Positions 1 through 64,000 of a DNA stretch of 64,000 bases are shown here, piece after piece. How positions within the stretch are numbered: position 1 is the stretch's first letter; every line of letters starts with the position of its first letter. The DNA is from Rugalucina vietnamica. Its lineage: Eukaryota > Mollusca > Bivalvia > Lucinida > Lucinidae. The position numbers were made by a program, and so were the translations under genes. The notes under the pieces are model-generated. The model worked only from the letters and a program-made list of their open reading frames with translations, made no database searches and was not told the DNA's origin. The stretch spans positions 29,422,956-29,486,955 of the forward strand of contig OZ024879.1 of assembly GCA_964017185.1 (NCBI GenBank), in the 5' to 3' direction.

Positions 1-70
1 CTCTCTGAAATATGGAATTTTGACAACACACTATTCTTATGTTTCCAACCACAACTATACCTGGGTTCTG

Positions 71-92
71 TTCTCTCTCTCTCTCTCTCTCT
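71..92. repeat. (CT)n microsatellite
   Basis: Eleven or so CT units. Confidence 0.9.
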
Positions 93-1724
93 GAATCTTA
101 TCAACTTGTATTTCATTTCTGTCACCATCGAGCATGTTCCTACCATATACGCCCCTCGTAAAAATAAATTGCTTATAATTAAGCGGTGTGCATAAGATCG
201 CAAACTCACATGCAACGCATCCGGGGTCACTATTTCACTGTGTCACATATGTATGCTACGTAAGCACTGTTGCTCCAAGTACTAGTATGCCTTTCGTGTT
301 GCTTTTTATCATTGTAAATTTTACGACAAGTGTATGCCTTACGTATACTGACATCAACAAAAACGCCTCAGTCAATTTTGACACGTCATACTGCCAAGAC
401 TAACAACTTTGATTATTTTAAATATTAGTCATATCTTTTGCTAACCTTTTACGCATTCGGAAATGCTAAAATGGAATTATTCAGACAGCTGCTTGAAAAA
501 TGACATGCTTTTGAAAACACACACCCCTCGCAAAATCCCTATTCTGTTCATGAACCAGTTTATCAGGCATCGCTCCTTTCGAGTACTGAAAGCATCCATT
601 GCAACACCAACACATAAGCCATAGAGTGGAATATCCATACGTGACCATAGATTGTTGTAACACATTTTTTGAAAACCGAATTTCGTTCTCTAGCGTTATT
701 GACGTCACTGTAGCTATTGTTACTTCTCCAGTCTTTCAGCTTGAAACGAACGTCCCTACGGATAACGTGTTTTTGACGTCTAGGGAAATAAGCGTCAGAA
801 TACCATTGCTCCATAATTGCCTATTCATTTTAAATAATGCGACAACTTTATGAAAATTAACTCAAGGTATACATCCGAATATAACGGCATCGTTTCTGAA
901 ATGTTTCATCATAAGAATTCGTTAGCAGAGGAGACGTCGACGTCAAAAAGATTTTGCTACAGAAGCGTCGGCAAAAGAGCTATGGCAACAAAAATCGATA
1001 GAGGGAATCTTATGTCGAACTGAATGATGGTCCCAGACTATGGAGTCACTTCGAATGCCAGACACCGAACAGTATCATTTTTTCGTTTCGTCTGTTTCTT
1101 TTCTTGTGAAAAGTTCCTTTGTTAATTTCAGTATTTCCACTTCACGTAGTCCATTAATGTTACGTTTCAAATTTTGATGTTCTTTAGTTTGTAAAACGAC
1201 TTTGCACGGCTTTCAAGAATTTTTATGTCAAAAACGTCTGTTTAATGACGTCAGAATGCATTTTTAAAAAAACTCAGAGGATATCAGAGGTTAGAACTTA
1301 GCACTTTAGCACCGCTGAGTCCACGCTATCTCCGCCCCCCCCCCCCCCCCCAGGTGCATGGTGCATTACGTGACCCAGGGTTTTGACAGACAAGGTCGAT
1401 AATCCCAGCGGAAGATTATTTTGGAGTTTAATGATTATTTTTATTTTTGACATTTTTGCCTGGTGTTCAATGTTTCTAAGCAAATCATTTTAGTTTTCAT
1501 CCGAGCTCAGAAGTATTTTTATAATTCTGAGATGAAACGGCAAAATATGAATAAATAATTGCGCCAAACGAAGATTCAGATCAGCCTGCGCATCCACCCA
1601 ATATAATCAGATTACTTAATGTGCACTAGAATTGTAGCTTCAGCGCTCGAGCCTCTTCACAAAGACTGATCAGCTTGAGCGACACCCGATACAGTCAAAA
1701 CAACATGCCATATAAAATTACTGG
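93..1724. other. No gene seen
   Basis: AT-rich, with scattered CRE half sites (GACGTCA at about 700 and 1249) and several GACGTC occurrences near 935. Nothing coding recognised. Confidence 0.6.
1335..1351. repeat. C17 homopolymer
   Basis: Seventeen C in a row; length may be imprecise in assembly. Confidence 0.9.
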
Positions 1725-1905
1725 GGGGCGCGGCTCCCGTGGCCGAGCGGTTAAGACCGCTGTTTCTTAATCACTCGGTCATCTCACCGCTGTGTCCGAT
1801 GTGGTTTCGAGCCCCGCTTTTGAAACTTGGCATGTAGCATCAAGGAATGGAGGTTTACAAAATTTATATAAATTATGACCCTGGGATGACCTTGACCTAT
1901 TTTGC
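1725..1905 (+). repeat. tRNA-like head fused to an Element E fragment
   Basis: TGGCCGAGCGGTTAAG is a good A box and GTGGTTTCGAGCCCC resembles a B box (1739-1817). The anticodon arm does not fold, so it is not a functional tRNA. Sequence after 1819 (AAACTTGGCATG ... ATGACCTTGACCTA) resembles part of Element E. Confidence 0.55.
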
Positions 1906-2024
1906 GTTCATGTCCATTTCTTTATTTTTTTAACTTTTCATTGCATTCCGGCTTGGTTTCTATTGCGTATTTTATTTTGAAAAAAAAAGAAAGAAAAAAC
2001 TTTCATTGGAAAAAAATGTAATTT

Positions 2025-2291
2025 TCTGTGGTGGTTCTATATGTTTTATGTCTTGGTGTTTAAAATTTTTGTGCTATTGGCGCCTTATGTATGTTTTCAT
2101 GTTTTTGTTAAGTTTAGGTAACTGAATGGTCACCTATTGGGAAAATAGGTGCTCCTTCGGCTTACGATATGTTTTCATGGTATACAGTAAGTACCTGATT
2201 GTTAACTTAGTGTTTTCCCACCTTGGTTTTTGGAGTGGGAATCTTTTTCTGATTGCGCCTTTTCCTGATCTTTGCATACTTGTACCTTTTT
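2025..2291 (+). mobile_element. Element R, 3' tail fragment
   Basis: About 267 bases matching the final part of R (GTGGTTCT ... GGCGCCTTATGTATG ... CACCTATTGGGAAAATAG ... TTGTACCTTTTT). A Repeat D piece follows at once. Confidence 0.78.
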
Positions 2292-2299
2292 CAACATTT

Positions 2300-2525
2300 T
2301 TGCGACCACCTGATCACTTGCTAACCGCTCAAGTCCGAGTCTGCTCAGGAAAAGTGGTTTAGTCCAACCATCAATGTATATAAACCTTACTGGTTTGCTT
2401 GAATGCTTATATTTATGAAGCTCATTTTGAGTGTAACATCCTAATGCTGGGTCCAATAAAATGGAGGCATCGTCCCGACATCACCATTGCTGTTGAGTTT
2501 GGCGTATAGTATCAAGTCAGCCAAA
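2300..2525 (-). repeat. Repeat D copy
   Basis: TGCTAACCGCTCAAGTCCGAG and GGAGGCATCGTCCCGACATCACC match other D copies. Confidence 0.55.
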
Positions 2526-2534
2526 CAAAAGAAA

Positions 2535-2735
2535 CATTTTTGCTCAAACCATTGATTGTGGGTACACGTAAGAATCGTCTCGGTGACGCGATTCTAACGA
2601 GAACCCAGAAACTATGTTCTGGGTCAAAAATTAGAAAAATAGGTATACCCTTGTATACCCAAGTTTTACTATAGAAAAATGGGGTATAAGGTGGTATGTG
2701 GTATGTATGACATACGCATGTTTTCCTGGAATGTT
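2535..2735 (-). mobile_element. MITE-B copy, partial
   Basis: Central hairpin (GTACACGTAAGAATCG) and one end region (CGCATGTTTTCCTGGAATG) are visible; the other end is missing. Confidence 0.6.
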
Positions 2736-2879
2736 GTTTATTTCACCGAACACCGATCTGTCCGTTTTGCCATCACGTTGGATTTGCTTGAAGATATATT
2801 GAGTGTCTTGGTGGCACGCACTAGTAAGTGATCCCAACATGATGGAAATGTAGTGTTGTATTATTTATCCTAACAACCT

Positions 2880-3185
2880 GGCTTTCAGTTCTTGGGTGGT
2901 CGGGTGGGAATATGGGCCCCCGCCCATTGGGGCCTAAAGAAGTAGATGGACTGCTTGTGCCTCCAGGCCAAGCATATTACACTACTGACTGACCATCTGA
3001 TTACTGGTTAACCGCTCTGGTCTAAGCCTGCCCAGGAAACGTGGTTCAAGTCAAAGCACCCATATAGTTCAAGCATATGTTGGATGTCATGACATCCTCA
3101 TTTTGGGTAAAGGTCCCATGAAATGAAGGCAGCGTCCCGACATGACCTTATGTTGACTGGGACGTAAAGCATCAATTCAAACAAA
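2880..3185 (-). repeat. Repeat D copy
   Basis: GGGTGGGAATATGGGCCC, CATCTGATTACTGGTTAACCGC, GGATGTCATGACATCC (palindromic) and CAGCGTCCCGACATGACC. About 300 bases, no coding. Confidence 0.62.
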
Positions 3186-3189
3186 AAAC

Positions 3190-3940
3190 TTAGTCTTGTA
3201 CCGTAATAGGATTGTTTATATACTATGCAAATTAAATTTAGCATTTTTTGATGTTACATATATTTTTGATCATCTTAGAGAAAGTTTGGACATTTCTTTA
3301 ATTCAAATGACAAGCACATGCTACGACGAATTGAAAACGCGATCCTTTAAGAGGCTTCTTGAACAACCAAGAAATATAGAAAGGGTGTCAATGCAAAATT
3401 CTCAACACAGTGCAAACGGCTGACTTTAGTCAAGTTCATTAGACCCACTTTTTTCATCCCATGTTTATCAACGTTCTTGATTATGTAACAAATGATATTT
3501 AAACGTTTTAATTGTTTGTCTTTGTTTAGATGATTAAACAGTTGCTTAAGCATGATTTTGGTTTCCCACTTAAAGCAGACCTGCAAGTTTTGATAATGAG
3601 TCTCAAACTGTGACGTCACGTCAGTATCGCCGTAAGGTTTGATTTTTTCGAAATATTTCGCTTGCAAGTTCTTGCCGAAAGGTTACCACTTACGCCTATA
3701 TTTTCAAAATATGACTTTTATTCATTATCTGCAGAAACTGTCGAATGTTAAAAAAATTGCTAAATTTAATTTGCATTTATATAGAATATGTCTATGTACC
3801 TTGGCTTTTGGCGTTAAAACGTCCTACTCAGTAAGTAACTCGTGTGACTTGTTTATGTTAATAGGCTCCGGGCATATAAACAATGTTTTTTTAATATGTT
3901 ATTGGTTCATTTACTTGAGCAATAAGTGGCATAATTTTTT
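3190..3940. other. No gene seen
   Basis: Unique-looking AT-rich DNA; a 106-codon - strand frame (3347-3667) has no recognisable features. Confidence 0.5.
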
Positions 3941-4175
3941 AGCCGCAACGCGAGAAAACCGGTCTTCAGGTTTTCCGACCAGATGCGACACAAACCGGCC
4001 TCTAAAATCACGGAAGCAGGCTTGAAGCTTGAAATTTTGGTTTTAAATAGATAGAGGAATTGTACTATCCGTGTAGCGAAAACACAGGCTATGAACAGTT
4101 GTGCAGTTACTGCACGACTGATCTGCGCCTTGGTTTTCGCATAAGCAAAGCTTTGGGTTTTTTCATGACGCAGCT
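3941..4175 (-). mobile_element. MITE-A copy, old and diverged
   Basis: Recognised by AGCCGCAACGCGAGAAAACC, ACACAAACCGGCCT, GAATTGTACTATCCGTGTAG and CGCAGCTC. The inner hairpin has mismatches (GAACAGTTGTGCAGTTACTGC). Confidence 0.72.
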
Positions 4176-4179
4176 CATT

Positions 4180-4640
4180 TTCACATAAATGTCCTTTATT
4201 TCGAATTCGCGAACATAATTACATAATTATGATGATGCATACATTTTAGAACAAGAAGAATACATATTCTTACTATTTTATTTCCAATTCTTGAACACAT
4301 ATATGATGACATGTATAATTCAAAATAAGGGGTGTTAGCACAAATGTCTAAGACTTGTTATTTTTATTTTCGGAAATGTTTCAGTTAAATCTAAGGGGTT
4401 GTCTCATCAAACAGCAAGTGATTGACTTATATCGAAGTAATGGAAGTTTAAAATCTACGGGGTGGATATTTGAAACGTTCACGTATGGCGTTAACCCGTT
4501 CAACTGTCAATCTACGTCTGGACTTGTGAAGGTCACCAGCATCATTGAACATGTTGAACGTCACATTTGGCCCTGAAAAAAACACCAAACAAGCATGTTA
4601 AATTCAGATAATATGATCAGTTGTTTAGGAGTAGTAATCA
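4180..4640. other. No gene seen
   Basis: AT-rich, no motif or repeat recognised. Confidence 0.5.
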
Positions 4641-4644
4641 CCAT

Positions 4645-4990
4645 TTGACTATTATAATACGCCACATCATTGTCTATTTTAATACAACACACCATTGACT
4701 ATTATAATACACAACAACAAACAAACAACATCATTGACTCTTATAATACACCACATCATTGGCTTGTATTATAATACACCACATCATTGGCTAGTTTAAA
4801 ATACACCACATCATTGGCTTTTACAATACACCACATCATTGGCTATTATAATACACCACATCATTAGCAATTATTATACACCACATCATTGGCTAAGCAT
4901 CATAATGCACTAACTCATTGGCTATCAAAATACACCACATCATTGGCTATTATAATACACCACACCATTGACTATTGAAATACATCACAC
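4645..4990 (+). repeat. Minisatellite, about 25-bp unit
   Basis: About 13 units of ATAATACACCACATCATTGGCT with length and base variation. ATTGG (inverted CCAAT) recurs in most units. Confidence 0.88.
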
Positions 4991-5359
4991 AATGTCATAA
5001 AGATGATGAAAAAGCCAACGGAAATGTCAGCCAGGTAAATGAAAGCTATACTTTGCATGGACATTGGGCCGAAAACAAATTAAGACACGTCCACATTGTA
5101 GGGTTGACTCGCTCATTGTGTCCACAGGAAATGACACCATGTTGTGTGATCACCTTGTTACAGCAATATGCTAGTGAGCAACATTGTCGTCTTAGTCCAC
5201 TATTATTTGAGGAGCATAAACTGTAGGAATAGTGAAATGTTTACATTAAAAGATAATAGGCGTTAGTGTTTTTATTTGTAATTCAAATTTCACCAGAGTA
5301 TAGTAAATCTTTGTGTTGGCTATGGCCAGCTAAATGTTTAATCATTTGTTATTTATCTT

Positions 5360-5962
5360 TAAAAATATATGTTTTAATTATGCAACACGTGTTGAAATTT
5401 CAGAAACGCCCAAGCTTGAAATTGCTGTATGAAATAAGCAATTAACATTTTTTAAAGGCTTGGTTTTGCGTCATTCCTAGCAAGAATCTGTTACTCTTCT
5501 TTGTGAAATGCACTAGGTCATACTTTCATTGATTTTGGAATGAAAGGAACTCCAACTAAAAATAAACATAAAATATATATTATGCGACACGTGTTGAAAT
5601 TTCAGAAACGCCCAAGCTTGAAATTGTTGATAGAAATAAGCAATTAACAATTTCTAAATGCTTTGTTTTGCGTCATTCCTACCTACAATCTGTTACTCTT
5701 CTTTGTGAAATGCACTAGGCCAAACTTTCATTGATTTTGGAATGAAAGGGATTCCAACTAAAAATAAACTTAAAATATTATGCGACACGTGTTGAAATTT
5801 TAGAAACGCCCAAGCTTGAAATTGCTGAATTAAATCAGCAATTAACAATTTCTAAAGGCTTGGTTTTGCGTCATTCCAGCTACAACCTGTTACTCTTCTT
5901 CGTGAAATGCACTAGCACATACTTTCATTGATTTAAGAATGTGAGGAAATGAAATTTAAAAC
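5360..5962 (+). repeat. Three tandem units of about 200 bp
   Basis: TGC-ACACGTGTTGAAATTT starts at 5381, 5583 and 5781 (periods 202 and 198). Each unit holds the E-box CACGTG, GCCCAAGCTTGAAATTG and TTTTGCGTCATTCC. Confidence 0.88.
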
Positions 5963-6134
5963 TAAGAGCTCTTATGAGCAATGAAAGTATTAAAGAGAAA
6001 GGGATGGGCCATATCTTATTCCAAATTATAATCACCAGGGGTAATTTATTTCTCAAATCCGCAGTTGCGATCAGAGATGCGATATAAGGATGAATTATTT
6101 AGAGTATTGGGTGCATCATATGACTGATCAGTTA

Positions 6135-6245
6135 AATCACTTATTTCCTGACTGTCACTTAAGTTTTCCCCACCTGATTTTGCAGTGGGCATTTCTTTAT
6201 GATTGTGATGTTTCCTATCATTACCTACTTTTACCATTTTTGAGA
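6135..6245 (+). repeat. Ancient element R tail-like fragment
   Basis: Diverged match to the R 3' end: CCCCACCTGATTTTGCAGTGGG, then TCATTACCTACTTTTACC. Too decayed to be certain. Confidence 0.35.
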
Positions 6246-6308
6246 GTTGTACCGATTCCCACTTTAAGGGGCTATGGACACAATTTGGGATTGAGTGTAA
6301 GGCAGTTC

Positions 6309-6587
6309 CGTCAGGAAAACATTACTGTGGAATGTATATCCCCTTAAACCCCACTTTAATATAGAAAACTGGGGTTTGCAGGGGTATACCTATTTTTTTA
6401 TTTTTGATCCAAAACATACATTGTGGGTACTCGTTAGAACCGCCTTGCTGAGGCGGTTGTAACGAGTAACCACAGTGCATGTTTTGAACTAAAATGTTAA
6501 AAAAAATCAAACTTTTTTCCAATGAAATTTTCGATTTTTGCTTCTGAAAACAATCTCTGTATATTACAATTACAAGTTTTCGTAATG
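6309..6587 (+). mobile_element. MITE-B copy
   Basis: Ends CGTCAGGAAAACAT and AAGTTTTCGTAATG; central hairpin GTACTCGTTAGAACCGCC / GGCGGTTGTAACGAGTA. No coding capacity. Confidence 0.75.
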
Positions 6588-6869
6588 TTTTTCACATGAT
6601 GAATCAGATGTTTATTTTGTTGTATTATAATTATAAATATACCATCTTATCGGTTTCATAAGGAAGACTTATACCCCGCTTAACACTGACATAAAAATTG
6701 AAGTTCTCACTTTTGATGTATAAAGGCCTAATGATTGTAAATGAATGATCGATCACCTGATTAAAGGTACATATAAGTCGCTTAGGTACAAGTCCATTAA
6801 GTTGGCAACGTCTCAATATGTGCTTGAAAAAAAATGTGCTTGAAAAAAAAAAAGCGAAAAAAAAAAAAA

Positions 6870-6990
6870 AAAACATGTAACCAAAGGCCCAGATCAGCTG
6901 TGCGATAACTGTGACTGTACAGCTTGGTTTGTGTCGGACCTGGTCGGAAGCCCAGATTGTTGTTGTTTTTGTCTCACGCTAAGACTCACT
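6870..6990 (+). mobile_element. Truncated MITE-A-like fragment
   Basis: Contains CCCAGATCAGCTGTGCG and GTTTGTGTCGGACCTGGTCGG, both MITE-A landmarks, but lacks one end. Confidence 0.45.
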
Positions 6991-7434
6991 TGTTTCAGTA
7001 ATGTTTCTGAAAGTCATGTTAAGATACATATTGGCATGTGACAACAGATGCTTCGGATGTAAAATGGCTTCTGTTATGTCTTGTTTTTAATGCGTTCAGG
7101 GGGGCCAATGAAAAGACAATTGCAACAATTCTTAAAATATTATATAAAAGGGCGTAATAGTGGGGACCTTCTTCATTTTCAGAATTTCCAGGCACTTTCC
7201 AAACTGAGCATTGCTAAGGGATGTAACTTTTACTAACTTAAAGAAATAATAAGAAATATTTGTCAAAAACAAGATTCGAACAAGGGACTCTTGCGGAATG
7301 GCTATAATGTAAGCAAAAGGGACTGAATGAGGTTGAAGCGGTATTTAGATAGAAAAGCTTGATTTTGCTTACAGGAATATGATAAGAGTAGAGGCTCTTC
7401 ACATTTAGGTATATCGATGAAAAGAGCATTTAGT

Positions 7435-8600
7435 ATTCATGCAGATTATATTTTCCTTTTGGTCCTTTGAGATCAGAGAGGATATTTTGAGAAATCAGAA
7501 AATTATTATCGGTTTAGATTCATATTCTAACCAACGTTCAATATATTTGGCCCCATTTTAATTATACTAGTCTTGGTATCGACTAGCCTGCTGAAAGCTC
7601 AAAAATTACTGTAACTCTCTTCGGCTCCATGTTGCCAAATCTAAAGGGTCACTGACGAGGCTTGAATAGCCGAACCCGCGGTATGGCCCATCACCTTTCT
7701 CGCAAATATGCTCACTGCTCTTAAAGGATCTCAGTTTTATTTTTATTTAGTATATGTTTATTTGCTCATACATTCATGTAACCCTACAGCTGTTGTGGCT
7801 AAGTTAACGTCAGTAAACTGCTTTGAAAGACTTGTTTACTACGTAAGCATCTGTCACATTTTCGCCGAACAAAAGATAAACTATGTTTAGAATCTTTCCA
7901 ATGAACTTTCAATTATTGGCAAAATTACAAACTATCTGCCGAAAATTAGTCTGCTTAATATAGAAATTACTTGCTTAATATAGAAATTACTCGTAAAATT
8001 GCCTTATCATATGTCGCAATTCCTTCCAATTACAACCTTAATTATCAGTTCACATCAGGAAAACATGTCCGTATAAAGTATACCCCCTTATACCTCACTT
8101 TTATATAGTAAAACTGGGGTATGCAGGGGTATACCTATTTTTCTTATTTTTGCTCCAAATCATAGATTGTGGGTACTCGTTAGAACACCCTCGCTGAGGC
8201 GGTTCTAACGTGTACCCGCAATCTATGTTTTGAGCAAAAATAAGAAAAAAATCACAAATTTTCTTCTGAAAATTTTCAATTTTTACAACTGAAAAAATCT
8301 CTGTATTTTGCATGGGCAAGTTTTCGTAATGGTCTGACGCAATCTCTAACTTCTAAACAACATTCAATTCCAACCTGTTACAGTTTTCATTTAACTGTTT
8401 TATTTCCAAACCGTCTCTCCATGATCGATATCAAGGAGGCAGCTTCTATACATGTCTAAATCTTTAAAAGATTTTTATAAGATTTAGCCAGATCCAACAA
8501 ATTAGAATGTTTTAGAGTTTATTTTCATGTACATGGAAGGCACAGGGGGTACCACAGTAAAGCACATAGGCCCAGTGATAACCTTAGAATAAAAAAAAAA
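7435..8600 (+). repeat. Repeat C, long copy
   Basis: Landmarks in order: GCAGATTATATTTTCC, TTTGGCCCCATTTT, CCATGTTGCCAAATC, CCGCGGTATGGCCCATC, TGCTCTTAAAGGATCTC, ACTTGTTTACTACGTAAGC. It contains a nested MITE-B. No protein coding recognised. Confidence 0.7.
8053..8331 (+). mobile_element. MITE-B copy inside Repeat C
   Basis: CATCAGGAAAACATGTCC at the left and GGGCAAGTTTTCGTAATG at the right are inverted, imperfect 18-base ends. Flanks join to Repeat C sequence (AATTATCAG ... CTGACGCAATCTC). Confidence 0.8.
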
Positions 8601-8752
8601 CAAGCAGAAACCCCAAGATCTCCTTCAACCCGATTTTCAAATTTTCGATTTCAGATAAGTAAATGTCGACCTTACATTTTGTAACAATTGGAATTACAAC
8701 ACAAACAGTCTCTGTTTTGGTGGGATCGAAGTGGCAGATGCTCTTCACCATG

Positions 8753-8910
8753 CATTGCGAAAACATGCCATGCAATATACAGATATTTTTTAAAGTTGTT
8801 AAAAATGAAAAATTTCAGTAGAAAATGTTTTATCCCCTGCATACCCCAATTTTGCTGTGTAAAAGTGGGGTTTAAGGGGGTATTCATTGCACGGACATGT
8901 TTTCCTGATG
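8753..8910 (-). mobile_element. MITE-B copy lacking the central hairpin
   Basis: Both ends are present (CATTGCGAAAACATGCC; ACATGTTTTCCTGATG), but the middle hairpin section is deleted. Confidence 0.7.
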
Positions 8911-10439
8911 TTTCCTTCCCTTAACACCCTAAGCGGGGTTCGGACTGCAACACATTATTGCCCTTGTGCATGGCAAACATTCCCTATTGTTTGTGATAAA
9001 GATCAAATTACACGCAATTCTCTTATCGAAGAGGTATTTTCTTCTGCGCATTGATAATAACCATCGTCAAGAAAACATAGATACACCAATAAAACGTAGT
9101 CGGGTGGCAGCCTTGCTGGCTACAGCCTTGCTTCACGTATTTTTTATCGTTTTGCTATTCAAGCGTTTTGTGTTGCCATTTCCCACCAGATGCCTTGGTT
9201 GATGATTAAAAGACATAATTTGACCTTTTCCTCACTTTCCTAGTTTGCTTTGATTTTATTATGACACTTCTGAAACACTGAATGCGCTATATCAGTAGGG
9301 TTCCAGACTTACCATCATCTGACTACACCAAGACAAGGATCAGACATTTGAAGAAAATTTGCAACTACATGTACTTTACAATTTCAGAGTGACGAAAGTG
9401 CACAGGAAGATAATAAAAACACCAAATTAACAAGGGGCTTTGCGATTATAAATTTATCACACCTATTCCGATTATCGAAAAAGATGGCGTGACGTCATCA
9501 GCCAACATCCGGGTCACTCTCACGGGTACAAATCAATAATGGCTGCTGCATTATAAGCCAATATACATTAGGATTTATTGCACAAATGACCAATACCATC
9601 CAAATATTTAGAAATTTGGTTATGTAGTCTAAAAATTGCTTCCAGTTTGAAAAAAATATCTTAAATAGCGTTATATTTCCGTGTTTATTTATGGTTCAAT
9701 ATTTTGATTTTTCGGCAAGGCTTTGATGCCAATATAATATGCGCACAATATCAGGCAGTTCGTAAATTACATTTGCTATCATTATGCATTATTTGTTTTC
9801 AGGGGGGCCAAAATCTAGTTGGGCATATAAGTTCTGAAATAACCAAGGTCTCTCTATAAAACTCCAACAACTTCAACAGCACAGCTATTGTGCATTTCTA
9901 TCTATTATTCCATTGAATTTATATTACAAAAATCGTTAAGTATTAACTGCTATAAGATAAAATCAAATCTAGAAAAATGCGAACTGAAAATAATAGTAGT
10001 AAATTAATAATTTGGATAAAAATTAGCCATTTACCAGTGACAACATGCACCTTTCTATGAAACTCATTCAGTTCTCCGAGATTAAAACAAACCTTGCAGA
10101 CATTTGGCAAATAATAAGTATTCTTTTTTCAGTGGTTAACATATATAAAATAAATTGCTCTTTGGTTAATTCAGCTTTGATGTCAATGTGTTTTGACGAT
10201 TTAAGACACATTTTCCAATACAAATATGTATATTAACTCCACGTATTTTATATTATCTGTCCCCGTGATATTGATATTGATATTTTATTTTATCTGTCCC
10301 CGTGAGTCCACAGGAAATGTTAACGATGATGTCAAAGCCATAATTTCCGATTAATGGAATTGGGGATGATACCTCACATCTTTACTGTAATAGTCACTTA
10401 TAGTTTATCTTTATACTTCCACACAACTACATAAAAATT
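8911..10439. other. No gene; small CRE-containing segment
   Basis: GATGGCGTGACGTCATC at about 9483 joins a YY1-like ATGGCG and a CRE. The small ATG at about 9538 gives only a five-codon frame. Rest is AT-rich. Confidence 0.45.
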
Positions 10440-11010
10440 AAAACTGAGATTCTTTAAGAGCTGTGAACATATTATGAGAAAGGAGTTGTGCCATACCGCA
10501 GTTTCGGCTACCTAGGCCTCTTCAGTGACCCTAAAGATTTGGCAACATGGAGCCAAAGAGAATTACAGTTAATTTACAACTTTTAAGAGGGTAGTCAATA
10601 CAAAGACTATAATTATCCAAATGGGGCCAAATATATTAAACGTTTGTTAGCAGCTGGAAGGAGTTGGCCTATACCGCGGTTTCGGCTACTAAAGCCTCTT
10701 CATTGACCCTGTATATTTGGCAACATGTAGCCAAATGCAATGACTGTAATTTTGTAACTAAATCGCCTCTTTGATAGCATGTTTAGTTTCTATACTTATA
10801 TCACCAGGGAAACACTATTAAAGTCACTAATGAAAGTTATTAACTTGCACCTTCGAACAGTGAAGTCGCTACAAGGACTTGTATTATCCAAATTGGGCCA
10901 GATGTACTAAACATTGGTTACAAAATGAATATAAACCGATTATATTTTTTTCTGATTTCTCAGAACACCCTCGATGATCTCAAAGGACGAAAAGTAAAAC
11001 ATAATCTGCA
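10440..11010 (-). repeat. Repeat C, reverse copy with internal duplication
   Basis: The CCGCAGTTTCGGCTAC ... GGCAACATGGAGCC segment occurs twice (about 10495 and 10672), then CAGAACACCCTCGATGATCTC. Confidence 0.65.
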
Positions 11011-11211
11011 CTATGTACAGCTGCGTTAAGTTATTAATATACCCATGTTATATTCAGAAATTAATTGACAACTCTTTTTGTTTTGAACAAATGTCACTGG
11101 CAGGAAATGGGGACCTTTTGTAGCCTATTGGTGAACATAAAGAACCATCAAGAATTAAGGAATGCTGGTGTGTGTATATGTACAACACTACTTGTAGACT
11201 ATCAATATTAA

Positions 11212-11410
11212 AAAAATCATCGCTGTGGGTTCGCGCCTCGCTCGGGGCACGAGTCACATGTGGGACAAGCCAAGTTCTGCTTGCAGGTGTGTCAGGTGGT
11301 TTTTCCCCGGGTACTCCGGTTTTCGCCCCACCTACCGATTGATTCGTCTCGATATGAGTGAAAAAGCTTGAAAGGGACGTAAAACGTAAAACTGAATAAA
11401 AAAAAATTAA
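11212..11410 (+). mobile_element. SINE with pol III B-box and conserved core
   Basis: GGGTTCGCGCC resembles a B box. Then GACAAGCCAAGTTCTGC, GGGTACTCCGGTTTTC and the tail CTTGAAAGGGACGTAAAAC with an A-rich end. A/T-rich flanks. The A box part is missing or truncated. Confidence 0.68.
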
Positions 11411-11552
11411 AAAAGAACAAATCATTCTTAATTAAGCGCATCGCAAACATGATATAAAAACGTATAAGATGTTCAAATGCATATAATAATAGCAACAATT
11501 TTTCCTATCTAAGTTCCACTCTGAAGACGCTTTTAACTGAAAACCATTTACC

Positions 11553-11661
<109 letters not shown>

Positions 11662-11676
11662 CTAGGCGCCGAAGTC

Positions 11677-11710
11677 GAAGTCTGCGGGTTCGAAACCTAC
11701 CTACCTTCGC
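11677..11710 (+). repeat. B-box-like tRNA remnant beside the TA repeat
   Basis: GCGGGTTCGAAACCTACC matches the T-arm/B box of a tRNA-derived SINE. The rest is replaced by the (TA)n run. Confidence 0.35.
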
Positions 11711-11979
11711 CAATTTAGTACATTTTAATTTCTCTACTTTATATATATATTCTCTCATTATATGATATAATATGAGTATCAATATGTATTAAGAAATATG
11801 AGCTACACAAAGAGTGTTTGACTTCTGAGTGTGTAGTCACTCCAGTCATAATGACGTAAGACAGGATAACACGTACTATAGTTTATATTTACTCAGTATT
11901 TGATTTGTAACTAACACATAACCAAAATTCCTACTATGGTATCAGGAATATGATGTGATGATCAAATAGGATCCCCATT

Positions 11980-12650
11980 CGATAACAGGAGTATTAAGTG
12001 TATATTTATTTGCTCATATATTAGCTTAACCCAGCATCTGTGCCTGCAAAAACGTCATTTAAACTATTTTTAAAGACAGGTTTACTAAATAAGCAAATGT
12101 CACATTTTTGCTGAACAAAGGATCAATTACTTACAAAATTGTCAAAGCACATGTTGCAATTTCTTATAATTATCTTTCAGTTGTAAGCAAACCTTTACTA
12201 AACAACAAGATTCCAGAGCCACCTGTGACAGTTTTAATTAACACTTTCTCTCAAAACAGCTCTCTCCGATTATTGTATTAAGGAACCAGCTTATATACAT
12301 GAGCCTCCTCGTGGGAAAACCAACAATGTGGTTTTCGAACAGGTCTGACACAAACCGGCCTGCACAGTAACAGAAAAGAGCTAGAAGCTTGAAATTTTGG
12401 ATTTAAGTAGAAGAGGAATTGTACTATCCGAGTAGCGAAAACAAAGGCGCTGATCAGCTTCGCAGTTACTGCGGAGCTGATCTGCGCCTTTGTTTTCGCA
12501 TATGCAGATTGTTGGTTTTCCCATGAGGTGGCTCACATGTTGGGACGTCATGTTAGATAGCCAGATAAAACAAAATAATGGATTTTAGTGGATAGTTATG
12601 GGAAAGGCACATGGATTACCCAGATTAATCACCTATCCATAAACCCTAGA
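11980..12650 (+). repeat. Repeat C, copy interrupted by MITE-A
   Basis: GAGTATTAAGTGTATATTTATTTGCTC through GTCACATTTTTGCTGAAC to CTCTCTCCGATT, then the MITE, then GATTTTAGTGG...GGGAAAGGCACATGG. Confidence 0.62.
12301..12534 (-). mobile_element. MITE-A copy, target duplication ACAT
   Basis: GAGCC-ended, about 25-bp terminal inverted repeats (GTGGGAAAACCAACAA) and the inner hairpin (AAAGGCGC-GATCAGCTTCGC). ACAT flanks both sides. Inserted in a Repeat C copy. Confidence 0.85.
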
Positions 12651-12955
12651 GGTTAATACACACACACACATCAACAGATTAATCTTAAGCAGAGCAACAG
12701 CTCTTCCAACACCAAGCTTCTTCATTTTCCATTCCGAATAAATATTATGTCGAACTTTGCATTTTGATAACAAATTTGATTGCTAACAACAAAAAATACT
12801 ACAGAAACAACATGGGACAGATTAGGCATACCCGCTTTATCCCTCCCTTACCGTTTATGTTTTAGATATTCGAATACATTTTATTCAGTGTGCAGAAGTT
12901 TCTTCGACAATACCATATCATCAAATAACTGTGTATTATCTTTATTCTGACAAAT

Positions 12956-13189
12956 GAGCAGCCTCATGGGAAAACCAACAATCTGCATAGGCGAAACCAA
13001 AGACGCAGATCAGCTACGCGGTAACCGCGAAGCTGATCAGCGCCTTTGTTTTCGCTACACGGATAGTACAATTCCTCTTCTACTTTAATCCGAAATTTCA
13101 AGCTTCTAGCTCTTTTCTGTGACAGTACAGGCCGGTTTGTGTGGGACCTGTTCGGAAACCACATTGTTGGTTTTCCCATGAGGCGGCTC
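12956..13189 (+). mobile_element. MITE-A copy, target duplication AAAT
   Basis: Same family, opposite orientation to the copy 420 bases upstream. AAAT at 12952-12955 and 13190-13193. First terminal base block is slightly mutated (GAGCAGCC). Confidence 0.85.
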
Positions 13190-13424
13190 AAATATTCTCA
13201 ATTGAAGTCAGGAAGCTAGGTAAGTGTCGTCTCTAAGATAGCTTCTTTTAATTTGTTTTTTGATAGTATCGAGAAACAAGAGAACCATTATAAAACACGT
13301 CCATGTTATTTATATATTGTTCTGTTTTCCCTACAAATAACAAAAAATGTGAAAAAAAATGTTTCCGTATTTTGGTAAAACTATAGATTGTGGACACACC
13401 TATCAAATACTAATTTTCTTTTTT

Positions 13425-14119
13425 TGATATTATTGTAGCTGGTGGTATGCCGTGTGGAGGCCCTAAAAAGTCTTCCACCACATCATCCATAGTGCAGATT
13501 ATAGTTTCCTTTTGGTCCTTTGTAGGGATCTGAGGTCAATTTTAAAGGAGCTGAGGAGAAAGACAGTGTTTCTTTCAGGGGAGGGGGGCAGGAAGCTAAG
13601 AAACCCCCCCCCCCCCCGGTAAGTTTTTATTCCATCTTTTATAAAACGTAGTTAACATCTTGAATCTTCATTTATTGTTCCTTTAATTCCATTCAAATCA
13701 ATAGGTGTTTTGAAAACTAGGAGCAATGCATATCATTAATATCTTATAATACATAATGCGATGTGAAAGGCCTATGAAAACAATCCATACATATAAGCAT
13801 TAGTTTGATGCTTGTGTGGTTATGTTCTCATGCACATTTCGGGTGTCAGCATCCTGGGGTAAAAATGGAGGCACCATTTCAACATGATCATAGTAGTTTA
13901 CAGTAACATTCATTGACAATATAAGTGATATGTTAACAAAAAACGTCTTGATTTTGGTAGCAGGTATATGATGTAAGTGCGACAATAAGATCTGTTAATT
14001 TTATAACTAAGCTGATAGAAGGAGCAGTCAGTGTAATTTTATTTCCTCATAAATTCGTTAAACCCAAGAAATGTGGCTCAGAATACGTCAGTAAAATCGG
14101 ATTTCAAAGGCTTGTTTAC
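13425..14119 (+). repeat. Repeat C pieces upstream of the LINE
   Basis: GCAGATTATAGTTTCCTTTTGGTCC near 13495 and AACGTCAGTAAAA-type sequence ending CTTGTTTAC at 14119 match Repeat C. A C14 run lies at 13604-13617. The middle part is diverged. Confidence 0.55.
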
Positions 14120-14235
14120 CGTTAACCGTATAGTGAAGACATGATTTTGAGTGTTGCTGAAAATTCCAAAAATGGCTAAAATATGGATTAATTCCGGAAA
14201 TTTTGGATTTGATATGTGTCTTTAAGTATGTGCTA

Positions 14236-15384
14236 ATGTCTGGCAAGGGAAAGGAACCAAAATCTAAAACTGTATATAAGAAAAAGCAAAAAAATGAACG
14301 CCAAGCTAGTTCGCCATTGGACGATAACGGTCAGTTAAGTGTGAACAATAGTGAGCGAAAAAATGGACAAAAGAAGAAAAAGTGTAAACGTGATACAAAA
14401 ACTGATACAAAAACTTAGATAGTTACACTTCCAGTAAGTCCGTTTCCATTTCCTTCAAACATTAATTTTACATATGATCCCAACATGACATTTCAACAAC
14501 AGGGACCGTCGTTTGGTATGCCACAGCCACAATCATATATGCAAAGCCCACCCTCCAATCAAATGGGCTTCGGTTTTCAACCCTCAACTGCTCCCCCACC
14601 ATGGGCTGCTAAACTTATTGAAGATATGGAGCAACTCAAGCAGAAATTTGACAAAATAGATTAGATAGGAAAAACTGAAAACCTTATTAACTCTAAGGAC
14701 AGTGATTTAGAGACCAAGATACAGGGCCTAGAATCGAGAATTTCAGAAAATGAGAAGTCGTGCCAGTTTATCTCAAATGCAAATGAACAGATCAAAAAGG
14801 ACATAAAGTCAAATAAAGATGAACTCAAGGGGATGAAAAAGCGCTGTGGTGATGCTGAAAAGGTCACAAATACGCTGAAAGTCAGTAATTCGAAATTGGA
14901 ATCTAAAGTGATTGACCTGGAGTCCAGGTCTATGCGGGAAAACCCTATGTTTTACGGGATTGCAGAAGGGGGCGACGATGAGAATTGCGAGGACTTAGTA
15001 AAACGGGTATGCAGGGAGAATCTCCAAGTTACCACGGCGAACCAAATGTTGTTTGATCGGGCCCACAGAGTCGGCAGGAAGAGCGGGGGTAAAGTGCGAC
15101 CTATAGTGTTTAAGTTCCACTATTACCATGAAAGGGAACTAGTCAGAAAACGGTCTTATGACCATGCGGATGCGCTGAAAGCTGTGAACTTGGGTGTAGG
15201 GACACAACTTCCAAAGGACATTCGGGATGCGAGAAAACCGCTGTACCCGGCCATGAAAAAGGCCAAGGACGAGGGTAAAGACGTTAAATTTGTGGGCAAG
15301 AAACTTTATATCGAGGGTGTCGAGTATGTCGGGACAGGGGGTGGAGCCGGTGACCAGCCGGGACCCGCACATATGGAACACTAG
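14236..15384 (+). pseudogene. LINE ORF1 (nucleic-acid-binding chaperone), two in-frame TAG
   Basis: One frame from ATG at 14236 (MSGKGKEPKSK) to TAG at 15382-15384, broken by TAG at 14416-14418 and 14662-14664. The N-terminal part is lysine-rich, then Pro/Gln-rich, then a coiled-coil-like region. After it come a conserved LESRSMREN block and an RNA-binding-like region (FDRAHRVG, RPIVFKF, VRKRS), as in L1-type ORF1 proteins, which coat the element RNA. All interrupting codons are TAG. Confidence 0.82.
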
Positions 15385-16323
15385 GACTGTCACGGAGAGC
15401 TGTACCTTAAGATTTTGACATGGAACGTGAATGGACTGAAACGTAAAATTGGCGAATACGATTTTTTACATTTCATTTCTCAATTTGACATTATCTTCTT
15501 AAGCGAAACGTGGATTTCTAAAACAGAAAACACGAACTTCGATATAGACGGTTATGTTTATGACTATATTCCAGGAAATAAAACGAGACGCTCGAGGAAA
15601 GGTCGCTTCAGCGGCGGCATCTCTTTATATTATAAATCTGAGCTAGAGAACTATATCACTGTTTTAGAAAAACATCAATGTGGAATATTCTGGATCAAAT
15701 TGTCTTCCGTATTGTTTCCATTCGATGAAGATGTATATCTTTGTAATTTGTATAATCCACCTAATAGTTCAAATGTATTTAAATCTTTTGATATTGACAT
15801 TTACGACCAATTAGAGGCAGGCATTATTAAATACAATGCTTTAGGAAAGGTTTTTGTTTCCGGTGACTTCAACAGTCGAACATCGGACTCTATTGATTAC
15901 ATTCTTTATGATAAATACATTGACCATAATTTGCAATTTTTTGACCCAACAGACATTCCCTTAAGAAAAAGCCAAGACCAAATTACGGACTATAATGGAT
16001 TGAAATTATTAGATGTGTGTTTATCAACTGGATTATTAATTGCAAATGGTCGTTTACATGACGACAGAAATGTAGGAAAATACACATTTTGTTCTCAAAA
16101 TGGCCAAAGTGTTGTAGATTATGTTTTGCTTAATCTATTAGATTTTGATTGCATATCATATTTTGATGTTTTGAATTTCAATGAGTATTCTGACCATGCT
16201 CCAATCACTGTGCATTTAAATTTAAAACCCAAAAATACGAAATCAGAAACACCTTCTGAAGATTCTTTTATCAGCAGAAAAATAGTGTCGGATGATAGTA
16301 AAATAAATCTTTTTCATTCATAA
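15385..16323 (+). pseudogene. LINE ORF2 endonuclease domain (APE type)
   Basis: Follows the ORF1 stop directly in the same frame. There is no ATG before the domain; it opens LKILTWNVNGL. Endonuclease motifs are visible: WNVNGL, SETW, GDFNSR, VVDYVL and SDHAPI, covering metal and phosphate contacts and the catalytic His. This domain nicks target DNA to prime reverse transcription. The frame stops at TAA (16321-16323) and coding continues in another frame. Confidence 0.88.
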
Positions 16324-16343
16324 CTTTTGAATAATAATAAACA

Positions 16344-18728
16344 ATGCAGCGACTAATCAGCGACGTGAATAGTGAATCGATCGATCACGTGGTACAGGAT
16401 TTTACTCGATATTTACACGACAATGCCTTTGAGGTCTTTGGCCAAACAATCCGTAGTAAATCACAGCCAGCGCCCGGCAAAAAAGTAAACAACAAATGGT
16501 TCGACGAAAATTGTCGGAATGCAAAGAACGAATTTAAAACGGTTAGAAATATATTTAACCGAACTAAATCGACAGAAACACGCGTAAGATTTACACGTGC
16601 GCGAACACGTTACAACAAGGCTAAGAAAAATGCTAAATTCAAATTTAAACGTAATGAGGGCCAGCGCAAAGGGAATTTGGCGAAGCGTCAGCCAAAACAG
16701 TTCTGGAAAAATATTAAATCACAGTTTCAGAAGTCTTCCGAAAATGCTGATTTATTAACAGTGGATGACCTTTTTACTCACTTTAAATCCTTATTTGGGG
16801 AGTCCGAATCACAAACCAATTTTGACGAAAGCTCTTTAAATTAACTAAATTTTGATAAAGATCTGGATTTGGAATTTACTGAAACTGAATTACGAAAGTA
16901 ATATTTTCACAGAAAAATAACAAAGCAGCAGGAATCGACAGTATAACAGGGGGAATATTAAAAGCATCATTTGATTTTATATCGCCATTTTTACTCTCTT
17001 TGTATAACAGAATGTTCAATTCTAGAGAATACCCACATGCATGGGGACAATGCATAATTTCGTCTATCTTTAAAAAAGGAGATTTAAATGATGCATCCAA
17101 TTACCGTGGCATCACATTGATTAGTGTTTTAGCCAAGGTTTACTCTCAGTTACTTTTAAATCGTCTTACAAGTTGGACCGAAACTTATGAAAAAATTACT
17201 GACAACCAGTTTGGTTTCCAAAAAGGAAAATCCGTTCAAGACTGTATCTATACTCTACACGCCATTATTTCAAAAGTTCTAAATCAAGGCCAAAAATTGT
17301 ATTGCATTTTCATCGACTATGAAAAATGTTTTGACAAAACAGATCGTTATATTTATGGCAAAATTGCTGATTGAAAATGTGAGTTGTAAACTAGTCAGAG
17401 CAATTAAATCAATGTATACTACTGTGAAATCATGCGTGAAATACAAGTCATCTTATTCTAGTTTCTTCGAATCAAATATGGGCTTAAAACAGGGGGACCC
17501 GAGCTCGCCTTTATTGTTAATGCTTTTTGTGAACGATATCATGGAAAACATCAATGCTGACTTACAAAACATATTTTCTATAAACGAACTGAAATTATTC
17601 CTCATATTATTTGCAGATGACCAAGTTCTTTTTGCAACATCGCCTAACACACTGCAGTCATAACTGTCGGATCTTAAACATATTGTCAACTTTGGGGTCT
17701 AAAAATAAACACTAATAAGACAAAAGCTATGATTTTTGAAAAGGGAAGGCAAGCAACATATTTTGATTTATATATATATGGGACAGCAATAGAGATTGTT
17801 GATCACTTTAAGTATTTAGGTGTTACTCTTTTTAAAAAAACGGTAATTGGAGTCGCACACAAAATGCTTATCACAACACGCTTCATTTGCATTATATAAA
17901 CTATTTACTGTCTTCAAGGGAATTGAACTGCCGATCCCTCAAAAACTCAACCTTTTTGACACGTTGGTATCGCCTATTCTAAATTATTCATCGGAAATTT
18001 GGGGCATGCACTCAGCTTCAGATATTGAAATGATTCACACTAAATTTCTGCGATTCATTCTCGGCGTCAAGAAATCAACAAACCTAGCTGCACTCTATGG
18101 CGAACTCGGCAGAATACCTTTTATAGTATTACGAAATATTAACATGATTAAATATTGGATAAAAATTCTCCATCAAGACAACACGTCGCTTCTAGGGCAA
18201 ATTTATTTAATGCTTAAACAAGATACCGATGATAATATAAACTATAACGGTCAAAACTGGGCTTCACAGATAAAACTTATTTTACAACGCCATGGATTCG
18301 AATATGTATGGAGAGACCAAGCTACTATAGATATCCCTTTTCAATCAATTCGACAACGTATTTTAGATACATATAAACAGACATGGTATTCCGAAATTAA
18401 CAACTCAAGTAGGCTTCGTACATACTGCATTTTCAAACATAACTTTGAACTTGAAAGTTACCTTAATCTAGAATTAGACAAGAAATATAAAATAGCTTTG
18501 ACACGATTTCGGACTTCTTCACATAGCCTAATGATTGAGACAGGCAGATATGATGATACACGAAGAGAGTTAAGAATTTGTAAGTGTTGTAATATGGGTA
18601 AAATTGAGAACGAGTATCATTTTCTATTAGTTTGTTCAAACTATCGAGATTTACGTACAAAATTTTTTAAGCCATACTTTTGTCATTCTTTCGAAAACAT
18701 CAAGATCTTCTGTCACCAGCTTATCTAA
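16344..18728 (+). pseudogene. LINE ORF2 reverse transcriptase and C-terminal Cys/His domain, frameshifted
   Basis: Coding similarity continues in pieces: 16344-16844 (basic linker), 16890-17374 (RT fingers and palm: GIDSITGG, NYRGITL, NQFGFQKG, FIDYEKCFDK), 17319-17663 (GLKQGDPSSPLL and the catalytic FADD), 17690-17846 (KYLGVTL thumb region) and 17847-18728. The last piece has RFRTSSHSLMIETGRY and a C-x2-C-x9-H-x4-C cluster. At least three frameshifts or stops separate the pieces. Phe for Tyr in the FADD motif is common in LINEs. Confidence 0.87.
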
Positions 18729-18956
18729 ATTTATATATTTTGCTAGTAAACAACGTTTAGAACATGTAACTTGACTGAATGTCACCATTCTTAATATTGT
18801 GTATGTATAAATCTGTATATGTATTGCATTTTGCTCTTCTGTTAACAGCATACTCTTGATATTCATTGTCTTCACTATATTTATATTTGTATTATGGTTA
18901 TAAACATTGTATTATGTTTTATACCGAATAAACTTTTTGTACTTGTACTTGTTTAC

Positions 18957-19480
18957 GACATAAGCATCTGTTCCTTTTTAGCTGAACATTTGATATCAAT
19001 TACAAAGTAATAGAGTATCTGTTACAAATCCTTCCAATTAGCTTTCAATTATAATCTAACTGACACATATATCAGTTAGATTGCTTGATCACATGTCGCC
19101 ATTCCTTATAATTAAAATCTTAATTGTTAAATCATCTGACACAATCTCTTACTTCTAAACAACTTTTTTTGCTCACCTGTAACATTTGAGCCGCCTCGTG
19201 GGAAAACCAACAATCTGCATAGGCGAAAACAAAGGCGTAGATCAGTTCGCGGTAACCGCGAAGCTGATCAGCGCCTTTGTTTTCGCTACACGGATAGTAC
19301 ACTTCCTCTACTTTCTAAATCCAAAATTTCATGCTTCTAGCTGTCTTCTGTGACTGTGCAGTCCGGTTTGTGTCGGACCTGTTCGGAAACCACATTGTTG
19401 GTTTTCCCACGAGGCGGCTCATTTTTAATTAACTGTTTCTTACAAACCAGCTTCTATTGACATTGTCTTAATATTAAAAC
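18957..19480 (+). repeat. Repeat C, continuation after the LINE
   Basis: GACATAAGCATCTGTTCC, AATTACAAAG and CATGTCGCCATTCCTTATAATT continue the repeat broken by the LINE. A MITE-A is nested at 19188. Confidence 0.62.
19188..19420 (+). mobile_element. MITE-A copy, target duplication ATTT
   Basis: GAGCCGCCTC to GAGGCGGCTC, with ATTT on both sides (19184-19187, 19421-19424). Inserted in the part of Repeat C that lies downstream of the LINE. Confidence 0.87.
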
Positions 19481-20135
19481 ATATAAGATTGTGGGTACAC
19501 AATTGACAATTTGTTTTGAAAACACAAACAATTTGGTACCAAATAAATCCTTACGCTCTAAGAAAATGAATACCCACACTTTATGCTTGCTTTCGTGAAT
19601 GTTGGGGCTATAGGTGTTTGAATTTCTCAAGCGAAGCATATTATACTTAAGGAATAAAGAAACGCAACAAACACTTTGGGTCACTAAAAGCATGCTTTGT
19701 AATGCAAGTATGTGGTGATACTGAGCTTATATGAAAGCAAAATCTAAACGTCAAATGTTGAGCTACAAAGTCGGTTACGCACGCTTAATGGCGTACGCGT
19801 AACCATACTGACCTACTGTAGCACACCCTGTAACCATGATTAGTAAATGTCAAAGTTGAGACCAGAACCAGTATTTTGTTTCTAAAATCCCTAAAAGTGA
19901 TTGCAGATGTAATCATTGATCAGTTAGAACCATTTGGTTATGTTATGTTACGTTTAACGTCACCAACGTCAATTGAAAAAATGATTTAAAAGCCAGTAAA
20001 ATTTACTTTGGCATGCGTTATATTCAATAGAAAGATTATTTATGTAAACATTATGACCTTTAAACTTCAGACGTGCATATAACGTCCATGATGATGTCAA
20101 AATCCAACATTCTGCATTTTAAAGACTCTCGTCAT

Positions 20136-20182
<47 letters not shown>

Positions 20183-20954
20183 CTGATGTAAAAATGTTCA
20201 ATTGCCTAAAGTTTGATAACAGTGCGTAAATCGAGTGTTTACTCAAAGCATATATAATCCGTTTCGCTCATTTACATGACGTGATATTCTGTTCATTTCT
20301 ACGATACCTGTGACGTCACTGTGGATTAAAAAGCACGCCGTGTCGTCTGTTGGTGCGATATACACCGTTTAGGCACAAATGACCAAAATCGAATCATTTA
20401 AATGACGTTAATTACTCATTCCTCGTTATTGTAAACTTCAGCATTCCGTTAACAAGATTAAAGGCAACACTGGACGGAACCTAAGTATGCAATGATGCAA
20501 GCCTTTATTGCACATTATTAAGTCGACGTCACATAACACACATGCAAAGAACTTGGCGTCTTCACTTTCGCCCCGACGTTTACGTAGCAATTTGCGTTTT
20601 TCGTAGTTTTTTGACGTTTTGTCGTTAATTTTGTAAACAAAATGACGTTTTCTCATTTCATCACGTGCAAAAAGCAGTAAGTAGGCCATTTCATAAAAGG
20701 ATTTTATCAAAACGTCAAATACGTACGTAAAAGTTGAAAATTAATGTGTTGTGTATTTTGATTCCTTAAGTATATATGGCGTCAAGTAGAGAAAATATTG
20801 ACTGAATATATCACTTTTATTCATTTTGACATACATTGATTTCACTGCTAAGTATGAAATAAATACTGACCAATGATTGATACTCATTGATCTGGGAAGC
20901 CTGCGTTCTGCAACCCTTTTTCTCTAAGATATGATTCGAATGATATAAAGCTAG
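19480..20954. other. No gene seen apart from the T46 run
   Basis: Many GACGTC/AACGTC sites between 19740 and 20730, an unusual local density, but no open frame of note. Confidence 0.45.
20137..20182. repeat. T46 homopolymer
   Basis: Forty-six T in a row; could be the poly-A of a - strand retroelement, but no matching element is visible next to it. Confidence 0.93.
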
Positions 20955-21740
20955 ACTGGAACCAGAATTTCATATTGACTTGGCTTACAAATTTAAGAAA
21001 CTTATAGGAAAGAATTATTTTTCTTTTCAGTTCAGAAGGAATGATTTTTCTTTTCAGTTCAGAATAATCATTACACTTTATAGACGTACAGTTTATAACT
21101 TATATGTTATGCGGCAGTCTGCGTGCTAAGTTTTTAACCCAATCATGGTTGATAACTACGCTACCTTCTTGAATTGCACGCCGCTGGGTCGGTGGCCCCG
21201 AATTAAAGCTTTTCATTTTAGTTGGTTGTGGCCGGAGCTTCTGGTCTGTTGATTGGCCCACCGCGGTTCAATTGGTGTTTTGCTTTTGCTCCAGATTTCA
21301 GTAAGTTATTCGGCGCCCAGGGATCTTCATCGTCGGACAGCTTACTGAATCTGTGAGTCCTCATTATCATAGTGGTTATCATGATTTATTTGTTTGTCCA
21401 TGATGGTTCATTGACTGGTTAGAGATTCGCCACGAGGACCGAACAACCAACTAAATATCGTGAACCACTGTAGAAAATTAGGGTGATCGTTCCAAGGCGA
21501 TACTTCTTTATCGATTCTATTTGTTTCATGTTTTGGAGTCGAACTTTTGTGCTGTTTGAGCCTTAAGTAGTTTTACTTAGATTCGGGTTATATTCGGAAA
21601 CAGCTTCTCATTCGGCTTACGATATGTTCTCTAAATATAAGTACCCAGTTGTCAATTTGGTTTTTCCCACTTCAGTTTTTCGAGTGGGAATTTCTTTTTG
21701 ACGGCTCCTTTTCCTGATCATTGCCTACTTGTACCTTTTT
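20955..21740 (+). mobile_element. Element R, 3' fragment with decayed RT C-terminus
   Basis: Matches the last coding part and 3' UTR of the copy at 45.2-46.6 kb. It has a local duplication of the ATTTTTCTTTTCAGTTCAG segment (about 21015-21064) and ends with the same TTGTACCTTTTT terminus. Coding frame broken. Confidence 0.8.
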
Positions 21741-22768
21741 ATACCGTTTCTTCTATAATATTATTTCTTTTGACATATCACACACTTATCAGTGTCCGCA
21801 TTTGCATACCGACATGGGTATATAATCCATTTGTCAAAAAAATGAAATTTTCTTTGCATGGGCTTATGTTGAGATATAGGATTCTTTCATATTTTAACAA
21901 TCACTTAGAACACTTTGAAGTAATGTATTAGTAATTTAATGTATTAGTAATTTAGGCGACATATGTTAAGGTTTTCAGAAAAATAGAAGCAATTAAACAA
22001 TTTCTATAGGCTTGGGTTTTCTAAACAATTTTACTGACGTATTCTAAGTAACAGATGAGGGGTGAATGAATCAAAGGTGTTAGTGCAATAATGTGTCTAA
22101 GTCCATTTTGGTAAGTTTCGATAAAAACACAAAAACAAAAACTTTTGATAAAGGTTCGACCACCATTTGAAAGTAAAACGAAATTGAGTAAAAAGCTAAA
22201 ACATCATGCTGAATTCTCGATGATAGATACGAAAGAAAAATAAGAAAGTCAAATATACCGTTTCTTCTATAATATTATTTCTTTTGACATATCACACACT
22301 TATCAGTGTTCGCATTTGCATACCGACATGGGTATACAATCCATTTGTCAAAAAAATGAAATTTTCTTTGCATGGGCTTATGTTGAGATACAGGGTTCTT
22401 TCATATTTTAACAATCACTTAGAACACTTTGAAGTAATGTATTAGTAATTTAATGTATTAGTAATTTAGGCGACATATGTTAAGGTTTTCAGAAAAATAG
22501 AAGCAATTAAACAATTTCTATAGGCTTGGGTTTTCTAAACAATTTTACTGACGTATTCTAAGTAACAGATGAGGGGTGAATGAATCAAAGGTGTTAGTGC
22601 AATAATGTGTCTAAGTCCATTTTGGTAAGTTTCGATAAAAACACAAAAACAAAAACTTTTGATAAAGGTTCGACCACCATTTGAAAATAAAACGAAATTG
22701 AGTAAAAAGCTAAAACATCATGCTGAATTCTCGATGATAGATACGAAAGAAAAATAAGAAAGTCAAAT
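21741..22768 (+). repeat. 514-bp direct tandem duplication
   Basis: Units 21741-22254 and 22255-22768 differ at about four bases by eye. The first unit abuts the R 3' end. Confidence 0.9.
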
Positions 22769-23409
22769 ATTTATGCATCATTTTATGGTGATGAAATTGC
22801 TCATTTGCCTAATGTGGATATCCATATCAGAACATATTAACTTTACATCTTGCATTAAACACTGTGTAATGTGTGGACGTGGACGTAGGTATGTTATTGT
22901 TCTGAAAATGGAATTAGCAACCTTTGAAAAAATTGAAATACAAGAACAAAATGTAAAAAGGCATCACACACTATATATCAGAATGTAGCTTTTTGCATAT
23001 AGTCTGCAGTGACATACACAAAAAAAACCCACACAATTGTTGACAAAAGTGGACTTAGACTATGTTCTTGCACTAACCCCTTCATTATAGCATCGCCGTT
23101 TATCTTCATTACATGTTTGAATGTCTGATGGTCTCAAACACTTGAATTATCTTATTATTGTTGTCTCAATCAAGATTTGTTCTCATACAACCATTACGGT
23201 TCAGTAATTGTGAATTTGCAGACCATTCATATTTCATACGATTGTAATTGCATGTTTGTGATTGACATTCTTTAAGACGTCCATATGTCTTTATCCTAAT
23301 CTATATTGTTACTCATCATAACAATTATCATTTTGCAATATCAGAATAGTTTGCATTGTAACTGAACCATGACAAGAGATCATCACTACTTCCACTTTTT
23401 TAGAAGTCT
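22769..23409. other. No gene seen
   Basis: A 71-codon frame (22773-22988) has no recognised similarity. Confidence 0.45.
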
Positions 23410-23720
23410 GGTTTAAGCCCGCCAGTAACTGTGTGTGTTACTGATCGTTCCAAGTCGATACTTCTGTTGTGGTTCTTTTTGTTTTATGCCTTGGTGTTTG
23501 AAATTTTTGTGTTGTGGGCGCCTTATGTGTGTTTTCATATTTTAGTTAAGGTAACTGAGTGGCCACCTATTGGGAAAATAGCTGCTCATTCGGCTTACGA
23601 AATGTTTTCTTGGTATCAGTACCTGATTCTTGGTTTGGTTTTTTCCCACCACGGTTTTTGGAGTGGGGGTCTTTTACTGATTGCACCTTTTCCTGATCTT
23701 TGCCTACTTGTACCCTTTTA
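23410..23720 (+). mobile_element. Element R, 3' tail fragment
   Basis: Starts at GTTTAAGCCCGCCAGTAACT and continues through TCGTTCCAAGTCGATACTTC to the common 3' end. No coding part retained. Confidence 0.8.
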
Positions 23721-23959
23721 TTGCTACTGTCATTAAAATTATACAAATTGGGACTATTTTTTCTTTCGAAACATATTTCACCAATAAATGAATATTAATC
23801 GAATGTGGTTTCTCACACACCAAAGAAGGTTATATAATGATAATCACATTTGATAAAATGAAAACATTAGTTTGTCTAGAAGTAATCAGATTAAGAAGTA
23901 CAATTTGTAATTATATGTTTATATGCAATTTGCTTTAACAGTGTTTAATGGCATCCAAA

Positions 23960-24185
23960 TGTTGGAAAAAGTTCCATACAATGTTCAATCATGACCATAA
24001 CTGCTGACTAGAACATAAAGTATCAATCCAAACAAAGTCTCAGATGACTGTCAGTGAATGTTAGAACAATGCCATAAACAACGAATTTTGCTCTTCTAAG
24101 GGTGTATCAATCCAGTCGAAGTGACTTAAGACAGTATAATAATATAAAGATGGCCTGGTGAAAACATGGGTCCACGCCTATTGAG
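23960..24185 (-). repeat. Repeat D-like copy, diverged
   Basis: ATGACCATAACTGCTGACT, AAAGTATCAATCCAAAC and GGGTCCACGCCTATTGAGG. Confidence 0.4.
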
Positions 24186-24229
24186 GGCGTGAGAAATAAA
24201 ATGATAAAATGATAATATATTCAATATAT

Positions 24230-24760
24230 GGTCAAACTGATAAAAGGAACATTAAGTGTATAAATATTTGCTCATACATTCTTGTAACCCTACAGCTGTT
24301 GCTGAGATAACGTCAGTAACACGTTTTTGAAAGACTTGTTTACGACATTAGCACCTGTCACTTTTTCGCTAAACAAAAGATCAATTAAAACAGATTGATA
24401 TTTTTTCTTTTGCAAATCTTTCCAATCAACTTTCAATTATAAGAAAAAATTGCTCAACCATATGTCGCAAATTCATCTAATTAATACCGAAATTACTCAT
24501 AAGATTGCTTGATTATATGTGGCAATCCCTTCTAATTAACACCGTAATTACCAAAGCATATGTCGCAATTCCTACAAATACTAAAGCCACCTGTGACAAT
24601 TTTCAATAAACGGTTTCTTTCAAATCTTGGATCATTTTTACGGGGCTAACTTATATTTTTCTTTAAAACCTGAATTAAAGTCAGATCTAGGAGTTAAGAG
24701 GATTTAAGTGAAAAGTTATATGGGAGGCCTAGGGAGTACCAAGTTAAAAGACCCGCAGTT
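24230..24760 (+). repeat. Repeat C, second half
   Basis: Shares AAGTGTATAAATATTTGCTCATACATTC, CCTACAGCTGTTG, ACTTGTTTACGACATTAGC and ATATGTCGCAATTCC with the 7.4-8.6 kb copy. Confidence 0.62.
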
Positions 24761-24764
24761 TGTC

Positions 24765-26028
24765 CACAGGATTATGTGATGCAAGAATCCAACTAGAACG
24801 TTACTGATCTAAAGCGGGTCCCCAACTCAGATTTAACCACATTACTCCTTTCTCAATGGAAATAAGTATATGTTGAGGTTAAAAGAAAAACATGCGAGAT
24901 GTCAGATGGACGCACTAGAATTTTACACGATACATACCTACAATTAATCTACAATCGCTATGACCAACATTCCTATTTTAAAACACTGGATATGCATAAT
25001 ACACATAAAATAGAGTGTAACAGGTATTTCAGATGTTCGCAGTATTTCGGCAGTAATAATTAGCAAATCCCTGAAGGAAATTTTGCAGATAACCAAAGCT
25101 GGGTCATGTTGTTTGGTTCAAAACAGACGATTTAATGCCGAAATCTATTGAGATTTGACGTAGTTTATTGGTTTTAATTCATTTTTGTGCTGAAACCATA
25201 CTGCCTAGAACTAAGCTTAATATCTCATATGATAGGTAAAGGAATGTATTTTCAGATGATATAATTTTGATTTCTATAAAACAGACATCTCAAGATTTAT
25301 TAAATTCCCAACCCACGTAACTCATACCTTTTTTCGAACAAAACTATCAAGTTCTCTGTTGCGTAAAAATTTGACAAAAAGTTTGAATCTACAAATCTGG
25401 GTTTGGCTCATTTTAAAATATTGATTTTTACCGACGTTTCTAATATGGAGGTGGGGTTGCAAAACGGGTCGTAACATTTTGTCATCCACTATAAGCTGTA
25501 TTTTTTTTTTTTTTTTTTTTTTTTGTATTTTTGGTCCAAAATAGTTTGCGTCACGTAAATATTATTACTTTTGAAGGCATTCATGGTATATGCTTGTTCA
25601 GGACAGCATTGTTTCAAAGAATTGGAAATTAAATAAGATATACTTTATTTCAAACATGGTGTTCAGATGTCTCATTCAGAGGCATGTAACTTGAAAAAAT
25701 GTACACTTTCCTATGCTTATTTTGTTTTCAAATGTCTTGTGTTTTGGAATGGAAAAATGAGTTTGAAAACAAGTTTGAATACGTTTTCACTGGCAGCGAA
25801 CATCCTTAATGTGTGATTCATCTTCCGGTCAGAAACTTTTTAGAATGTGCTGCAACCTATATATTTCCATCTAACAAGCAATTTGATAGATATGGTCAAA
25901 ATCAATTAACATTGCATGATAATTTGAAAATCAATCACAACATTAGCACGCTTATAATGACGCACCAAGATTGAGGCTTTATTAAATCAAGAAAGATCAT
26001 TTTGTTGTTCAAAGGTATCTTTTCTTTG
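24765..26028. other. Region upstream of the CUB-Sushi gene
   Basis: Likely holds the promoter and a noncoding first exon. I see the T24 run but no convincing TATA or initiator. Confidence 0.4.
25501..25524. repeat. T24 homopolymer
   Basis: Twenty-four T in a row. Confidence 0.92.
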
Positions 26029-26029
26029 C

Positions 26030-26083
26030 AGATCCTTACCGTTTGCTTAACGTACCTACGTTAGAGTATCAAGAAAAGGGAAA
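26030..26083 (+). promoter_or_regulatory. Probable 5' UTR segment with upstream splice acceptor
   Basis: A pyrimidine-rich run ending TTTCTTTGCAG places an acceptor at 26030-26031, about 50 bases before the ATG of the CUB-Sushi gene. This fits a spliced 5' untranslated leader. The upstream exon itself was not located. Confidence 0.45.
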
Positions 26084-26168
26084 ATGGAATTTGCAAAACC
26101 AGGGCTACTCTGTGTAGCGGTAATGATTGGATGTATTTTACCCACAAGTGCTAATCCAATTGATCCAG
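26084..26168 (+). CDS. Exon 1: signal peptide exon of the CUB-Sushi gene
   Basis: Encodes 28 residues plus one base: start MEFAKPG, a hydrophobic core (LLCVAVMIGCIL) and a likely cleavage after PTSA. The ATG follows AAA and is followed by G, a good initiation context. The donor GTAAAG follows at 26169 and leaves phase 1, which exon 2 completes as Glu. Upstream, TTTTCTTTGCAG ends at 26031, so the coding start probably sits in the second exon of the transcript. Element E begins 68 bases after the donor. Confidence 0.82.
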
Positions 26169-29100
26169 GTAAAGACAGTCACAAACGGTTACTACAGAAA
26201 TATCTTGTTTTAATCAGTTTCTGTTTTGTGGTTTTTAGCTCACCTGAGCCGAAGGCTCATAGGTGAGCTTATAGTATACCCATGCTCCGGCGTCCGTCCG
26301 TCGTCCGTCCGTCCATTGTCCACAATTTCAAAGATCTTCTTCTCTGAAACCGCTGGGCCGATTGTTCTCATATTACACATACACCATCTACAGGTAGCGG
26401 GAAAGAATAATTGTGTTTTTGTTTTGATTGGATAAGAACTCTGGTTGCTATGGCAACTTATGCTTCCCATAGACTTATATTGGAAAAAGTGAAAATTGCC
26501 AGTTTTTGCTGTCTTGTTGGAGATATTTGTATTTTGTTTTTGCAGAAATGTTTATTGAGTAGTCCTCTACGTTTCATGTGACTTTTGTCGTAATCCTTTA
26601 TTTTGATTGGTTACAGGGGCCCCATATAGGGCAAAATTTCTGGTTGCTATGGCAACTTAAAGTTTCCATAGACTTATAATGGGAAAATTGGAAATCGGCT
26701 ATTTTTTCCGCTAAAATTGCAGACATTTGAATTTTGTTTTTGCAGAAATGTTTATTAGGTAGTGTTTGACGTTTCTTGTGAGTTTTGTCCTAATCCTTTA
26801 TTTTGATTGGTTGCTGGGGCCCCATAAAGGGCAAAATTTTGAAAAAACATTCAAAAAGTCTTCTCCTCAGAAACTGTCAAGTGGTCGAATCCTGTACTTT
26901 GTATACATGTCCCTGACAGTAGCCTCTACATAATTTGTGTTTTTTATTCCAGTCGGATAAGAACTGTGGTTGCTATGATAACTTAAAGTTTCCATAGACT
27001 TATAATGGGAAATTATCAAAGATCTTCTTCTCTAAAACCACTTGGCCAATCAAAGCCAAATTTTATATGAAGCATCTATAGGAAGTGGGAACCAATGTAT
27101 ATATAGATAATCCAGGTCACATGACTAAGATGGCCGCCATGCCCATATATGGTAAAAACCTTTCAAAATATTCTTCTCCAGAACCGGTGAACCGATTTCA
27201 AGGAAACTTGGCATGAAGTATGGATGACTCAAGTACTACAATGTGTATACAAATCATGACCCTGTAATGACCTTGACCTATTTAAGGGCAAGGTCAACAT
27301 AGGTCGCCAATGCATTTGAATGGGGAAAACTTTTTAAATGTCATTTATAGTGAAAATCTTGCAGGAAATAGGCAGTAGGAATGAACATTAATGATTCTGA
27401 AAAAAATGGACCCCAGGGGCTCATATGCCCCCAACCCGGGGCAATATACATGTTTATCTCCATAATATTCAAACATCTTCTCCTCAGAGACCATTTGGCC
27501 AATCAAAGCCAAATTTTATGTGAAGCATCTATAGGAAAGCGTAACCAATGTGTATATAAACTATCCAGGTCACATGACCAAGATGGCTGCCATGCCCATA
27601 TATGAAAAAAAAACCTTCAAAAATCTTCTCCGGAACCGGTGGACCGATTTCAACGAAACTTTGCATGAAGCATCGATGGCTTAAGTACTACAATGTATAT
27701 ATAAATCATTAGCTTGTGATGACCTTGACCCAGTTTATGGCAAGAACATGGGTTACCTATGCATTTGAATGGGTAAAACTGTTAAAATGTCATTTGAATG
27801 GGGAAACCAGCAGGAAATTGGCAAATGGACAGAATATTGATTATTCTGAAAAAAGAAAATGGCCCAAGGGCTTCATCTGCCCCTGCATTAGGGTTAAATA
27901 TCATAATATTCTAACATTTTTATTGGTATATGAAGCAGATCTCAGGTGAGCGTTTACAGGACCATTGGTCCTCTGGTTATCTTTTTTTTCGGAAAATCGG
28001 TTGTAGTTTGCTTAATATGCATGTTATTGTTATTTTTCAAAACTAAAATCCGTCTTTGACTTTGGCCATACCATGGCTTCGGAGTAGTTATTACGCTTTC
28101 CGTTATGAAAGTATTTTTAAAAGTAGTAAGTGCTAGTAAGTACATGTCTATACATATATCTCAATCCGAGAAAAAAAAACCGTTTGATTATCAATGTTTT
28201 AATGATTAATAAAATATAATTGTTAGATCCTTTGGAAGCAGTAAAAACATTCAAAGAGAGAAGGTGGGCCATATTGTACAATTTCGGGTGATGAACCTTC
28301 GTCAGTGACCCTTTAATAAACTGGCAGCGAAAGCCAGACATTCATGATTGCTGCAATTTCTAGAATTTACACAAGTATAGTCTAAATCAAAGACTAATAT
28401 TTCAAAAGAGGCCAAATATTCGAAATTCTGTTAAGATGGTGATTCTTAACATACAATATATTTGAAATACTCCAAATATTTTCACTGATCTCAAAGGATC
28501 AAAAGAAAAATATAATCTGCACTATGGATGATGTACGGGGAGACTTTTTAGGGCCGCCACACGGCACAACACCAGCTGCAGTAATAGCAAATAAAATATA
28601 ATTGTTAGATCCTTTGGAAGCAGTAAAAACATTCAAAGAGAGAAGGTGGGCCATATTGTACAATTTCGGGTAATGAACCTTCGTCAGTGACCCTTTAATA
28701 AACTGGCAGCGAAAGCCAGACATTCATGATTGCTGCAATTTCTAGAATTTACACAAGTATAGTCTAAATCAAAGACTAATATTTCAAAAGAGGCCAAATA
28801 TTCTAAATTCTGTTAAGATGGTGATTCTTAACATACAATATATTTGAAATACTCCAAATATTTTCACTGATCTCAAAGGATCAAAAGAAAAATATAATCT
28901 GCACTATGGATGATGTACGGGGAGACTTTTTAGGGCCGCCACACGGCACAACACCAGCTGCAGTAATAGCAAATAAAATATAATTGTTAGATCCTTTGGA
29001 AGCAGTAAAAACATTCAAAGAGAGAAGGTGAGCAGCCTTTGTGGTCCAGACAGGGTTCCACAATTTGAGCATAGCAAAATTCCCTGACAATTTTATGACT

Positions 29101-32100
29101 TTTTCCTGACTTGAATCAAATTTCCCTGACTCACGTTTGTGTATTTCATTTGAGATAACTATGAAAATGAGCAGGGCTTTGACTAAAGTTTTGCAACGAC
29201 AGTGCGGGGGGAATACCTGGGGTTTGCTTTATAAAGGCAAAAAGGGCCGTGAAATGAAAAGATAGCAGGATGTGGGGAGAAAACAGCACTGGATTTACTG
29301 CACAGAACCTGAACCAGTTAACCCTGAGAGAAAAAAGATCCTAATATTAAAAGTTTGAAATGCATTTTGGATATTTTGGTAAACATTTTAGATGTATTTG
29401 TCATGTTTGTGGGGTACTTACATAAGTAGGCCATACAGCCTGTATGGTAGTGCACAGCAGTGTAGGAGATGCAGGTGTCCAGCACTACAACGTAGCAAAA
29501 TCATTTTGGATCTTTTTAAGACTGGCTTGTGATGGCATTTTAATAAACTGAAGTTTATTTTTTTTCAATATCGCAATTCATTCTAATAAGTTTACCAAAA
29601 TTATGCTTAATTTGTCCATGAAATTGACTATTTTTTCTATATTTTACAGCCAATTGGTAGTGATGGCATTTCAAATAATAAATTGATGATCCGAATACGA
29701 AATTTCAATCAGAATGGAATTATTCTCCAAAAAGAGAAAAGCAACAACACGAATATACAAACATTTTGTTTTCCTAAAAACCGCATGTGTCACAGCCTCG
29801 AAGCAACTTTACACGAATTCTATGATGTAACCTCGATGTCTTCATAGAAGGGAAATGGCCACAGCGCGGGCAAATCTATGTTGACGACTTAAAAACGCCC
29901 AAATACAATCCGACTGAGAACATTTTTGTTCTAAATTTTTGTCCCTCTGAAATTTTCTATTCCGGGTAATGTCGTGACAAGCAAAATTGTTTTGTGTGGT
30001 TTTCGGCGAAAAAACAAATGTCATGTGGCGTCTCTGCGTGAGACGGTACCTTGAAATCTTGGATAAGATGGATAAGATGGATCTAGCTGTACCATATAGC
30101 AGCTATTGTTTTAAGCACAGCAAAAGCATGACATTTTAAGCAAAAGTTTGACCAAACAGTGGTCGCCATTTTGTTTCGAATTATTATGCGCCGAGTAAAG
30201 TTTCAAAATAAAATACAATTACCACCTGCACACTGGTTGCGTTCTCACTGTAAAACAGTTTATATGGGCCACAGCGTGAGAAAATGTTCCATCGGACAAT
30301 TTGTAAGTATCAGACAAACTAATAATTTGAATGTATAATGATTGTCTTTATTTGACCAAATTATTCAATTTTTTTTTGTGATTTATGACCAAACCAATTT
30401 ACTATATGAACCCTACAGATGTCAGTTGTCCTAAAATGACGTCAAAGTTTCGCATTGCATTTCTGCATGCTAGTATTGCCAACAGAACTAGATGACTTTG
30501 CATAAACATGTTTAAACACAAGTCAGAAGCTATTGCTAAGATAGAAGAATATCATCTTTACAGACAATCTGTTGAAATCAGTTTGTTTATTTCTATAACG
30601 ATCCAGTTGCTATGGTTACCGTTTAACAATACATATAGGAAAATTAAGTATATTATGGACTAAAACAAGGGCAACAAAAAATTTAAAATAAATATGGTGT
30701 ACAACTCATTTATTTCGAAGCCCAGTGTTCAAAGATTACATATACAGTGTTATTATAAAAACATATATTACTCGTGTTTCCACTTTTTGCCACTTTATAC
30801 TACTAATGTAAGAATGTCCGAAAGTACATTTTGTCGCGTTGCGTTTCATATTATTTCAAAGTCGATTGAATGTGATTACGGCTGCCCGTCCGTTGCGACC
30901 AAGAGAAAAAGTCGGGCTTCTTGTGCCTTCATGCAAAGTTTATGAAATTATTTGATAACCCATAGCTGTTGCCCTCTCGTCACGGGTGCTTCGATAGTCG
31001 ATACTGAAATGTCTAATGTAATCTTTACAGAATGCGGTGGTTCTGCTAGTGGCCAAAGCGGAATACTCAATTACGATTGGTCACACAGACCAAGAACAAC
31101 ATATAAAGATGAAGGCTATCCAAATTACGCAGATTGTGGCTGGACAATCACGGCGCCACATGGACAGGTTTGCATACTACCATACTTTCTCATATGATAA
31201 ACCTGACAAAGAACATTTAGGTAGTTTGTTATTTACCTGTGTATAGGTTGGCTGAAATAAAGAATTGTCCGTATGGATTTGTTTTGTAACAAAACCGAAT
31301 CACCCGAAAACTAGTAAAGCTCAGTTCAGCTACATTACAAAGATGCGCGCAATGTGCAAAGCGTTGAGAGTTTCAGATAAAAGCTAATGTTATTAGTACA
31401 AAAACTTTTTTTGTACGGCGGCCTTCCTCGCTGTGTCAATGGAAGAATATGCTAAAGTTTTCAGATATATGACCGATTTGGACACAAGAACAAGGTGTGT
31501 TTAGTCCAGCAATAGTGTACTACAATAACCTCTAGTCAATAAAAATTAAAACTGATATCCTTTAAGAGCAGTGAAGACACTAATGAGAAAGGGGATGTGC
31601 CATACCTCGGTTTCGACTATTGATTTTTCAATGTCCGGTAGATTATCCTGGACCTTTACACTGTCAACAAATATATACCAGTACAAATTAGAATCCGGCA
31701 GATTGTCGCAAAACAAGTTCTCTACACCAGATATAACGTGATTTGCAGCGATTCATTGAAGTATGTAAAATATTGTATGTGTTGAATATTTTGTGCTGAA
31801 CATACGACGTTAAAACAATATAGGTTTTGTAAAATTGTGGAAATGTTTTTACGGTAAACAAACAAATCACATTTTAAACAATTATGAATCAAAACCAGAT
31901 CTGGACAGACAAATCGTGCTTACTGACAGGTGGTAGGAGATTAAACGCTGAGGTGAGCATATATATCTTCTCACTCGTCTCTAGTGTCAGTAATTCGAAA
32001 TCGGGGAATGTCATGCAACCTTACAGAATGAGATATTTTTTTTTCTAAATTAGTTTGAATTGATGCGGAAAATCTCAGACATCAGCTATGGTCATGTCGG

Positions 32101-35100
32101 GACATTGTTTTCAATATTTACCACCAAAGTAAGCTACTAAGGCTTATACATATGGATGGTTTGATTTGAACCATTTTTACTACCAGAGCAGTGAACCAGT
32201 AATCTGATGGTTAGTCAGTAGCGTGAAGCCTTGGCTGGAGGCATAAGCAGCCCATCTGTTTCTTTAGGCTCCAATGGGTGGGGACCACTGGTCCCTCCTG
32301 ACCACACTTGGTTGGTCAATTTGGTTGCAAACTTCTTCATGTGTGGTTGCATGATATTTTCCGATTTCACATATGTTTAGCTAATAAGGCAGAATTGCAT
32401 TCTAAACAAACATACCATAGATTCCAACGCAACAGCTAAATGCTGCGCACCTGATTTGAACATTCGATGCTCAGAAAACAATTTTTCACGCCACAATGCT
32501 TATTTTCTTTCTAGATTTTGCAATACAGTTTCGATCATTTTCAATTAGAGGGCGGTTGCTATGACAAAATTAGGATCTACGATGGAACTAGCAACACGGC
32601 ACCATTGCTGGGGAATTTTTGTGGTACTGTGAATCTCACCGGCATTTGGAGAAGTTGCATAAGATCGATCTACTTTCGATTCCTATCGGACTATAGTAAC
32701 GAAATAGGAACATCTACTGGTTTCATAATTAACTGGAGTGCAGGTAAGCACTGACAATTGTTTATGGTTTTGGTTTTCAACAGTGCATACAATATCACAC
32801 ATTCTCAAGTTGTTTTTGTATACTGACATAGAAACGTGTATGTGTACTTTAAAGTACTATTTCTGCAGCTGGTGTTGTGCCGTGTTGCGGCCCTAAAAAG
32901 TCTCTCCGTACATCATCCATAGTGCAGATTATATTTTTATTTAGGTCCTTTGGGATCAGTAAAAATATTCAGTGTTCAAAACACTCACGTTTTGAAACAT
33001 ACTTCTTAGCAATGTTTAAATTATTTGACCCCGTTTAGCAATGTGTCTTTGATTTAGACTTCTCGTGTAAATTTTAAGAAATTGCAGTACAATAGTCTGG
33101 CTTTCGTTGCCGGTTTTAAATGATGGGCTACTGATGAGGGTTCATTACCAGAAATTGCACAATGTAGTCCATACTATCTCCCTTTGAATGTTTTTATCAA
33201 ACCTTTATATTTTATTACTTAAATCAAGTCTCGTCCACCCTGTTTTAGCATTCTATATTATAAAATGGAATTATGTTTATTCCTTATTTTATTTTATATT
33301 ATTATTGATTTATCCCAATACCATCCCATGGATTTTGCTGCTTATCCAAGAGTGTGGAATTGTTTGGACAAAAAGTGTTCAAAATGCAATGACAAAATTG
33401 ATTACCACAGAAAGTTTTCGACTGCACATAAACAACTACTGGATGAATGAAGCAAGATTTTCAATCTACCTTTTGTTATTCATTAAAAAGTGTTTTATAA
33501 TGTAATAAAATAAAAAAAAAAAGTTTTGAGCACAATTTTTTGTCAAGTGATAGGGTTTCCCAAACATATTCTTCCTCCGTTGTAAGACATGATCAGCCAT
33601 GAGTTACAATGAGATACGAACGATATATTTTCATTACAGTTGACCCGAGTTGTCTTCCTATAGCACCACCACCTTCAAATGGGATCCTGTATCCAAACAC
33701 AGTATTAAATGAAGGTTGCAGCGTATCGCTTACTTGTAATCCAGGGTATACTCTAAGTGGTCCATCAGTAGCAACATGTGGAGCAGATGGTCAATACACG
33801 CCAACTCTTGGACAATGTCTTCCGGGTAATGAGAAACTTTTACACTGCTTTAATCATTTTTTCAGCAAGCCTACATAGGATTGAGTACAAATATCACACT
33901 GGTATGTCTTTACGTACAAGGTACGAGTTAAACGTAGTAAACGAGCTCACAACAAACCGACAACGAGTAAATGATTTTTTTGCGGTATTTGTCACATCTG
34001 AGTATTTATTATAAACTTCTTATTATGATTATCAATCAGCATGAAACATGCGTTACGGACCAATGACACTTTTGTGCTCTTCACTCAGATATTGATATTC
34101 TCCAGAAAACCACCTATTTAATGGCAGTGTTGAATTTCTCCTGACAGCTGCTTGAAAAATCGTGCCTTTTGGTACCTCATCGAGAATAAGAAGATTACCA
34201 AACCAACCAAACTAAAAACAAAAACCAAGCAGACCAAAAAAAAAGCATTATTAAATTTTATAATTATTTATTATCTTTCATTACAACGAATAGGAAAATA
34301 ACTCCAAAAAGCTCTTTTTCGTAATTATTTCGTTTCCTATACGTTGTAATATGTTATCATGCTTGTAAACAGAACCAGAAGCTTGTAATAAATTATCAAA
34401 TATAAAAATCCCTCTCCTGCATGTAAAAGTAAACCAGCTGAGACTAAAATTTATCCTGTTCATAAATATTAAAATGCCAACAATTGTATGGTAAATAACA
34501 AATTAGAATGCCTTCAGTATTCTATGGTTTGTTCCATTATTTATTCGTCGAGTGGGTTGTGGTATGACAAGAGATACCGCGCTTCAGCTTCAATTAAAGA
34601 TACACATAAGATAGCCATTCAAAAAATGTTACTGACTACATTTAAGTCTACCGAAAAAAAAATCCGATGGCGTCATATGATCTTTGAAAATGAACATGAA
34701 CAAATGCAAATTTATTGTGACTTTAAAATTTGACATGTTGCTGATTTGCGACCAGTTTTGTCATCGGAGTTTTAATCTTCGGTTTCGAAAGGTATGAACA
34801 GTATTGCTCTGTAGTTTTTAACCCATGTGAGTGAAATTTTGCACGCAATTATGGATTTTCTGAAAACAAAAATCACGTACATATTCGTCGGGCATATATC
34901 GGTCTTCTTGTTTGTGATTCACTAAGTCTAACTGCACCTTCTTACTTTTAGACTGCCCCGCCCCATCTGCGACACCAAACGGTGACTATCATCTCACCGA
35001 TGTGGGTTCGCGCCTCGCACGGGGCACGAATTCATATGTGAGACAAGCCATGTTCTGCTTGCGGGTGTGTCAGGTGGTTTTTCCCCGGGTACTCCGGTTT

Positions 35101-35169
35101 TCGCCCCACCTACCGATTGATTCGTCTCGATATGAGTGAAAAAGCTTGAAAGGGACGTAAAACTGAATC

Positions 35170-35200
<31 letters not shown>

Positions 35201-38200
35201 TGTTTCAAATATAACTACGCAAGTAAGCCACTAAGGCTTATATTTATCGGTGGTTTGAAATGAAACCACTTTTCCTGGATAGGCTCAGACCTGAGCGGTT
35301 ATTCAGTAATCAAATGGTCAGTTCGTAACGTTCAAGCTTAAAGCTTTGCTAGGAGGCACAAGCAGCCCATCTCGAGAGGGTCCACATTCCCATTCGACCA
35401 CTATTATGATCACTAAAAGAAAAATAAGCGCCGGAATACATCTAAGTCTACCGAAAGAATTCCGTCTGCATCATATCATTTTTGAAAATGTACGTGAAAA
35501 ACGCAAATTTAGTGTGAATTTACAGATTGATATGTTGCTGGTATATGCCCAATTTTGTGATCAGAGTTTTAATCTTTGGTTTCGAAAGGAGTGAATACAT
35601 TTGCTTTGTAAACTATTTGTTCAACCCATATGAGTAAAATTTTGCTAGCAATTATAGGTTTTCTGAAAAAAAAATCACGTACATATTAGTCGGGCATATG
35701 TCTGTCTTCTTGTTTGCGATTCACTAAGTCTAACTGCACCTTCTTACTTTTAGACTGCCCCGCCCCATCTGCGACACCAAACGGTGACTACAGTCCAAAC
35801 ATACCAGCGGCGCAGGGGGAAAAAGCTACTTCCAGCTGTGCACTCGGTTACACGAATTTCGGTGCGCAAGAAATTATATGTGGCGCAGGTGGAGTTTGGA
35901 TTGGAAATGCCGACTGTAAAAAAGGTTATGATATTTATAAAGGCAATTGGTAGCAATAAAAGTCGCTTGTTTCAGGATCCAGAAACTCATGGTGATTTTG
36001 GTATGAAACAAATCAGAATGCCTTCAATATTTCATGGTTATTTAAACGTCGAGTGGGTTGTGGTACGACGAACTATCGCGCTTCAGATCCAATTAAAACA
36101 CAAATAAGATTATTACTAAATATATGTGTTCGTTTGAATTGATCCTTAAGGTCTCAGTCAACCACTATGGTCATGTTAAGACGTTAATTAGGACGTTTGC
36201 CCAAAATTAGGATGTCATGACATCCAAAACATGTTTCAAATATAACTACCCAAGTAAGCCACTAAGGCTTATATTTATCGGTGGTTTGAAATGAAACCAC
36301 TTTTCCTGGATAGGCTCAGACCTGAGCGGTTATTCAGTAATCAAATGGTCAGTTCGTAACGTTCAAGCTTAAAGCTTTGCTGGGAGGCACAAGCAGCCCA
36401 TCTATTTTAGGCCCGAAATCGAGAGGGTCCACATTCCCATTCGACCACTATTATGATCACTAAAAGAAAAATAAGCGCCGGAATACATCTACGTTTACCG
36501 AAAGAATTCCGTCTGCATCATATCATTTTTGAAAATGTACGTGAAAAACGCAAATTTAGTGTGAATTTACAGATTGATATGTTGCTGATATATGCCCAAT
36601 TTTGTGATCAGAGTTTTAATCTTTGGTTTCGACAGGACTGAATACATTTGCTTTGTAAACTATTTGTTCACATGAGAAAAATTTTGCTAGCAATTATAGG
36701 TTTTCTGAAAAGATCACGTACGTATTCGTCGGGCATATGTCTGTCTTCCTGTTTGTGATTCACTAGGTTTAATTGCACCTTCTTACTTTCAGACTGCCCC
36801 GCCCCACCTGCGACACCAAACGGTGACTACAGTCCAAACATACCAGCGACGCAGGGGGGAAAAGCTACTTCCAGCTGTGCACCCGGTTACACGAATTTCG
36901 GTGCGCAAGAAATCATATGTGGCGCACATGGAGAATGGCAAGGAAGTGCGGACTGTAAAAAAGGTAATGGTATTTATAAAGGCAAAACGTAACAATTAAA
37001 ACAATATTAATTCAGAGTGTAGCGGATCCAGAAATGTTTCTAGCCTGCCACTACATTTTTAGCAAATATATGAAAAGTAAAAGTAGGCAGTGATCAGAAA
37101 ATGAAATTCCCACTCAAAGATCCGAGATGGGAAACAAGAGGACCAATGGTCCTGTAAACGCTCACCTGATCTGGACAGCTTTACTTGTATGGGAGCTAAT
37201 GACCCCTGCTCTGTGGTGTGGCATGTATGGACAACAGTAGCACAGGTGATAGGGTTTAAAATGAGGATTATTGAACATTGCTACACACAAAATATAACAG
37301 CTCCGGGACTCATGGTTTCTGAGAAGATTTTTTCATATGTTTCCTATTATAAGCCTATGACAGATAATGACGTCCCTGGGGCGTGCCCAGGGTTTATAAA
37401 GAGGATTGCTTAACATTGCTACATACAAAATATAAAAGCTCTAAGATTCATGGTTTCTGAGAAAAATGCTTCTGTGTGCTTTTCCCATTGTAAGTATATG
37501 GGAGCTAATGAACCCTACAGTGGGGCCATTTTGATCCCAGGGGCATGCTTGGCAGGATTTATGTAGAGCACCACATAAAATTGGTTCATACTTAATATTC
37601 AAGCTTTGGGTCTTGTGGTTTCAGATAAGAAGATTTTTTCGTGTATTTCCATTATAAGCCTATGGCAGATTATGACGCCCCTGAGGCGTGGCCTGTATGG
37701 ACCCCAGTGACACGGTTGGCAGGATTTATAGAGAGGAGTACTGTATATTGCTACACACATCATATGAACGCTCCGGGCCTTGTGGTTTCGGAGAAGAAGA
37801 TTTTGTTGTTTTTTTTTTTTTCGATTGTAAGGCTATGAGCTAATGGCCCCCAGGAAGGGGTCATTTTTGATCCCCGGGGCATGATTGGCAGGATTTGTGT
37901 AAACATCCGCATAACAATGATGCATACTACATATAGAAAGTTTGGGTCTTATGATTTCAGAGAAGAAGACTTTTTCATGTATTTCCCATTAAACGCATAT
38001 GACAGATAATGACGCCCCTGGGCGTGGCCTGTATGGACACCAGGGTCACGGTTGGAAGGATTCATAAAGAGGACCACTGTACATTGCTACACACAAAATA
38101 TGAAAGCTCTGGGCCTTGCGGTTTCGGAGAATATTTTTAATGAGTTTCCCATTGAAAGGCTATGGAAGTACCCTTGGAGAGGGGTCATATTTTAACTCCA

Positions 38201-41200
38201 GACACATGATTGGCAGGATTTATGTAAAGCTCCGCATAACAATGCTGCTCAAACATAAAAGCTTTGGGTATTGTAGTTTCAGAGAAGAAGATGTTTTCAT
38301 GTATTTCCCTTTATAAGCCTATGGTAGATAATGACCCCCCGGAGCGGGGCCTGTATGGACCCCAGGGGCACTGTTCGCAGGATTTATTAAGAGGACCACT
38401 ATGCATTGCCACACACACAATATGAAAGCTCTGAGCCTTGCGATTTCGGAAATTTTTGTTTGTACCATTGTAAGTCTATGGGAGCTATCTATTGCCATGG
38501 AAACCACAATTTTGAAACAATTTGCATAAAAAGCTAATGCATTAAATCCCCCAAACCAGTGATGGTTTACATAAAATTTGATCAAGATCGGCCTACTGGC
38601 TTCAGAACTATTTGTCTTTGAAAATGTGGACGGACGCCGACGGACGCCGGATGCCTGTCTATCCTATAAGCTCACCTGTGACCCTTCGGCTCATGTGAGC
38701 TAACAATAAAATCAACAATCAGGTACTTATACTTAGAAACCATATCGAAAGCCGTGTGAGCAGCTATTTCCAAATAGGCGGTCAAGCAGTTACCCAAAAT
38801 TAACTAAATATGAAATCAAACACGCCGAAACATATAACAGTTAAACAACTACAGAAGTATCGCATTGGATCGATCAGTTATATATAAAATAACTGGGGGG
38901 TGGGATTTAAAACAGTTTTACAGGCGCCTAACCTCACACTCAGCCTCTGCAGTGGTTCTATTATACACAAATGTAAACAATAAGGAAAATCATGTTCAGA
39001 AAATATTATATATAGGTACTATCATGTTACGTGTATAACGGAAAGCAGGGTAAGCACTATTTTCATTTTGGGTAACTATTTTTAAAAAAAATCATTCAGA
39101 AAATATCATTTTTATTGTTGAAAAATACTATGTATAGTAAATGCTCTTTTTCGTATTGTCTTTATCAGACTGCCAACTCCTGGTGACACCCAAAAAAGGA
39201 GCAATTGTGTATAGTACTTCAATCAAACCCGGTGATACGCTGGAAAAAGGAACAGTGGCGACGGTCTCATGTAAAAACAACTTCGTGTTAGTGCCATCAA
39301 ACCCATCTATTCTTACCTGTGGCACGGACGGGCTATGGGACGGAGTAGTTGGACAATGCAAAAGAGGTAACTTGTTTAAATTGTTTCTTGTATTTGAGCC
39401 GCATCGTGAGAAAACCGGTTTTTTGCCTAGGCGAAAACAAAGGCGCAGATCAGCTTCGCGGTAACCGCGAAGCTGATCAGCGCCTTTGTTTTCGCTACAC
39501 GGATGGTACAATTTCTCTTCTACTTAAATCCGAAATTTCAAGCTTCTAGCTCTTTTCTGAGCTTGTACAGGTCGGTTTGTGTCGGACCTGGTCGAAAACC
39601 ACATTGTTGGTTTTCCCACGAGGCGGCTCATATTAGACTGAGCATTCGGAGAGTGGTCTGACAAGTAAGATAGGCTCGGGTGAGACCTTAAAACATTGCA
39701 AAGAAATTATGCAGGCTCAGTCTTATACAAGTTTTAAAAGCTCACTTGTGGGAGAGTGTAATGCTAGAATGTTGCATGTTAAACAGCAAGGAGGTCAATT
39801 TATTTTCCAATCCAAACTTATTTTCGGCTTTACTCACTTGGTCAGTAAGTCGGTTTGCAATTTTATGGGGAGACAACGAGCTGTCAATGGGCGGTGCGAA
39901 TCACTCATCTGGATAACATTCCCGTGTAATATATATCCCTTATACCCATCTTTAATATAGTAAAACTGGGGTGTAAAGGGATATACAATTCTTCTTTTTT
40001 TGATCGAAAACAGAGATTGTGGGTACTCGTTAGGACCGCCTCGGCAACATGTACCCAGAAATTATTTTTGAGCACAAATAAATGTGTTTGTTTTCTGATG
40101 AAATTCTCATTTTTACAACTGAAAAAAAAGAAAGTACAAGTAGGCAAAGATCAGGAAAATGCGCAATCAGAAAAAGACTCCCACTCCAAAAACCAAGGTG
40201 GGAAAAAACTAAACTAACAATCAGGTACTTATACCATGAAAACATTTCGTAAGCCGAATGAGCAGCTATTTTCCCAATAGGTGGCCACTCAGTTACCTTA
40301 ACTAAAAATTTGCAAACATACATAAGGCGCCAACAGCACAAAAATATTTTAAACACCAAGACATAAAACAAAAAGAACCACCACAGAAGTATCGACTTGG
40401 AACGATCAGTAACACAAAGTTACTGGCGGGTTTAAATCGATTTCACACGGCCGTAACCTCACCCTCAGCTTCTGCAGTGGTTCATAACATTTAGTTAGTT
40501 CTTCGGTACTCGTGGTGAATCTCTAACTAGTAAATGAATCATCAAGAACAAACAAATAAATCATTATAAACATCCCGATGAATCAAAAACCAGGACTCAC
40601 AGATTCAGTAAGCTGCGCGATGATGGAGATCCCTGGGCGCCAAATAACTTACTAACTCCGAAAACAATCTTTGGGCAAGTTTTCGTCATAGTGTGTACAG
40701 ATGGTACAGATGGTTTCCTAGACCACATAAGAGCCGCATCGTGAGAAAACCTGAATTTTGCCTATGCGAAAACAAAGGCGCAAATCAGCTTCGCAGTAAC
40801 TGCGAAGCTGATCAGCGCCTTTGTTTTCGCTACACGGATAGTACAATTTATCTTCTTCTTAAATTCGAAATTTCAAGATTCTAGCCTGCTCTTGTGACTG
40901 TACAGGTCGGATTGTGTCAGACCTGGTCGGAAGCCCCGAAGACCGGTTTTCTCGCGTCACGGCTCATAAGCGAGTAATACTTTCTCAGGTGGCATTACGA
41001 AAACTTGCCCATGCAATAAACAGATATTTTTGAGCTTGAAATATTAAAAATCTTTAGCTGGAAACTTTTGATATTTTTCTTATTTCTGCTCAAAATATAG
41101 ATTGTGGGTACACGTTAGAACCACATCGTCGAGGCGGTTCTAACGAGTACCCACAATCTATGTTTTGGAGCAAAACTAAGAAAAATAGGTATACCCCTGC

Positions 41201-41796
41201 ATACCCCAGTTTTGCTATATAAAAGTGGGGTTCGAGGGGTTATACATTACACGGACATGTTTTCGTAATGGTCAGATAGTCGGTTGGCATCCATCAGGAT
41301 AACATGTCCGTGAAATGTATACCTCCGGAAACCCCACATTTATATAATAAAACTGAGGTTAACAGGGGTATATATTTTTTTTTCTCATTATGTCTTTCCC
41401 ACAATCAATGTTTTGAACAAAATATGAAAAAAAAAATCGATTTTTTTTTTCAAATGAAATTTCCATTTTTTACAACTTACAAATTTCTATTTAATGCATA
41501 GGCGATTTTTTGTAGTTAAATTATGTTTTGTTTCAGAATGCGTAAAAAGGGTAAAGATAATCGTGAGCGAAGCCGTAGGAGGCACGGCAAAATACAAAAA
41601 AGCTGTCTGTCTTTGGGATAACAAAAAACTGATCAAGCTGGTGAAGAAGTTAAATGGCGAGATAGTCCAGAAATGGATAAAGAAAGAAGGCGAAGGTTGG
41701 GAGACAACAATGCTGGCGCAAGGAGCTGAAGATGATCGTAAAAACTGGAATAAACCCTTTCAAGATTGGGTCGAGGACATGAAAATGAACGAGTAA
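26084..41796 (+). CDS. Secreted CUB-Sushi(x4) protein with novel C-terminal domain (gene model, 8 exons)
   Basis: Spliced model: 26084-26168, 31031-31167, 32515-32743, 33640-33825, 35754-35924, 36793-36963, 39169-39366, 41537-41796. All introns are GT/AG and the phases (1,0,1,1,1,1,1) fit without a stop, giving 478 residues. Order: signal peptide (about 1-23), CUB (30-150), Sushi 1 (155-210), Sushi 2 (214-267), Sushi 3 (271-324), Sushi 4 (328-390), unrecognised basic domain (393-478). Known CUB/Sushi proteins act outside the cell in adhesion, complement-like recognition and matrix assembly; a secreted recognition or matrix role is inferred here. No transmembrane segment or GPI signal is visible. 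Introns are 0.9-4.9 kb and full of mobile elements. An untranslated first exon upstream is likely (acceptor at 26030-26031). No transcript was available, so exons I did not recognise could be missing. Confidence 0.85.
26237..27973 (+). mobile_element. Element E (1.74 kb) in intron 1, hairpin ends
   Basis: Starts with an imperfect 33-base hairpin (AGCTCACCTGAGCC ... GGCTCATAGGTGAGCT) followed by GTCCGTCC repeats, and ends with the near-palindrome GGACCATTGGTCC. The inside has diverged subrepeats (TTGCTATGGCAACTTA; CATAGACTTATAATGGG; CATGACCAAGATGGC). No coding capacity seen. A second copy in reverse lies in intron 6. The transposon class is unknown to me; likely non-autonomous. Confidence 0.75.
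28211..29027 (-). repeat. Repeat C tandem array, exact 382-bp period
   Basis: Units start at 28211, 28593 and 28975 (third partial). The two full units differ at only a few bases. Each holds TCCTTTGGAAGCAGTAAAAAC, TTCGTCAGTGACCC and GGCCGCCACACGGCACAAC. In intron 1. Confidence 0.88.
29030..31030. other. Distal intron 1
   Basis: Mostly unique. On - strand an AAAATGGCGACC start context at 30169 resembles a YY1-type promoter element but leads to a short frame (28 codons). Confidence 0.4.
31031..31167 (+). CDS. Exon 2: N-terminal half of CUB domain
   Basis: Acceptor ATCTTTACAG ends at 31030; donor GTTTGC starts at 31168 (weaker than consensus). Encodes residues 29-74. Visible CUB features are the opening ECGG with Cys30, the EGYPNYADC segment with Cys64, and the following W-x-I strand. 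Cys30-Cys64 is the usual first CUB disulfide. It ends in phase 0 and continues directly into exon 3. Confidence 0.85.
31545..31625 (-). repeat. Repeat C fragment
   Basis: TATCCTTTAAGAGCAGTGAAGAC and GCCATACCTCGGTTTCG only. In intron 2. Confidence 0.5.
32080..32345 (+). repeat. Repeat D copy in intron 2
   Basis: TATGGTCATGTCGGGACATTG, AAGTAAGCTACTAAGGC, GTAATCTGATGG and AAGCAGCCCATCTGTTTC. Confidence 0.62.
32515..32743 (+). CDS. Exon 3: C-terminal half of CUB domain
   Basis: Acceptor TTTCTTTCTAG ends at 32514; donor GTAAGC starts at 32744. Encodes residues 75-150. It has the conserved CYDKIRIYDG block (Cys89, Asp91), NFCG (Cys110) and F-x-SD-YS with Asp133, followed by TGF. These acidic positions match the calcium-binding CUB signature of the family. 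Cys122 is extra and unpaired in a standard CUB, so it may bond elsewhere. Ends in phase 1. Confidence 0.88.
32860..33185 (+). repeat. Repeat C fragment in intron 3
   Basis: CTGGTGTTGTGCCGTGTTGCGG to CCATACTATCTCCCTTTGAATG, closest to the 382-bp array subtype in intron 1. Confidence 0.65.
33265..33521 (+). other. Small Cys-containing ORF with poly-A-like tail in intron 3
   Basis: A 61-codon frame (33265-33450) begins with a hydrophobic stretch resembling a signal peptide (MELCLFLILFYIII) and then has cysteines in a C-x4-C-x2-C cluster. An AATAAA signal and an A-rich run follow at about 33503-33521. It could be a retrocopy, a small nested gene or chance. No homologue recognised. Confidence 0.2.
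33640..33825 (+). CDS. Exon 4: Sushi/CCP domain 1
   Basis: Acceptor TTTTCATTACAG ends at 33639; donor GTAATG starts at 33826. Symmetrical 1-1 exon of 186 bases, residues 151-212. The four Sushi cysteines are Cys155, Cys183, Cys197 and Cys210; Cys177 is additional. The PSNG and NPGYTLSGPS segments are typical. The usual tryptophan before the last cysteine is replaced by Tyr203, an atypical feature. Confidence 0.88.
34952..34988 (+). pseudogene. Truncated Sushi exon remnant (third duplicate)
   Basis: The first 37 bases of a Sushi exon nearly identical to exon 5, with an intact acceptor (CTTACTTTTAG). At 34988 the match stops and a SINE begins. Only the start of the domain (DCPAPSATPNGDY) remains; three of its four cysteines are missing. 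Upstream intron sequence from about 34488 matches the area after exon 5, so this was a full tandem copy before the deletion. Confidence 0.8.
34989..35204 (+). mobile_element. SINE copy that replaced most of a Sushi exon
   Basis: Nearly the same sequence as at 11.2 kb with a longer A-rich tail (35169-35200). Begins exactly where the Sushi exon remnant ends. Confidence 0.78.
35198..35405 (+). repeat. Repeat D piece in duplicated Sushi unit 1
   Basis: Starts at ATGTTTCAAATATAAC right after the SINE poly-A; the upstream part present in unit 2 is deleted here. Confidence 0.65.
35754..35924 (+). CDS. Exon 5: Sushi/CCP domain 2 (duplicated copy)
   Basis: Acceptor CTTACTTTTAG ends at 35753. The donor is GTTATG at 35925, weaker than the GTAATG of its sister exon 6, so this exon may be skipped at times. 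Residues 213-269, phase 1-1, 171 bases. Cysteines 214, 241, 255 and 267 and Trp261 fit the Sushi pattern. It lies in a tandemly duplicated block with exon 6. Confidence 0.86.
36130..36445 (+). repeat. Repeat D copy in duplicated Sushi unit 2
   Basis: Complete, with GATGTCATGACATCC palindrome, AAGTAAGCCACTAAGGC and AAGCAGCCCATC. Confidence 0.68.
36793..36963 (+). CDS. Exon 6: Sushi/CCP domain 3 (duplicated copy)
   Basis: Acceptor CTTACTTTCAG ends at 36792; donor GTAATG starts at 36964. Same length and phase as exon 5. By eye it differs at 14 bases, 12 of them replacement, giving 8 different residues. Half of these lie at residues 315-321 (equivalent to 258-264 in exon 5), just before the last cysteine. 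Cysteines 271, 298, 312 and 324 and Trp318 are kept. Confidence 0.88.
37073..37137 (-). mobile_element. Element R tail, left half, split by Element E
   Basis: Begins with the R 3' terminus (AAGTAGGCAGTGATCAG) and stops at GAGATGGGAAACAA where Element E starts. The remainder resumes at 38702. Confidence 0.7.
37138..38701 (-). mobile_element. Element E (1.56 kb) in intron 6, reverse copy
   Basis: Begins GAGGACCAATGGTCC and ends at the AGCTCACCTG/TGTGAGCT hairpin in reverse orientation. AACAA occurs at both edges (37133-37137 and 38702-38706), a possible 5-bp target duplication. It splits an R tail. Inside, a roughly 230-base unit (CAGGATTTAT ... TTGCTACACACA ... GTTTC-GAGAA) recurs several times. 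Confidence 0.75.
38702..38960 (-). mobile_element. Element R tail, right half, split by Element E
   Basis: Resumes the R tail (AACAATCAGGTACTTATAC, then GAGCAGCTATTTCC) after Element E. Diverged towards its distal end. Confidence 0.68.
39169..39366 (+). CDS. Exon 7: Sushi/CCP domain 4
   Basis: Acceptor GTCTTTATCAG ends at 39168; donor GTAACT starts at 39367. Phase 1-1, 198 bases, residues 327-392. Cys328, 361, 377 and 390 and Trp383 fit the Sushi pattern (TCGTDGLWDG). A MITE-A copy begins 30 bases inside the following intron. Confidence 0.87.
39397..39629 (+). mobile_element. MITE-A copy just after Sushi exon 7
   Basis: Terminal repeats and the inner hairpin are present. Flanks ATTT and ATAT match at only three of four positions. 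Lies 30 bases after the exon 7 donor, so its hairpin would be close to the 5' splice site in the transcript. Confidence 0.83.
39916..40130 (+). mobile_element. MITE-B copy interrupted by element R
   Basis: Left part of a MITE-B ending at TTTTTACAACTGAAAAA, where the R tail starts. The right end (GGGCAAGTTTTCGTCATAG) reappears at about 40672. Confidence 0.68.
40131..40662 (-). mobile_element. Element R tail inserted inside a MITE-B copy
   Basis: Reverse-oriented R tail including the GGCGCC and CTTACTGAATCTGTGAG region. MITE-B sequence stops on its left (39916-40130) and resumes on its right (about 40663-40684), so R landed inside the MITE. Both lie in intron 7 of the CUB-Sushi gene. Confidence 0.75.
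40731..40965 (+). mobile_element. MITE-A copy, target duplication ATAA
   Basis: Ends GAGCCGCATC and ACGGCTC, with ATAA on both sides (40727-40730, 40966-40969). Inner hairpin well preserved. Confidence 0.84.
40993..41270 (-). mobile_element. MITE-B copy, complete
   Basis: CATTACGAAAACTTGCCC to GGACATGTTTTCGTAATG, the clearest pair of inverted ends. Central hairpin well formed. In intron 7. Confidence 0.83.
41292..41513 (+). mobile_element. MITE-B copy, diverged, 24 bases before exon 8
   Basis: CATCAGGATAACATGTCC at the left, GCATAGGCGATTTTTTGTAG at the right; one arm of the centre is lost. Its right end abuts the branch-point region of exon 8. Confidence 0.65.
41537..41796 (+). CDS. Exon 8: unrecognised basic C-terminal domain and stop
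   Basis: Acceptor TTATGTTTTGTTTCAG ends at 41536; the frame continues from phase 1 and stops at TAA (41794-41796). Residues 393-478. Opens with Cys394; a second cysteine is Cys417. It is rich in lysine, with Trp419, 439, 447, 463 and 470 spaced through an apparently helical, charged segment, and ends in acidic DWVED and MNE. I recognise no family. Base composition (more G) differs from the surrounding intron, supporting coding use. Its position at the end of a secreted receptor-like protein suggests an effector, oligomerisation or ligand-binding tail, but that is speculation. Confidence 0.8.
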
Positions 41797-41954
41797 TACA
41801 TTATGTTAACACACCCATGTCAAATCATCTGATGTACGACTGTTTAACTTGTCTGTATGTATATGTTTCATACATGGTTTCGCTTCATATGCGCCATACT
41901 TTACCTTTAGTTTGGTGCCGCTCTTTTGTTTCAAGCTTTGGCGCCTTTGGATGA

Positions 41955-42465
41955 TCCGGATGGTATGCCCATATAATGTACTGTATACCCACTTAGACCC
42001 CGCGTTTATATCGTAAAACTGGGATGTTCAGGGGTAAACATATTTGAGCCTGTGCATGAGAAAACCAACAATTTGGGTTTCCGACCAGGTCTGACACAAA
42101 CCGGCCTGTACAGTCACAGAAGATGGTTAGAGGCTTGAAATTTTGTATTTAAGTAGGAGAGGGATCGTACTATCCGTGTAGCAAAAACAAAGGCGCTGAT
42201 CAGCTTCGCGGTCACCGCGAAGCTGATCTGCGGCTTTGTTTTTGCCCATGCAAATTGTTGGTTTTCTCATGCACTGGCTCATTTTTCTTATTCTTGATAC
42301 AAAGCATTGATTAAGGGTACTCGTTCGAACCGCCTCGCTGAGGTGATTCTAACGTGTACCACCCACAATATATGTTTTCAGTACAAATAAGATTTTTTTT
42401 CTGGAGAATATTTTAAATTTTACTGCTGAAAAAATCTGTAAAATGCATGAGCAGTGTTTCGTAAT
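41955..42465 (+). mobile_element. MITE-B copy interrupted by MITE-A
   Basis: 41955-42045 and 42285-42465 are the two halves around the MITE-A insertion. Hairpin landmarks TACTCGTTCGAACCGCC and GCAGTGTTTCGTAATG are on the right half. Confidence 0.75.
42046..42280 (-). mobile_element. MITE-A copy inside a MITE-B, target duplication ATTT
   Basis: ATTT at 42042-42045 and 42281-42284. Removing the element with one ATTT restores the MITE-B consensus across the junction (AAACATATTTTTCTTATTC), which confirms both the ends and the 4-bp duplication. Confidence 0.87.
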
Positions 42466-42625
42466 GATCCTGTAGTCACAGTATTTATTTAACTTGTCTT
42501 GTAGTACTTGTTTGCCCGTACCTCCAGCTCCATCGGACACCAGTGCACAACTTTACTTTATTTATACTATTTACGAGTATACTCGTCTTAACAAACGTAT
42601 TTTCTAGATGGTAGGATGAAATAGA

Positions 42626-42653
42626 ATGTATGTATGTATGTATGTATGTATGT
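42626..42653. repeat. (ATGT)n microsatellite
   Basis: About seven tetranucleotide units. Confidence 0.92.
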
Positions 42654-42805
42654 TTTAAGGAAATTTAAGTAACATGGGTGTGTTTCAAACACAAGAAGGG
42701 AAAGAATTGGTGGTGGGCGATTGATTAGAATTTGAAAGTTATCTCGAATGAATAAAGTAATGATCCCTTAATAACTTGTTGTGTTAGTTTTCATTTTTAT
42801 TTAAT

Positions 42806-43115
42806 TTCAAGTAGGCAATGATTAGGAAACAGGATAATCAGAAAAAAAAAACACTCTAAAAACCGAGGTGGGAAAAGCTAAAATGACAACCAGAAACTTA
42901 TACTATGAAAACATATCGTAAGTCGAGTGAGCAGCTATTTACCAATTAGGCGGCTACACACGAACTTAATAAAATATGTAAACGTACATAAGGTGCAAGC
43001 AGCAAAAAAATTAAAAACACAAAAACAAAAACAATTAATACCAGACCGCACGTATCGCTTTGGAAGGATCAATAATATAAAGCTACTGGAGGCTTAAACC
43101 TTCGTACAACAACCG
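42806..43115 (-). mobile_element. Element R, 3' tail fragment (diverged)
   Basis: Recognisable by CAAGTAGGCAATGATTAGG, CCGAGGTGGGAAAAG, GAGCAGCTATTTACC and GTATCGCTTTGGA. More substitutions than other copies, so probably older. Just after it a 20-base ACTGACAATCGAACAGTTA unit is repeated twice (about 43119-43168). Confidence 0.65.
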
Positions 43116-43145
43116 TGGAAGATTGTTCGACTGACAATCGAACAG

Positions 43146-43234
43146 TTAGACTGACAATCGAACAGTTACTGCAAAGCTGATCTGCGCTTTTGTTTTCGCA
43201 TATCCGAAAAGCCGGTTTTTTGATGACGCGGCTC
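43146..43234 (-). mobile_element. Truncated MITE-A fragment
   Basis: Retains half of the hairpin (CTGCAAAGCTGATCTGCGC) and one end (GACGCGGCTC). Confidence 0.6.
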
Positions 43235-43534
43235 ATATATAGCCGACATTGGAATTTAGAACATCCATCTATAGGTAAAATACTTTGATCTTGCCGCTTG
43301 AACTCACGTGATGAAGTTTTATAAACACGATAAAAGGGGCACCTATTTGTTTTACACATTTTTTTCCAGTGCCATGTGAAGCACGTGGTCATATATTGTT
43401 TGCCGCCATTGGGTCGCATAATTGATAACATAGTTATGTTTTAAGCAGTCCGATCAACAAATGCATATCTATGTCAGAAGTTAAGCGGCACGGTCAAAGT
43501 ATTTTAACTATATACTGGAGCACCACCAAAGTAA

Positions 43535-43773
43535 GAGCCACCTCATGGAAAAAAACAAAAATGTGGTTTCCGAACAGGTCCGACACAAATCGGGCTGGCT
43601 GTACAAGCACAGAAGATGGCTAGAGACTGGAAATTTTGGATATAAAAAGTAGGAGAATCGTACTATCCGTGTAGCGAAAACAAAGGCGTTGATCAGCTTC
43701 GCGGTTACCGCAAAGCTCATCTGCGCCTTTGTTTTCGCATATGCAGATTGTTGGTTTTCTCATGAGGCGGCTC
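43535..43773 (-). mobile_element. MITE-A copy, no clear target duplication
   Basis: Complete but more diverged (GAGCCACCTC ... GAGGCGGCTC). Flanks GTAA and ATTT do not match. A Repeat D fragment follows immediately. Confidence 0.8.
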
Positions 43774-43774
43774 A

Positions 43775-43870
43775 TTTGTTCGTTTGAATCGATGCTTAAC
43801 GTCCCAGTCGACAGCTATGGTCATGTCTGGACGTTGCCTCAATCAATTTTATGGGATTTTTACCCAATAT
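43775..43870 (+). repeat. Repeat D fragment next to MITE-A
   Basis: TCGATGCTTAACGTCCCAGTCG, TATGGTCATGTCTGGACG, ATTTTATGGG. Confidence 0.5.
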
Positions 43871-43884
43871 TAGGTCAAGGGCAC

Positions 43885-44230
43885 CGGGTTAAGGTGCGTG
43901 CTTGAAGGGTATGTCCAGGACTATTACTATGCAAGGTTTCAGACTCGCAGCTATCTCTGATGTCGAGAAAACCAAACTTCGACGTAAATGTTGACAAAAC
44001 TTCAATATAAAAATTTTCAAAGTCAGTGGACCGTGAAATATAGATCAAAGCCACCGATTTAAGGTGCGTGCTTGAAGGGTATGTCAGGGACAACTACTAT
44101 GCAAGGTTTCAGACTCGCAGCTATCTCTGATGTCTAGAAAACTAAACTTCGACGTAAATGTTGACGGACGGACTGACGGACCGAAATTTGGACTCCTATA
44201 TCGCACCCTGCTATAAGCAGGTGCGATAAA
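43885..44230 (+). repeat. Direct repeat (about 105 bp x2) ending in a hairpin
   Basis: AAGGTGCGTGCTTGAAGGGTATG through AACTTCGACGTAAATGTTGAC occurs at about 43890 and 44060. A stem (44199-44211 with 44217-44228, TATCGCAC/GTGCGATA, one bulge) closes the block. Confidence 0.78.
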
Positions 44231-44974
44231 AATGTTGTACAGTCAACGTCCCATATGGAATATTTAAGGCGTAATGGACATTTGACTGAAACTGCGTTTT
44301 ACCTGTACATAACTGGGTTAAATCATATAACATTTATGTTTTACCAAAGAATAATGGTAGTGGTCCTCAAAAACAGTGCATTAGAACCTGATTCCATTTA
44401 TTCAGGCTTCATTTTTATACTCATAAAATTATGACATAAAAAACTTGATCCTCTGCAATATGCATCCTTACCCCTTTCATTTTCAATTCCCAGGAAATAT
44501 TCCAGAACTTAAAGAGATGTACGTAATTGACCTCACGGTAGAAAATTCTTATTTTTGGCATGTGGGTGTATTTTGATGTCCTGCATACGAAAATGAAAAT
44601 AAATCGATACCGTTCCGAGCTTGTTTTCGAGATATCGGCCTTCAAAATCGTCAAATTTGAGAGCGAAAATACATTGACGTCAACGTAAAATGCGATTTTT
44701 AGACCCCCTTTTTGTTAATTTTCTTGATATATTTCAAAAATTCCACGGTAGGATTTTTAAAAAAAACTGATATGTATTAGAGAAATTCCTGAACTACAGG
44801 TAGATAACGAGAAAGTCCCTAGTTACCGGGTTCGTTTTCCTGCTATAAGCGTGCGAAGAGAGGTAGTCGTTGCTGAATTCAGTACGTTTTATGCTCGACG
44901 TCGATTTTGCGCCAAAATCTCCGACGCTATTTTGTATTCAATATTGCTAACTGTCGCGCAAATGATATTTTCCT
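44231..44974. other. No gene seen
   Basis: Contains the partner of the 46.65-kb repeat. Short frames only. Confidence 0.4.
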
Positions 44975-45045
44975 CGGGATAACATGTCCACAATCTATAT
45001 TTTGAGCAAAAATAATAAATAACATCATTTTTTTTTTTACATTTC
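44975..45045 (+). mobile_element. MITE-B fragment
   Basis: GGGATAACATGTCC joined directly to ACAATCTATATTTTGAGC; a deletion derivative. Confidence 0.5.
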
Positions 45046-45189
45046 TGAAGTCCTCTGCATAATTTTATGTAAATAGTCTCGTATTCCGAACGTAAACTGG
45101 CGCTAGAAATGACGTTTCGAGCGAAAAGTGACGTTACGAATGCGGCGTAAAAATGACGTTTCGACCCTTAGATACGCACGCTCCTTTGA

Positions 45190-45990
45190 GCGCCTTCAAT
45201 TACGTACATCTGCTACGAAAGAGATTTCATGGATTCTCTTAACCAAGATAATCAAGCTGATGTTATCGAGGCTTTTAATTCCACATCTAGGTACCTCGAT
45301 GACCTTTTGAACATTGACAACCCTTATTTTGAAGGTATGGTCAATCAAATTTATCCACCTGAACTTCAGTTGAACAAAGCCAATATCACAGATACTGAAG
45401 CCCCATTTTTAGATCTACATCTTTCTGTTGCAAATGGATTTGTTTCTTCTAAAATTTATGATAAGCGAGATGACTTTGATTTTGATATAGTAAATTTTCC
45501 TTTTTTGGATGGTGACGTTCCTCGTCGTGCTTCTTATGGTGTATACATTTCGCAACTTATTAGGTTTGCTAGAGTCTGCAATCATGTTACAGACTTCAAC
45601 GCTCGAAATAAATGTTTAACGGCAAAACTTCTCCAACAGGGCTATCGGTATCATAAACTTCGAAAAACATTTTCTAAATTTTATCGTAGACACTATGAAT
45701 TGATTTCCAAATATAATGTTGGGTTAAAGACGCTTTTAAGTGAGGGTCTTTCGAAACCTGAATTTTATGGTGACTTGGTTTACAAATTTAAGAAACTTAA
45801 AGGAATTAATGATTTTTCTTTTCAGTTCAGAAAAATCATAACACGTTACAGACGTATAGGTTATAACTTAAATGTTATGCGACAGTCTGCATGCTTAGTT
45901 TTTAACCCAATCATGGTTGATAACTATGCTGCCTTCTTTAATTGCACGCCGGTGGGTCGGGCGTCAGACTCTATGATGGCCCCGACATAA
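45190..45990 (+). CDS. C-terminal part of a YLDD-type reverse transcriptase (element R)
   Basis: An open frame runs through the ATG at 45229 to TAA at 45990 (253 residues from that ATG); the reading frame continues upstream without the ATG being needed, so the start is artificial. SRYLDDLLNI is the RT catalytic motif. Downstream come FLDLHLSVANG, IYDKRDDFDFDI and QLIRFARVC, in the order seen in Penelope-like RTs after the catalytic core. No GIY-YIG endonuclease follows. The upstream RT motifs are missing. Assignment to the Penelope-like group is tentative; RT identity is more certain. Confidence 0.7.
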   Translation, partial: APSITYICYERDFMDSLNQDNQADVIEAFNSTSRYLDDLLNIDNPYFEGMVNQIYPPELQLNKANITDTEAPFLDLHLSVANGFVSSKIYDKRDDFDFDIVNFPFLDGDVPRRASYGVYISQLIRFARVCNHVTDFNARNKCLTAKLLQQGYRYHKLRKTFSKFYRRHYELISKYNVGLKTLLSEGLSKPEFYGDLVYKFKKLKGINDFSFQFRKIITRYRRIGYNLNVMRQSACLVFNPIMVDNYAAFFNCTPVGRASDSMMAPT

Positions 45991-46610
45991 AGCTATTCAT
46001 TTTAGTTGGTTTGGGCCGGAGCTTCTTGTCTGTTGCTTGGCCCACCGGGGTCCAACTGGTGTTTTTCTTTTGCTCTGGAGTTAGTAGGTTATTCGGCGCC
46101 CAGGGATCTCCATTGTCGGGCAGCTTACTCAGTCTGTGAGTCCTGGTTTTTGATTCATCAGGATGTTTATCATGATTTATTTGTTTTTTCTTGATGATTC
46201 ATTGACTAGTTAGAGATTCACTACGAGGACCAAATAACTAACTAAATGTTATGAACCACCGCAGAAGCTGAGGGTGAGGTTATGGCCATGTAAAACCGGT
46301 TTAAGCCCGCCAGTAACTTTGTGTTACTGATCGTTCCAAGTCGATACTTCTGTGGTGGTTCTTTTTGTTTTGTGTCTTGGTGTATAAATTTTTTGTGCTG
46401 TTGGCGCCTTATGTATGTTTTCATATTTTTAGTTAAGTTAAGGTAACTGAGTGGCCACCTATTGGGAAAATAGCTGCTCATTCGGCTTACGATATGTTTC
46501 ATGGTATAAGTACCTGATTGTTAGTTTGGTTTTTTCCCACCTCGGTTTTTGGAGTGGGAATCTTTTTCTGATTGCGCCTTTTCCTGATCTTTGCCTACTT
46601 GTACCTTTTT
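45190..46610 (+). mobile_element. Reverse-transcriptase element R, 5'-truncated copy with 3' UTR
   Basis: Coding part about 45190-45990 followed by 620 bases of 3' untranslated DNA ending GCCTACTTGTACCTTTTT. The same 3' end is found at about nine other truncated copies here, so this is the true 3' terminus and truncation is always 5', as expected for target-primed retroelements. Confidence 0.82.
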
Positions 46611-47910
46611 AAGGTGTTCCAGATACTGCATGAAACCAAGAAAAGGCCCCAGTGCATTAGAAATTGATTTCTTTAATTTACACATTTATTTTCATACTTT
46701 AGATGACATCAAAATTGATCTTCTGCCATTTGCATTTGAAACTTGAGGAGGTCCATCAAGAGTAGGATCCCAGGACAACATAAACCTGTAAATTTAAAAA
46801 TTTAAAAGGAATCTTGGACACCATATCACGTGCCAAGACTTTGACCTCAGAACTTGCTGTTTGTATTGTATGATTATATTGTCCAATATTATCATGGTTC
46901 ATAAAGTATTTTGGGGCAACTGGCCAATCTGAATTTTTCGCCTGTTTGAGCATGGTAATCGTTTAACCATACCATGCAATCAAACTTTTGATATCTTAAA
47001 AATTAAGCGGATGGCTGCCCTGTTTATCACACTGGGGTATGCAAATAATTATGAGAAAAATCGCTACCCAAAAAAATTTTGTGAAGCACTTGTACTTTCT
47101 TAATGTGAAAAGAAATACCTGTTCTCTGTTTCAGCACGTCTATTTCTCTCATCTAAAATTGAAATACATTTGATTACAAACCTCTTTGTATACTGACCGA
47201 CAAAACAAACCCGACACTTTATGATGTTATATAAAATTTTATCCCTTGTTAGGAGTGATTTAGTGTTTGGTATTTGAGCATTTCTTACTATTGGGCAATG
47301 GCTAAAAATCCGAAATCGGTTTTGGGGGCAAACATCTGATAAAACCCGTAAAATTGCAATCTGCCCTTAATGCATAAATTGTTCGCGCAATGACATAGGC
47401 GGAATTTCTCTTTTTGACTTACATGTTTTTCTTGAAGTCATAAGAAGAAATTCAGTACGCAGTCGCAATGGCCAATGCAATATAAATTGTTTTAATTTAA
47501 TGCTTTATTCCTTTAAAGAGGATTCCTAACAACCTGTGGGACATAGGTCTCCTATCATTTTTTCGAATTCATCTTAAATATACAGATGTCCCCGCGTAAC
47601 GATTTAGACTTAGATCTTTGACTTTGAAAATGACCCCCTTGCTTTAATCTTTGTAATAAGGATATTTTTTTAATGAAAAAGTGAAAAAATGACATTAAAC
47701 GGTGTAAAAATGTTTTGCCTTTAATGCTGTATAAATCTGACTTTTATTGGACATCTGCTCTTGCGTCGTTTACCGTCATATTTGAGTGTCCGGTTTCTTT
47801 TGTCGGTCAGTATATTTTCAAACTTCTTGTGACATTTCACGACATAAAAAACTTTCTTTCGTTGCGGTCCTTTATGTTTCTTGTTCATGCTAAATTGAGG
47901 TGTTTTATTC
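46611..47910. other. No gene; weak repeat of sequence at 44.36 kb
   Basis: CAGTGCATTAGAA ... TTGATCTTCTGCCATTTGCAT at about 46650-46745 resembles 44375-44470. Function unknown. Confidence 0.4.
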
Positions 47911-48190
47911 CATTACGAAAACATGTCCATGCAATATACAGAGATTTTTAAAGTCGTAAAAAATGAAAATATTTATTTGAAACTTTTTGTTTTTTTTTCT
48001 TATTTTTGCTCAAAACATAGATTGTGGGTACAAGTTAGAACCGCCTCGCCGAGGCGGTTCTAACGAGTACCCACAATTTATGTTTTGGTGCAAAAATAAG
48101 AAAAATAGGTATACCCCTGCATACCCCAGTTTTACTGTATAAAAGTGGGATTTAAGGGGGTATTCAATACACGGACATGTTTTCCTGATG
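47911..48190 (-). mobile_element. MITE-B copy, complete
   Basis: CATTACGAAAACATGTCC to ACATGTTTTCCTGATG. The central hairpin GAACCGCCTCGCCGAGGCGGTTC is perfect. Confidence 0.83.
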
Positions 48191-48699
48191 TTACGGTGTC
48201 CTCATCGACGTTTTACAAAAGCGCGGGTAGATATTACCGAATGCGCGAACGTTTTAAGAAACCGCGAGAAAAAACAAATAAAAAGCGCGTTTAGAAACCG
48301 CGGTTTTTAATTGCTTTTTAATTGCACGTATGTATACCTGTGCTATGATTGTATCTCACTGTCAAGACCAAAAGTATGATAGTGAGATTCAACCATACTT
48401 TTTGAGCTTGCTCCAAGTTTATCGGAATAATGGTTGTCATTGCACTGTCATGTATGTCGCAAGCAACCTTTGCTTTTTCTCAGCCGTACATCTCCAAGAA
48501 ATATTCCCGCAGGCAGCATCTTAGTAAAGTTGGAATTATAGTGTTTTAAGTTGTATTTTATTCAAGAATAGTAATTTAATCATCGTAAATTTTAAAATTT
48601 CTGACAGTAATAAAGAAAGAAACGCTTGTTGCACAACGATTCTATTTATTGAGCTTCTCTTACTTTATTTGGAAGACTTTATACTTCGATAATAGCAAT

Positions 48700-49860
48700 G
48701 CGTAAGAATAAAAATAAAACATATCCTTTAAGAGCAGTGAGTATATCAATGAGAAAAGGGATGGGCCATACCGCGGTTTCGGCTACTTAAGCTTCTTCAG
48801 CGACCTTGTCAATATGGCAAAATGGAGCCTAGGAGAAATACTGTAATTTTGTAACTTTGAAATAGGAGAGTCGATACAAAAATGTACAAGTAGGCAACGA
48901 TCAGGAACAGGAGCAATCAGAAAGACTCAATTAATCAAACAGAGCCAAATTATAAAACGTTGGTTACAAAATGAATCTAAACTGACGACGAATTTCTGAT
49001 TTCTCAGAATACCCTCGCTGATCTCAAAGGACCAAAATAAAACTATAATCTGCACTACGGATGATATACGGGGAGACTTTTTAGGGTCGTCGCACGGCAC
49101 AACACCAGCAACAGTAATAGCAAATACAAATAAAACAGATCCTTTAAGAGCGGTGAGCATATTATTGAGAAAAAGGATGGGCCATATCGCGGTTTCGGCT
49201 ACTAAATCAAAATAAAACAGATGCTTTATGAGCATTGAACATATTAATGAGAAAGGGGGTAGGCCATACCGCGGTTTCGGCTACTAAAGCCTCTTCAGTG
49301 ACCCTATAGATTTGGCAACATGGAGCCAAAGAGAATTAGTGTAATTTTGAATATTTCAACAGGGTAGGCGACACAAAGACTAGTACAATCCAAATGGGGC
49401 CAAATATATTGAAACGTTGGTTAGAAAATGAATCTAAACTGATAATAATTTTCTGAGTTCTCAGAATACCCTCGCTGATCTCAAAGGACCGACCAAAAAT
49501 AATATCATCTGTACTATAGATGATGTATGGAGATACTTTTTAGGGCCGCCACACGGCACAACAATAGCTGCAGTAATAGCAAATAAAATAAAACTGAAAC
49601 CCTTTTAGAGCAGTGAACATATTTATGAGAAATGGAATGGGCCATACCGCAGTCTCGGCTACAAAAGCCTCTTCAGTGACCCTATAGATTTGGCAATATG
49701 AAGCCTCTTCAGTGACCCTGTAGATATGGCAAAATGGAGCCAAATATAAATACTGTAATTTTGCAACTTTTAATAGGATAGTCGATACAAAGACTAGTAT
49801 TATCCAAACAGAGCCAAATTATAAAACGCTCGTTAGAAAATGAATCTAAATACTGGTTTT
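48700..49860 (-). repeat. Repeat C array, irregular tandem
   Basis: At least four CCGCGGTTTCGGCTAC-type units (about 48772, 49187, 49270, 49647) with spacing of roughly 80-440 bases, plus two GGCACAACA ends. A short R tail is embedded at 48881. Confidence 0.7.
48881..48928 (-). mobile_element. Very short element R 3' end
   Basis: About 48 bases (GTACAAGTAGGCAACGATCAGG ending at AGAAAGACTC), inserted in the Repeat C array. A strongly 5'-truncated insertion. Confidence 0.55.
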
Positions 49861-50414
49861 CATCTTAAAAATGGCGCGACTTCACGTGATTACGTGACGT
49901 GACAATGGATGAACGCGTTTTGAAGGCGTCGAACTGAATATTTGGAATTTTCATTGACATTGACGCTTTTTTCTTTTACCCTAAACTGCCCCCCTTAGTT
50001 ACCTGAACTTTACTCAATACATGAATACAAACACAAAAGTTAGTTTGTACCTAAACGAAACTATGAACGGTTAGTACTTAAACGAAACAATGGTTGTAAA
50101 AATCTTACATTTGAGTTGACAAAAGCTCCAAGCGTAGCAGCTGTAACGGCCACTATCAAGAACTGGCCGATACTAAATCCTGTCAATACTTTACGAAATG
50201 GCGAGGTCAGTGTGTTTATTTTCCTGCCATTATCAGTCCAGGCTGGCTCCCTCGCTTGTACAGATGTGGTCATTGGTGTTTCCATAGCAACTTGCTCCTG
50301 GTTCTTTCCCATCGTTCCTGGCACGTAAAATCAGGAGACGGCCGAACGGCTTACAGAAATCACGCTTATGAAAAATAAAGTAATACTTTAAGTTGAATTC
50401 TATATGATTACTAT

Positions 50415-50735
50415 ATATTTTTCTTATTTTTGTTCAAATAATAAATGAGCCGCCTCATGGGAAAACCAACAATTTGCATATGCGAAAACAAAGGCGCAGA
50501 TCAGCTTCGCGGTAACCGCGAAGCTGATCAGCGCCTTTGTTTTCGCTACTCGGATAGTACAATTCCTCTTCTACTTAAATCCGAAATTTCAAGCTTCTAG
50601 CTCTTTTCTGTGACTGTACAGGTCGGTTTGTGTCGGACCTGTTCGCAAACCACATTGTTGGTTTTCCCACGAGACGGCTCAAATTGTGGGTACATGCTAG
50701 AACCATCCCAGAGACGGCTTTAAAGTGTATCCTTT
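50415..50735 (+). mobile_element. MITE-B fragment split by MITE-A
   Basis: TTTTTCTTATTTTTG at 50419 and TGTGGGTACATGCTAGAACC at 50685 are the two sides of the MITE-A insertion. The fragment abuts another MITE-B at 50735. Confidence 0.6.
50447..50680 (+). mobile_element. MITE-A copy inside a MITE-B, target duplication AAAT
   Basis: AAAT at 50443-50446 and 50681-50684. Excision restores MITE-B sequence (AATAAATTGTGGGTAC). Its inner hairpin (50482-50546) pairs 31 of 32 bases around one central A, the cleanest copy in the window. Confidence 0.88.
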
Positions 50736-50990
50736 TATGAAAACTTGCCCATGCAATATACAGCGATTTGTTTTTCAGCTGTAAAAATTAAAACTTTCAA
50801 TAGAAAAAAAAATCAATATTTTTCTTATTGATGCTCAAAACTTTGATTGTGGGTGTACGGTTCTAACGAGTACCCACAATCTATGTTTTGGATCAAAAAT
50901 AAGAAAAACAGGTATGCCCCTGTAAACCCCAATTTACTATATAACGTGGGGTATGAGGGATATATATTTCACGGAAATGTTTTCCTGATG
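50735..50990 (-). mobile_element. MITE-B copy
   Basis: TTATGAAAACTTGCCC to GAAATGTTTTCCTGATG; the central hairpin is shortened. Confidence 0.75.
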
Positions 50991-51084
50991 CAAAAATTAT
51001 TTGTCGGAACAAGAAAGATGTGTATCCCTGTACACCCTAGTTTAAAATATCTAAGTGAGGTGTAAGATGTACAAATATACTTAG

Positions 51085-52000
51085 CAAAAGTGAAAACGCT
51101 ACATGTCACCATAATTATATTCCCGACAAAGTATCAGAAAAGGGGCATTTAATCAGTTTCTATAATGTTTTCCAGGCTTCCAGCAAATGTTTCGTGAAAA
51201 TTTCATCGATTGGTCTCATTTGATATCTGAGTTATGGATCATTATGCGTTTAAAGTGTTTTTCGATAAATTATGCATGTGCGCATGCGCAAGAAAAGATT
51301 TTTTACGCTTTTTAAAACGTACGATGCCCGTGTTACATTAAAACGTTTAAAAACTTGACTTATCCTTTGAAACAAGCTCAGAAATCAATGTCTAATTTTG
51401 CCATTTTGCCAATTGTCTCCCTTTGACATAAACAAATAGGGAATATTGAATGTTCGGTATTCTCCGGTGTATACCGATTTTCGAAAAATTTCTTTTGCCA
51501 ATTCATTAAGGTCTACAAACACATCATTCCTACCATTTCTCGATTAGGAGTATCTTCAAACGTCGATGTAACAACAGGTTCATTATCCTATGGAGATTAC
51601 ATTGAGAAAATTTCAAGCATTGCGATTTGATGAAAAATACCCTTTTCAAAGGTTGATTTTAAAAACCATCACATAAGCTTGTGGTGAATCGTTTACAGTT
51701 TCTGACTGACACATGTGCTGACTACATATCCACGCAATTGCAAATGGTTGAAACGTTTACTCTTGGTTTTCTTAAGTCGTAAACTGTGTGAAATTTCTGT
51801 TCAAATTTCACACATAAAAAATGGTACCCTGACACACTGAATGGGCGGTTCTGTCTTTATTTGTGACAATAACCTTATCATGTTTAGTGTTATGGACAGC
51901 CAAGTCTTTAAACATTTCAAAACACTTTCATTTGATTTGAGGGCTTGTTTCATTTTTCAGAAATTTGACAAACAATTAAGGTGTAGCGTTTTCACTTTTG
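51085..52000. mobile_element. Candidate 0.92-kb DNA element with perfect 19-bp inverted ends
   Basis: CAAAAGTGAAAACGCTACA at 51085-51103 is the exact reverse complement of 51982-52000. There is no clear target duplication and no recognised transposase. A perfect NRF1-type palindrome TGCGCATGCGCA is inside (51279-51290). Confidence 0.5.
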
Positions 52001-53235
52001 TTCAGTATATCATGGACAAGTTATGATGAAAGGTAAAAACTACAAAACACGCACATAATTATGCCGATATTTATGTCTGTCCCATTTTAGGCCAAAATCT
52101 ATGGACTTACCCATGAAATGGGCCTAATAAATGTTATGTTTTACTTTCAAACATAAATCATTTATATTTTATTGCACTTAAACCCGCAATCCACGGCATG
52201 CACAAAACCTCGTTCTCGATACTCGTACCTTGCCATGTCCACAAAACTTTATGTACTTAGCATCACAATTACAAAACTAATTTATTTCCTATCTAAGCAA
52301 GAAAACTAATAATTGATTCTCAGAATAAATTCTCCTAACCATACAGATTCTCATGACCAATATCTCCAATCAAGCGATCTCATTACATGAATCAAAACTT
52401 ATTACATATGCAACTTACGCAACTGAAATTATTTTCAGTTTAAGCACATGATCTCGAACCTTTACTAAATTCTCAAAAACTGTACATTAAAATTATAAAA
52501 TGCACATTATGACCAAGATCTTCAGGAAAAAACCTTTTTTTCCTCCAACACTTCAAAGCCGCTACTCAAGAATACGATTTACTTAAATATCGTCAGTTAA
52601 CATGGGCAACCTCATAACCGTAAACTGATTCTCAGAAAACGTTGAACGTACTGTAAACTATAGTACATTACCAATATCTCTAGTCAAGCTACATACTTTT
52701 GCCTTATATAAAGAAACGCCTAAGCTACGGTAAACTGCTATCAGTAGTTTACCATAAAATAACACTTCTTATCAAAGTAAATCACAAACACAAGATAGTA
52801 TGTGCCAACAGCCAGCTGATCGGATTTAATTTGCATTCAGATTATAATGTAAATTCAAGATGGATCTGACATGAAATTCGATAGTTTCCAGCCAAGACAT
52901 TCACAGCTTAAAGCCATATAAAAACTAAGGATCGTCCTCTGAAACGAAACTATACATTATAAGCGATGTTGCTAAAACTATACTTATTTCTTTTTATATC
53001 TTGAATATTGTATGTTAATACCAGTATTCTGTATACCTAAATTTTCGTATGTTCTTTATTTTTATTATTATTATCGTTTTTATTATTCATAATTATATAT
53101 ATAATTCTATCTTCGTAAATGTAAACTCTCAATGTTAGAAAATTTATTACATGTATATTTACCTGTAGATCTCTAATGAAAATTATACCTTCCCTCGTAG
53201 TTTCTCAGATTTATTCCCTGCTCAAACAAAGATGC
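52001..53235. other. No gene seen
   Basis: AT-rich unique sequence with hairpin CGGTAAACTGCTATCAGTAGTTTACC at about 52729. Confidence 0.45.
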
Positions 53236-53580
53236 AAAAAGGTACAAGTAGGCAAAGATCAGGAAAAGGCGCAATCAGAAAAAGATTCCCACTCCAAAAA
53301 CCGAGGTGGGAAAAAAACAAACTAACAATCAGGTACTTATACCATGAAACATATCGTAAGCCGAATGAGCAGCTATTTTCCCAATAGGTGGCCACTCGTT
53401 TACCTTAACTTAACTAAAATATGAAAACATACATAAGGCGCCAACAGCACACAAAAAATTTAAACACCAAGACATAAAACAAAAAGAACCCCCACAGAAG
53501 TATCGCCTTGGAACGATCAGTAACACAAAGTTACTGGCGGGCTTAAACCGGTTTTACATGGCCATAACCTCACCCTCAGC
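53236..53580 (-). mobile_element. Element R, 3' tail fragment
   Basis: Clean reverse copy beginning AAAAAGGTACAAGTAGGC and ending near CCATAACCTCACCCTCAGC. Very close to the 46-kb copy, so probably recent. Confidence 0.8.
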
Positions 53581-54359
53581 AGTCTACATCGGTCTACTTC
53601 TGAAACAGACTAAAATCTATTGCTAAAGCAAAATCTCTAATTTCTTTCCACATTTGTTTTTATAACAAATTTATTTCGAAAAAAACACTTAAAATATTAA
53701 TCATAAATTAATATAACAGCAAATCTAGTTCTATTCTTTTTATTTAAATAATACATGTATATATTCTAAAATGACGTCTACGCCTTTTTTTTTACCTCTA
53801 CAAGACCATGTCCACTGTCTCTGCGGAATAACACAGCTTATGCAACCAGCTCATCTGACTCTATAACGCCTCAACTGCCATGTGGGGGTGGGGGGGATGG
53901 GGAAGTTGTCCGATCTGCGTACTGGCTTTGGCTCCAATGGTTTGATTTGGCGCCTAAAATCTATTTATATCAACAGAAGCACCTGAAAAATGCTTTTCTC
54001 ATGCAAAAGCATGCAATATCAACTATTAATAGAACATAACCGGAACAATCCAGTTCGAAACCCGTTCTATTCCGACTAATACCACAATTACTATAAAATA
54101 CATTACTGTTTTCTAAGTACCGTATCAAACATAAAAGTGCAAACAAATATATATTCCATTATATGCTGAGACACTTTAGAAACGCACCACTGACTCGAAT
54201 GCTTTTATCTTTGTGAGGTATCCGAGTTTTCAATTAATGGTGATATAAAATAAAAGTCCTATCATATGTCGTTGATTTAACTCAAAATTCAAAACGCTGC
54301 GAATTGTGACTTTCTGTATATTTCAAAACTCGCAATGAAACCCAAATGTCAAATGTTAC
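53581..54359. other. No gene seen
   Basis: Contains a G-rich run TGGGGGTGGGGGGGATGGGG at about 53882. Confidence 0.45.
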
Positions 54360-54600
54360 CATTACGAAATGCAATAAACAGAGATTTTTGAGCTTTAAAA
54401 ATTGAAAATTTTCAGCTAAAAAAATATTGATATTTTTCTTACTTTTGCTCAAAACATGGATTGTGGGTACACGTTAGAACCCGCTATCTATGTTTTGGAG
54501 CAAAAATAAGAAAAATAGGTATACCCCTGCATACCCCATTTTTTCTATATAAAAGTGGGGTTTAAGGGGGTATATATTGCACGGACATGTTTTCCTGATG
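54360..54600 (-). mobile_element. MITE-B copy with deleted hairpin arm
   Basis: CATTACGAAAT... to ACATGTTTTCCTGATG. The hairpin is reduced to GGTACACGTTAGAACCCGC. Confidence 0.77.
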
Positions 54601-54910
54601 CAGAGCTGCTTTACCTTTATCAGCAAAAAACAGGTTTTTCAATGAACGTATGTTTTCAGACACAATCAACGTAGGAATTATTTTGCCTCCGGGTACGTTA
54701 TTATCGTAGGAAACGACGTATTTTTAACGTTAATTTGTCGTTTTTCGACAACGAAATGCATAAATCAAACTTTATTTGGTGCCAGAACCCAGACTGCAAT
54801 ATTTGTCATTGTAACCACAAGAATCACGACACAAATGCAAATCATGTATCCGTAACGTATGACTAATCATTTACGACTGATTTAAGCCTGACGCAAACAA
54901 AGAAAACAAA

Positions 54911-55365
54911 AAGTAAAAGTAGGCAACGTTCAGGAAATGGCGCAATCAGCAAGAAATTCCGACTCCAAAAACCGAGGTGGGAAAAACTTAATTAACAATC
55001 AGGTACTTATACTAAGAAAACATACAGTAAAAAGGTACAAGAAGGCAACGATCAGGAAAAGACGCAATCAGAAAGAGCTTCCCACTCCAAAAACCACGGC
55101 GGCAACAAAACAAACTAACAATAAATTACTTATACCATAAAAACATTTCGTAAGCCGAATGAGCAGCTATTTTCCCAATAGGTGGCCACTCATTTACCCA
55201 AACTTAACTAAAAATATGATAACATACATAAGGCGCCAGCAGCACAAAAACTTTTAAACACCAAGACATAAAACAATTAGAACCACCACAGAATGGGCAG
55301 CCATTTTCCCAATAGGTGGCCACTTAGCCACCCAAACTGAACTAAAATATAGAAATGCACATAAT
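54911..55365 (-). mobile_element. Element R tail interrupted by a second R tail
   Basis: Outer copy is 54911-55027 and about 55291-55365; inner copy is 55028-55290. The inner copy starts with the full 3' terminus (AAAAGGTACAAG) and lies in the same orientation. Sequence across the break (ACATACAGTA then GAATGGGCAGCC) rejoins the consensus. Confidence 0.7.
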
Positions 55366-55526
55366 GTAACTGTCGTCATAACGAATACTCTTTTGTGGAG
55401 GGACGCTATTGAGAATTCAGTGGTGCGCGATTTGTCTTTCCAATAGCACGAAAAAAAATCAATAGCATCATATAATCTACTTCCGCCGTGGTCTTTGCTG
55501 ACAAAACTTCTGCGTTTGCGGGAACT

Positions 55527-55762
55527 TCAGGAAAACACGCCCATGCGATATACAGAGATTTTATAAGTTGTAAAGATTGAAAAATTTCAGACGAAAATTT
55601 TGATATTTTTCTTATTTTTGCTCAAAACATAGATTGTGAGTACCCACAATCTATGTTTTGGAGCAAAAATAACAAAAATAGGTAGACCCCTGCATACCCC
55701 AAGTTTGCTATATAAAAGTGGGGTTTGAGGGGGTATACATTACACGGACATGTTTTCGTGAT
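55527..55762 (-). mobile_element. MITE-B copy with minimal hairpin
   Basis: CAGGAAAACACGCCC to ACATGTTTTCGTGAT. The centre is the short perfect palindrome ATAGATTGTGAGTACCCACAATCTAT. Confidence 0.76.
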
Positions 55763-56036
55763 AGAAATATTGTTTTTACTGAGTTATTTGTGATTTCTTC
55801 TCATCATTAATGATCTTAAACGAAGCCCAAAGAGGTATATTAATTGTTCTTCGAGTCAAAGTCTATAATTATGCGAAATTATGCGAAATTTGTATCTTTC
55901 ATGGTGATTAAAATTGCGGTGGAAATGACGTTCGTGCAAGCACCGTTTACATTGGCATAAAGTGGCTCATTTTGTACTTGTGAAATGTTTTGTGTCAAAT
56001 TCTGGGCACACAGTCATATGCAATTACATGATTCTT

Positions 56037-56058
56037 GCATAGATATCTATGCGCATAG
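56037..56058. repeat. Overlapping perfect palindromes
   Basis: GCATAGATATCTATGC (56037-56052) and TATGCGCATA (56049-56058) overlap. Confidence 0.8.
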
Positions 56059-56105
56059 CTGTTTGAAGCCGTTTTCGATTGGTCGAAAGCCGTGTTCAAA
56101 CAGCG

Positions 56106-56154
56106 AAACCCATGTTCAAATCATGAAATTCACGTGCCGTTTGAACATGGGTTT
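56106..56154. repeat. Perfect 15-bp stem near the CRE region
   Basis: AAACCCATGTTCAAA (56106-56120) pairs exactly with 56140-56154, loop 19 bases. Confidence 0.85.
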
Positions 56155-56208
56155 TGACCGACGTCATTGGTCAATGCGACGTGACGTCATGTGTTTTGTA
56201 GAAACAAA
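56155..56208 (+). promoter_or_regulatory. Candidate promoter with CRE and CCAAT-type motifs
   Basis: CATTGGTCAATG (inverted CCAAT) and GTGACGTCAT (CRE, CREB/ATF type) lie 20-50 bases before a strong ATG context at 56209. CpG content is locally raised. Confidence 0.45.
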
Positions 56209-56240
56209 ATGGCCGACGTTGAAGAAGCTCCGCGGTTTCG
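56209..56240 (+). CDS. Candidate first coding exon
   Basis: AAAATGG start context; encodes MADVEEAPRF and two further bases; followed by a GTCAGT donor at 56241. No downstream exon was identified, so the gene is unproven. Confidence 0.25.
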
Positions 56241-56310
56241 GTCAGTTTTTACGTTGTCAATGTTATTTTCATGAGAATTTAAGTGGATAAGAGTGAAAAT
56301 GCAAGAATAG

Positions 56311-56496
56311 CGATCAACCATGGTTTGTTTCAGTGTTCAAACATTCGATGGATCACTCGAAAGGTGTTTGAACACGCGGCCTGCGGCCTTGTATTCAAAC
56401 ACCTTTCTCGTGATCCATCGAATGTTTGCGGCCTTGTGTTCAAACACCTTTCTCGTGATCCATCGAATGTTTGAACACTGAAAACCATGGTTGATC
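56311..56496. repeat. Large inverted repeat with a doubled right arm
   Basis: The left arm (56312-56380, GATCAACCATGG ... GTTTGAACAC) pairs with 56428-56496. A 45-base unit of the right arm is tandemly repeated (56383-56427, 56428-56472; one base differs). Confidence 0.88.
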
Positions 56497-57165
56497 CCTA
56501 TATTGTCTATGATGTATTTCCAGTTTGACGTCGGCTATTGGTTGACTTGCGCTGTCTTGGTGTCGACCAACTGAATAACAGTCATCAGTCATAAATCTAG
56601 GTACTGTACTAAGATCTTGGTTTTGAACCTAGATCTTGGTTCAACCAAGCGTACTAAAACGATAAATTCATGCGTTTACGTTATACGTGTCCGAGATTGC
56701 AATATGGAAAGTCACGAAAACTTATGACAACAATTTATCTTGTCGGATTTCTTGATTTCAACGGTATTTCACCGAAGAATTTTTTTTTTTTCAGGAAAAT
56801 ACCAATTTTAACAATTAAAATCGCTAGAAACTATGTTTTTGAGTGAATTGTCCTTTTAAAATGGTCTGATTACTGATTCATCTGTAGCTTTCACTTACTG
56901 ATTTTGTGAGTCGGATTTCCTTCTTCGCTCGGCCGCTTACAGCCTCAGCAGTCGCCGTTTTCATCATCCGCATCATCTCTTACGGTGGACAATAAAAACC
57001 ATATGAAAATTCAAGCGGCATTCACTGCTAGTATTTTTTTAATTCTTTAAAAAGCTGAACTATTATTGTAATATGAAATAAAGGCACGCTGCCTTATCTG
57101 CAAACACACACGGAAAACCGTATGCTGGGATTTTTTTGTCAATAAGTGTATCCAGCTATCCATTT
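56497..57165. other. Between hairpin and minisatellite
   Basis: Contains TACTAAGATCTTGGTTTTGAACCTAGATCTTGG-like direct repeats near 56607-56640. No gene seen. Confidence 0.4.
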
Positions 57166-58159
57166 TAGTAGACCTGAGTAAGTAGACCTTGTAGGTAAAC
57201 CTAGGTAGGTAGATCTTGGTAAGTAGACCTTGGTAGGTAGACCTAGGTAAGTAGACCTAGGTAAGTAGACCCCGGACGTAGACCTTGGTAAGTAGACATA
57301 GTAGGTAGACCCAGGTAAGTAGACCTAGGTAGGTAGACCTTGGGAAGTAGACCTAGGTAGGTAGACCTAGGTAAGTAGACTTTGGTAAGTAGACATAGAT
57401 AGGTATGTATACCTTGGTAAGTAGACCTAGGTAGGTAGACCTAGGTAAGTAAACCTTGGTAAGTAGACGTAGATAGGTAGACCTTGGTAGGTAGAAATAG
57501 GTTAGTAGACATTGGAAGTAAACTTAGTATGTAGGTTTTGGTAGGTAGACCTTGTTAGGTAGACCTTGGTAGGTAGACCTTGGCAGGTAGACCTTGGTAA
57601 GTAGATATTGGTTAATAGACCTAGTAGGTAGACTTTGGTAAGTAGACCTAGGTGGGTAGACCTTGGTAAGTAGACTTGGTAAGTAGACCATAGAAGGTAG
57701 ACCTTGGTAAGTAGACCTTGTAGGAAGACCTTGGTAAGTAGACCCCGGAAGTGAGACCTTGGTAAGTAGACCTAGTTCGATAGACTAAGGTAAGTAGACC
57801 TGGGTAGATAAACCTTGGTAAGTAGACCTAGGTATGTAGACATTGGAAGTAGACCTAGGTATGTAGACCTTGGTAACTTGACCTTGGTAAGTAGACCTAG
57901 ATAAGTAGACCTTGGAAGGTAGACCTAGATAGGTAGACTAAGACATAGGTAAGTAAACCTAGGAAAGGGAACCTTGGTAAGTAGACCCAGGTAGATAAAC
58001 CTTGGTTAGTAGACTTAGGTAGGTAGACCTTGGAAAGTAGACCTAGGTAGGTAGACCTAGGTTGGTAGACCTAGTTAGGTAGGTAGACCTTGGTAGGCAG
58101 GTAGACCTTGGTAGTTAGGTAGACCTAGTTAGGTTTTTAGGTAGACCTAGGTAGGTAGC
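57166..58159 (+). repeat. Minisatellite, about 14-bp unit, 1 kb long
   Basis: About 70 degenerate units of GGTARGTAGACCTW. Many contain AGGTAAGTA, which is the consensus 5' splice site; AvrII-type CCTAGG palindromes are frequent. Confidence 0.92.
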
Positions 58160-58282
58160 TCCCTTAAATGTGTTCCTTCTGTTCCTTCAAACCTCAAATA
58201 TTGTCCCCCAAAAATAACCAGGCACGCTATTCACGGCGTAATTTCCGTCTGTTCGAAACGTCTCGATAATTTCGCCTGTTAC

Positions 58283-58409
58283 CTGCTTTAGGTACACCTC
58301 GCAGACGCTTGTTTTTTCGAGCGTTTATTGCCTTGTTGACTGGTTTGCTATAATACGAGGATTTTAACGGTGTAATTTCTAAAAAACCAATCTTCATCGT
58401 CGTCTGCAT
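58283..58409 (-). CDS. Candidate first coding exon, - strand
   Basis: ATG at 58409; 42 codons of basic sequence (MQTTMKIGFLEI ... RKNKRLRGVPKA) end at a strong donor AAAGCAG/GTAACA. No homologue recognised. Next exons would lie beyond the minisatellite. Confidence 0.28.
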
Positions 58410-58561
58410 TTGTAAATTGTGTATTTATCTTTTATTTTTACATTTTGGAAACAAATATGATCTGAAATAGGATATATGGAAATATGTTTGACAAAGAAAA
58501 ATGTTCAGCCGAAAAAAGAAAAAGAAAGTACAAATTTCCCGACATCTGAACGACACATTGT

Positions 58562-58645
58562 CTGCGCATGCCCATATTCTTCAGGACAAAAATGTCTGCG
58601 CCCAAACATTAATGGCCGCCTAACCGTCGGTTTTGTTCGGTAAGG
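58562..58645 (+). promoter_or_regulatory. Candidate CpG promoter with NRF1- and YY1-like motifs
   Basis: CTGCGCATGCCCA resembles NRF1, AATGGCCGCC resembles YY1, and TTCG followed by GTAAGG at 58640 is a good 5' splice site. This could be an untranslated first exon on +; a - strand exon candidate lies 150 bases away, so the promoter may be bidirectional. Confidence 0.4.
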
Positions 58646-58928
58646 TATGTAGATTTTTTATTCTAAATTTCTTACGTGCGTTTATCATTAAGCAAACACA
58701 CATGTGTGTTTGCTATAAAATGTGATAATATGTGTATTATTCCTTTATTAATTTGAGCCACAACACTACAAGGGTCCAATGATAAAAACCGGGACTTTTA
58801 AAAATTATGTTCCTTTTTTTTCCCCTGGGCGAGACCAGTACTATAGGAGGTTGTTTTTGTGGGTTTTTGTTGTCTCGCGGGAGCACCCGAAGGCTCAACC
58901 GTGAGATTGGTTTTTGTAGTTGTTTTTG

Positions 58929-59030
58929 GAGAAGCCCGGGATCGAACCTGCTACCCCTGGTTTGGGATCGAACCTGCTACCCCTGGTTTACAAGGCGAGT
59001 GACTTATCCACTGCACCACGGAGCCTTCTC
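58929..59030 (-). pseudogene. tRNA-Thr(UGU)-like pseudogene with internal duplication
   Basis: Reverse strand: GGCTCCGTGGTGCAGTGGAT with an A box, an anticodon loop CTTGTAA, and a B box GGTTCGATCCC. A 26-base unit containing the B box is exactly duplicated (58938-58963, 58964-58989), so the T-arm occurs twice. Acceptor pairing is poor. May be a SINE head. Confidence 0.5.
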
Positions 59031-59954
59031 GGAACAATGACGTCATTTCAGCGTGATTTATACGTCATTTGTGACACATCAATGTAGATGACATCGAACA
59101 GACGTTGATATGACGTCATTATTATATGTAACTTATGTAACTGGTGAGTATGGCGCCAAGAGACTGCAGGTGGGGTTTATGGTGGATTCACAAGCTTAAA
59201 TGTTAACGAGTGTTCAGAAAAAAGCATAACCGTTGATATTATGCTGAAAACAAATAAGAATCTGTGACATTCTTGGGGGTTTTATGCCTCGTTTTCAAAG
59301 TACCATAACAATGTCACAAAGGTTCTGGTGGTGGTATTTTATGATTAGGGCAAAAGCCCAATGTATTCTGAGCCTATAACTATTAAAAGTTTTGACTGTT
59401 TCCTCCATATAGTGTAAAAAAGGCGATTTTAGCGGGGGTGGGGGTCAAAATTTCATATGTGAGAAAATTTTAATTGTTCGCTCTTCCTTGCTTGTAGTCC
59501 TTTAATTCCACTATTGTATCATATTTTGTGCATGCAACACTGTGTAAAGTGGGATAAACATGCATAATGCCATTGAAATAAAATTGAAATATTACAACGT
59601 CAACATTTTGGGTACAAATCTTTAGCAGTTACCTGTATATATTATTGTCTAAGTACTGCCAAACATTATACAAGGCACTGTTAGCTCATAAGAAAACCTG
59701 CAATCTGTTATATGCAAAACATTATACCCAGATCAGCGATGACCAGCCAGCTACTCAGAATTGTGTCATTAATTAACAAAACTTCAATCCATCTTCTATG
59801 TCTTGTACAGCTTGATTAGAGTTTGATCTTAACCACACACATTTTCTCCAGACACGGCCCATTGTGACAAAACTTGGTCACACTGAGCAACCTTGCATGA
59901 ATATTTATTTACCTGTATAAACTTGTTACAACACGGCCTTTAATGTATTTATTT
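59031..59954. other. No gene seen
   Basis: Several TGACGTCA/ATGACGTCAT sites (59038, 59110) close to the tRNA-like pseudogene. Confidence 0.4.
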
Positions 59955-60112
59955 TTCTGATTCACTTTAATGTCCCTTTCAAGATTATTTCAGCTCGTAT
60001 GAGATTGACCAATCAGTAGGTGGATGAAAACATGAGAACCCAGAGAAAAAACTCCAGGCACACCCGCAAACAGAACTTGGCTTGTCTTACCTGTGTCTCG
60101 TTTCAGTATAAT
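59955..60112 (-). mobile_element. Old SINE copy with the same core
   Basis: In reverse complement: GACAAGCCAAGTTCTGTTTG, GGGTGTGCCTGGAGTTTT, CTTGAAAGGGACATTAAAG. It shares core and tail with the other two but differs elsewhere, so this is an old relative. Confidence 0.6.
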
Positions 60113-60896
60113 GGTTGTGTTGAAGTGATTATAATCATAAACGTTATTTTTGATTCGATTAAATTATGGCCGAGCATCCTTTAATAGGAAGTTTTTTAGT
60201 CATTTTGGGATTGAGCCACGTATTACTTCTGGTACCCAGTACTCTGGGAGGTTAGTGTGTCTCAGGCACAGCACGGCTCTCCGCGATTGGATCAAACCCA
60301 GGGCCTCTATTTAGAATCACTTTCATTAAAGAACTGAAAGATTCTTGTTTTGATGCCTAACGTGATATAATAAGCAAATAGTTTTATGAGAATGAATGGA
60401 AAATTGTGTAAGCATCCTTAAAGTTGGTGATTTGAAATTTTACGTCGCTGTATTGTACCAATGACAAAGACATTGTAAGTTCCCATGGTACCTAGACAGT
60501 GGTGGCATCGTACCGACCTGACTGAAAAGTTGTTGATTTGGAAGTTAATACATTAAAAAAAAATAAATAGGAAAACAGTCCACCAATGTTACTGTTTGTG
60601 GTGCAAGAGGTTATTGGCCGTGTAATCAAGTGGACAATAATAGTATAGAATGATTACAAAAGTTTGTTCCACAGAATGTACAGTACCCTCATTTTCTGGG
60701 GAATGGAACATAAAAAGTGGTTATAAATCAAGCAGATTTGGGTTAATTTTGGAAACAAATGTATATATCAATTTTTTTTACTTTATATTTGGCATACAAC
60801 TTAACTGCTTTTTTGTTTTCTTTTTAATTTTAAGTTAAAAACAATTTTACATACTTGGGCTCAAGTACTGAGATAACATTTTGGGCTGTAGGGTAC

Positions 60897-60997
60897 TGTT
60901 CCCCCCCGAGTCCCAGAACGCCATTCACATATATTATGTATAATATGACAATACATTCATATGCAAAGGGATTTCTTGGGACTCGGGGGGGGGAACA
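60897..60997. repeat. Large hairpin with 22-25 base G/C-rich arms
   Basis: TGTTCCCCCCCGAGTCCCAGAA (60897-60918) pairs with 60973-60997 apart from C/G-run length and one A. The loop is AT-rich with TTATGTATAATA. Confidence 0.82.
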
Positions 60998-61129
60998 ATG
61001 TTAAATAAATACTTATCTATTTTTCTATATCTTTAATACAAAATATGTCCATTTTAACCCAAAAATAAAGCAGTACTTCTTTTGAAACAAGAACCTCAAT
61101 CCAATATCATAAACTATGGACTACCAGCA

Positions 61130-61438
61130 AAAATGTATACAAAAACAGAAGCATTTGACCAACATTTATTTTTATCAAAATCTGGGGCAGCTATACATTA
61201 TAGCTCCCATTACCACCGTCAGAGGTCCTTTAACGAAAGGTTTACTGTGTATTTTCGTTATTTTTTAAAGGAGAGTAAACCTACAGTTGTGAAACAAAAA
61301 AGAACCCTGGCCACAATCTTAAAGGCCAGGCATGTTCAGCCAAAAAACATTTCGGGGGCCACTTCAAGACAGACTGCTACAGTACATCCAATGTTGCAAG
61401 GAATAAAGCTTTCCGGCAAAGGAAGGGGTCAATCATAA
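61130..61438 (+). CDS. Unassigned ORF, convergent with the - strand exon candidate
   Basis: An open frame of about 100 codons from ATG at 61130 (basic; TVVKQKRTLATILKARHV, KLSGKGRGQS) stops 26 bases before the - strand exon. Could be chance or a decayed gene. No splice sites stand out. Confidence 0.15.
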   Translation, partial: KMYTKTEAFDQHLFLSKSGAAIHYSSHYHRQRSFNERFTVYFRYFLKESKPTVVKQKRTLATILKARHVQPKNISGATSRQTATVHPMLQGIKLSGKGRGQS

Positions 61439-61463
61439 AAAAGGTATATACATTAGTTATTAC

Positions 61464-61784
61464 CTAAAAGAGGGTGACTGTTTATAATGTCGTCCATAGT
61501 TGAAGTCACTTCTTGCTGGTAAAAGACTATATAGGCGTCTTTTCTCATTGCCTTAATCTTCGTCTCCCACATGTGCAGTAGTCTGTCTGCTTGATATGTT
61601 GCACCAAGTCCTCTTATTTGTTCGATCTCCCTTAAGATGAGGCTCTCTATTTCACGCATGTTTTTGTTTCTTATGCTGCGGAATCTCTGTCTTTCAGATT
61701 TGGTCATGAACAGTGGTGTAAGTTTGTCCCCTTTACCTGGCGAGATCCCTTTTGAAATGTCCTCTAGATACAACTCTCGGTTGC
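61464..61784 (-). CDS. Candidate internal exon, 1-1 phase, - strand
   Basis: Acceptor TTTTATTAAAG (- strand) and donor GTAATA frame 321 bases with an open frame of 106 codons. It is charged and helical (EDISKGIS, ERQRFRSIRNKNMREIES, ADRLLHMWETKIKAMRK). The length far exceeds chance expectation in AT-rich DNA only moderately. No family recognised. Confidence 0.38.
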
Positions 61785-63938
61785 CTTTAATAAAATATAT
61801 ATACTTGGAAAATAATTAAATTGTCCCGAAACAAGTACATTATATGTAAAAAAATAAAATAACAGTAGCATATGGGTCTTTTTAATCATATGTTTTTCAA
61901 TTATTACTGTCAACCGGTTTCAAATCTTCAGGACAATAATCATTATATTGATTTAAGAAATGTGTATCTGGTTATCACCATAAAAGTCTTATTGTTGTCT
62001 AACCGGTTTGCAGATATTTGTCGCCCGTCACAACGGGTGACATATACGGTAGGATTTTCCCAAAGAAACATGGAAGAAAACCGACAGAATCCAAATACGA
62101 AAATGTGTATGGTTCTCGAAATATTATACATGTAATTTGACTAAGCGGGAAACCAGCAACGTTTTACCAACAGGAACTGATTATTGAAAGGCAGAAAGTG
62201 ATTGGCTAGATCTATTTCGACCAATCGTATCTTTGGTCTTAAAACTGGTTCGGTATTCTTTGCTGTCAAACTCCAAACCGGAGTTGTTGGCACTGTTGGG
62301 GAGTTTGCTTTGCTGTGGGTGGACTTGATTTAGTAATTATGAGTGTACGCATTCGTTTCTTCTCCTGAGGTGGCAAGGGATAGATTCGTATTTGGTCCTG
62401 TGGAAATTTATGGTATTTCATCATAGGGGTTGAAAAAGCCATAATTGCTCCTCTAAAATGGAATGTATTTATAAGATTGGACTATTTTCATTTTTAGAAC
62501 ATGTTTTTTTTTGTCAAAATGACTGTGTGTCCTTCGGATCGGGACCGTCCTTCGGATCGGGACGTTAACTGGAGGCCCCCTGTGCAGGGACAGTCATCCC
62601 CTGTGCAGGTTAAAGATCCCTACACAGGTTCTATCCTCATGCATGTAGGCTCATCCTGCAAACACACCGGAGTGTACAATGTACAACTCCCAAGAATAAT
62701 CAGAAATTGATTGATGGGAGGAACAAGAAAACAAAAGAAATTCGTGACCCAAATGCTAGCTCTGTATGCAAGAAGAAAGGTCAAGGTAATGGCGGCTTGT
62801 GAAGTTTGCAGTTTGTGCTTCCGTGTTTAAAAAGTAGGTATTTTTCAGAGGAGATTACTGAAAAAGTTTACTGGTTATGAGGTACTTTGGGATTCATGTT
62901 CTTGATTCTATTTGCATGATGAATTAAAGGATATATGCAGTAAGTGCTGTGTGTTTGCAAGTAATTTGCTGTAGCGTTTGAAAGTCCAGAGGTTTCTTGC
63001 ATTTTTCTATGTAAAAATTAGGGGGTGGGGTAAAAGTAAAACTGTAACTGTCAGCCTGAGAACAGGTGCAGTTGAATTTATGTTGTGCAAATTAGTTTTT
63101 ACTCCTATATGGAAGACTTTATAGCAGTAATGATTATTGCTTGCTGACACATGAGCTTGTAATTAACAATCAAAACTGGTAACTGGCCGCGGCCAGAATA
63201 ACGTCAAAATTTACCATCCCTTGCCACCTGAGCATAAAATTTCGGTTTCTGTATTTTGATCAGGCAGGATGTTCAATAGAACATTTCCGTTGATGTCCCA
63301 TGAAACCCCTCGACACAAATGGAGTGAACGAGGTATAAAAGTGAAACGCGATGTAGGTTAGACAGTTGATCTACACGTTAGTTAAGCTGAATAACCATTC
63401 TTACGCAATCCAGGACTAAATGATGGTGGTCTAGATCTAAATAACAGAGAAAACGGGCGACACTAGCTTTTTTAAAAGCTATCCTTGTTAAATGCCTATT
63501 TTATTTATGATTAACCGGCCTTTGTACACGTGACAAAGGACATCTAAATTTTGTAGTTTTGCCTGTCCGTTTCCTGTTGGCTGGTTTTAAATGCAGGAAA
63601 TGAAACTGCGTAAAATAAACGTTACAGACGCATACACGTCACGAATAAAGAAGCATGTAAAATATACAATACAACAACGAAAAAACAACAACAACAACAA
63701 CAACAACAATAACAACAATGGCGGGCATAACCGGTACATGTGACCAGCGAATACTGTCTTAACTGCTTAATATTGTTAAATCTTTGATGCTGTGTTGTAT
63801 ATTAATATTCCAAAACCTTTATCTTATTAAGATTACGTATATATACTGCTGTAAAAGCTGACATGAGAGCAGCGCAGTTTGCAAGGTTTGTTTGCTGGCG
63901 GATGCAGAACCACAGAAAAAGAAAAAAACTTACAAACC
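61785..63938. other. No confirmed gene
   Basis: Includes an 18-base tandem pair (CCTTCGGATCGGGAC, 62531 and 62549), an inverted pair AGGTGGCAAGGGAT (about 62368 and 63216), and an ATGGCGGC context near 62790 that opens only 13 codons. Confidence 0.4.
63684..63719. repeat. (AAC)n microsatellite
   Basis: ACA trinucleotide run with one interruption (AATAAC). Confidence 0.9.
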
Positions 63939-63983
63939 TTTGCAGTGTTGAGAGAAAGATACCAGTTCTTCGTCCAAGGGCTG
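63939..63983 (-). CDS. Possible micro-exon at window edge
   Basis: - strand: acceptor TTTCTGTGTCTGCACAG, 45 bases encoding PLDEELVSFSQHCK, donor GTTTGTAAG. Too short to be certain. Confidence 0.15.
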
Positions 63984-64000
63984 TGCAGACACAGAAACAT

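Follow-up and report, generated by a model that had tools for sequence, protein, structure and literature searches.

A predicted CUB-Sushi protein of Rugalucina vietnamica with an unassigned C-terminal segment

Does a gene whose inner exons are recognisable as CUB and Sushi modules end in a domain of its own, or merely in an open frame that follows an AG by chance? This question is raised by a locus of Rugalucina vietnamica, which lies in the window, that is, the whole 64-kb stretch of DNA that was analysed. CUB, Sushi and similar modules, combined with lineage-specific domains, make up many of the recognition and matrix proteins of invertebrates. An earlier, sequence-only reading of the locus had proposed a full-length secreted protein encoded by eight exons joined in phase, with one CUB domain, four Sushi modules and a last part that matched no family. 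Here, we examine the gene structure, the recognisable modules, a duplicated Sushi exon and the last exon, and then weigh what the protein might do.

Gene structure and the CUB-Sushi part

At the level of sequence, eight exons (Table 1) join into a frame of 478 codons that ends in TAA. All seven introns start with GT and end with AG, and the proposed eight-exon, in-phase frame was thereby borne out at this level. The phases of introns 1 to 7 are 1, 0, 1, 1, 1, 1 and 1, and the sole phase-0 intron lies within the CUB domain. Exons 4–7 are each symmetrical 1-1 Sushi modules, and the frame would survive the skipping of any one of them. Acceptors and donors were scored by weights; the weakest of the seven donors is that of exon 5 (AAG/GTTATG), which ranks 156th among 953 GTs. 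Searches with Rfam and ARAGORN gave no matches. Intron 1 carries 2.2 copies, at 99%, of a 382-base unit (28208–29030), part of which is found inverted in intron 3 (32848–32969).

Table 1. Coordinates of the exons and of associated features within the window.
Feature	Position	Strand	Content	Basis
Exon 1	26084–26168	+	Start codon and signal-peptide-like leader, residues 1–28; phase 1 donor	Leader judged by eye
Exon 2	31031–31167	+	CUB, first part	Exon joining, Pfam
Exon 3	32515–32743	+	CUB, second part; acidic E86, D91, D133	Exon joining, Pfam, PDB sequence alignments
Exon 4	33640–33825	+	Sushi 1; five Cys, no Trp	Exon joining, Pfam, residue count
Exon 5	35754–35924	+	Sushi 2; tandem duplicate of exon 6; weak donor GTTATG	
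Exon 6	36793–36963	+	Sushi 3; DNA 91.8% identical to exon 5	
Exon 7	39169–39366	+	Sushi 4	Exon joining, Pfam
Exon 8	41537–41796	+	Orphan C-terminal segment, residues 393–478, and stop codon	
AATAAA	42751–42756	+	First AATAAA/ATTAAA 3' of the stop codon; putative function	41797–44000 searched
Truncated third copy of the exon 5/6 Sushi exon	34951–34988	+	Acceptor kept; outside the joined frame	

Pfam recognised a CUB domain (PF00431) over residues 55–137, with an E value of 2.6e-12 and 47.4 bits against a curated cut-off of 21.4. It also recognised four stretches of Sushi/CCP (PF00084), with an E value of 7.8e-27 and 93.9 bits for the whole protein against a cut-off of 20.7. Because of these E values, chance is ruled out as an explanation of the predicted CUB and Sushi exons, and the architecture claimed by the sequence-only reading was confirmed. 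The Sushi modules contain 5, 4, 4 and 4 cysteines, in that order, and tryptophan is absent from the first. The secreted-type start that had been proposed also stood, a leader resembling a signal peptide being recognised by eye; no membrane span was seen by eye in the protein.

Residues 1–392 have 81 relatives among PDB sequences at E ≤0.01. The best 60 of these 81 include complement receptors 1 and 2, beta2-glycoprotein I, cubilin, PCPE-1 and neuropilins. In five CUB alignments (cubilin, PCPE-1, neuropilin-2), acidic residues stand opposite E86, D91 and D133 wherever the alignment extends that far; these positions would correspond to the acidic calcium sites of calcium-binding CUBs. Exon 3 contains both N-glycosylation sequons of the protein (N114 and N147), and the C-terminal tail has none. 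The animal gene itself is credible.

Divergence of a duplicated Sushi exon

Exons 5 and 6 belong to a tandem duplicate whose two copies occupy 35195–36000 and 36226–37040. The exons differ at 14 of 171 bases, while their upstream introns are 96.6% identical (19 of 551 aligned bases differ, with 24 gap columns), and the exon is thus the more diverged part (Fisher p 0.019). The pair has a dN of 0.088 and a dS of 0.082; ten codons differ, and eight of these differences change the amino acid. Relaxed or diversifying selection would fit such a pattern. The differences are unevenly placed, with 10 of the 14 falling within 35855–35914. The 76 aligned bases 3' of the exons are only 60.5% identical, and similarity declines steadily towards and past the 3' end of the exon. 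A simpler cause of this gradient would be gene conversion or the limit of the duplicated unit, with the exon lying on the border of the block of similarity. A single pair of 57 codons cannot decide between selection and the simpler cause.

Over 363 aligned bases, the truncated third copy shares 84.6% identity with the copy that holds exon 5. It retains an intact acceptor and still encodes the module's first 13 residues, after which it is interrupted by unrelated sequence; part of the interruption (34994–35029) is found again at 11217–11252. This copy is possibly a cryptic exon.

The last exon and the segment that it encodes

Exon 8 is the weak point of the gene model. It may be a chance open frame following an AG, in which case the protein would end otherwise, for example by read-through into the intron after exon 7. 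Such frames are indeed frequent. In simulations of the 3.4 kb downstream of exon 7, 208 of 500 regions contained an AG that leads into a phase-1 frame open for at least 85 codons; the figure was 60 of 1000 once the acceptor had to score at least as high as that of exon 8. Because 208 of 500 simulated regions have one, the length of the frame is uninformative, and we rejected it as evidence of coding when taken alone. The acceptor of exon 8 is middling, with 57 of 895 AGs scoring equal or higher. What counts against chance here is that 41537 is the only acceptor of this strength with such a frame in 39367–42750, and that an AATAAA follows at 42751. Two other AGs after exon 7 open onto such frames, at 39674 and 41516; both are weaker acceptors, and the frame of the latter overlaps exon 8 in the same reading frame.

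The base periodicity of exon 8 was reached in just 38 of 1000 simulated open frames, which again argues against chance, but it was equalled by 9 of the 77 real windows of 85 open codons in the 64-kb stretch, some of them antisense to a retroelement or without known coding content. In protein-like composition, exon 8 comes second of the 86 frames that stay open for 80 codons or more; the first is an open frame immediately 5' of a retroelement endonuclease. This score, computed against reference amino-acid frequencies, is 0.15 for the tail versus −0.031 to 0.175 for the proven CUB and Sushi segments; because the proven segments span this range, the measure is a blunt one. A codon-usage model trained on exons 2–7 of the same gene gave −0.468 for the exon 8 frame versus −0.534 and −0.447 for the other two frames. 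It does not discriminate between frames, and it neither supports nor refutes coding; this want of preference, like the absence of homology described below, is what a chance frame would show. Periodicity and composition favour a coding exon 8. Overall, we regard a chance frame as unlikely, and exon 8 is probably coding and the last exon of the gene.

Two further origins were considered and rejected. Exon 8 is not a degenerate Sushi module, as Pfam finds no Sushi stretch in it and, when the whole protein was compared with the window by tblastn (E ≤10), exon 8 showed no resemblance to Sushi. It is not a regional repeat either: no listed repeat family covers 41537–41796, and the tail has no second copy in the window, where its own tblastn search returned the self-match and five matches at E ≥3.4. 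Several copies of a dispersed element of about 200 bases, in both orientations, flank exon 8 within 39395–43777.

Elsewhere in the window, a LINE-like element with several open frames lies at 14665–18728 and comprises pieces of an endonuclease (Exo_endo_phos, 1.8e-12) and of a reverse transcriptase (RVT_1, 5.3e-12), its outer limits being guessed from the neighbouring frames. An open frame of 266 codons at 45190–45990 has the highest codon periodicity of the 77 open windows; Pfam gave nothing for it at E 0.01, and it contains, by eye, a YLDD-like motif, presumably that of a reverse transcriptase. On the minus strand, a 120-codon open frame at 61456–61815 ranks fourth of 86 in protein-like composition, has no Pfam match at E 0.01, and is possibly an exon of another gene. 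A minisatellite with a 14-base unit in about 66 copies (73% matches) occupies 57167–58095.

The tail has 86 residues, and a count of 16 lysines, five tryptophans and two cysteines upheld its description in the sequence-only reading as lysine-rich. Its pI is 9.1, while its net charge is just +4. Of the 18-residue windows starting at residues 431–461, 22 of 31 are net negative; the tail carries both basic and acidic stretches. It starts at a phase-1 border, as the Sushi exons do. The strongest amphipathic stretch of the tail has a hydrophobic moment that was reached by 430 of 5000 shuffles, and an antimicrobial-like amphipathic helix was on this count rejected as a demonstrated feature.

The tail had 0 matches in Pfam at E 10 and nothing credible among PDB sequences or phage records. 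PHROGs returned noise (best E 0.12), as did NCBIfam (best E 0.077 at 12.4 bits, where the cut-off is 580), and 0 of 20 pattern stretches in viral contigs and 0 of 185 in prokaryote genomes were confirmed. The claim that the tail matches no family therefore held in all of these collections. Capture of the tail from bacteria or viruses found no support in the phage, viral-contig and prokaryote-genome collections. We call the predicted segment an orphan in the sense that it is in no described family of these collections. The sequence-only reading had suggested a profile search and a structure prediction of residues 393–478. The first left the segment matchless among family profiles, and the second yielded no usable fold: AlphaFold, run on the single sequence without homologues, gave a mean pLDDT of 44.8 and a pTM of 0.27. 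Four fragments of the tail had no occurrence in open-access PMC papers, and the architecture as a whole was undescribed in open-access PMC titles and abstract starts, which is weak evidence.

Related proteins and possible roles

Beta2-glycoprotein I (apolipoprotein H), which matches residues 152–343 at an E value of 1.5e-19, is likewise a secreted Sushi array ending in a positive, Trp-bearing C-terminal unit. A passage of PMC5056467 describes its domain V as having a positive patch, a membrane anchor at Trp316 and an extra disulphide. It differs in lacking a CUB and, according to the same passage, in having five Sushi modules, the fifth with an extra loop and a third disulphide, whereas the protein here has a CUB and four Sushi modules followed by a tail with two cysteines and no Sushi match.

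The CSMD and Sez6 proteins also carry CUB and Sushi modules on one extracellular chain, and a passage of PMC6506821 places CUB- and Sushi-bearing proteins at synapses. Our protein might then be a synaptic or developmental organiser of this class, resembling LEV-10 (CUB) and LEV-9 (Sushi) of C. elegans, Sez6 and the CSMD proteins, in which the tail would signal processing or clustering. We consider this improbable: CSMD2 is described in that passage with 14 CUBs with Sushi modules between them, 15 further Sushi modules and a membrane span, whereas here there are just one CUB, four Sushi modules and no membrane span by eye, and nothing in the gene points to synapses. Still less probable, to the point of being hardly credible, is a relative of the complement-like proteases MASP, C1r and C1s that has lost its catalytic part. 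These proteins also place CUB before Sushi, MASPs combining the two in the passages of PMC11312191, and the CUB domain does match MASPs, although weakly and less closely than it matches the CUBs of cubilin, PCPE-1 and neuropilin. Their order is CUB-EGF-CUB-CCP2-serine protease, whereas Pfam finds no EGF above cut-off, no second CUB and no trypsin domain in the protein here; moreover, MASP-like proteins of Mollusca are without CCP domains in the same passages. Since a defining feature of each is missing, the predicted protein is not a member of the CSMD, MASP or beta2-glycoprotein I groups, and it would be best filed under the common secreted animal CUB-Sushi class, with an unassigned tail.

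The most specific reading of the protein is that of a secreted, soluble, modular adaptor, to which we give a probability of roughly 0.3; its CUB-Sushi part would provide partner recognition, and its basic, Trp-rich tail would tether it to an anionic surface. Once the exons were spliced as predicted, the leader would direct the protein out of the cell. The CUB domain, with its acidic residues retained at the presumed calcium positions, would bind a partner, and the four Sushi modules would form a stalk and an additional binding surface. The 86-residue segment of the last exon, possibly closed by a single Cys394-Cys417 disulphide, would then fix the molecule to such a surface, for instance a membrane, a polysaccharide or a mineral matrix, much as domain V, by its positive patch and Trp anchor, serves beta2-glycoprotein I. 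The PDB relatives (complement receptors, beta2-glycoprotein I, cubilin, PCPE-1, neuropilins) work outside cells, which would suit an adaptor, and the pI of 9.1 for the tail versus 4.9 for residues 24–392 speaks for an anchor. Against a surface anchor stand the ordinary hydrophobic moment, the small net charge, the many negative windows and the lack of a usable structure. No homologue shows conserved residues, and beta2-glycoprotein I is an analogy, its domain V being a modified Sushi module. Alternatively, the tail of the same secreted adaptor may be a folded domain for protein-protein interaction or oligomerisation, confined to one animal clade, with its charge incidental. The composition rank, the presence of basic and acidic stretches alike, and the separate exon with its phase-1 start border agree with such a domain, but AlphaFold gave no confident fold and homologues are absent from the collections searched, none of which covers animal proteomes. 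This alternative is slightly likelier than the anchor, since it claims less; it too is tentative.

Sushi proteins are contained in the molluscan shell matrix (passages of PMC4660305 and PMC6003135) and are tabulated among the transcripts altered in infected bivalves (passages of PMC7772429 and PMC4133350); these passages describe neither the present architecture nor the present tail. Because Sushi proteins are known from both settings, roles in immunity and in shell formation would both be plausible, and neither is favoured by the present sequence evidence.

The gene is credible; its tail, although interesting, is unproven, and any function is proposed from composition and architecture. Tentatively, the last exon may encode an undescribed extracellular domain of one animal clade, joined in phase 1 to a CUB-Sushi protein whose array is still duplicating, and the whole would be a new recognition or matrix factor. 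A tail private to one gene would be an ordinary case. Should the tail prove to be a true folded domain that has relatives, it would establish a new family of extracellular domains and offer a concrete target for structural and binding studies.
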